From: a virus | Direction: 5' to 3' (one strand) | DNA: 36,717 nt | Virus record (IMG/VR): IMGVR_UViG_3300033144_003301 | Location: 1 to 36,717 of that record | Shown here: piece after piece, positions 1 to 36,717 of the stretch | Numbering within the stretch: the stretch's first letter is position 1 | Layout of the letters: every line of letters starts with the position of its first letter | Notes under the pieces: model-generated | Database searches by the model: none | What the model was told of the DNA's origin: nothing | The model's input: the letters and a program-made list of their open reading frames with translations, nothing else | Position numbers and translations under genes: made by a program

Positions 1-1
1 A

Positions 2-3000
2 GCTTTAAATGAAGCAGATAAAACCTATGTACCAAAAACAGTAAATGCTCAAGGAAATATAGTAAGTCTTCCAGCTTCAGAAAATACCAATGCAATTTTA
101 GATGATCTTAAAGGACACTTAGACTTATGGGAAATAAGAGATAATGCTACTGGAAAAATAATAGATAAGAATGATATTGATGCATCAACTATTAAGTTTG
201 CTATGGAGTTAACAAATAAACTTAGAGATGAAGCACAATTTGAAGGAACTGTTAAGAGAATAGTAGATTATGGCATTTCTGCTACTTCAGATAAACCAAT
301 AACAGGAAAAGAAGATGTAAGTGTTACAATGACTCTAACAGGTGCTGAGGCTGTAGAATACAACTTAATTAGAGCTAGAGAATTATATTCAAATTATTTA
401 TCAGATCCTACTACTGTAAGTGGTAGAAATGATTATATAAACTTTGTTGCTTTTGATAATCCAGACCTTTCCAGAAAAATGTATAAACTAGAAAACAATA
501 ATCAAAATCTATATTATAAAGAATCTGGTGTTACCTTTGAAGCTACTCCTCTAGATAAAGGTAGGTATACTATGAATGTAAGTTATGAAGATAATTTTGG
601 AGTAACGGAGAGTCAAACAGTTGTTGCAAAAACTATTGCAGACGTAGGAAAAATAATAAGAGCAACTGCTAAATATGAAAGACTTTTAGAACAAAGTGAA
701 AATCATAGTTGGACAGTACAAGATTTTGAAAACTTCATGTTACAGGAAGAAAACTACGTTGTAGAGGTAGAGGAGAAATTGGACCCAATAACACAGCTTC
801 CCGAATCTTTAGAAAAGCAGAAATTACGCAAACCAAGTATTTCTCTCCCTAAAGGAAACTTTAATTATGGAAGACAGGGGACTGGTGTAGGGAAAAATGG
901 AGATAAGAAGAAAAATGAACGTATAGTTATCCCTGATTTTAAAAGTTATGTACAAACAATAGATAAGTACAAAGATCATTTACCGCAAAATTATCTTGAG
1001 CAGAGAGGAATGCCTCAAGGAACAGGCGTAAGTTTTGAAGAGTTTTATAATAAATTAGGAAATGAGTTTAGGCTAAGTAGTACAACTAATGAATACGACC
1101 TTCTTTCTAAATACAATACAGCAGTACAGGCAGCAGAAGAAGCCAGAAGAAGAAACCAACCTATAGGAGACCAAATTTTAGGATTTGTAAACCAAACTTT
1201 AGTAGGAGAAATACTTGGAGGAACTTTAGAGGGAATAGGATATCTTTTAGATTGGCAAGATGTAAAGGACGCTTCTAATAATGTTCAAAAAGAATATGGA
1301 AATTGGTTGTCAGATATAGGAATAGGCTTAAAAGAATGGACTAGAGAAGCTACTCCTATTTACGAAGATGATCCTGGCACATATGCTCCCTCTGATTTGG
1401 GATGGTGGCTATCAAATGGTGTTTCCGTAGCATCCACTTTATCTATAATGATACCTGCAGCTGGTTGGGCTAAAGGAACAAGTATGCTTGCAAGAGGAGG
1501 TGCTAGATTATCTAGAGCAATTGCTCCTACTGGAAGATTAGGAAAAGGACTTAAAACATTAAGTAAAGCAGAAAATCCAGCGTCCTATGGTTGGATTACC
1601 ACAGGATTAAATCAAGCTATTGCCTCCAGACATGCTGAAAGTATGATGGAATCTTCTGGAATATTTGAACAAGAATATGAGAAAATGATATCTCTCGGTA
1701 AGTCAGAAGAACAAGCCACGGAAGCAGCTGCAAGAGCTGCAACTTTTACATATAATGCAAACTGGGCTATGCTTGCTCAGGATATTCCTCAATATTTATT
1801 ATTAGGACGAAGCTTTAGGGCAGCTAAAAAAATTAGAAGTGTAAAGCAAGCAGCAATTGAAGGTACTTCTAAAACTGCCGCTATAAAAAACTATGCAGCT
1901 CCTATAGGCTTTGATATGATCAGTGAAGGTGCGGAAGAAGCTTACCAATTTATGGTTGGAGAAGAGGGAATGTATATGGCTGATATAGAAGCAGGTATAA
2001 GAGGAAAAGAGGGTTTTGGAGAAAGATATTCAAAATATCTAACAGACGGTCAATTATGGACAGCAGCTACATTTGGAGCTTTTGGTGCGGGTGTAATGCA
2101 AACAGCAGGAAGAAAAGTCAATGATTACATACTTAAGTCAAAAGGAGGAACTACTGAAAACGAAAGAAGAGTTCTTGAGGCACAAAAGAGAAGTGAGAAT
2201 ATATCATACCACTCAAAACAGATAGAAGCAGCCGCTGAATCAGGGAATGAAGCTGCTTATTATCAAGCAAAGGCTAATGCTGCTTTTGATCTTGGATTAA
2301 ATGCTGCTCAGGCTGGTAACCTAGATCAACTTATAAGCAACCTTGAAGAAATGAAAGGAACTACTGCTGAAGAAAAAGCACAGTATAACTTAGGAAATGA
2401 TTTTGCTCTAGGAATTGATGAACTTATTGAGGATGTAAAACAAATTGGGGAACTCTATGAAAAGAATGGTCCCAAATATTCAGCTAATTTAATTGCCCCT
2501 ATTACACAAAGTGAGTTTATGGTAAATAAACTTAGTAAGCAAAGACCTCTTTTAAAAGCTGAAATAGAGGAAGCTTATAATAACTTTCCTAGAATAACTG
2601 AGCTTTCTGCTAACGGACGTGCAATATTTGATATGCAAATAAATCTGTCTGCTGCTGAAAAAAGAATAGCTGGAGCTGAGTTTATATTAAAAAATAAACA
2701 AGGTTTATCTGCTGAAGAAAAAGAAAAGCTTGAGAAGATAGTTGAAGAACAAAAATTAGCCATAGAAATAGGAAAGACTGCTTTAAAAGCTAAAATACAA
2801 GCCCAAGAAACTGAGCTAACAGATATTGATAAAAAGATATTAGATAATATAGGAGACAATCCACTAACCAATAATATAGTAGGAGCACAGACTGCTCTAG
2901 GTTGGGCTGATGAGCTATTAGATGCTCATACTCAAAGACTTAAAAAGTTAGGAAGTAAGGAATTTAATAAAGAAGCGCAGGGTATAGAAGTTAGAGAACA

Positions 3001-6000
3001 AAGAAATGAACAGTTCGCAGATAGATTAAGAGAAATTACCACATTACTTACAGAAGGAGCCCAAAAGAAAGAAGTTAAACTTCCTGATGATATAGACTCA
3101 AGAGGAGAATTTGTAGCAGGTAAACTTGTAGAAGAGTTAGTACCTCTAACTCTACAAGAGAAAAACGAACTTCTTAAAGAAGCTTGGGAACTCTGGTCAG
3201 AAATGGGAGGCTTAAGTATTCTTGAATTTACAGACGGAAAAAAGAATACATATGATGAATTAACTGCTTCTGAAAAAGAGCGATATAATGAAGAATCTAA
3301 AAAACTAAGAAATGATAGAGAAGCGCTAAGACCTTTCCTTGAAAAACTTAGTGAGGTAGTTAGAAAAGAAAAAGATAAATACTCCAGAAAAGAACGTAGA
3401 AGATTAGGAGCAGAAAAAGCTAAACTTACAAGACGAAGAAACCAAGTGGCCAGAGACTTGGATGATGAAAGAGCTCGAAGAAAAGAAATTGAGGATATGA
3501 AAGATCCTCGTTATGATGATCTTACCTTAGCTGAACTATTTGTAGATCCTACAGATGTAATACCCGTAATATTTAAAGGAGAGTTAGCTACATTAAGTAT
3601 AGACCCTGAAACAAATGAATACTTAGTTAATGATGAGATTATAATTGCAGGAGGAGGTAATCAAGAAGCATTATATAATCATGATATAGCCATTCCAAAA
3701 GATGGATACTATCCTATATCTCTTTCAAGTGAAGGAGATAGAGTAGTAATGTATATTGGAGATCATCTTATGATGATCGACACAATTAGTCCTGCAGACT
3801 CTATTATAACAGATGAAGCAGGCAATATCACTGGAGTTAAACTAATTGATTCTAGAGGAAATGAAGTACTATTTGAAGGAGAACTTAGATATGACATTGC
3901 AGATTATTTGCTAATCTATGATGCCTTATTAGAAGAATTTGTACAGAATCCTTCAAATATGATTATCCCTCTTAAAGATGGTAATTATTTAGTAGAATTT
4001 AATCAAGCAGATCCTTTCTCTTCTAAAGTATATAAAGAGGACAAAAATGGAAAACTTAGGGAAATTTTACCTAAAAGCAAACTTAGAAAAAAAGATGGAA
4101 GTTATAACAAGAAAGGACGTATAGTAAATTCTATCTTAACTAAGTTTAAAGAGGAAGTACTTACTCCTCTAAAAGGAAACCCTTTAAATAAAAATTCAAA
4201 TGAAACAAACTACGAAAACTCGCCTTCTGAACAAATTGCAGGACAAGAAATTAATGAAGGACTTGATGAAGATGTCTCCGAAGCAGAGGAGCCAATTCTT
4301 GCTGGATCGGAAGAATATCTCCAACTCCTTGAGAAAATAAAAGTAGCTAATGACGCAGAACTTGGAGATCTAATTGCTAATATAAAAGAATTAAAAACCA
4401 CTCTTAATCCTGTAGAAGGAGGTCAACTTATGGTGGCCATAGCAAAAAGAGTAAAAGAATTAAAAGTATCTACAGGAGAAGACACAGGCGCTTTAGCCCA
4501 AAGCTCAACTGGGAAGGAAATACAAAACCAATTAGATGATCAATTAACTGCTTCAAGCTCTATAAACGAAGAAGTAAATGGAATTGAGGATGCTTCTACG
4601 GTAGTGAGCTCAGACGGTACAGAAAAGAATTTAGTAGGAACAACTGAAGATGGTAGTAAAGTTTATCAAACTGACGATGGGGTATTAATTTATGAACAAT
4701 CTGAAGAAGCTAAACAAAAAGCATCAGAAATAGAGATTCAAGAAATAAAACCAGAAGGACCAACTATAGAAGAACTTGCAGGTATAAGCCCTCTTGCTTC
4801 AATTACTGAAATAAATCCTGGGGCAGAGGCTGTAGGAAAAGGAAAAACTTTGGGAGAAGTAGAATTATCTCCTAAAGAATTAGAATTAACAATTATAGAT
4901 GGAGAATATACCTTAGTTCTAGACCCTGTTACACAAGAACCTATATATACAGACGAAAACTATCAACCTGATCTTTCATTATTAAGCAATCCTAATATAG
5001 GTGAAGATGCAGAAGTTAGGGTATTCATTGATGAAAAAACTAAATATTGGGACGAAAAAAAGGATACAATATCTCCGATGAATCATTACTTGGAAGTTCC
5101 TATGTATGTAGAAATTAAAGATCCTGAAAGTGGAGAATTTAAAGTAATAGGTAAATTACGAGCTGGAGAAAAATTTAAAGCAGAAAGACAAGCTATCTGG
5201 AGTAATTATCAGAAGGGAGAAAAAACTGATGCCCAGGTAAATCTTGTTAGTTATGACTACGCTAATTACAGCAATACTACGAGTGTTCATAATCTAAGGA
5301 ACGCAAGGACACCACAAGGACTCCCATTATGGCAGTCTGGATTTGATGCGTTCAACACTGCATGGAAAGATAATGGAGATGGAACTTTTAGTTTAGAAAG
5401 AAAAAATGCTCCTCTTTTTGTATTTAGTACAATAGGCTCTACAACATTTTTAGGAGAAAACTCATCCACACCTCAACTATATTTAGAAGAAACTTCTGAT
5501 AAAATGAGGAGAGAGCTTGGATCAATTAATTTAACAGGGGCTAAAGGAAATCAAGATGGACAAGTTTGGACAACTGTTATAAATCCAAGTGGACACTACG
5601 TTCCAGTAAAACTATCAACATCTAATCTATCTCAGGCTGCAGTAGACTATGTAATGTCTCAAATAATATTAGGAAATTTTGAAGAAGCACAAGAAGTAAT
5701 ATATGCAAACTATGAAGACGATCAAGCTTTACTTTTTGATACATTCATTCAATTAAATGTAAATAAAGCTACAAACGAAAAATACATCAAGTTTAAACCA
5801 AACGAAGAATCAGAGGTAATTTACTCTATAGAATACAAAAGCTTTAGAGAAGCTATAGAAAGCAGTTCAGGTTTAGTAGATGTAAATATAGAAGAACCTA
5901 GAATACATAAAGGAAAAACTACACTCCATAAGGTACCTGGAAAAACTGTTAATATAGAAATAGGGACTGTTCTGCGTAAAATGATTGAAAATAAGAAGTA

Positions 6001-9000
6001 TAATATAAAGAACACAGAACTTAGAACAGGAAGAACATATAAAAGTCTTGTAACAGAACAAGAATACCGTAGTTATGAACATTACTTAATGGGTGCTCCA
6101 GACATAAATGGAAATCCTAATGAAGAAGTAGCAGATGCTAGAGACGGGAGACCGACTACAATACTAGCATCAGATGTAAGAGGAACTGATGGTAATTTCT
6201 TTTTTGATGTAGGAATGACTTTTAGTTTAAAAGACTCATTTGCACAAGGTCAAATTCCAGATTTAGCGGCTAAAGAAGAATATGAATTATATCTAGCTGA
6301 AACTAAAGAAAGTGATCTTACAGGAAGAGAAATACCAGAAAAAGGAACAGGTTATACAAAAGGTAAATCAGATGATTTATTTGGTGAGGGCGATCTTGCG
6401 CCTAATCCTCTAAAAAATGATAACAATTTAGAAGAAGGTGAATTAGGAGATGGTTCCTTTAGTCTAATAGATACTGGAGGAGAACGTATTAATATGGACT
6501 TAGCGGCTGCTTGGTTGAATAAGAGAGGTCTTACATTCAATGAGTCCAGACAAGTGCTTAAATTGGGACATTTAGATGCCTCTACAGCTGGTGTTTTTCA
6601 TGAAGGTCTAATTTACTTAAGTAAGAATGCAGAAATAGGAACTGAATACCACGAAGCATTTCATGCTGTATTCAGATCTTTTTTAACAGATGCACAGCAA
6701 GAACAAATTTTAAAAGAAGCTGGAACAGTAACTGCAGCGGAGTTAAAACAAAGAGAATCAGAAGGATACTTTACTAAAAAGGGTGGTAAAATATTTAAAA
6801 AAACTATAAGAGGAGAACAAGAAATAAGCAAAGAAGAGCTTAACAATATGATTCTAGAAGAACGACTAGCAGAACAATTCAGAGGCTATGTTACATCTAA
6901 TCAAAAACCTTCAGGATTATTAAGCAGAGTAGCAAAATTCTTTAAAGATTTATTAAACTATATCAAAACTTACCTTACCAAAGGAAGAACAATCGATCAA
7001 CTTTTCTCTAATATAGAGTCTGGAAGAATTAATCGCAGATATACAAACAAAAGATTCCAGAGAGAAGCTGCATTTTCTCTTAAGAAAGGATTTACTACTT
7101 CTGAACAGGAAGAAGTATTGGATACTATAAATATTGAATTTAAAAAACTATATGAAGAACTCGAACAAGGAGTAGATCCTAATATAATCTACAATAATAT
7201 TAGAAATCAATTCTTGACCTCAATGTTTGTTACCAAAGATTCTACAGGACATGTAACAAACCCTCCAATTAATATAGCTAAGAAACATTACGACCTTCTT
7301 TCGGAGGGAGGTAAAAATTTCACAGCTAAAAAAGATGCTAATATAAATGTTAGTGCTAAATGGAAGATATTTGGAAGTATATACAAAAATTGGAATACTC
7401 AATTTTCTAAAGATGAATTAGAAAATCCTGTAGAAAATGGTTGGGTATATTTAGCTAAAAGACAGCTTCCTAAACATGGATTAAAAGTACACGGAGATCT
7501 TACCTCAGAACTTGAAGATGATATATTTGAAGAACGCATATATGGAAGAAACTATGCAGAAGAGAGCAGAAAAGATTCTTTATCAGGAAAAGTAAAATCT
7601 TTCTTAAGCAGAGTTCCTATGTTAATAGACGGAAAACCTGTAAAAAATATCTTAGGTACTAATAAAACAGTTCCTTTTGATGAAATATATCAAGAAGTAG
7701 CATATACTATCATCAATTCCGTAACATTTAACGACATGTTAAATAAGCTTAGATTTTCTGGAAACAATAAAGAAGTTCTAAACACTGTAGCTGATATGTT
7801 AGATCAGGAAGTAAGTAATAAAAACTGGGAATTTATAGCGGACTTCTATAAGAATATGTCTCTGACTTATTTAGACTTTGTAGGAGCTATAGAAGAAGTA
7901 GATATTGTAGAATTAGAAGGTGGAAATCAGGATGTTACAATCAAGATAAGATACTTTAATACCAATACTAATAAGTCTGAAAATAGAATCTTTAAAAAAT
8001 GGAATTTAGAATCCAAAAGAAGTGATAATAAAGGATTATTTAGTAAAGATGATTTTGGTACATTAAAAATAAACCAGACTAAGGCTGCCAATATGAAGAA
8101 GGCTTTAGATATAATTCAAGAAATAAAGAACGATATAGCTGTTCCCGAAATGAGACATATAACTGCTCTTTCTTCTTTTCTAGATTCAATGTCAATAGAT
8201 ATACCCTCCTCTATCTTAAGAAATGCTTTAGATAATGGAATAAAGGTGGGCAATAAAGTTCTTAAATCAGGTGAGCTATATAGATATTTAACTTCTGGAA
8301 CCTCTTCTCATAGTAATAATAATGTAGGAATTGATACTTTATTAAAAAATATAGAAAATGGAAAAGATCCATTTGTAACAGATAGAAGTGTTATAAATAG
8401 ATTTTTAAAAATATCTAAAGAATTTGAAGCTTCTGTGCAGGGATCCTTTATAAACGGAGAAGGAAAGTCTATACATCCTATAAATATGCATACAACTCTA
8501 ACTAGAATGTTTGCAAGCTTTAAAAACTTTAACCCCGATTCAACAGAATTTTGGAATCTATGGGTTAGAGATTTTATGGAAGATCCATTTTATTTTCCTG
8601 AAGGGGCTTTAGTAGATAGTCCCAATAACTCCTTATTCTTATCTTCAATAGTTTCTAACAAATCTAAGTTCAAAAGTATTCTAGCATATGAAGAATTTGA
8701 CACGTATAAGAAAAAGAATGAAATTACTTCTCAAAATACCTTTGAGAATATGTCTCCTTTATTATCAAAATTACATAGATTAAATTCTTTTGCTAATAAT
8801 GGTAGTAAAAGACAAATGAAAATTGTTCTACCTACATTGGCAGACAGATCTAAAATGGCACTTCTAACTATTCCAAGAATAAGTTATAATAAAAAACTAC
8901 ACCAATATAAAACCAAAAATATTGAAGAAATATTCCTTGGATACGTAGTACAAGACCTAAAAAGGGCCCAAAGAGTACAAGCAGACATTCAAGCGGGAGC

Positions 9001-12000
9001 TCTTAAAATAGAAAGTTTACATAAACATAAAGAAAGTCCTAGAGGATTGAGATTCAGTCAGTTTGAATTTTTAAATGAGACCGAAGCAGGACAAGAACTT
9101 CTAAAGTATGCATTAGATAACTCTGATGATCAACTATTATACAGTAGTAATGATTCAGCTAGAAAAAAACAAGGAGAACAACCCAAAGTTTATTCTTTAT
9201 TTAAAAATGTTTTAGATGAGATAGATACATATGTTAATAATCAAGTACAAGAACAGCTTAAAGATATAAGAGAAAAAAATATAAACTCTACACAGGGTAG
9301 AAGAAAAGTAAATCAAATAGATCCAGGAGGACTTGCCCTTTATGAAAATAGTGTAGAAGACTTTATTAAAGATTATGTTGCGGCTAATATAATAGCTAAA
9401 AATGAGATTATAAAAATGACTGCAGGAGATTTAGCTCTCTATAAAGACTATGCAACAACTTCAAAAAGATATGGAGGATTAGCTACTCCAGGACTTGAAG
9501 CCTTCTTGAAAGAATTTGCAGATGGAGCTACTTATGGCGACATGGCAACCTATCAAATGGGAGCCGTAGAAGATATCTTTAAATTAGATTCCAAAAATCT
9601 AGATGCTTTAGAGGAGCTAGCAGGAAAAGCAGCTGTAAAAGCTTATAGAAAAGGGTCCAATAAAACAGATGCAATGGGCCTTACAACTTTAGCTAAACAT
9701 AAAGCTAAGATGGAAGGTCAGGGAACTTGGGGAGATAATCATGATATGGCTTATAAGAACTATCTTAATACTGGAAAGTTCTCATTTACAGACATTGAAG
9801 GAAATACTATAAAACCTAAACTAAGTCCAATTAAAACATACCACGATGGCCTTTATTTACAAAACGGTAGAATAGTAAGAGTTTTAGTTAAACACTCTAC
9901 AATGCCTCTACTTGAAGAATTTACTAAAAACCATCCAGCATTTGATTCTTTAAGAGAGCATATGGAACTTAATAAAATAGATGAAATTAATATGGATTCT
10001 GGTATTAAGGTAGGACTTACTGCTCCTCTTAAACTTAAGTTTGATGAAAATGGTTACATAACTAACCTAAAAGATTTATATTCTATGGAATTAAATACAA
10101 GATTTCAAAGAATACCTCAGATAATTCCTGAAAGTGGTAAAGAAGGAAAAATAGGATCTCAGTTTATGAAACTTCTTCCTGCTAACATTAAAAATAATTT
10201 AGATGGGAAGTATGATGTTGCTGGAGTATCTATGACAGGGGAAGAACTACTGGAAGCATATCAAGATACAATAATAAAAATGATAGCTAATGGTAGGAAC
10301 CGTTTATATGGGGAATTAGGTTACTCTGAATATCTCAAATCTAATAAAGATAAAGGAGCTAAACTTAGCTTTCTTAAAAAACTAAGACAAGTTTTAAGAA
10401 AATCTGCAGAAAGTAATGACTTACCAGATAATTACATCAACGCCCTTGACTTAAAACCAATAGTTAAATATCTAGAAACAGGACCTATAAATACCTATGA
10501 CTTTGCAACTCCATTAGGAATGCCTGCTTATCAGAAGAAATATGAACAAATCATATTCAGTTTATTCAAAAAAAATCTATTAAGATTAGGTATAAATGGA
10601 AATGCTTTAGTACAGATTGCTGAACTTGGAGGTTTTAGAGAACAGAATGGCCCCGTTCAAGATTTAAATTTTGTTAAAAATGAAGAAGGAAGAATAATAT
10701 CTGCAGAAGTAGCATTACCTTATCATCTAGCTGAGAAGCTAAATCTTCCTAAAGATGAAAATGGAGAATTTGATTTATCTAGTGTAGACCCAACTCTTTT
10801 AGAAATTATAGGATACCGTATACCTACACAAGGTAAGAACTCAATGCTTCCTCTTAAGATAAAAAGAGTTCTTCCTGAAGCAATGGGTAAAGCTATATTA
10901 GTTCCTGGAGAAATCACAACTCAAATGGGGTCGGATTTTGATATTGATAAGTTATTCTTAATGTTCCCTAATGCAGATATACGATATACTACAGAGAGTG
11001 GAGAAAAATGGAATGAACTTGGAGCATTTAAATCTCAACTCAAAGAATCAGGATTTGATTTAAGTGACAAAGAAGCAGATCTAATTTTAAAAGATCCTAT
11101 ACATAGTGATGAGGTTTTAAGATACAATACAGTAGAACTGGATGAAGCAGCGACTAAGGCTAGAGACTATATAAATAGTAAAAAGAAAGAACTTGGAGTT
11201 AAAGCAAAAGCAGTTAAAGTCAGATATGATATTAAAAATCTTAAAACAGGAAATAAAAGAGGATTAGAAAATGCTTTTATTGATATATCTAATGCAGTTC
11301 TTACAAATCCTGCACATCTTTCTGAAATGTTACAAACTGTTGATTCTCAGACTCTACCTGATGCCGTTAAGGAAATAAGAAAATCAGATCCAGCAGCATT
11401 CCCAGAAAATCTAGATCCACAGAATGTAATGACTGAAGAGAAACTGGAGTATAGAAATAAAGTAGGAAAGACGGGAATAGCTATAGAAGCAACCGCATTA
11501 ACAGGAGCAGCTATAGGACAGAACTCAAAGAATCTTAAATTAGAAGGAAAATCAGCTATTAAATTTGATAGTAAAAAGAAAACTGCATTAAACAGAACAG
11601 AAGATGACTCTGGAAATCTTATTACATATCTCATAAATAAATACCTTAACCTTGCTGTAGATAATGGTAAGAATCCTATGATGGATGTTATTGAGGCTAA
11701 CCCATTTACATTTCCTGTAATTAATCTTATCATGAGAGCAGGTCCTACTAACAAAAGACTTGCAGTAAAAGGAACTGAGCTCACTGGAGACGCCTCTGAA
11801 GTGGCTACCTGGTTTGTAACTCAACCGATTATAAGAGAATTGCATGAAACTTATTTAAATGAAGAAGGAAATCCAGGATTACTCTACAATTTTGTACAAA
11901 AAATTGGTATGAAGCATTTTGGAAAAGACTGGAAAATGAGTGATCATAAAAGAACTGTGAATATTAATTCTGTAGCAATGAAGGATTTTGTTCTTGAAAA

Positions 12001-13366
12001 TAAGAAAATAGAAGATGATTTAATGTTCCAGGAAAATGTACTTGTTAATTTCTTCCATTACCATAAAGCAGGTAGTATGCTTAATAAATTAAATAGAGCC
12101 TATAATTCTGATAGAATAAAGGATATGAGCTCCATGGCAGCCATAGAAGAATACATGCAGGTAAGAGAAGAACTGCAGGACCCTATAAGAAACAAATATT
12201 TAGAAGGCTTTGATGATATACTTGAGGGAAGAACATGGCCAATAAGCAATGCCTTTAATGATGCTATAATGGATGCAGTTACTTTCGCAGATGAATTTTT
12301 TCCTTTTATGAAAGAGGGAATATTAAGCGCTAAAAGAAATATAAGAAAAGATCTTAATAAAAATAACTTAACTAAAGATCAAATTCAAGCAATTAATAAT
12401 GCTTCAATGACTTGGTTCTATAGTCAAAAACAAATACCAAGCCCATTAAGTCCATTATTCAGTACAGAATGGGAGTATAATCTACTAACAGGTCCTAATA
12501 ATATAGAAATACAATATCTCCACTTAAGAGATTTAATAGAAGATGCTGTTAAAATAGAACCTAATTCTGAACTAGCTAAACTTGCTGATAATAAAATGTT
12601 CTTGTCTTTAGATACTCATCTAGATAATAGTAAAGTAATAGACTATAATGTAGAAAGAAAAAGCGAAATAAAAGAAAAATTTAAACATAAAATTCTCTCC
12701 TTCGATTACTCATATACTCTAAGCGCAGCTGAAGTTTCTGCTATTTCTGATGATTTCGGAAAACTTATCTATCATGAAAGTGAAACTGTAAGAAATTTTG
12801 CCAAAAATTTAGTGTATTACAATATACTAAGTAAAGGATTTGTTACAGGAATAGACTCTTTTACTGATATAATTCCTAATGAAGTATGGAATGATGCAGA
12901 ATTTTCTTTACAAGATGATAAAATATCTATATCTGAATTTTATGAAACTTATCAAGAAGCATTTGATAATCCTAATTTCTGGTACGGCTTTTCAGAAGAA
13001 TTTATAGAGAATAATAGTCATTTAAGAAATTTAATTCCTACTTTAAGGTCAGGAAAGACTATTAATGTAACTAAGGAAGAAATTATTATGAATGAAAAAT
13101 CTCAAGTACATAATAGAGATCTTAATTCTTTTGTAAGATACTTCAAAATATTTGATAATAACAATAAACAATATGTACTTTATAAGAAAGTAAGAGATAG
13201 AGCATCTACTGCAACTTATAAGAGAATGGATCGTCCAACAGGAGTTCCTTTTAAACTTCAACAATATAATTTTGAAGCAATAACGGGAGCAACAGTATTT
13301 AAAGCAATTAAAAAGAGTAATACTCCTGCAGAAAGACTGAAAGCTCTTAGAAAAATTTGTCCATAA
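2..13366 (+). CDS. Giant virion protein with zincin and single-chain RNA polymerase (5'-partial)
   Basis: The frame is open from base 2 with no start needed, so the gene enters from the left; at least 4454 residues are visible (first internal ATG at 203). Visible order: a hydrophobic, Gly/Ala-rich stretch at about 1390-1480 and another near 2040-2110, as in ejected internal virion proteins; charged coiled-coil-like helices at about 2640-2860 and 3290-3520; acidic low-complexity sequence at 4200-4750; a HEAFH zinc-peptidase site at 6650-6664; and the DFDID motif at 10934-10948, preceded by 'YRIPTQGKNSMLP'. DFDID is the metal-binding signature of crAss-like phage RNA polymerases (phi14:2 gp66), which are packaged and injected to transcribe early genes. 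The layout 'RxPT...GSDFDID' parallels 'RQPTLH...NADFDGD' of cellular beta-prime subunits. Fusion of all parts in one chain is seen directly; processing is unknown. It ends TAA, overlapping the next ATG by one base. Confidence 0.9.
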   Translation, partial: ALNEADKTYVPKTVNAQGNIVSLPASENTNAILDDLKGHLDLWEIRDNATGKIIDKNDIDASTIKFAMELTNKLRDEAQFEGTVKRIVDYGISATSDKPITGKEDVSVTMTLTGAEAVEYNLIRARELYSNYLSDPTTVSGRNDYINFVAFDNPDLSRKMYKLENNNQNLYYKESGVTFEATPLDKGRYTMNVSYEDNFGVTESQTVVAKTIADVGKIIRATAKYERLLEQSENHSWTVQDFENFMLQEENYVVEVEEKLDPITQLPESLEKQKLRKPSISLPKGNFNYGRQGTGVGKNGDKKKNERIVIPDFKSYVQTIDKYKDHLPQNYLEQRGMPQGTGVSFEEFYNKLGNEFRLSSTTNEYDLLSKYNTAVQAAEEARRRNQPIGDQILGFVNQTLVGEILGGTLEGIGYLLDWQDVKDASNNVQKEYGNWLSDIGIGLKEWTREATPIYEDDPGTYAPSDLGWWLSNGVSVASTLSIMIPAAGWAKGTSMLARGGARLSRAIAPTGRLGKGLKTLSKAENPASYGWITTGLNQAIASRHAESMMESSGIFEQEYEKMISLGKSEEQATEAAARAATFTYNANWAMLAQDIPQYLLLGRSFRAAKKIRSVKQAAIEGTSKTAAIKNYAAPIGFDMISEGAEEAYQFMVGEEGMYMADIEAGIRGKEGFGERYSKYLTDGQLWTAATFGAFGAGVMQTAGRKVNDYILKSKGGTTENERRVLEAQKRSENISYHSKQIEAAAESGNEAAYYQAKANAAFDLGLNAAQAGNLDQLISNLEEMKGTTAEEKAQYNLGNDFALGIDELIEDVKQIGELYEKNGPKYSANLIAPITQSEFMVNKLSKQRPLLKAEIEEAYNNFPRITELSANGRAIFDMQINLSAAEKRIAGAEFILKNKQGLSAEEKEKLEKIVEEQKLAIEIGKTALKAKIQAQETELTDIDKKILDNIGDNPLTNNIVGAQTALGWADELLDAHTQRLKKLGSKEFNKEAQGIEVREQRNEQFADRLREITTLLTEGAQKKEVKLPDDIDSRGEFVAGKLVEELVPLTLQEKNELLKEAWELWSEMGGLSILEFTDGKKNTYDELTASEKERYNEESKKLRNDREALRPFLEKLSEVVRKEKDKYSRKERRRLGAEKAKLTRRRNQVARDLDDERARRKEIEDMKDPRYDDLTLAELFVDPTDVIPVIFKGELATLSIDPETNEYLVNDEIIIAGGGNQEALYNHDIAIPKDGYYPISLSSEGDRVVMYIGDHLMMIDTISPADSIITDEAGNITGVKLIDSRGNEVLFEGELRYDIADYLLIYDALLEEFVQNPSNMIIPLKDGNYLVEFNQADPFSSKVYKEDKNGKLREILPKSKLRKKDGSYNKKGRIVNSILTKFKEEVLTPLKGNPLNKNSNETNYENSPSEQIAGQEINEGLDEDVSEAEEPILAGSEEYLQLLEKIKVANDAELGDLIANIKELKTTLNPVEGGQLMVAIAKRVKELKVSTGEDTGALAQSSTGKEIQNQLDDQLTASSSINEEVNGIEDASTVVSSDGTEKNLVGTTEDGSKVYQTDDGVLIYEQSEEAKQKASEIEIQEIKPEGPTIEELAGISPLASITEINPGAEAVGKGKTLGEVELSPKELELTIIDGEYTLVLDPVTQEPIYTDENYQPDLSLLSNPNIGEDAEVRVFIDEKTKYWDEKKDTISPMNHYLEVPMYVEIKDPESGEFKVIGKLRAGEKFKAERQAIWSNYQKGEKTDAQVNLVSYDYANYSNTTSVHNLRNARTPQGLPLWQSGFDAFNTAWKDNGDGTFSLERKNAPLFVFSTIGSTTFLGENSSTPQLYLEETSDKMRRELGSINLTGAKGNQDGQVWTTVINPSGHYVPVKLSTSNLSQAAVDYVMSQIILGNFEEAQEVIYANYEDDQALLFDTFIQLNVNKATNEKYIKFKPNEESEVIYSIEYKSFREAIESSSGLVDVNIEEPRIHKGKTTLHKVPGKTVNIEIGTVLRKMIENKKYNIKNTELRTGRTYKSLVTEQEYRSYEHYLMGAPDINGNPNEEVADARDGRPTTILASDVRGTDGNFFFDVGMTFSLKDSFAQGQIPDLAAKEEYELYLAETKESDLTGREIPEKGTGYTKGKSDDLFGEGDLAPNPLKNDNNLEEGELGDGSFSLIDTGGERINMDLAAAWLNKRGLTFNESRQVLKLGHLDASTAGVFHEGLIYLSKNAEIGTEYHEAFHAVFRSFLTDAQQEQILKEAGTVTAAELKQRESEGYFTKKGGKIFKKTIRGEQEISKEELNNMILEERLAEQFRGYVTSNQKPSGLLSRVAKFFKDLLNYIKTYLTKGRTIDQLFSNIESGRINRRYTNKRFQREAAFSLKKGFTTSEQEEVLDTINIEFKKLYEELEQGVDPNIIYNNIRNQFLTSMFVTKDSTGHVTNPPINIAKKHYDLLSEGGKNFTAKKDANINVSAKWKIFGSIYKNWNTQFSKDELENPVENGWVYLAKRQLPKHGLKVHGDLTSELEDDIFEERIYGRNYAEESRKDSLSGKVKSFLSRVPMLIDGKPVKNILGTNKTVPFDEIYQEVAYTIINSVTFNDMLNKLRFSGNNKEVLNTVADMLDQEVSNKNWEFIADFYKNMSLTYLDFVGAIEEVDIVELEGGNQDVTIKIRYFNTNTNKSENRIFKKWNLESKRSDNKGLFSKDDFGTLKINQTKAANMKKALDIIQEIKNDIAVPEMRHITALSSFLDSMSIDIPSSILRNALDNGIKVGNKVLKSGELYRYLTSGTSSHSNNNVGIDTLLKNIENGKDPFVTDRSVINRFLKISKEFEASVQGSFINGEGKSIHPINMHTTLTRMFASFKNFNPDSTEFWNLWVRDFMEDPFYFPEGALVDSPNNSLFLSSIVSNKSKFKSILAYEEFDTYKKKNEITSQNTFENMSPLLSKLHRLNSFANNGSKRQMKIVLPTLADRSKMALLTIPRISYNKKLHQYKTKNIEEIFLGYVVQDLKRAQRVQADIQAGALKIESLHKHKESPRGLRFSQFEFLNETEAGQELLKYALDNSDDQLLYSSNDSARKKQGEQPKVYSLFKNVLDEIDTYVNNQVQEQLKDIREKNINSTQGRRKVNQIDPGGLALYENSVEDFIKDYVAANIIAKNEIIKMTAGDLALYKDYATTSKRYGGLATPGLEAFLKEFADGATYGDMATYQMGAVEDIFKLDSKNLDALEELAGKAAVKAYRKGSNKTDAMGLTTLAKHKAKMEGQGTWGDNHDMAYKNYLNTGKFSFTDIEGNTIKPKLSPIKTYHDGLYLQNGRIVRVLVKHSTMPLLEEFTKNHPAFDSLREHMELNKIDEINMDSGIKVGLTAPLKLKFDENGYITNLKDLYSMELNTRFQRIPQIIPESGKEGKIGSQFMKLLPANIKNNLDGKYDVAGVSMTGEELLEAYQDTIIKMIANGRNRLYGELGYSEYLKSNKDKGAKLSFLKKLRQVLRKSAESNDLPDNYINALDLKPIVKYLETGPINTYDFATPLGMPAYQKKYEQIIFSLFKKNLLRLGINGNALVQIAELGGFREQNGPVQDLNFVKNEEGRIISAEVALPYHLAEKLNLPKDENGEFDLSSVDPTLLEIIGYRIPTQGKNSMLPLKIKRVLPEAMGKAILVPGEITTQMGSDFDIDKLFLMFPNADIRYTTESGEKWNELGAFKSQLKESGFDLSDKEADLILKDPIHSDEVLRYNTVELDEAATKARDYINSKKKELGVKAKAVKVRYDIKNLKTGNKRGLENAFIDISNAVLTNPAHLSEMLQTVDSQTLPDAVKEIRKSDPAAFPENLDPQNVMTEEKLEYRNKVGKTGIAIEATALTGAAIGQNSKNLKLEGKSAIKFDSKKKTALNRTEDDSGNLITYLINKYLNLAVDNGKNPMMDVIEANPFTFPVINLIMRAGPTNKRLAVKGTELTGDASEVATWFVTQPIIRELHETYLNEEGNPGLLYNFVQKIGMKHFGKDWKMSDHKRTVNINSVAMKDFVLENKKIEDDLMFQENVLVNFFHYHKAGSMLNKLNRAYNSDRIKDMSSMAAIEEYMQVREELQDPIRNKYLEGFDDILEGRTWPISNAFNDAIMDAVTFADEFFPFMKEGILSAKRNIRKDLNKNNLTKDQIQAINNASMTWFYSQKQIPSPLSPLFSTEWEYNLLTGPNNIEIQYLHLRDLIEDAVKIEPNSELAKLADNKMFLSLDTHLDNSKVIDYNVERKSEIKEKFKHKILSFDYSYTLSAAEVSAISDDFGKLIYHESETVRNFAKNLVYYNILSKGFVTGIDSFTDIIPNEVWNDAEFSLQDDKISISEFYETYQEAFDNPNFWYGFSEEFIENNSHLRNLIPTLRSGKTINVTKEEIIMNEKSQVHNRDLNSFVRYFKIFDNNNKQYVLYKKVRDRASTATYKRMDRPTGVPFKLQQYNFEAITGATVFKAIKKSNTPAERLKALRKICP
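6650..6664 (+). other. Zincin (HEAFH) metallopeptidase active site inside the giant protein
   Basis: Codons read H-E-A-F-H, fitting the HExxH zinc-binding motif, in the context 'EYHEAFHAVF'. About 69 codons downstream (from 6851) the sequence 'ILEERLAEQF' offers glutamates that could be the third zinc ligand, as in gluzincin-like domains found in large polyvalent phage and mobile-element proteins. The site follows a Gly/Asp/Glu-rich linker at about 6340-6480. Role is inferred: processing of the giant protein, or cleavage of host proteins or cell wall after injection. Confidence 0.75.
10934..10948 (+). other. RNA polymerase catalytic DFDID motif
   Basis: Five codons encode D-F-D-I-D within 'QMGSDFDIDKLFLMFP'. 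In double-psi beta-barrel RNA polymerases the three aspartates hold the catalytic magnesium; the crAss-like phage form is DFDID rather than the cellular DFDGD. About 40 residues upstream lies 'YRIPTQGKNSMLP', which corresponds in position and pattern to the conserved R-x-P-T segment before the active site of cellular enzymes. This is the strongest single marker for the phage group. Confidence 0.9.
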
Positions 13367-16300
13367 TGGCATGTAAAATTAAAACTATACAAGGAGAAGA
13401 TAGTTCTTTATACACAGAACTGGAACAAAAATTCGGTACTAAGATTGCTGATAATACTTATGCTTTGATCATAGGCAATGACTTTCGTGCGACTTTTGGT
13501 AATTGGGAATTATATCACAACTTTGATTACATTAAGAAAAACATACTTAAGCCAGAGCATGCTACCATGGAAGAAGCAGAGAAGCATGTTAAAGAATTAG
13601 ATAAAAGATTTGGACCAGGTACTGCATTTACAAGAGCTGCAAAGGTAGCTAAAGGAGAAAAAGAAGAGTACGGTTGGAGAGTCTCCTTAATTAAACCTAA
13701 AGCTAAAGATGTATCTTATGCAGTAAATAAACAAGGAGAGCCTAGTTTAATGTATATGATAGGATACGATAAAAACTTTTCACCCGATGGATTCATATTT
13801 TCTAGTGATATAAACAAAGCAGGATGGCAAGAAAAATTTGATATTGCTGAATTAGAAGGATATGAAGGGGAAGTTCCAATTCCAGGAGCAGAAGAAGCAT
13901 TACCTGTATTTTTAAATGTCAGAAATCCAGAAGAAAATAGAAGAATGGGGAATGCCCCAATAGATAGTAAAGCAAGAGAAGGAGAAATAACAATAGAGAA
14001 TGATAAACAAGTTATATTGGCTACACAAGGTATCAGTGAGGATACTGCGAAAGCAAGCGAAGAAGTCCCTACGCAACCTGAAACCACGGACGAGGCTATA
14101 ATAAGAGCAGAGACAGAGGGATTAACAGCCAAAGGTAAGGAAGAATTAGAAAACAGAAAAAAACTAGCTAAAAAGGCAGTTGCAATACTTAAAAAGAAAT
14201 TAACTTTCTTTAAAAGAAAAGAAGGTAAAAAGAGTTCTGTAGCTAAAGGTCTAGAAAAACAAATTCTAAATATTCAAAAACAGATAGCCAAAGGAGAGCA
14301 TATGCTTGCTATCATGTCTTTCTTAGAGTTTGCTTATGCTGAAGCTGAAGGTGCTGTGAAAGTAAATATACCAGCAATAGTAGATGCTATTAACGACCCT
14401 AAAACGGATACTAGAGAAAAGAGAATGCTTCTTAAGAAACTTTCAAGAGCAGCTGATTATCTAAGTGCTTTTGATTTAGTTCAAGAGATCTACGATGACT
14501 TAAAAAACCAGAGTTTTTCTAGTAGTGAAGTAGAAGGCGAAGTAATTGATCAAGCTTTTAGAGACGCCTATATTTCTCCTGTAATTACTACGATAAGAGA
14601 AGTAAAAAGGGACTATATTAAAGCATCTAAAGGAATAGTAGTAGACTTTCTAATGGAATATAATACTAATCCTAATTTAACATCAGATAAGTTAACACAG
14701 CTTTTTACCCATGTCCAAGATGATATAAGTTGGTTTCAAACAAATCTAGATTCTATGGCAGAATCTCCTGATCAAGTATTGGCATTAATCGATAGAGTTA
14801 TTTCTACAAAGCAAGCAGAAATAAACTACAATATGGAAACCTTTAAGAATACTGAATTTAAAAAGGCTATTACTGAACTAGAAACTTATAAAAAAAGACA
14901 AGGGGTTTCCATAACTAATTATGATAGGCTCTATGACTTTATGCTTGCTAAAGATAAAAGTGGAAAACTTACTGGATATTATATAGATCCTGATTCTAAG
15001 CAAGGTAAAGCATTAGCTGCTCCTGAAAAGGCCTTTCTAAAAATGTTCCATGAACAGTATGCTAAACATCAAAAAATGCTCCCTGTAGGGTTTAGAAGAG
15101 GCTATCAATTAATACCTATTCTTAAATCAGGAGCTCAAAGAGCTTGGGAAGATGTAAAAGGGTTTAAATCTGGAGCTCGTGCTGCTAAAAAGTATATGGG
15201 AGACCAAGTTAAAATGAGGTCAGATGAGACTGAATTTGGTGAAGTATTTGTAGATGAACAAGGGAAAGAATACAATTTTATTCCTATACACTATTCTGCT
15301 AGAATAAACAATAATGAAAAGGAATCAGGCTTATATATAGATGATGTATCTATGAATATGGGAGGCAGTCTTCTTCAATTTATGACCATGGCTAAAAATT
15401 ATGCAGCTATGAATAGTGTAATAGTAGAATTAGAAGCTGCTAAAACACTAGTAGGAGAAAGAGATGTTACAGTTAAAAGAGGAAAACAAACTTTAGTTCA
15501 TAAAGGAGAACCTGATAGGATATTAACTGAAAAAGGAGAAAAATCTAGAGCATATGAAAGACTTACTACATTCTTTGATATGATAGTTTATGGTAGAAGA
15601 AAAGTAGATACAGGAAATCTTGGAAATACTGATATTAGCAAAGATAAAGTTGCAGACGGTTTAACTCGATATACAGCGCTTACCCAATTATCTTTAAACC
15701 TTTTCTCAGGAATTAATAATGCGGCTATAGGTGCTGTAATGAATGCGGTAGAATCAGCTGGAGGTCAATTTTACAATAGAAAACAGTTTGCAGGAGCTGT
15801 AGCAGAATATACTAAAATGTACCCTGAATTTATAAGAGACTCTACAGCAAGATTCTCTAAGAACTGGTTAAATCTCTATATGGAGTCATATGATATATAC
15901 CAAGAGTTTGATCAATTTGGCAAGCCTATAGAATCTTCTTCAAAAACTGGTAGAATCCTTTCAAAAGCTTCATATTTCTTACAAACATCTGGAGAACATA
16001 TGATACAATCAGAACTTACCTTGGCCATGATGAGATCTCACAGATTAATTGGTAAAGAAATAATGAATCATAGTGATTGGGCTGTTAAGCACAATAAACC
16101 TATTAATAAAGAATCTTTAAAAGAGTTTGAAGCATCTGGAAAAACAGTAAAAGAACTTATAGAGATAAAAGAAGGTAAGGTTTGGACTAAAGAAAAAGTA
16201 ACAAGAGAGCAAATGATTAGATTTGCTGAAAGAATTAAAGGAGTTTATCAAAGACTGCATGGTAACTACGCTACTAAAGATAGAGCAGCTTTACAAAGAT

Positions 16301-16986
16301 ATGCTTTAGGGAGAATGGTGCTACTGTTTCGTAAATGGTTAAGGCCAGGGTGGAATAGAAGATACGCAGCCGCTACTTTTGATAATGAAGATACATTTGA
16401 TCAAAGATTAGGCGCCAACATTGCAGGTAATTATACAATAGCGTGGCAATTTATAAAACAAATAAGACACGATCTTAAAGGAACAGGAATAGGGTTAGCT
16501 ATTCTTAACAAAGATAAGAATGGTTGGAACAACTTACCTGAATGGAAGAAACAAGGAATCAAAAGAACTTTTGCAGAAATAGGATGGTTTACAGGAGCAT
16601 TATTACTCATATCCATATTAGGAGCTCCAGATGACGATGATGACGAGGATGGTTTAATAGCTGGAGCTAAAAATATGGCAATTTATCAAGCATATAGACT
16701 AAAATCTGAAATAGCATTTTATGCCTTACCCTTCTCACTAGGAGAAGCTGGAAAAATATTAAAATCTCCTTCTGCAAGTGTATCTACAGTTGAGAAGCTA
16801 GGAAAAGCTCTTTGGTATACGACTGAACCTATGTTCACTTTTGAATTTGATAGATACAAAAGAGGAAAAAGAAAAGGAAAAACTAAAGCATCACGTTACT
16901 GGTGGGAACTTTTACCTTATGGAAACCAAATACAAAGACTTGAACATACAAAAGAAAGTGCTAAATTTATGCAAAATCTATGGTAG
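13366..16986 (+). CDS. Large virion-associated / cargo protein next to the RNA polymerase
   Basis: A 1206-residue protein starting at ATG 13366, which shares one base with the TAA of the giant gene (TAATG), a sign of translational coupling. A TTG nine bases earlier is also in frame but less likely. Visible: a Lys-rich helical region at about 14150-14300; a long helical middle; a hydrophobic stretch at about 15699-15750; basic 'FRKWLRPGWNRRY' near 16330; a probable membrane helix at 16582-16629 followed at once by seven acidic residues (16630-16650); and a basic, aromatic C-terminus ending 'NLW'. Large proteins beside the RNA polymerase in crAss-like phages are virion or cargo proteins, so ejection together with the polymerase is likely. 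No enzymatic motif recognised. It ends TAG and is the last plus-strand gene. Confidence 0.8.
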   Translation: MACKIKTIQGEDSSLYTELEQKFGTKIADNTYALIIGNDFRATFGNWELYHNFDYIKKNILKPEHATMEEAEKHVKELDKRFGPGTAFTRAAKVAKGEKEEYGWRVSLIKPKAKDVSYAVNKQGEPSLMYMIGYDKNFSPDGFIFSSDINKAGWQEKFDIAELEGYEGEVPIPGAEEALPVFLNVRNPEENRRMGNAPIDSKAREGEITIENDKQVILATQGISEDTAKASEEVPTQPETTDEAIIRAETEGLTAKGKEELENRKKLAKKAVAILKKKLTFFKRKEGKKSSVAKGLEKQILNIQKQIAKGEHMLAIMSFLEFAYAEAEGAVKVNIPAIVDAINDPKTDTREKRMLLKKLSRAADYLSAFDLVQEIYDDLKNQSFSSSEVEGEVIDQAFRDAYISPVITTIREVKRDYIKASKGIVVDFLMEYNTNPNLTSDKLTQLFTHVQDDISWFQTNLDSMAESPDQVLALIDRVISTKQAEINYNMETFKNTEFKKAITELETYKKRQGVSITNYDRLYDFMLAKDKSGKLTGYYIDPDSKQGKALAAPEKAFLKMFHEQYAKHQKMLPVGFRRGYQLIPILKSGAQRAWEDVKGFKSGARAAKKYMGDQVKMRSDETEFGEVFVDEQGKEYNFIPIHYSARINNNEKESGLYIDDVSMNMGGSLLQFMTMAKNYAAMNSVIVELEAAKTLVGERDVTVKRGKQTLVHKGEPDRILTEKGEKSRAYERLTTFFDMIVYGRRKVDTGNLGNTDISKDKVADGLTRYTALTQLSLNLFSGINNAAIGAVMNAVESAGGQFYNRKQFAGAVAEYTKMYPEFIRDSTARFSKNWLNLYMESYDIYQEFDQFGKPIESSSKTGRILSKASYFLQTSGEHMIQSELTLAMMRSHRLIGKEIMNHSDWAVKHNKPINKESLKEFEASGKTVKELIEIKEGKVWTKEKVTREQMIRFAERIKGVYQRLHGNYATKDRAALQRYALGRMVLLFRKWLRPGWNRRYAAATFDNEDTFDQRLGANIAGNYTIAWQFIKQIRHDLKGTGIGLAILNKDKNGWNNLPEWKKQGIKRTFAEIGWFTGALLLISILGAPDDDDDEDGLIAGAKNMAIYQAYRLKSEIAFYALPFSLGEAGKILKSPSASVSTVEKLGKALWYTTEPMFTFEFDRYKRGKRKGKTKASRYWWELLPYGNQIQRLEHTKESAKFMQNLW

Positions 16987-17011
16987 AAAATATTAAATTT
17001 GTTATATAAAC

Positions 17012-17052
17012 ACGAACAATCTTCTGAAATCGCTCATGTCATATAAGTTCGT
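17012..17052 (+). repeat. Inverted repeat after the virion genes
   Basis: ACGAAC (17012-17017) is complementary to GTTCGT (17047-17052), with 29 bases between them. It lies in the 3' untranslated region of the plus-strand genes, just before the terminator at 17060. It may be a 3'-end RNA fold; the arms are short, so confidence is low. Confidence 0.35.
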
Positions 17053-17059
17053 AGAAAAT

Positions 17060-17077
17060 AGCCCTCTTTTGAGGGCT
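17060..17077 (+). terminator. Intrinsic terminator of the plus-strand virion genes
   Basis: AGCCCTC-TTTT-GAGGGCT forms a perfect 7-bp stem with a 4-base loop, followed on the plus strand by TTCTTCTTC. It lies 73 bases after the stop of the 1206-aa gene. The T-run is interrupted, so it may be modest in strength. Confidence 0.7.
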
Positions 17078-17126
17078 TTCTTCTTCATAAGCCACAAGTA
17101 AAAAAAAATTATAAACCTTTAAAATA

Positions 17127-17155
17127 AAAAAGAGCACCATAAAGATGCTCTTTTT
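17127..17155. terminator. Bidirectional terminator between convergent blocks
   Basis: AAAAAGAGCA (17127-17136) pairs perfectly with TGCTCTTTTT (17146-17155) across a 9-base loop. There is a T-run on the plus strand and a longer one on the minus strand (TTTTTTATTTT). The site between a rightward and a leftward block fits a shared terminator. Confidence 0.85.
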
Positions 17156-17157
17156 AA

Positions 17158-17203
17158 AGAGGGTGCAGAGCATTTACTGCTAGGTACCTTTTACTTTCCC
17201 TCT
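17158..17203 (-). other. Structured intergenic motif, copy B
   Basis: AGAGGG (17158-17163) pairs with CCCTCT (17198-17203), enclosing a small hairpin (AGCA/TGCT around TTTAC on the plus strand) and the palindrome GGTACC. The order AGAGGG, TTTACTGC, GGTACC recurs with nearly the same spacing at 29789-29819. It follows the stop of the uracil-DNA glycosylase gene by one base on the minus strand. Strand is uncertain. It may be a 3'-UTR RNA structure, a processing site or a protein-binding site. Confidence 0.45.
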
Positions 17204-17204
17204 A

Positions 17205-17876
17205 TTACTTTTCCCAATTTATAGTAAATTCAGGACCATTCTGACCTTCTATTATCTTATTAACTGCGCTAAAACATCTGCATCCTTTAAAAGGATTACT
17301 TGTGTTTAAGGGACTGGGATGTCCCGTCTTAATAATATGATTAGCATTTTCATCAATAAGAGAAGCATAGCTCTGTGCATGTGCTCCCCATAACAAATAG
17401 ATCAATCCAGTCTTTTCTGAATTTAATTTTGAAATTACATTAGTAGTAAATTCGTCCCAAAGCTTGCTATGAGAACCAGGTCTATTCTTTTCTACAGTAA
17501 ATGCTGTATTTAAAAGAAGTACTCCTTGCTCTGCCCAGCCTATTAAACTCCAACTAGAAGCTCTTTCTAAATTTAAACCATCATAACAATCATCCTCTAC
17601 CTCAAGAATAATATTCTTTAAGGAAGGAGGGCAGCGTTTAGCATTAGGCCCTGCACTAAAGGCGAGACCGTGAGCTGATCCGTCATGATAAGGATCCTGG
17701 CCTATAATGACCACTCTAACCTCATCCCATGGAGTATATTTAAAAGCATTGAAACAATCATCAAAACTTGGGTAAATAATCCGAAATGTTTTTTGCGATT
17801 TTAAATAAGCAAAAACTTTCATCATCTTGTCTGAAGACAAAAATGGCCAGAGCTTGTCTAGCCACTTTTTATCCAT
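17205..17876 (-). CDS. ung: Uracil-DNA glycosylase, family 1
   Basis: Removes uracil from DNA as the first step of base excision repair. The 223-residue protein has the family 1 signatures: GQDPYH with the water-activating Asp (about residues 59-64) followed by 'GSAHGLAFS', the uracil-binding 'LLLNTAFTV' (Asn about 123), and 'GHPSPLN' with the catalytic His (about 186). Length is normal for the family. ATG 17876 is preferred: it lies 7 bases after the TGA of the upstream gene. The longer frame would need a GTG start at 17918 and a 35-base overlap. Last gene of the leftward block. Either phage DNA needs protection from uracil, or the enzyme helps degrade uracil-containing host DNA; the sequence does not decide. 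Confidence 0.96.
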   Translation of the reverse strand: MDKKWLDKLWPFLSSDKMMKVFAYLKSQKTFRIIYPSFDDCFNAFKYTPWDEVRVVIIGQDPYHDGSAHGLAFSAGPNAKRCPPSLKNIILEVEDDCYDGLNLERASSWSLIGWAEQGVLLLNTAFTVEKNRPGSHSKLWDEFTTNVISKLNSEKTGLIYLLWGAHAQSYASLIDENANHIIKTGHPSPLNTSNPFKGCRCFSAVNKIIEGQNGPEFTINWEK

Positions 17877-17883
17877 TTTATCT

Positions 17884-18699
17884 TCAAACTTTTTCTTTAA
17901 CTTTTCCGAATTTAACACTAGGTTGTATAGAATTTTTAATTAAATATCTATTATAAAAAGTTTCTGTACACATACGAGGGATATCATAAAGTTCTGCTGA
18001 TTCACTAATATGAACTAACAAATCTTTTTTTAACTTTTCCCTCCTTTGTGGAGCTTTAAATAATATCTGACTTAATTCAGAATCATAAGGAGCGCTATGA
18101 AAATCAATTATACGTTCCTTATAACTATTATCAAGTTTAGAATATTTTCCTTTTCTAAAGAAATTAAAATTCTCATGGTACTCTTCTGGAATACTAAAAA
18201 CATACATAACTTGATATGGATCAACATCAAATGTTTTAACATAATGAGGATTATCTTCCAATTTAGTTTCAAAATCCTGATAAAATCTTTGTCCACTGAA
18301 TCTATAAAGTAAATAAATGTGGGGTCCACATAATTTATACTTTATATCTTCTACATCAACATAGCAGTTGGTAAACAAAGAGTTCCACCAGAAATAAGCT
18401 CTATCCTCCCCTAATACAGGGAGGATAAAGTAACTAGATTTAGATAATTCACACGCATGAAGAAAGAATCCATCTTCTATCTCTTGAATACTAAAAACCT
18501 TAAAAGGCTGTTTGAGATGAATCTGTTTTCCTATTTCAAATGATATATCATTAAATTCAACTTTTGTAATGTTATCTCCTTTCTTGTGTAGTTTTGCTTT
18601 ATATTTTTTTTTACATAATAGTTTTACTACACGAGCATTAATAGGATCTAATGTTACAAAAGAATCGTCATCTATTTTAAAACTGATCTTTTTCATCAT
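17884..18699 (-). CDS. Unknown protein, 271 aa
   Basis: I do not recognise this protein. It is soluble-looking and rich in Lys, Phe and Tyr, with no signal peptide, membrane helix or known catalytic motif. The N-terminal third looks beta-rich with alternating hydrophobic residues; the C-terminus is basic ('SVKFGKVKEKV'). Its ATG overlaps the TGA of the upstream nuclease gene by four bases (two ATGs in tandem at 18699 and 18696), so it is co-translated with that gene. Position between a PD-(D/E)XK nuclease and uracil-DNA glycosylase suggests a DNA-metabolism accessory role, but that is context only. Confidence 0.85.
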   Translation of the reverse strand: MMKKISFKIDDDSFVTLDPINARVVKLLCKKKYKAKLHKKGDNITKVEFNDISFEIGKQIHLKQPFKVFSIQEIEDGFFLHACELSKSSYFILPVLGEDRAYFWWNSLFTNCYVDVEDIKYKLCGPHIYLLYRFSGQRFYQDFETKLEDNPHYVKTFDVDPYQVMYVFSIPEEYHENFNFFRKGKYSKLDNSYKERIIDFHSAPYDSELSQILFKAPQRREKLKKDLLVHISESAELYDIPRMCTETFYNRYLIKNSIQPSVKFGKVKEKV

Positions 18700-19760
18700 A
18701 AATAATCTTCAAAAACATTTAAAGTAATCTTTCCTTTATCAAGATAAACCTTTTTTGGATAATCCCAAATATCTGTTTCTTGATGCCAAGCTAAATCCTC
18801 TAATAATTCTTGATAACCTCTTACAAGTTTACCGCTAGACTTTAAAGATCCACCATCCAATCCAACTCTTAAATCCATAGCACTCATTTGATAAATGAAT
18901 GGAGGATTATAGTCATTTTGTTCAGCTACTATAAACATTGTATTTTGTACAGAATAATCCTTAAAATCAGGATTATCACCAAAAACACGTACTGCTCCAT
19001 GAAAATACATAGATCCCTGTAAATAATATCTAAATTTAATATAACTATGCTCGAAGCTATAAACACTCTTAGCTGTAGTTTTTAAATCTATAATATAAAT
19101 TATTTTATTTACATGGTCTATTAAAAGAAGATCTATAAGACCTTTACAAGTCATGCCTTCCTCTTTCCATACTATAGGAACTTGCCACAAATGTTCAATA
19201 CCTTCACGCTCAACATCAGTAAAATATTCACAAGTAAAGTCATTAGTTTTAAGAGTTTCAACACAAGCTACAGCTTGTTCGTAATTCTCAAAGCTAATCA
19301 TTTCCTTCCCTATAGAAGATAGTAAAGACATAAAGAAATCTTGACCTCCTGTTTTTACTTTATTGAACAAGGTGTCTTCCTTCCAGGTCTGCCCATATCC
19401 CTCAAATTTAGCGTGTTTTAATATATCAGATTTAAAATCATCTAAAGCCAAAAAGGCTACTGTACCATTTTTACCTTTAGGATCATTTATATTTTCCACA
19501 TATTCATTGAATACCCCAGTAACAATATTCTTAATATTGTCACTAGGAAATTCGATAGAACATATATTATACTTTTTATCAAACTTTTCAGGTTCAGTTA
19601 ATAAACAATCAACTAAACTTCCAAATCTCATAAAAACTGTGGCTTCTTTATCACTTGATTCTTTCTTTTGCTTATAAAGTAAAGGAGAATAATCAAGATC
19701 ACCGAGACGAGAAGGAGAGGCTGCCTCTGTCTCTCTGAACTTATCGAACTCTACAATCAT
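18696..19760 (-). CDS. PD-(D/E)XK nuclease, RecB/Cas4-like exonuclease
   Basis: A 354-residue protein with the RecB-type nuclease pattern: 'FMRFGSLVDCLL' near the N-terminus; 'KGLIDLLLID' with Asp about 210; 'IYIIDLKTT' with Asp 225 and Lys 227 as the D-x-K catalytic pair; and 'YLQGSMYFHG' with the Gln of motif QxxxY about 248. Such enzymes process DNA ends in recombination or degrade host DNA. ATG 19760 is chosen because it follows the upstream TAG by four bases; the longer frame needs a TTG start inside the rIIB-like gene. It sits with rIIA/rIIB-like genes upstream and an unknown gene downstream. The fold call is strong; the exact substrate is unknown. Confidence 0.88.
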   Translation of the reverse strand: MIVEFDKFRETEAASPSRLGDLDYSPLLYKQKKESSDKEATVFMRFGSLVDCLLTEPEKFDKKYNICSIEFPSDNIKNIVTGVFNEYVENINDPKGKNGTVAFLALDDFKSDILKHAKFEGYGQTWKEDTLFNKVKTGGQDFFMSLLSSIGKEMISFENYEQAVACVETLKTNDFTCEYFTDVEREGIEHLWQVPIVWKEEGMTCKGLIDLLLIDHVNKIIYIIDLKTTAKSVYSFEHSYIKFRYYLQGSMYFHGAVRVFGDNPDFKDYSVQNTMFIVAEQNDYNPPFIYQMSAMDLRVGLDGGSLKSSGKLVRGYQELLEDLAWHQETDIWDYPKKVYLDKGKITLNVFEDYL

Positions 19761-19764
19761 TGTT

Positions 19765-20976
19765 CTATAATTCTTCGATTTCAAACATTTCTTCTTGCTC
19801 TATCTTATCGATATGCTCTCCAAAAGTTTTTATTATCTCTTTCTTCATTTCCAACCACTGACTATCAGTTAAAGCTGCATATTCAGAAGAATGATAAATA
19901 GAACCATTAACTCCAGCAAACGAAGAATGAACAAAATATTGAAGACATCTTATAGCTCCATCTGATTCATGAGATGCAGCAGGAACAGCTCCGACATGCA
20001 TAGGATCAACAAAAACATTATGCGTTACCGTAGTATCATGTTGATATCCTCTTATATAAGATAATCCTCCAACATGAAGCCCTTTAACACAAGAAGAATG
20101 ATTAGAAGTATTAACACAACTCCAATTTGGAAGTCTATGTGTACAACCAACTTTGATATGATGACCTGGTAGATCATTTTCTCCTCCTAATTCCTCACAA
20201 TAAAAAGAATCTCCACTTCCACCCATAACTGCAGGTTCAAATAATCTTTGTTCTACAAATTTAGGCTCATCATAACTGACAATTCCTGTATCTGGATCAA
20301 CTGTTTTTTTATATCTGTTCATTTCTACCACTTCTTCATCCTCATCAAGAGCATATTTTTTAAAGAGTTCTCGGGAAACCTTATAAGTACATAGTAAACC
20401 CTCTTGAGTTATTTTGACTTGGTAAACTGTAGCTCTTTCAGTAGCTACTTCTTCAGATAAACCTTCTTCTTCCATTAAATTCTTTACTACATCAGCGTGT
20501 ACATAAATAGCATTAATATAAGTAAATATTCTATCGGAAAAATCTGATTGAGCTTCCTTATTATATTTACGAAGAATTGGGTTTCTTAACCATCTTATCC
20601 AAAATTTAATCAAAGGTTGATGGTCTATTCCTTTATCTATAGAATCCTTAATTCTATTTACTAATTCAGTAGGCATAACAACTGAACTTACTATACCTTC
20701 CCCACCTCCTACTTTTAAATGGAAGTTTCCAGAAGCTTGGTTTACATAGATATCAGGACATTCAGATTCAATCATCTCTTTAAAGTTCTCTATAGTTAGA
20801 GCTTTAAATTCTTCAAGAATCTTATTCAACTTCTTTATAGAAGAAGCTTCATTGGCTTTCTTTTCCAGATCTAACATAGCAGAATATCTTTCGGGGCTAT
20901 AAGACACCCCGAAAGTTTCATTACCATAAGATCCAGTTAAAGAATCGCCTATACGATTAACTGTTATCATAGACAT
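19765..20976 (-). CDS. rIIB: rIIB-like protein
   Basis: A 403-residue protein resembling T4 rIIB. The C-terminal half holds the recognisable block: 'GLHVGGLSYIRGY' followed by 'VFVDPMHVGAVPA' and a 'AIRCLQYFV' strand, matching the rIIB pattern GLHVG...DPADV..VP...RV..Y. The N-terminal half contains 'GNFHLKVGGGEGIVSS' and a helical 'LIKFWIRWLRNP' segment, also in family style. In T4, rIIA and rIIB act together to resist exclusion by a lambda prophage; their biochemistry is poorly known. Here the rIIA-like gene lies just upstream, separated only by a 77-aa gene, supporting a joint function. Ends TAG; start ATG 20976, five bases after the upstream stop. Confidence 0.85.
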   Translation of the reverse strand: MSMITVNRIGDSLTGSYGNETFGVSYSPERYSAMLDLEKKANEASSIKKLNKILEEFKALTIENFKEMIESECPDIYVNQASGNFHLKVGGGEGIVSSVVMPTELVNRIKDSIDKGIDHQPLIKFWIRWLRNPILRKYNKEAQSDFSDRIFTYINAIYVHADVVKNLMEEEGLSEEVATERATVYQVKITQEGLLCTYKVSRELFKKYALDEDEEVVEMNRYKKTVDPDTGIVSYDEPKFVEQRLFEPAVMGGSGDSFYCEELGGENDLPGHHIKVGCTHRLPNWSCVNTSNHSSCVKGLHVGGLSYIRGYQHDTTVTHNVFVDPMHVGAVPAASHESDGAIRCLQYFVHSSFAGVNGSIYHSSEYAALTDSQWLEMKKEIIKTFGEHIDKIEQEEMFEIEEL

Positions 20977-20981
20977 TAGTT

Positions 20982-21215
20982 TTATTCATTAACTTCTGCT
21001 AAATCTTCTACAGGAGTTTCATTAAAATCATTTACTAACTCTATTTGATACTCTTTTGGAGTTCCTTTTTTCATTCCAAAAGCAATTAAAGCATCATTTA
21101 TCTCTGACGGTTTAACTTCAAATTTAGTAGCTAATTCAGCATTAGTCATACCAAGTCCTCTGTAAGTTGCTAGTTCTGTTTTTTTAAGAACTACTTTTCT
21201 AATTTTTGTTGCCAT
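20982..21215 (-). CDS. Small helix-turn-helix-like protein between rIIA and rIIB
   Basis: A 77-residue protein. Residues about 13-50 ('TELATYRGLGMTNAELATKF' and following) look like a helix-turn-helix: a G-M-T-N-A-E-L-A turn typical of 'is this factor bound' HTH folds, then a second helix ending 'ALIAFGMKK'. The C-terminal 25 residues are acidic. ATG 21215 is preceded by an A-rich leader and a 73-base gap. It lies between rIIB-like and rIIA-like genes, so it may regulate this cluster; that is an inference. No exact family assigned. Confidence 0.8.
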   Translation of the reverse strand: MATKIRKVVLKKTELATYRGLGMTNAELATKFEVKPSEINDALIAFGMKKGTPKEYQIELVNDFNETPVEDLAEVNE

Positions 21216-21265
21216 TTTTTTTAATTTTTAGCGATTAATAATTATATATAAATATACGAAAAATA

Positions 21266-21278
21266 AGGGACTTTCCCT
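21266..21278 (-). terminator. Terminator-like hairpin after the rIIA-like gene
   Basis: AGGGA (21266-21270) pairs with TCCCT (21274-21278) over a 3-base loop. On the minus strand the hairpin is followed by TATTTTTCG. It lies 10 bases after the rIIA-like TAG and about 50 bases before the next ATG. A short stem, so a weak or partial terminator. The following AT-rich stretch (21216-21260) could hold a promoter, but no clear consensus is visible. Confidence 0.5.
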
Positions 21279-21288
21279 CATATAAAGG

Positions 21289-23934
21289 CTACGTATAAGC
21301 CAGTTTATTTGTTTCTAAAATCTGCTTAATAAGTCCTTCTTGTTGCATAGTAATTTCTGCATAAGAAGAACCCTTATTAACAAGGTTATTAACATTGTTA
21401 AAAAGATCTTTTACAGGTTCAGCATACTCGATTAAAATCTGCAATTTATTATATATCTCTTGCTCTACAGCGATTGCGTTTTTAACATCGGGAATACCAA
21501 ACAACTCTTTACTCATTTTTAAAATGCCTTTATCATCTTCAGGATTTCCCTGAACATAAAGTTGCATCTCAAGAAGCTTATCAAAGAAAGGCATATGTTT
21601 TTTTGTAATATACTCTCCTCCATAGGAATGTCTACTATACTCAGTATAATGTTTAGTCCTATATTCTTTAAGCTCCTTATATATCTCTGCCATCTCAGCA
21701 TTAATACCAGAATAGTTATTGAAAAATTGTAAATCACTATCAATAACTTCATTTATTAAATTGGCCGTATGCCATTTGGTTAATCTATAATCCATAACTA
21801 TTGTATCTTTTATTAGGGTTTTGAAAAATCTATCTACATGACTAAATTCTTTTACATACTCAAGATTAGATAAACTCATCTTAAGTAATTTAAGATCGTC
21901 TCCATTGAAATCTTTCCCTCCACTCCAACTATGTATTTCATGACTTTCATAAAATCTTAAAAGATGTGCAACAGCATGTATCTTCTCAGTATCCTCATTA
22001 GAACCATAATAAATATCAGCATCTTCTTCCATAAGATCTGTTATTCTAGGCTCTATTTTGGTAAAAGTCCACCTCTTATTATCAGATCTTTGCTCATATC
22101 TTGGATACTGCGCTACTGTTCTTTTTTCAAACTGTCTTCTAAGCTCAGGAGTAAGTTCATCCTCCTCCTCTAACTTGCCTTCAGTCTCTTCAAAGTTTTC
22201 AGCCCAATCTTTAGGAACTTCATAAGCATCATAATCATATATATTAGGATGTTTTTCCTTCAAAGCTTTCTCAAAATACTTTTTCAAATATTCAAAAACT
22301 TTAATGTACTTATCTTCTATTTTCTTAGTCCATTCCTTCCTCTGTTCTTTATAAGTCTCCGCTACTTTGTCTAAAGATTTATCAAAATCATTGATTTCAA
22401 TAACAGTCATATCTCCCTTTATAGAAGTTATATACATATCCTTAGTACGAGCAGTTGTTCCTTTCTTAATAAAAACATGGTCTGCTCTAAAGCCACTCCA
22501 ATATTCTACAACATCTCGCTGAATTATATCTCTCTTTTTCTGATGATCATAGACTTTACGAAACTTCTTCACAGTAAATCCCCAAAACAAATCTTTAACA
22601 TTACGATAAGTTATATTGGGAAATTTAGGAAACTTAGGTTTAAGGCTGCTAGCCTCAACCAATCTACACATTCTAGATAAAGTTGGATCATTACTCACAT
22701 TAGATATAACTTGTATACAATTATTTAACCAGTCAAGAAAATCTTCTTGATCTAATTTAGAACTAATTATATCATTAGCTTCTTCAAGAACCTCATTAAA
22801 TTTACTCTTTATAAATTGTCTGGTATGATCATCCCAAATAACAGCTTCCCTAGATGGTGTAACACTTACTCCATCTTGAAGAACTATTTCTTTTTGAGTC
22901 TTTTCGTCAAACATAGTAGATCTAACTGGACACTTTACTCCCACATTACCATAGAGTTGTTCCATTTCTAATTCTCTAAAATCAATATAACCATAACATA
23001 CACCAGTTCTATTCTCAGCATCATCACCTTTTACAATAATAATATGAGGTCTACTGAATTGTCTGTTATCTGAAATAATAATGTTATCAGAATTATATGT
23101 AACATCCGCAAGAAAATCTATATCTGTTTCATCTCCATCCTCTTCAATATATTGAAATCTTACATCTTTAAAATAAAGTAGCTGAGATTTTACAGCATCT
23201 TTAAATTTAGATCTATGATGTCTTTTTGCTGGAACTATAACTTTAGTAAAGTTCTTATGCTTAACCTCTTCATAATATACTTTAGTACCATCAGAAAGAG
23301 TAATAAACTTATTTTTCTTTTTAGTTGCCAAATTGAATTTACCTATAACAAAATCTGTCTTATAGGCATAACAATTCATTGCGAATTTTTTACCATTATG
23401 AACAGTTATTATAGAAAAGTAATCACATCTTAAAGATAAAGCAGCCTTAGCTCCTAATCCCCAAGCACCTAACACAGCTCTATTATTTCTTTTAGTAGAA
23501 AATCCTAAAGAAACAATTCCCTCTAATCTAGACTCTCCAATTCCTACTCCATAATCTGTAACCGTAAACTCATCACAAAATCCAACTCCTTCTTTTTCTA
23601 TATAAACGATATCAACGTGATTATTACTTTGATCAAGATGATCTAAATTGTAATAGGTTGGAGCCCAGTTACTATCTTTATATTGATCTCCATCTCTTGT
23701 AATAAAATACTTTCCTGGATTTGCTTTCCTTTTAAGTATTTCTGTAGCAATCTCTTTTTCTCTTTGAGAATCGACAGCATTAGATACTAGCTCTCTTACT
23801 GTACTCTCTTCAGGCTTTTGATATTGAGTTGCTTGTAAAATATCAAAAACCATTTTCTTAGCGCCTTCGTCAATCTTCTTTTTATGACCAACTGCACCTT
23901 GAATCTTATTAATTTCTATCTCTTGTATTGCCAT
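21289..23934 (-). CDS. rIIA: rIIA-like protein with GHKL ATPase domain
   Basis: An 881-residue protein. The N-terminus has a GHKL (gyrase/Hsp90/histidine kinase/MutL) ATP site: N-box 'ELVSNAVDSQ' (Glu48, Asn52, Asp55), G1 box 'DYGVGIG' (127-133), and a Gly-rich lid 'GAWGLGAKAAL' (about 157-166). This is the known arrangement of T4 rIIA and its phage relatives. The remaining 650 residues are Lys/Glu/Tyr-rich and mostly helical, with no second enzyme motif visible. It overlaps the upstream gene by 26 bases and ends TAG. Together with the rIIB-like gene it probably counters host or prophage exclusion or stabilises the replicating chromosome near the membrane; the second point is inference. The ATPase assignment is strong, the rIIA label is backed by the neighbouring rIIB-like gene. 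Confidence 0.9.
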   Translation of the reverse strand: MAIQEIEINKIQGAVGHKKKIDEGAKKMVFDILQATQYQKPEESTVRELVSNAVDSQREKEIATEILKRKANPGKYFITRDGDQYKDSNWAPTYYNLDHLDQSNNHVDIVYIEKEGVGFCDEFTVTDYGVGIGESRLEGIVSLGFSTKRNNRAVLGAWGLGAKAALSLRCDYFSIITVHNGKKFAMNCYAYKTDFVIGKFNLATKKKNKFITLSDGTKVYYEEVKHKNFTKVIVPAKRHHRSKFKDAVKSQLLYFKDVRFQYIEEDGDETDIDFLADVTYNSDNIIISDNRQFSRPHIIIVKGDDAENRTGVCYGYIDFRELEMEQLYGNVGVKCPVRSTMFDEKTQKEIVLQDGVSVTPSREAVIWDDHTRQFIKSKFNEVLEEANDIISSKLDQEDFLDWLNNCIQVISNVSNDPTLSRMCRLVEASSLKPKFPKFPNITYRNVKDLFWGFTVKKFRKVYDHQKKRDIIQRDVVEYWSGFRADHVFIKKGTTARTKDMYITSIKGDMTVIEINDFDKSLDKVAETYKEQRKEWTKKIEDKYIKVFEYLKKYFEKALKEKHPNIYDYDAYEVPKDWAENFEETEGKLEEEDELTPELRRQFEKRTVAQYPRYEQRSDNKRWTFTKIEPRITDLMEEDADIYYGSNEDTEKIHAVAHLLRFYESHEIHSWSGGKDFNGDDLKLLKMSLSNLEYVKEFSHVDRFFKTLIKDTIVMDYRLTKWHTANLINEVIDSDLQFFNNYSGINAEMAEIYKELKEYRTKHYTEYSRHSYGGEYITKKHMPFFDKLLEMQLYVQGNPEDDKGILKMSKELFGIPDVKNAIAVEQEIYNKLQILIEYAEPVKDLFNNVNNLVNKGSSYAEITMQQEGLIKQILETNKLAYT

Positions 23935-24265
23935 TTTTTATTAAATTAAATAGTTTATCATATATTATTTGCCGTGTTTCTGGAAGTGATTCTTTACTTA
24001 TTATTACTAATCTACATTTTCTATAAGCTTGTATACGTTCAGGATATATTCTTCCATTCTTCTTTATAGCTTCTATCATATATTCTTCTAACCCAATAAA
24101 CTCAGGATTTCCTATCCAATGTATTAGTTTACCATCATTATCTTTATAGCTAGAACTACTATATCCTAAAAATAGATTAATTGTCATTCCTCCACCACTC
24201 CAACCTACAGCAACGATATCCCCAAATTTTAAGGGCCTATCGCATAAGTCTAACATTTCTTTCAT
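23909..24265 (-). CDS. Unknown protein, 118 aa
   Basis: Not recognised. The N-terminal part ('PLKFGDIVAVGWSGGGMTIN') reads like a small beta-barrel (SH3-like) start, with a pattern common in small phage proteins; the C-terminal part is helical and basic. The ATG at 24265 overlaps the TAA of the RusA-like gene by one base, and the end overlaps the rIIA-like start by 26 bases, so it is co-expressed with both. No catalytic residues can be proposed. Confidence 0.8.
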   Translation of the reverse strand: MKEMLDLCDRPLKFGDIVAVGWSGGGMTINLFLGYSSSSYKDNDGKLIHWIGNPEFIGLEEYMIEAIKKNGRIYPERIQAYRKCRLVIISKESLPETRQIIYDKLFNLIKNGNTRDRN

Positions 24266-24702
24266 TATTTATAAATTTTAATCCATACTCCTGGATTCTC
24301 TTTATTATAAGAATACCAGACATTTTCTTTCTTATAAGGAAAAGGAATTAAATTATCCATATCATCTTCAGGTATAAAATCATGCGCTACCATAAGATCT
24401 GCAAGAATCTGAACTGCATTATGAAAATCAAATTTATGTTTTGATCCTCTTACAAAATGAAATCCTATCTTATAAGGAGGTTCTCCAATCATTATAGGAC
24501 GAAAGAATTTTCTATTTTTAGCAAATTCATTGTCCCGTGTTTTATAACCTGTCACTGTCTTCTCTCTAACAGAATACTTTACTATACCTTGTTTCTGAAG
24601 GTATTTTCTAACTGTCTTTGATGCAAATACTCCTCTAGTAGTCTTTATCTTACTATTCTTTAGAGAAGGGACGTTTCCTGGTACGAATAACTCGTGCTTC
24701 AT
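24265..24702 (-). CDS. RusA-like Holliday junction resolvase
   Basis: A 145-residue protein. It starts 'MKHELFVPGNVPSLKNSK', matching the RusA family start (hydrophobic strand, P-G, P-S-x-N/K). The metal-binding region 'KHKFDFHNAVQILADLMVAHDFIPEDD' segment lies at about residues 88-114: Asp92, Asp102 and Asp113/114 are candidates. RusA cuts four-way junctions made by recombination or replication. Odd: the usual D-x-D-N reads D-F-H-N, so the second acidic residue is replaced by His, which may weaken or alter metal binding. The start is fixed by the family N-terminus, despite a 50-base overlap with the upstream gene. Confidence 0.75.
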   Translation of the reverse strand: MKHELFVPGNVPSLKNSKIKTTRGVFASKTVRKYLQKQGIVKYSVREKTVTGYKTRDNEFAKNRKFFRPIMIGEPPYKIGFHFVRGSKHKFDFHNAVQILADLMVAHDFIPEDDMDNLIPFPYKKENVWYSYNKENPGVWIKIYK

Positions 24703-24895
24703 TTCCTATTATATTTTTTTGTGCTAAATCTTGCCACTCAGTATAAAGTTGATTCTTTTCAACATCCGCCCCCCTGGTATCATCCAGCATACGGCCCACA
24801 AGAGGGTCTCCCCTCTCAGCCATTTCCTGTATTCCAAAAGGATTGTTAGGGTATAGATCTACTACCTTCTGTATAAAAGTATTTGTATACTTCAT
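24653..24895 (-). CDS. Unknown protein, 80 aa
   Basis: Not recognised. A charged, soluble small protein ('YPNNPFGIQEMAERGDPLVG' in the middle, basic tail 'RTRKRPFSKE'). It starts at ATG 24895 and overlaps the upstream primase end by 50 bases (24846-24895) and the RusA-like start by 50 bases. The long overlaps on both sides reduce certainty, but the frame is intact and its codons are phage-like. It may be an accessory factor of the replication genes. Confidence 0.6.
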   Translation of the reverse strand: MKYTNTFIQKVVDLYPNNPFGIQEMAERGDPLVGRMLDDTRGADVEKNQLYTEWQDLAQKNIIGNEARVIRTRKRPFSKE

Positions 24896-25877
24896 TTTTT
24901 ACTATTTTTAAAGAATTAATACCATATTTCTTAACATAATCACTTACATCTTTCGCTCCAAATTCTGGAGTAAACATAAAAGGAGTTATGTCATACAATT
25001 TTTTCATACGATTAGCAGAAACTATTCCTCTATAATCGTAATCATAATTTGAAATAATTATTTCAAACCTTTCTTTTAATTCAGATATAATCTCAACTGA
25101 AGGAATGGTCCCCTCACTTTGTGGAGCTATAGAGGGTACCCCTATAGAATCTAATACTACAATATCCTTCATACTTTTAGTGATGACTACTACCTTCCCT
25201 GTTTGGGGAAGTTGTTTCCATCCTTGTATAATATCCGTTGAGGCATTAGACAACCATTTGAACTCTTCATTATACGGTTGATATATCTTATAGACATAAT
25301 CACCGAAATGATAACAATAAATACATTCATCTTTTTTAAATTTAAACCATTTGTTATTTACTTTTAATGCTTCTACAGGGCTGATATTAAACTTTCTTAA
25401 CTGAGCTACAGTAACTCCATAACTTCCCCAAAATTTTTTATCAGAACTAGCATTCCATTCTCTTCGACAAACTCGTATACTACATGTTATTTGTAACTTA
25501 TCTACGTCTACTCCAGAAGCTTTTCCCACATATCCTTTAGTAAGATTTCTTTTAGGTAAGGGTCCATCATTAAGACCTAAATTGAAATCATAATCTATGC
25601 ATTTCAAAGCTCCTATAAAGCTCAAATTATACATCTGCATTACAAGATCAAAGCAACTTCCGCTATCTCCTGTTCCATGGTCTTTAAATAAGATTTTCCT
25701 TACTGTATTAGGACTTCTATAAATATCAAAGGAAGGTTGAGAGTCCTTTCTCAAAGGAGAACGGACAGTACCCAATTTAAAACCTTTTCCTATATAATAT
25801 TTAAAGATATCATACTCTGTCACACACTTGAGAATCTCTTGAATTGTAAGTTGCTTTACATTTTTAGTTCCATACAT
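24846..25877 (-). CDS. DnaG-type (toprim) primase
   Basis: A 343-residue protein that would make RNA primers for replication. Residues about 40-95 ('SPLRKDSQPSFDIY', then 'DHGTGDSGSCFDLVMQMY') follow the layout of the DnaG zinc-binding domain, but the zinc ligands are missing. The toprim part has 'VVVITKSMKDIVVLDSIG' (about 229-246), in the place of the usual 'EG..D' motif, and 'NYDYDYRG' (277-284), the D-x-D-x-x-G metal motif. The conserved Glu is replaced by Lys-Ser; similar TKS-x-KD forms are known to me from other phage primases. ATG 25877 lies 16 bases after a strong hairpin. Upstream is the SSB-like gene; a joint primosome with the DnaB-type helicase at 27923 is likely. Confidence 0.85.
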   Translation of the reverse strand: MYGTKNVKQLTIQEILKCVTEYDIFKYYIGKGFKLGTVRSPLRKDSQPSFDIYRSPNTVRKILFKDHGTGDSGSCFDLVMQMYNLSFIGALKCIDYDFNLGLNDGPLPKRNLTKGYVGKASGVDVDKLQITCSIRVCRREWNASSDKKFWGSYGVTVAQLRKFNISPVEALKVNNKWFKFKKDECIYCYHFGDYVYKIYQPYNEEFKWLSNASTDIIQGWKQLPQTGKVVVITKSMKDIVVLDSIGVPSIAPQSEGTIPSVEIISELKERFEIIISNYDYDYRGIVSANRMKKLYDITPFMFTPEFGAKDVSDYVKKYGINSLKIVKNEVYKYFYTEGSRSIP

Positions 25878-25893
25878 ATTTGTAGAAAAAGGA

Positions 25894-25911
25894 AAGGGGC
25901 CGAAGCCCCTT
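25894..25911 (-). terminator. Strong hairpin (UUCG loop) between SSB-like gene and primase
   Basis: Minus-strand reading: AAGGGGC-TTCG-GCCCCTT, a perfect 7-bp stem closed by the very stable UUCG tetraloop, then TCCTTTTTC. It begins 21 bases after the SSB-like stop and ends 16 bases before the primase ATG. It looks like an intrinsic terminator or a 3'-end stabiliser that lowers primase relative to SSB expression. Confidence 0.85.
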
Positions 25912-25932
25912 AAACAAACAAATAAAACTTAA

Positions 25933-26508
25933 CTAGAAAGGATCCCCATCAGTTACAGCTTCAGGAGTATCTACTCCATTCATTTCAAAATCTGCAGTAG
26001 GAAGAGCTTTATAATCCCATTTATTACTTCTATCGAATTTAAGCTTACTTACCTCATCAGTTACAGGAGTATATTCAGCTCCGTCTTTCGTAGCTTCAGC
26101 AAATGGAGGTAAACCAATATTTGCTTTATCCCAACTACCTTTTCCTTCTTTTCCTTCTATCTCTTCACCAATAAACTTAACTCTAAGAACTTTATTCTTA
26201 AGAGCTTTAGTTAAATTAGTGCCGTAATCTTCAAGATTATCTGCCTCAATTTTATCAAGAGTCTCTGCCTTGATACACTTAGTAGCTAGATGTTTAATCT
26301 TCTCTAAAGATTTACCCATAGCTTTCTCTGACATATAAAAAGCCGCTTCAGCTATTTTACCTTCTTTGGTTTCAAAAAAGAAAGTTAACCGTGGAGAATA
26401 TCCTTCTGGTTCTTCTCCCTTAACGTCCTTTACCTTTACGATATGGACTCCTGGTTCGAGAAATTTACTTTCGAACACTTTTTCTTCTGTGTTTTTTGTA
26501 CTATACAT
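25933..26508 (-). CDS. Putative single-stranded DNA-binding protein
   Basis: A 191-residue protein. The core ('GVHIVKVKDVKGEEPEG', 'LTFFFETKEGKIAEAAFYMS', 'KVLRVKFIGEEIEG') is beta-rich like an OB-type or related phage ssDNA-binding fold. The C-terminal 25 residues are disordered and acidic, ending 'DGDPF', like the SSB tail (D-D-I-P-F) that docks partner proteins. The gene lies directly downstream of a Sak4-like ATPase, an arrangement seen with phage recombinases and their SSBs. ATG 26508 is preferred over the longer frame, which would overlap the ATPase gene. Function is from tail, size and neighbours; the fold is not proven. Confidence 0.7.
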   Translation of the reverse strand: MYSTKNTEEKVFESKFLEPGVHIVKVKDVKGEEPEGYSPRLTFFFETKEGKIAEAAFYMSEKAMGKSLEKIKHLATKCIKAETLDKIEADNLEDYGTNLTKALKNKVLRVKFIGEEIEGKEGKGSWDKANIGLPPFAEATKDGAEYTPVTDEVSKLKFDRSNKWDYKALPTADFEMNGVDTPEAVTDGDPF

Positions 26509-26533
26509 ACACTTTTTTTTAAAAATTAATAGT

Positions 26534-27322
26534 TTAACGATAAATTGATTTCCAATCAAAGCTAATATTCTGTCCCTTTAGATGTTCACATCTAGAGCCA
26601 CAATTAACTTCATCAGAAGTATTAAAATTGATGAATACTTTATCTTCATCACGATATAAATAACCAATTGCATCTGCGTGAGCACACACAATTCTTTTTA
26701 ATTTGCCTGTTAGATCTAAATCCTTAGCGCTTACTTCTTTTCCTTTCTTTTCTATTTGTTTGTCTAGAAGGTGACCAACTAAAATAATATGGTCAGCTAA
26801 AGTATAGATCTTATCAAGCCACTTTTTCATTGCAACTCTAAGCCAAAAATAACCACCTCCGTTAGGGAGTGTTAATACAGAAGACCATTTAGAACGAGGA
26901 AGTACAAGACCATCCTTAGCTCTATTAAAGTTCTTTCCTGTTCCGCTGCGCATGTAAAGTTGAGTTCCTTCCCATTCACACCACTCTTCTAACTTGGTTA
27001 CTGTGTCTAAAGCTACATATTTATAAGGCTTCCCTGCCTTATGTATTGCTCTTCCAATTTCAGAAAGATAATATTTCCCTTCTTTTACTCTCTCTTTTTC
27101 CTGGTCTTCCTTTTCTCCTACAGGAGGTTCAAGACCGAGTACATTAGTTTTTAGAGCATCAAGGAATTTACTACCATTTTCTAAATCCAGAATAAGACAA
27201 TTAGGTAATTGACTCAATACGGTTGTCTTACCCACCTTTGGCGGACCGTATATCAATAATATATGAGGACTTGTATAAGTCGCCTTTGTTTTTTTACTTG
27301 GTAACGTTATCTCCATTTCCAT
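26534..27322 (-). CDS. Sak4-like RecA-fold ATPase (phage recombinase)
   Basis: A 262-residue AAA/RecA-type ATPase. Walker A is 'GPPKVGKTT' (from about residue 26), after 'PHILLIY'; the following 'NCLILDLENGSKFLD' holds acidic residues near 46-48; a second core strand reads 'YKYVALDTVTKLEEW'; later 'ADHIILVGHLLDK' carries a sensor-like His. This layout is that of Sak4-type phage nucleotide-binding proteins that promote annealing and recombination of single strands, usually with a phage SSB, which here is the next gene. Start ATG 27322 overlaps the upstream gene by 29 bases; a second ATG two codons later is possible. Confidence 0.85.
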   Translation of the reverse strand: MEMEITLPSKKTKATYTSPHILLIYGPPKVGKTTVLSQLPNCLILDLENGSKFLDALKTNVLGLEPPVGEKEDQEKERVKEGKYYLSEIGRAIHKAGKPYKYVALDTVTKLEEWCEWEGTQLYMRSGTGKNFNRAKDGLVLPRSKWSSVLTLPNGGGYFWLRVAMKKWLDKIYTLADHIILVGHLLDKQIEKKGKEVSAKDLDLTGKLKRIVCAHADAIGYLYRDEDKVFINFNTSDEVNCGSRCEHLKGQNISFDWKSIYR

Positions 27323-27653
27323 CTATTTTATAATTTATGATTTCTTCAGCTACTTCTTCACTTAAAGATTTCTTCTTAATTCTATTTCCACACAAATATT
27401 GTTTACTTGGTATGTCTGCATACTTTGCTTGAACTATTCTTCTTGCTCTTGATACTGAAAATATAGAAGGAAGCTTCTTATGATGCCATGAATACAAAGC
27501 ATCCATTAAAGTCATATCTAACATATGATTTGTAGGATTATCATTAATCTTATTTATCAAATGAAAATAAAGTTTATAGTCACAATCTCTAGTATCGGGC
27601 TCTTTTTCTAAGAGCTCCTCAACTACATCTGCATATTTTACTACTTTAGACAT
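27294..27653 (-). CDS. Unknown protein, 119 aa
   Basis: Not firmly recognised. The N-terminus 'VVEELLEKEPDTRDCDYKLY' has the L-x-x-x-P-x-x-R-D-x-D pattern that I associate with small phage proteins. Further on is 'IFSVSRARRIVQAKY', a basic S-R-x-R-R-x-x-Q helix that could bind nucleic acid. It sits between a coiled-coil protein and the Sak4-like ATPase, overlapping them by 8 and 29 bases, so it is part of the same transcript. A DNA-binding accessory role in replication is plausible but unproven. Confidence 0.8.
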   Translation of the reverse strand: MSKVVKYADVVEELLEKEPDTRDCDYKLYFHLINKINDNPTNHMLDMTLMDALYSWHHKKLPSIFSVSRARRIVQAKYADIPSKQYLCGNRIKKKSLSEEVAEEIINYKIDGNGDNVTK

Positions 27654-27921
27654 GTGAGTTTGTTAAAGGCTCTATGTTAATAGGCTCATTAGTAGGTTCT
27701 AACTGTTCAGCCATAGCTACAGAAAGAGACTCTATTAAAAAATGTAATTCCATTTTAGCCTCCTTTACTTTCTTAGAATGGTAAGTAACATCCCATTTTA
27801 ATTTTTCAATTCTGTCTTTTGTACTTTGAACATCAAGCTCAGTAAAATCAGCTGTCTCTGCAAGAATTTGTTCTGCTTCATCCTTTAATTTGGATATTTC
27901 TTTAAAATTATTTTTTTCCAT
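27646..27921 (-). CDS. Small coiled-coil protein, 91 aa
   Basis: An all-helical, charged protein; 'EISKLKDEAEQILAETADFT' and 'STKDRIEKLKWDVTYHSKKV' give heptad-like spacing of hydrophobic residues over most of its length. No known family. ATG 27921 is chosen: it lies one base after the TAA of the helicase gene, with an A-rich leader; the longer frame would overlap that gene by 44 bases. It may be a scaffold or loader-type partner in the replication block, from position only. Confidence 0.8.
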   Translation of the reverse strand: MEKNNFKEISKLKDEAEQILAETADFTELDVQSTKDRIEKLKWDVTYHSKKVKEAKMELHFLIESLSVAMAEQLEPTNEPINIEPLTNSHV

Positions 27922-27922
27922 T

Positions 27923-28906
27923 TTAATTAACTTTAGTGCTCCACGCTTTATTTGGAGGGGGAACATACTCCAGTACTCTATTATGTTTTAAATCATTAAC
28001 CATTTTAGCGATTACAGGGTCTCCATCTCTAACTTTTAAATAATGCCAGTAGATGAATCCTTCTGTAGATAGCTTATTTGGCCCATACTCTCTTATTCCC
28101 AGCATTTCAGGACGATGAGGTACCAAAACCACGTCTGAATACTGATAAAGAGCGTCAGCGCCAAATATGTCCGCTTTAGTTGGATAATGCAGGTCAGAGT
28201 TTTGCCTGCGTTCTGTACTTTCTATAGATCTATTTAATTGAGATAGAAATATAAATGAACTATCTATATTTTTCTTAATTTGATTTGCTTCAAAAGATAA
28301 ATCATATAAAGTTTCCATTTGATCTTTTCCTGGAGTTTTCTTAACAAGAATACTATGATCTAATGTGATCAATAATTTCTTATCTCTTACTTCAGGTAAA
28401 TCATTTATGCGATATATAGCCTCCCTTATCTGTACGGGAGTTCCTGGCATATCTACATAATAAATTGGTAAATTCTTTATACTTTCTATATATTCTTTAG
28501 CAAGTTCAAGATCTTCTTTAGTAAGGTTTTTATCTTTTTCTTCTAAATCAGCAGAATATAATTGCTTTACACTCTTATTCAATTTAGCCGATATTTTCCT
28601 CCCTACTAATCTTCGTGCTAACATTTCAAAATTGAAAGATAACACTGCAAATTTTTCATCAGGATTCTGTTTGAACAAAGATGTTTCCATTTCGTTAAGA
28701 ATGGCTGTCTTACCACTACCTGACATTCCTGCAATAGTGATAATACTGCCCCATTCTATACCATTCATAGAAACTTGGTTGAACTTCTTCCAACATGTCT
28801 TTAAAGATTTCCGTTTACCAGACATCCTATCCAACATATAAGATAGCTCTTCCTTTGCTGCCTTATGAAAGGGTTTATGAACTAATCTAGATGACTTTTG
28901 ATCCAT
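27923..28906 (-). CDS. DnaB-type replicative helicase (RecA-fold domain only)
   Basis: A 327-residue ATPase that would unwind DNA at the fork. Motifs: Walker A 'GMSGSGKTA' (60-68), H1a-like 'FAVLSFNFEMLARRL' (about 86-100), Walker B 'KLLITLDHSIL' with Asp183, and 'FIFLSQLNRSIE' with the H3 Gln223; a C-terminal 'YWHYLKVRDGDP' strand includes a Lys/Arg pair that may be the arginine finger region. Bacterial DnaB is about 470 residues; the N-terminal primase-interacting domain is missing, as in short phage helicases. It overlaps the upstream 185-aa gene by 20 bases. Confidence 0.88.
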   Translation of the reverse strand: MDQKSSRLVHKPFHKAAKEELSYMLDRMSGKRKSLKTCWKKFNQVSMNGIEWGSIITIAGMSGSGKTAILNEMETSLFKQNPDEKFAVLSFNFEMLARRLVGRKISAKLNKSVKQLYSADLEEKDKNLTKEDLELAKEYIESIKNLPIYYVDMPGTPVQIREAIYRINDLPEVRDKKLLITLDHSILVKKTPGKDQMETLYDLSFEANQIKKNIDSSFIFLSQLNRSIESTERRQNSDLHYPTKADIFGADALYQYSDVVLVPHRPEMLGIREYGPNKLSTEGFIYWHYLKVRDGDPVIAKMVNDLKHNRVLEYVPPPNKAWSTKVN

Positions 28907-29444
28907 AGGACTCTTCTTTTACTTCTGCATTTTCATCTAATAAGTGCTCATACTTTTCCCAAGTTCTTTGTCTAATCCAAGTTTCACTATTCTGTAAATA
29001 TTGTAAAGTACCCCTCATTTCTTTAAGCTGGGCATCTATACATCTAATTATTTTCTTGTGTAACTCTGGATTAGACTGAACTACATTCATATACAGCTTT
29101 TTAGCTGTATTATTTGTCGCTGCATCAGGGTCTTTTGCTCTTAATATTCTATTACCTCCATGTCCATTTGGAACTTTAAAAGGCATTCTCGTGCAGAATG
29201 CATACCACATGGTATCTTTATCTCCACTAATTAAGTTAATAAACTTCTGTCTAACAGTCCAATCATCTAATTCAATTCCTGATTTTTTCATCCATCCTTG
29301 CTCTTCCAAACCGTGGGTATCTATATCATCACAAATTTTCCAACATAGATCGGTCTTTTTTTTAAATAAAAGGAGCAAAAAAATATACTCAGACGCTGTA
29401 AATCCTTGACTTACAAGCATCTCTGTGTCGAGATTAATTATCAT
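28887..29444 (-). CDS. Unknown protein upstream of the helicase, 185 aa
   Basis: Not recognised. Opens with a hydrophobic-rich helix pair ('FTASEYIFLLLLFKKKTDLC'), then 'WMKKSGIELDDWTVRQKFIN', resembling a small winged-helix or tri-helical DNA-binding layout; the C-terminal half is helical and charged. It is the first gene before the DnaB-type helicase, with a 20-base overlap, which is the place where phages often encode a helicase loader or replication initiator. That role is only inferred. ATG 29444; the upstream gap is 35 bases. Confidence 0.8.
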   Translation of the reverse strand: MIINLDTEMLVSQGFTASEYIFLLLLFKKKTDLCWKICDDIDTHGLEEQGWMKKSGIELDDWTVRQKFINLISGDKDTMWYAFCTRMPFKVPNGHGGNRILRAKDPDAATNNTAKKLYMNVVQSNPELHKKIIRCIDAQLKEMRGTLQYLQNSETWIRQRTWEKYEHLLDENAEVKEESYGSKVI

Positions 29445-29479
29445 ATTTCTTACGGTACTTGTTACATAAAATCGCTATG

Positions 29480-29749
29480 CTAATATACAAAATTTTCTGA
29501 ATCTGACCAATCATCTGGCCAATGTTCTTTGGCAATTAATAGTCTATCTTCGTACTCTATACTTGGCATATAATATTCCACAATTCTATCTTCTGTTACT
29601 TCTTTTTGAATAGTCTTTGTTACTAAATCTGCTAACTTAGAGTAAGTATTCAATTCATCTTCCGAATACTTACTCCTAATCAGCTTCAATGCAAGTTCTA
29701 TTTCAACATTCTTAACTTGCTCGGTTATTATTACTTTTATTCTTCCCAT
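29480..29749 (-). CDS. Unknown acidic protein, 89 aa
   Basis: Not recognised. Starts 'MGRIKVIITEQVKNVEIELA', a beta strand then a helix, followed by a helical stretch, and ends with the acidic, aromatic tail 'WPDDWSDSENFVY'. ATG 29749; the 144-base gap upstream holds the structured motif at 29773-29847. Expression may therefore depend on that element. Confidence 0.75.
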   Translation of the reverse strand: MGRIKVIITEQVKNVEIELALKLIRSKYSEDELNTYSKLADLVTKTIQKEVTEDRIVEYYMPSIEYEDRLLIAKEHWPDDWSDSENFVY

Positions 29750-29772
29750 TATTTCTAAATAAAACCCATACT

Positions 29773-29847
29773 ATAGGGCAATCTTACCAGAGGGCATCGC
29801 CTTTTACTGCCTGGTTACCAGGAGTGATATCATTCTCTTCGCCCTAT
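29773..29847 (-). ncRNA. Structured intergenic motif, copy A (candidate RNA)
   Basis: ATAGGGC (29773-29779) pairs with GCCCTAT (29841-29847), a 7-bp stem closing a 75-base unit. Inside are CCTGG-TTA-CCAGG (29810-29822), GGC-ATC-GCC and a weak GAG/CTC hairpin, so the fold is multibranched. It is GC-richer than its surroundings and no long reading frame covers it. Bases 29789-29819 match the order and spacing of copy B near 17158. Size and shape recall a tRNA, but the T-loop signature and a 7-base anticodon loop are absent. Strand follows the neighbouring genes and is not certain. Confidence 0.5.
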
Positions 29848-29893
29848 CCTCGCCACTGATCGTTTTTTCTATAATATGGTTAGGTGAGTACAC

Positions 29894-30244
29894 CTATAAA
29901 CCGTCATGCAGAGCTTTACTATACTTCTTTGCTCTGTTCATTAATTTAAAAGGAATCTTTGAGTCATACCAATGCAATTGATCATCAACTACAACGCCTA
30001 AATACCTAAAGGTTTTAATTCCCGCTTTCATGGTCTCTATAATTTGGACCACATTCTTTCCCTGCTGGGCATACTTCGCCCATTGAGAGTTTTTAAATGG
30101 ATTCTGCTTCATGAAAGTTATTTCATGAGGAAGATTCTTTATATAAAAGCTCTTTACTAGCTTACCTTTAAATTTTTCAGATGTTTTTAGTTGAGAAATG
30201 CACTGCTCTAGATTCCTTATTATGTGAATCTTTAGTAGTTTCAT
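29894..30244 (-). CDS. Unknown protein, 116 aa
   Basis: Not recognised. A basic protein with alternating beta-like and helical stretches ('GIKTFRYLGVVVDDQLHWYD' in the middle) and a Lys/Arg-rich end. The ATG at 30244 lies inside the helicase gene (68-base overlap); the only other ATG (30112) would remove 44 residues. It ends TAG; the frame stays open for 29 codons beyond this stop, which looks like chance. Linked to the SF2 helicase by overlap. Confidence 0.75.
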   Translation of the reverse strand: MKLLKIHIIRNLEQCISQLKTSEKFKGKLVKSFYIKNLPHEITFMKQNPFKNSQWAKYAQQGKNVVQIIETMKAGIKTFRYLGVVVDDQLHWYDSKIPFKLMNRAKKYSKALHDGL

Positions 30245-31490
30245 TATTTCTCTGTTTTAAGATATCATTAATATTATTCACCCAGCGTATTCTACTTGGA
30301 TCAGTAGTCGCCTGTGAGCTTCTTAACCATTTTTCATCCTGAGAACTAGCAACATACAAATTATAAATATAACTTGTTTTGTCTTCTTGAAATCTAAGGC
30401 ACCTGCCTCTTCTTTGAATATGAGCTTTAGCTCCACTAGTTCTAGAAGCAATAATAATAACTGGCAACTTAGGTAGATCCATACCCTCATTAACTGCCAG
30501 ACAAGTTGAAAGATGAGTTACTTTAGTTCTTCCATCTTTAAACTTATTCATTGCTCCTTCTCTATCTTTTACTTTAGAATGATATGGAATAATATCATTT
30601 CTGCCTACGCAAATATGATCAGCAAAAAGAGTAGCTTGTGAAAATATCACAGACTTCTCAATTTTAAGCTTATCTATCAACTCTCGCACAGCTTTAATTT
30701 TAGATGGCATTTCGTAAAGCATTCTTTTACGCTTACCCATAACCTTCCAAAATTGAATTGCTAATTGATACTTAATCTTCTCATCTCTAGATCTTTGCTT
30801 TGCAGGAATAGCTCCTATAGCCTTCATTAGACTATTAGCATTTCCAAAAGCCATTCCTGGCCCTCCTAATCTTTTCTCAAGAGAAAAATAAGTTTGTTGT
30901 ATTTTATTATAAGCTTTTGTTTCCATTACATTCATTAGAACAGGAATATTGTATTCAACATACGGAGATATTACACCTAATTCTACACCCTTATCTGTTG
31001 TAAGAGTATAGGCAACAGGCGCAATTTTACGAGCAACAGGTATCTTCTTATCAGGAATCCAAGCAGATAGACCTAATATTCTATCATACGTATTCCTTTC
31101 AAAGAATTTGTGATACTCATAAAGTTTACCTTTGTAATCTTTATCTTCTGGTAAATAGTTGTGAATTTCATCCGCAACAACCAGATCATAATGTTTATTC
31201 TCCCATTTGTAAACTGTTTGAATACATTTTATATCAACTTTCTTTAAGAGTTCTGTTTTTTTCCATTTTTTAAACTCCTTTGGGAAAGTATCATCTCGGA
31301 TAATCTCAGTTGGACAAATAATTAAAACATTAGCTTCAGGATTAAGAGAGAAAACCCACTCAATTGCCCGTATAGCTGCATATGTTTTACCAGCACCTGT
31401 ACATAATTGTAAGGTACCTTTACATTTTCTTTTCGCCCAAGCATTAAGAGATTCTCGTTGTACTAAATCTTTAGCTTTTAATGTGTCCAA
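30177..31490 (-). CDS. Superfamily 2 DNA helicase
   Basis: A 437-residue SF2 helicase, UvsW/type III-restriction-like. Motifs: Q-region 'QRESLNAWAKRKCKGTLQL', motif I 'CTGAGKTYAA' (31-36), Ia 'VLIICPTEII', motif II 'VVADEIHNYL' (DEIH, 107-110), motif III 'LGLSAWIP' in the place of S-A-T, 'SVIFSQATLFA' (motif IV), 'CLAVNEGMDLP' (motif V) and 'IQRRGRCLRF' (motif VI, with Gln359, Arg363, Arg366). It would remodel forks or recombination intermediates. Start: no ATG precedes motif I, so TTG 31490 is the best start; it overlaps the polymerase end by 13 bases. This suggests coupled and possibly low-level translation. Confidence 0.92.
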   Translation of the reverse strand: MDTLKAKDLVQRESLNAWAKRKCKGTLQLCTGAGKTYAAIRAIEWVFSLNPEANVLIICPTEIIRDDTFPKEFKKWKKTELLKKVDIKCIQTVYKWENKHYDLVVADEIHNYLPEDKDYKGKLYEYHKFFERNTYDRILGLSAWIPDKKIPVARKIAPVAYTLTTDKGVELGVISPYVEYNIPVLMNVMETKAYNKIQQTYFSLEKRLGGPGMAFGNANSLMKAIGAIPAKQRSRDEKIKYQLAIQFWKVMGKRKRMLYEMPSKIKAVRELIDKLKIEKSVIFSQATLFADHICVGRNDIIPYHSKVKDREGAMNKFKDGRTKVTHLSTCLAVNEGMDLPKLPVIIIASRTSGAKAHIQRRGRCLRFQEDKTSYIYNLYVASSQDEKWLRSSQATTDPSRIRWVNNINDILKQRNNETTKDSHNKESRAVHFSTKNI

Positions 31491-33493
31491 TAGTCAGTAA
31501 TAACAGGTACTGCTGTAAGTTCTACAGTTTTGCAAAATACCTTTCCAGCCTCTTCCATAGAAGCTTTTAATGCATCCGCTAATGTCTCTGCTATTTCTTT
31601 TGGACAATCCAACAATATTTCATCATGCACGACATTCGGCATGAAGACTTTAAATAATAGATCTTTTTCTATTAAATACCTAAACATAAACACTCCTGCC
31701 ATCTTAGTGATGTCTGCAGAAGTACCTTGAATAGGATAATTTAAAGCATTTCTTTCTATATTTCCTTTCCAGCTAAATACTTTACGTACCAAAGGACCTA
31801 ACTCTTCACGATACTCTTGTGATTGTACAGCCTTTTCTTTACTGTATTTAACCCAAAAACCATTCTGTTTGGTTATGGTTTGTTTAACTTTAAAATCACT
31901 AAAAGAATCCACATAAGATTTTCTTTTAGTAAAATCATTAAACAATATATATCCATTCTTAAGTGCTCTTTCTTTCACTCTTTTAAAATGATTTTTTAGA
32001 CCAGGAAATGCATCAAAATATGCCTCATATACTTTTTCTCCTTGTTTAGTTGAAATTGCTAAGTTCTCTGCTATAGTATAACCTGTTCCACCATAATTAA
32101 TAGCAAAACCTGCACCTTTAGCAATCTGTCTCTTTTCAGGATGTTTCTTTTTAATCTCTTTTAGATCTACATCTGCAAGTTCAGGAAAAATCTTAGATGC
32201 TACAAATGAATGCATATCTCCAAGACCCTTCTTGTAAAAAGAAATAATATCCTTATCTTGTGACTGGTTTGCTAGAACTATCTGTTCCTGTCCACTATAA
32301 TCAGCCACAATAAGAACATTTCCTTTAGATGCTATAAAACAACTTCTTGTTCTATCATCTCTTGGAATATTCTGTAAATTAATATACTCTTCTTTAGTGG
32401 CTTTATTTTTACCACCACAGGAAAGTCTACCTGTATTCATAATCTGAGTATACTGAGTATGTATCTTATTAGTCTCAGGATTTATCTGATCTATGAATGT
32501 CTGTCCATAAGTACTAACAATTTTATCATATCCTTTATACTTAAGATACTTTTCAATTAACTCAGGAGCTTTCTTTCGTTGAGGTCTAATTACTTTAGCA
32601 TCAACAGAGTCTTTAAAGAACCCTGTCTTATCATCTTTCACTTCAGTATCAACCCCTATCGTTTTAAATAAAGGAATTACCTGTTTAGATGATGACCATA
32701 ATATGCCACATTGTGGTTCATTAGCTTTAGGATTAAATAGATCTAGCTGTGGGTCCACTTGTATGAACTGTTCTATATCTTTATCTAATATCCAATTATC
32801 TAAATCAGCCTTTGCTTTACGTAAGTTTTCAGTATCCTCTTTCATCTTCCTCTCCCATTTCTGGGTGTTAAGTTTAAAACCAGAAAATTCTATGTAAGCC
32901 AGTACCTTAACATACTCATTGTCAAGAAATAAGGCTACATGTAAATCTTCCTCATTTATATGTACCATTTGCTTACGCATAATCTCATGCAGGTACTTAA
33001 CATCATTAGCTGCATATACAATTACAGCTGTAGATAATCCCTCTTTATGAATATTTCCTCGAATCGTTTTATCCATTTCTTTCTTACAATATCTGTAAAC
33101 AAGAACATCTAAAGCTTTTCTATGAGAATATATCCCAGTACTTAATATCCTTTCTGCTAAGAAAGTATCATAAATTTTATTTGGAACTATCTTTCTACGA
33201 TACAGAAATTTAAGATCAAACTTAGCATTCTGCATTATTATAATCTTAGATTCAAGAAGTTCTTTAAACTTCCTAATATCTACAGTTTCACAATCAACTA
33301 CATATTGATTTTTTGCATCTCCAAACTGAGCAGATAATAATTTACATAAATAAGGATCAAACCCAGTAGTTTCCGTATCGAAAGCTACATGAGTGTGATC
33401 CTTAAAATAATTTATTATATCTTCTACAGTTGCAAATGAGAAATGTTTATCTACTTTAAATAAACTTTTCTGATTAGTAACTAAATATATCAT
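31478..33493 (-). CDS. DNA polymerase, family A, with 3'-5' exonuclease
   Basis: A 671-residue replicative polymerase. Exonuclease (DEDDy type): 'VAFDTETTG' (Asp39, Glu41), 'QNAKFDLKFL' (Asp93), 'YAANDVKYL' (Tyr160, Asp164). Polymerase: motif A 'IVADYSGQEQ' (Asp398, Glu403), motif B 'RQIAKGAGFAINYG' (Arg455, Lys459, Phe463, Tyr467), motif C 'NVVHDEILLD' (His623, Asp624, Glu625). All catalytic residues are present. Phe463 corresponds to Phe667 of Taq, which disfavours dideoxynucleotides. No 5' nuclease domain is present. About 110 residues separate motif B from the 'YPIQGTSAD' segment, a little long for the family. ATG 33493 overlaps the upstream TGA by four bases. Confidence 0.97.
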   Translation of the reverse strand: MIYLVTNQKSLFKVDKHFSFATVEDIINYFKDHTHVAFDTETTGFDPYLCKLLSAQFGDAKNQYVVDCETVDIRKFKELLESKIIIMQNAKFDLKFLYRRKIVPNKIYDTFLAERILSTGIYSHRKALDVLVYRYCKKEMDKTIRGNIHKEGLSTAVIVYAANDVKYLHEIMRKQMVHINEEDLHVALFLDNEYVKVLAYIEFSGFKLNTQKWERKMKEDTENLRKAKADLDNWILDKDIEQFIQVDPQLDLFNPKANEPQCGILWSSSKQVIPLFKTIGVDTEVKDDKTGFFKDSVDAKVIRPQRKKAPELIEKYLKYKGYDKIVSTYGQTFIDQINPETNKIHTQYTQIMNTGRLSCGGKNKATKEEYINLQNIPRDDRTRSCFIASKGNVLIVADYSGQEQIVLANQSQDKDIISFYKKGLGDMHSFVASKIFPELADVDLKEIKKKHPEKRQIAKGAGFAINYGGTGYTIAENLAISTKQGEKVYEAYFDAFPGLKNHFKRVKERALKNGYILFNDFTKRKSYVDSFSDFKVKQTITKQNGFWVKYSKEKAVQSQEYREELGPLVRKVFSWKGNIERNALNYPIQGTSADITKMAGVFMFRYLIEKDLLFKVFMPNVVHDEILLDCPKEIAETLADALKASMEEAGKVFCKTVELTAVPVITDYWTH

Positions 33494-33678
33494 TCATTCT
33501 TTTTTAACATTTTTTTATCATATGGTACCCATTCATTTACAATTTCCTGTCGTTTTTCACACCCACAATCATCTTTACCCATAAGTTCAGCCACTCTTTT
33601 AGCTACCTTATCTAACCTCAACGATGAGGTTAGTTTAGCTATGTCATCGCCTAATCCTTTTGATTTTGATTTTTCCAC
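33490..33678 (-). CDS. Small conserved-type phage protein with Cys-Gly-Cys, 62 aa
   Basis: Starts with GTG 33678. The text 'KGLGDDIAKLTSSLRLDKVA' followed by 'DDCGCEKRQEIVNEWVPY' matches a pattern I know from many small phage proteins (GLGD-x-I ... CGC-x-x-R ... N-x-x-PY); their function is unknown. The three Cys-rich residues are too few for a full zinc finger in one chain. It overlaps the polymerase ATG by four bases, so the two are co-translated, and the upstream HTH gene by 35 bases. Confidence 0.75.
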   Translation of the reverse strand: MEKSKSKGLGDDIAKLTSSLRLDKVAKRVAELMGKDDCGCEKRQEIVNEWVPYDKKMLKKNE

Positions 33679-33979
33679 TTTCTAAATCATTATAAATTTT
33701 TAATTCTTCCTCGTTCAACTCACTCACTTTATAGATAGGTATTCTTCCATAATCATCCTCGTCTTCATAATACGGTACAGTTTTACAATGCATTTGTATA
33801 GAAGTAATGTTACTTATCTCCTTCTCCCATTTAAAGTACCTAACAACAATTGCATATCTTACACCATACAATTCAGCAATCTCAGCTAAAGTATACCCTT
33901 TTAAAACATAAAGAGTTATATTTTCTTTCTGCTTCTGGGTTAATTTTTTTAGCCTTGGGTGTTCTATTTTACCCATCAT
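33644..33979 (-). CDS. Helix-turn-helix protein, 111 aa
   Basis: After a basic start ('MGKIEHPRLKKLTQKQKE') comes 'ITLYVLKGYTLAEIAELYGV' and a following basic helix ('RYAIVVRYFKWEKE'), a clear helix-turn-helix of the sigma-region-4 or transposase N-terminal type. The rest is acidic with 'EDEDDYGRIPIYKVSELNEE'. It could regulate early genes or be a small transcription factor. Start ATG 33979 (a second ATG follows at once) has an AGGA 9 bases upstream; ATG 33997 would also be in frame with a longer overlap. Confidence 0.75.
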   Translation of the reverse strand: MMGKIEHPRLKKLTQKQKENITLYVLKGYTLAEIAELYGVRYAIVVRYFKWEKEISNITSIQMHCKTVPYYEDEDDYGRIPIYKVSELNEEELKIYNDLESGKIKIKRIRR

Positions 33980-34151
33980 CCTGATTATCCTGGACATGAT
34001 CTAAATAACAACCCTCACTACAAAAATAATCTACATTAAGATCATCTGTTATAGTTGGGGTATATATTATAGTTTCATGAACATCAACTGAACATGAAAT
34101 ACAAGTGTACCAGCCTGCATAATCAGAGGGAGTAAATTCAAACTTATTCAT
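33969..34151 (-). CDS. Small zinc-ribbon-like protein, 60 aa
   Basis: Two Cys pairs, 'YTCISCSVDVHE' and 'VDYFCSEGCYLDH', give a C-x-x-C ... C-x3-C arrangement with nearby His, so it probably binds one zinc. ATG 34151 is chosen because it overlaps the stop of the upstream 56-aa gene by 8 bases (ATGAATAA); the longer frame runs backward through that gene. Function unknown; possibly a nucleic-acid or protein adaptor. Confidence 0.7.
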   Translation of the reverse strand: MNKFEFTPSDYAGWYTCISCSVDVHETIIYTPTITDDLNVDYFCSEGCYLDHVQDNQDDG

Positions 34152-34314
34152 CTTGCTCTTGTTTATATACAGCAAAATCTTCGTGAGTTGCTTGAGGTTT
34201 TTTCTTATTTTCTTTACTTCGCTCTCTTTCTTTGATAAGAATACGTAAAGATTCATTATTGATAGGCCATCCTCTATTGCGAATTTCTATCATCATTTGT
34301 TTCATTTTGCCCAT
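34144..34314 (-). CDS. Very small charged protein, 56 aa
   Basis: Found by direct reading: ATG 34314 to TAA at 34144. The sequence begins 'MGKMKQMMIEIRNRGWPINN' and continues as a Lys/Glu/Arg-rich helix to 'YKQEQDE'. No family is recognised. It fills the gap between two genes with overlaps of 41 and 8 bases, as its neighbours do, which supports it as real. Confidence 0.65.
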   Translation of the reverse strand: MGKMKQMMIEIRNRGWPINNESLRILIKERERSKENKKKPQATHEDFAVYKQEQDE

Positions 34315-34480
34315 GTCTTATAGTATTATTCATTATCAGTTCTTTAGCAAATTTTGTCATATAATAATCCTTCTGAAACTGAAATGATTCTTGGTTAGTA
34401 AATAAAGCTTTTCTATAAGCTTCTTTAAATAGTTCAAAGTCCTCCCTTTTAAAAGGACCCTTCAAAGGTTGGGTAGTCAT
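34274..34480 (-). CDS. Unknown protein, 68 aa
   Basis: Not recognised. Begins 'MTTQPLKGPFKREDFELFKE', aromatic and charged, helical throughout, with a polar C-terminus rich in Asn. ATG 34480 is preferred because it follows the TAA of the next upstream gene by 11 bases; an earlier ATG at 34513 would overlap that gene. Ends TAG inside the 56-aa gene. Confidence 0.7.
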   Translation of the reverse strand: MTTQPLKGPFKREDFELFKEAYRKALFTNQESFQFQKDYYMTKFAKELIMNNTIRHGQNETNDDRNSQ

Positions 34481-34491
34481 AAGATTATAGA

Positions 34492-34671
34492 TTAAGAGCC
34501 GCATCCTATACATTCTATGTAAGAATCTTGGGGTTCGACTCCTGTAAGCTCCATCTGTAGCTTATGAATTTTATCTCTGGTTTCCATATCTTCTATCATG
34601 TTCCCAGTTAATTTTTTCTCTTCGTTTAAAATCTTGCTTGCAAGATCATTCTCTTTACTATTCTTTGCCAT
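34492..34671 (-). CDS. Small protein with C-terminal Cys motif, 59 aa
   Basis: Found by direct reading: ATG 34671 to TAA at 34492. Starts 'MAKNSKENDLASKILNEEKK', a charged helix, and ends 'DSYIECIGCGS' with a C-x-x-C pair that could bind metal or a partner. No family recognised. It overlaps the upstream 91-aa gene by 14 bases. The plus-strand text here mimics a tRNA T-arm (GGTTCGACTCC) by chance; the coding reading explains it. Confidence 0.7.
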   Translation of the reverse strand: MAKNSKENDLASKILNEEKKLTGNMIEDMETRDKIHKLQMELTGVEPQDSYIECIGCGS

Positions 34672-34933
34672 TTTTCTTATATTTTTTTAATTCAATACAT
34701 TTTTCAAAATTATCTTCTTGTGCGTAATAATCCATTACTCCTTGTATGTCCTCATTATTATATCCTACAGGATTAAAAGGAAAACATACAACATTAGAGT
34801 TCATTAAATCCATGATTTTATCTGCAGCTAACTTCCTAGTTATTAACATATAAGCATTTTCCATAGCTACTTCTTCATCGTACAGTACATGCTCTACATA
34901 TTCATCTGCTTCTTCATCATCGAAACTATTCAT
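34658..34933 (-). CDS. Unknown acidic protein, 91 aa
   Basis: Very acidic N-terminus ('MNSFDDEEADEYVEHVLYDE') followed by a helical region and a Lys-rich end ('IELKKYKKNGKE'). Not recognised. ATG 34933 overlaps the TAG of the lysozyme-like gene by 8 bases, giving coupled translation. An acidic DNA-mimic or inhibitor role is possible but has no other support. Confidence 0.75.
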   Translation of the reverse strand: MNSFDDEEADEYVEHVLYDEEVAMENAYMLITRKLAADKIMDLMNSNVVCFPFNPVGYNNEDIQGVMDYYAQEDNFEKCIELKKYKKNGKE

Positions 34934-35351
34934 TTTCAACTAATTTTTTTAATTTAACAATATAATTAGGATCTGAAGCATAGCCTATCTTTTCCAAAAA
35001 TTCATAGTAATCTTCATAGTTTTCTGAATTATATCTATACTGAATACCTCTTAAATATCCTCCAATAGAATCTTCCCAGGTATCGTAGAAAAAATATCTT
35101 TTGTTTTTGCTGTCCCAAAGTCCAAATAAATTATTAACGCTCAAAGAGCAATTATCACAATCATACCATCCTGTTTCTAGAATAGATTGTGCAAGCACTA
35201 TTTCTGGATGCTTAACCTTATATTTAATAAGGGCTGCATATACTTCTTCTTTTGTCTGACTACACGATCTTACGCCTACTATCAGAAGTAAAAACAAAGC
35301 AAATAAGAACAATCCATATTTTTCTATAAACAGTATTATTTTATCTCTCAT
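34926..35351 (-). CDS. Membrane-anchored glucosaminidase-type lysozyme (endolysin)
   Basis: A 141-residue protein that should cut the glycan strands of peptidoglycan. Residues about 12-27 form one hydrophobic helix ('LFLFALFLLLIVGV'), a signal anchor or signal peptide, with 'RSC' after it; the lipobox match is poor. The rest matches the FlgJ/GH73-type glucosaminidase domain: 'AQSILETGW' with the likely catalytic Glu59, 'NNLFGLW' (73-79), a Tyr-rich 'TWEDSIGGYLRGIQYRY' region, and 'YIVKLKKL' at the end. Short for the family, with no wall-binding domain. ATG 35351 is preferred over an upstream TTG. It lies 20 bases after a terminator hairpin. It could be a lysis enzyme or help virion entry; location outside the virion block favours lysis. 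Confidence 0.85.
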   Translation of the reverse strand: MRDKIILFIEKYGLFLFALFLLLIVGVRSCSQTKEEVYAALIKYKVKHPEIVLAQSILETGWYDCDNCSLSVNNLFGLWDSKNKRYFFYDTWEDSIGGYLRGIQYRYNSENYEDYYEFLEKIGYASDPNYIVKLKKLVENE

Positions 35352-35371
35352 AATATACAATTTTTAAAGTT

Positions 35372-35429
35372 AAAAAAAAAGAGAGTTACTAATGTATTGA
35401 TGTATTTCATCTCAATTTTCACTCTCTTT
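35372..35429 (-). terminator. Terminator with long structured loop before the lysozyme gene
   Basis: Minus-strand reading: AAAGAGAGT (35429-35421) pairs perfectly with ACTCTCTTT (35386-35378), then six more T. The 34-base loop contains ATG/CAT and ATTG/CAAT arms. It follows the zinc-finger gene and ends about 20 bases before the lysozyme ATG. Confidence 0.75.
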
Positions 35430-35433
35430 ACAT

Positions 35434-35472
35434 TGGTAGGCTAGAAACTATGAAGAATTAAAGAACCTACCA
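35434..35472 (-). other. Hairpin in the leader between zinc-finger and lysozyme genes
   Basis: TGGTAGG (35466-35472 complement) pairs with CCTACCA (complement of 35434-35440) across a 25-base loop. TGAAGA/TCTTCA (35451-35456 with 35475-35480) overlaps it, so two exclusive folds are possible. With the terminator at 35372-35429 it makes a leader of about 110 bases that could be a regulatory or small RNA. Confidence 0.45.
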
Positions 35473-35477
35473 CATCT

Positions 35478-35963
35478 TCAATACTTATTATTTGTCCTTC
35501 TTTTTCCTTCTATTTCTCTTCTTAATAAAATACTTTTCCTTGTGGTTTCTACTAATTCTTGTGGAATTTCAGAGTGTTTTATAGATTTTATTCCCTTTCT
35601 TCTAAAATATACATACAAACATTTTTTAACATACCAATCAGTTACTTTGTCTGACTGTTCAGTATGATATGTAGATTTTCTTTCATTTTTAGGTATTGGG
35701 TTTCTATAGTTTCCTTTTTTAACATACTTACCCTTTTTATATTCATGAGAATATTTATTTCTATAGAGTTTGTAAGTACATGCTTTACACTGCGCTACTC
35801 TTGTTTTAGTTTTTTTATTAGAATATATAAAATTATCTATTGGTAAATATTCTTCACAACGAGTACAGCTTTTATGTGTCATCTTTTCCCAGCACTCTTT
35901 ACATCTTTTAATGTTTCCACTAAAACGTGCTGGGATAGATTTATTACATTCAGGACAATCCAT
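35478..35963 (-). CDS. Protein with two zinc-finger units, 161 aa
   Basis: Four C-x-x-C pairs lie in the first 62 residues: Cys3/6, Cys21/24, Cys33/36 and Cys59/62, i.e. two zinc-binding units. The second ('CTRCEEYLPIDNF ... QCKAC') is the type found at the start of phage HNH and endonuclease VII-like proteins. The C-terminal 90 residues are very basic and helical, with no H-N-H catalytic triad visible. It is therefore more likely a nucleic-acid-binding protein than a nuclease. ATG 35963 overlaps the upstream TAA by one base. Confidence 0.8.
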   Translation of the reverse strand: MDCPECNKSIPARFSGNIKRCKECWEKMTHKSCTRCEEYLPIDNFIYSNKKTKTRVAQCKACTYKLYRNKYSHEYKKGKYVKKGNYRNPIPKNERKSTYHTEQSDKVTDWYVKKCLYVYFRRKGIKSIKHSEIPQELVETTRKSILLRREIEGKRRTNNKY

Positions 35964-36256
35964 TATTCCTCAAGGAATTTAATATTAACAGGTTTACCTG
36001 ACATCTTTTTATATATCAGCTGTGACTTAGTAACAGAGTTAGCTGTTGCATACCCTTTTAATGCTACTTGTGCAGCTTTTAAATCTTCTCTTTGATCCCA
36101 TATATCCTTACATCCATCTGCAATCTGTAAAGCATTTATTCTTAAATCAGATGCAGTTTCAGTAACTGTCTTTTTAGCTAAGGATTTCTTTCTCTTAACT
36201 ATTGTTTTTGTTACAGAAGGTCCCCTTCTGCTTGTTTTTTTAGCAGTTCTTGCCAT
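35963..36256 (-). CDS. Basic protein, 97 aa
   Basis: The first 35 residues are very Lys/Arg/Ser/Thr-rich ('MARTAKKTSRRGPSVTKTIV' and on), histone-tail-like; the rest is helical and mixed in charge ('INALQIADGCKDIWDQRED'). It may bind nucleic acid. No family recognised. ATG 36256 is 25 bases after a terminator hairpin. Confidence 0.75.
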   Translation of the reverse strand: MARTAKKTSRRGPSVTKTIVKRKKSLAKKTVTETASDLRINALQIADGCKDIWDQREDLKAAQVALKGYATANSVTKSQLIYKKMSGKPVNIKFLEE

Positions 36257-36281
36257 AATTTTAAATTTTAATTAATAAAAA

Positions 36282-36301
36282 ATATCTTAGAAATAAGATA
36301 T
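36282..36301 (-). terminator. Terminator hairpin at the end of the 42-aa gene
   Basis: Plus-strand text ATATCTTA-GAAA-TAAGATAT is a perfect 8-bp inverted repeat. On the minus strand the stem is followed by a run of T (TTTTTATTAATT). The hairpin overlaps the TGA stop of the upstream gene by one base and ends 25 bases before the next ATG. Confidence 0.75.
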
Positions 36302-36429
36302 CATCTTTGCTGTGATTTAATCACACATATTTTAATATATAAATCAATGTTAAATGATCCTCCATCTTTGGTCCACCATCTAATCATATCACTAAGCTCT
36401 GGTCTGCTTTTGTCTTTACTTTTACTCAT
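36301..36429 (-). CDS. Very small protein, 42 aa
   Basis: Starts at ATG 36429, which overlaps the TGA of the upstream gene (ATGA). The text 'MSKSKDKSRPELSDMIRWWT' then 'DGGSFNIDLYIKICVIKSQQ' suggests a short helix and a beta hairpin. Not recognised. A longer frame to 36483 exists but would overlap the upstream gene; the ATGA junction decides the start. Confidence 0.65.
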   Translation of the reverse strand: MSKSKDKSRPELSDMIRWWTKDGGSFNIDLYIKICVIKSQQR

Positions 36430-36587
36430 TGTGTAAGTATTAAATATACTACTATAGCAAAGTTGCACGCTAAACTTATACAAGCCAACACATATGCTTC
36501 TTTTGATTTCTTACTATATCTCATTAGTTCTTCTTTTAAAACCTCAACTTCATCTTTTGAGGCTGCATTAATAAATTCTCTACTCAT
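36426..36587 (-). CDS. Small one-helix membrane protein, 53 aa
   Basis: Found by direct reading: ATG 36587 to TGA at 36426. A charged N-terminus ('MSREFINAASKDEVEVLKEE') is followed by a hydrophobic helix ('AYVLACISLACNFAIVVYLI') to the end, so it is probably a tail-anchored membrane protein. Overlaps the upstream gene by 8 bases and the downstream by 4. A spanin- or holin-like role is possible given the lysozyme nearby, but one helix alone does not show it. Confidence 0.7.
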   Translation of the reverse strand: MSREFINAASKDEVEVLKEELMRYSKKSKEAYVLACISLACNFAIVVYLILTQ

Positions 36588-36717
36588 CTTCTTTTGGTTT
36601 TAATGGTAATCTTATTCCTTTTATACCTTTTTTTAATGGTAATCCACATTTACAACATTTGTCATCCTTATCTAAAGTGTATTTTCCATTATGATGACAA
36701 AATTTTTCTTCATCTTC
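36580..36717 (-). CDS. Zinc-finger-like small protein, N-terminus beyond the window
   Basis: Open from the right edge; 45 C-terminal residues are visible, ending 'LKPKEDE' at TAG 36580. 'KFCHHNGKYTLDKDDKCCKC' shows C-H-H and C-C-x-C groups, fitting a zinc site. Function unknown. Translation is coupled to the downstream membrane-protein gene by an 8-base overlap (ATGAGTAG). Confidence 0.65.
   Translation of the reverse strand, partial: EDEEKFCHHNGKYTLDKDDKCCKCGLPLKKGIKGIRLPLKPKEDE

Follow-up and report, generated by a model that had tools for sequence, protein, structure and literature searches.

A candidate cis-acting structured RNA within the replication gene run of a crAss-like phage

The locus and its phage

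The window analyzed here is a virus record of 36,717 nt (36.7 kb; IMGVR_UViG_3300033144_003301). Its minus-strand genes include, by Pfam and PHROG, a family A DNA polymerase, a helicase, a DnaB-like helicase, a primase and a Sak4-like protein, and within this set a gap separates two small ORFs (Table 1). A preliminary description of the DNA called this gap the only sizeable one inside the replication block, which is a fair statement, the other gaps longer than 10 nt in 17884–31490 measuring 73, 55 and 35 nt. Inspection by eye revealed conserved terminator-like hairpins in two of these three (25878–25932 and 21216–21288, minus strand): GGGGC-UUCG-GCCCC with a U-rich tail and GAGGGA-AAG-UCCCUU with a U run.

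Table 1. Features of the locus in window coordinates
Feature	Position	Strand	Remarks
DnaB-like helicase gene	27923–28906	-	further downstream, same gene run; Pfam DnaB_C, PHROG DnaB-like
89-aa gene	29480–29749	-	downstream of the element; no family match
Long hairpin inside the 89-aa coding sequence	29631–29684	-	arms 29684–29664 and 29651–29631
Gap	29750–29893		144 nt, between two minus-strand ORFs (116-aa and 89-aa)
Whole structured element (P0 hairpin, then P1/P2/P3 domain)	29763–29896	-	from the L016 alignment and consensus fold; pairs kept
P1 3' arm CUAUAGUAUGG	29766–29776	-	its end lies 16 nt from the ATG of the 89-aa gene
P2, 6-bp hairpin GGCGAU...AUUGCC	29777–29801	-	13-nt loop; two one-sided changes, none breaking a pair
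P3, 8-bp hairpin ACUCCUGG-UAA-CCAGG(C)AGU	29806–29825	-	one bulged C; stem invariant
Nearly invariant single-stranded core UCAGUGGCGAGGAU(A/U)GGGCGAAGAG	29835–29859	-	24/25 identical, versus 63% at fourfold-degenerate sites
P1 5' arm CCAUAUUAUAG	29869–29879	-	pair probability 0.98–1.0
P0, 6-bp hairpin UAGGUG-UACU-CACCUA	29881–29896	-	6/6 pairs kept, one U-A to U-G
75-base fold of the preliminary description	29773–29847	+	present in the window, not the conserved structure
116-aa gene	29894–30244	-	upstream of the element; no family match; 52% identical to the L016 copy
Family A DNA polymerase gene	31478–33493	-	upstream; Pfam DNA_pol_A

The giant RNA polymerase of crAss-type phages carries a DxDxD motif. 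A 4387-aa ORF of the window contains the fitting sequence DFDID, and the 139 phage records matched by 1000 aa of this ORF include Cellulophaga phage phi14:2 with its catalytic RNA polymerase subunit (E 3e-33). Among six of these matches compared by taxonomy, five belong to Crassvirales and one, Fpv2, does not, and the family A DNA polymerase of the window matches (41.5%) that of the uncultured phage cr108_1, also classed in Crassvirales. Based on the giant RNA polymerase match, the DFDID motif and the replication genes, the window is taken as a crAss-like phage.

The two proteins flanking the gap have so far resisted annotation. The 89-aa protein had no family match in Pfam or PHROG at E 0.001, the predicted structures of the 89-aa and 116-aa proteins were of low confidence (pLDDT 60 and 64), and fold searches with both returned nothing at E 0.001. 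No homologue of the 116-aa protein was detected in 16 other records. A weak match to the 89-aa profile (14 bits, E 5e-4 for that record) was seen in L050 at 1501–1707, corresponding to 4269–4475 of G009, where by eye it adjoins a related polymerase gene on the opposite strand; although below 0.001, it was not accepted.

Relatives of the locus and sequence constraint

A polymerase search of viral contigs gave 13 loci. Searches of viral contigs with the helicase, the DnaB-like protein, the 89-aa protein and the 185-aa protein (its gene lies in the downstream run together with the 89-aa and DnaB genes) each returned the same two contigs. These are the only carriers of the element among the viral contigs searched: the twin contig of the window (L002, identical to it) and the diverged contig of locus L016, whose helicase is 80% identical to that of the window. 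All comparison therefore rests on one pair, the window and L016, that is, on two distinct sequences. Absence of the element from several contigs means little as these are fragments; for example, L003 ends before the place in question. The right end of L003 and the left end of the L016 contig, both from the same sample, have a short end sequence in common, and they are probably neighbours in one phage.

In both phages the element has the same position and the same gene order around it, directly before the start codon. A model of the element built for this analysis (R1) detects it in the window and in the contig of L016, with a best E of 0.45 in 16 other records (7 viral contigs and 9 named phages, seven of the nine from Crassvirales). 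BLAST of the element returned only matches of 21 to 28 nt in phages and plasmids, and none in E. coli. Three pattern matches were discarded, one (L021) falling in a coding region of an unrelated phage and two in genome contigs having little in common with the element beyond the 20-nt pattern.

One of the polymerase genes, in L012, is split near residues 464–467 by about 1.1 kb (5460–6606). One frame of this insert was translated and proved full of stops, and no Rfam model reached threshold in L012. The polymerase gene of a Leptolyngbya phage is likewise split, with a LAGLIDADG gene between the parts.

The 89-aa protein is 62% identical to its L016 copy. The gene looks real, to judge from codons 62–79, where 6 of 18 codons differ by synonymous changes only, with no amino-acid change. 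Over the entire gene the coding signal is weak, as the amino acid is changed in 34 of 89 codons and codon positions 1, 2 and 3 differ 25, 18 and 26 times.

Fourfold-degenerate sites of the shared minus-strand block are 63% identical (595/950). By comparison with these sites, identity is elevated both in 29763–29857 (86%, 82/95, P about 3e-7) and over the whole gap (80%, 115/144, P about 6e-6). The raw identity is unexceptional, 15.7% of the 100-nt windows of this block, which is mostly coding, being as high or higher. Two stretches of the helicase gene, 31231–31330 and 31380–31479, are 98% and 95% identical to the relative versus the fourfold average of 63%, which may reflect local recombination or RNA-level constraint.

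From a tRNA-like fold to a larger element on the minus strand

The preliminary description had reported in the gap a tRNA-sized, cloverleaf-like fold with a 7-bp end stem and three inner hairpins. The letters of the stem are indeed there (ATAGGGC at 29773–29779 and its complement GCCCTAT at 29841–29847), and the 75-nt piece is somewhat more stable when folded than its dinucleotide-shuffled controls (z -1.92 on the plus strand, with 7/200 as good, and z -2.67 on the minus strand, with 1/200). On the other hand, the lowest-energy fold of the plus strand has two inner hairpins and no cloverleaf. When the whole gap is folded on the minus strand, an 11-bp outer stem replaces the 7-bp stem, using some of its bases, and in both phages the pair probability is 0.98–1.0 for the outer stem versus at most 0.01 for the 7-bp stem. 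The latter keeps 6 of 7 pairs in L016, with one mismatch and no compensating change. Hence, a folded element is real, but it is larger than described, lies on the other strand and is closed by a different stem.

The judgement that this is not a canonical tRNA agrees with ARAGORN, which called no tRNA gene in the window, L016, L002, L027 or L028. A degenerate tRNA or a tRNA decoy, both of which had been put forward, is likewise unsupported and was rejected. The likeness to tRNA is confined to the length of the fragment and its 7-bp closing stem; there is no tRNA call and no Rfam tRNA match, the inner hairpins are two, and the closing stem is not conserved, one of its seven pairs being broken in L016. 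An Rfam scan, which had been proposed as a check, gave no match at gathering score in the window, L012, L027 or L028, nor in either of the two phages. A relaxed scan (E up to 10) produced sub-threshold matches only, with no family common to both phages; the names returned (mir-728, SpF03 and others) differ between the two and were treated as chance, the mir-728 match falling on the coding-region hairpin described below.

On the minus strand both sequences fold with P0, P1 and P3. P0 comes first, and the 116-aa gene has its stop codon (TAG) in the three bases with which this hairpin begins. By eye, reading past this TAG the two phages enter different frames through a 1-nt indel. L016 retains all 11 pairs of P1, one of them altered on both sides (C-G to U-A) and two on a single side. 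In P3 a single loop base varies, and the inner five pairs have a probability of 0.89–1.0. The support for P2 is uneven, with pair probabilities of 0.80–0.95 in L016 and only 0.13–0.23 in the window, where the interior of the lowest-energy fold differs. The loop of P2 (GCCC, 29792–29795) could pair with GGGC (29841–29844) to form a putative pseudoknot with invariant pairs. In total, 31 of 31 nested pairs are kept in both phages (25 invariant, five with one-sided changes and one with a double change), or 35 of 35 when the pseudoknot is included.

In both phages a U-rich/A-rich hairpin (29735–29764, minus strand) has the start codon of the 89-aa gene in its loop, possibly by chance in view of its AT-rich composition. 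A candidate leader peptide, MPSGKIAL, encoded in both phages (by eye) by an 8-codon ORF inside P2/P1, was dismissed, because it shows two silent differences, which is too few, and one of them is explained by the pairing of P1.

The consensus fold of the minus strand reaches -36.2 kcal/mol (z -6.05, 0/1000 column shuffles as low) versus -23.1 kcal/mol for the plus strand (z -3.24, 4/1000). As a control, 149-column windows were taken along the alignment; 257 were kept after dropping those with more than 15 gap columns. Column-shuffle z is low throughout these windows (mean -1.14, sd 1.71, n=257), and the element has the lowest energy among the control windows listed (together with one overlapping window) and only the fourth-best z. 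The three windows above it by z comprise one over the coding-region hairpin and two overlapping windows near 20.8–21.0 kb. Single-sequence folding gives the element only a mild advantage over dinucleotide shuffles (window z -2.17, 3/200; L016 z -1.45, 16/200). Covariation is thin: shuffles of the 3' letters equal the scores of the element in 260 of 500 cases, and a register slid by +2 also contains one double change. Overall, a predicted sense-strand leader structure, conserved directly upstream of the start codon, is present in both phages.

A second hairpin inside the 89-aa coding sequence

The control scan also brought out a long hairpin within the 89-aa gene, with a z of -7.4 (window) and -5.3 (L016). 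When 60-nt windows were scanned (both strands, step 5, scored only if below -15 kcal/mol, 30 shuffles each), this hairpin had the best z of all scored windows, -10.3, the same place on the plus strand reaching -8.8. Its 21 pairs comprise 13 invariant pairs, three with double changes, two with one-sided changes and three broken in one sequence. In its own register 92.9% of cells are paired versus at most 42.9% in slid registers. Shuffles of the 3' letters equal its scores in 23 to 46 of 500 cases, and the register slid by -1 contains two double changes too. In the 25 codons around the hairpin, positions 1, 2 and 3 differ 10, 3 and 5 times, and such a distribution, with 10 first-position versus 5 third-position differences, is not expected from protein constraint alone.

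A probable cis-acting leader and its alternatives

The element is conserved, the pairing of P1 and of the coding-region hairpin is conserved with it, and the element folds better on the sense strand. With moderate confidence, we interpret it as a structured RNA that would act in cis within the sense transcript of the replication gene run of a crAss-like phage. Most likely it would be the leader of the 89-aa/185-aa/DnaB gene run, a function suggested by two distinct sequences. Among the four options of the preliminary description (a decoy, a degenerate tRNA, a leader for the 89-aa gene, part of an origin), the leader is the best supported one, in view of a conserved sense-strand fold ending 16 nt before the ATG, so the earlier interpretation survives in this part and fails in its tRNA options. 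Both an origin and a free small RNA appear less likely than a cis-acting leader.

We presume a transcript that crosses the polymerase and helicase genes and then the 116-aa gene before it reaches the gap. Here the RNA would form a small hairpin over the stop codon, followed by a closed domain (P1 enclosing P2, P3 and the core) that would end just before the 89-aa start codon, and a second, long hairpin would form within the coding sequence. As 24 of its 25 positions are conserved, the core is suggested as a binding site for a protein or a small molecule. Such binding, or cutting by an RNase at the long hairpin, may set the amount of the 89-aa protein versus the upstream polymerase/helicase part and, possibly, the output of the 185-aa and DnaB genes in the same way. 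The element would thereby control the message, or mark it for processing, at the border between the polymerase/helicase and the 89-aa/185-aa/DnaB parts. How an effect on translation or termination would be exerted is constrained by the signals in the gap. No clear Shine-Dalgarno site was seen by eye before the 89-aa gene, hence a simple switch hiding such a site is not evident. No intrinsic terminator (a GC-rich hairpin followed by a U run, with presence in both phages as the criterion) was found in the gap of the window; a loose terminator scan of the L016 gap picked P0 in the sense direction (6 pairs, 3 of them GC, tail TTCTGTATTA) and the P3 hairpin in the antisense direction.

A role in RNA processing or stability, unlikely in our estimate, would have an RNase III-type enzyme cut the long hairpin, with P0 and P1 protecting the new ends, and one message split into a polymerase/helicase part and an 89-aa/185-aa/DnaB part. 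The long stem in the coding region and the hairpin on the stop codon would suit this role, as would the location of the element between two gene groups, yet the nearly invariant single-stranded core (24/25) would be left unexplained. We regard as improbable a free-standing small RNA, either processed or transcribed from a promoter of its own, with host or phage targets elsewhere. The compact P1-closed domain with its unpaired conserved core is compatible with such an RNA, and a promoter-like match (9/12), one of 8 in the region versus 3.8 (sd 1.8) in shuffles, occurs at 29900–29871 of the minus strand; however, this match is weak, none is listed at the corresponding place in L016, and neither the window nor the 38-kb relative has a second copy of the element.

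Equally improbable is a DNA-level element, such as a replication origin or a protein-binding dyad. All seven one-sided changes (five in the element and two in the coding-region hairpin) either create or remove a minus-strand G-U pair and keep a standard pair only in minus-strand RNA, while on the plus strand they would be A-C mismatches. If both strands were equally likely, 7 of 7 would be expected about once in 128 cases, a figure that is really less striking because it was minus-strand folding that selected the structures. The strand argument is further weakened by the window over the coding-region hairpin, for which the plus strand (z -9.1) is better than the minus strand (z -6.9). A DNA element would be at home among replication genes, and the inverted repeat of the coding region, which scores well on both strands, folds as DNA better than shuffles (z -5.6 and -6.3). 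The intergenic element folded as DNA shows no advantage over shuffles on either strand (z -0.28 and -0.58), which, with one-sided changes that suit the minus strand only, disfavours the origin option. Nor does the GC skew turn here; in the window it turns near 17 kb, where genes converge. Finally, it is highly improbable that the gap is an ordinary conserved one having no RNA function. In favor of chance are the number of sequences (two), the modest single-sequence z and the fraction of 100-nt windows (15.7%) that are as conserved or more; against it, identity is far above that of fourfold sites, pairing, strand and position agree, and a second covarying hairpin adjoins the element.

Relation to known RNA structures

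The T4 gene 32 pseudoknot and the T4/RB69 gene 43 operator hairpin are autoregulatory mRNA leaders of phage replication genes. The element described here resembles them as a predicted sense RNA structure that precedes a start codon in a phage replication region and includes conserved unpaired bases. It differs in its larger domain and in that the 89-aa protein has no family match. With riboswitch-type leaders of Rfam it shares a closed multi-helix domain and a conserved single-stranded core upstream of a gene; unlike these, it reaches the gathering score of no Rfam family in either phage, no switch involving a terminator or a ribosome site was seen in the window, and no metabolic gene is recognised directly downstream. 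RNase III processing hairpins occur in phage operons such as those of T7 and in the lambda N leader. They have in common with the locus a long double-stranded stem in a phage transcript, presumed in the present case; here the stem is part of a coding sequence, and a separate conserved domain lies beside it.

No Rfam family fits the element, a new RNA that belongs to a familiar kind (structured mRNA leaders) and has been found only narrowly. A bolder reading, which we offer tentatively and hold to be rather doubtful, is a novel phage RNA switch, in which the core would bind a phage or host factor and, together with the coding-region hairpin, time the expression of replication genes in a crAss-like clade. 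Such a regulator would consist of two parts, one in the leader and one in the coding sequence, unlike the leaders compared above. Among the matches listed in the open-access literature, none dealt with an element of this sort in crAss-like phages, which is weak evidence, the listings being short and most titles off topic; in passages of PMC8040213, 'crass' occurs 0 times.

If confirmed, the intercistronic domain would give crAss-like phage research a concrete RNA element, next to replication genes, that lends itself to testing, and its partner a case of a hairpin maintained inside a coding sequence via compensating changes. Strong coding-region hairpins occur elsewhere as well. For example, a 10-bp GC-rich hairpin, CUUUCGGGGU/GCCCCGAAAG, lies near the start of an RIIB-like gene (20880–20930, minus strand); its arms are identical in the contig of L016, its single-sequence z is -4.0, and the 149-column window over it has the best consensus z (-7.6) of the 257.
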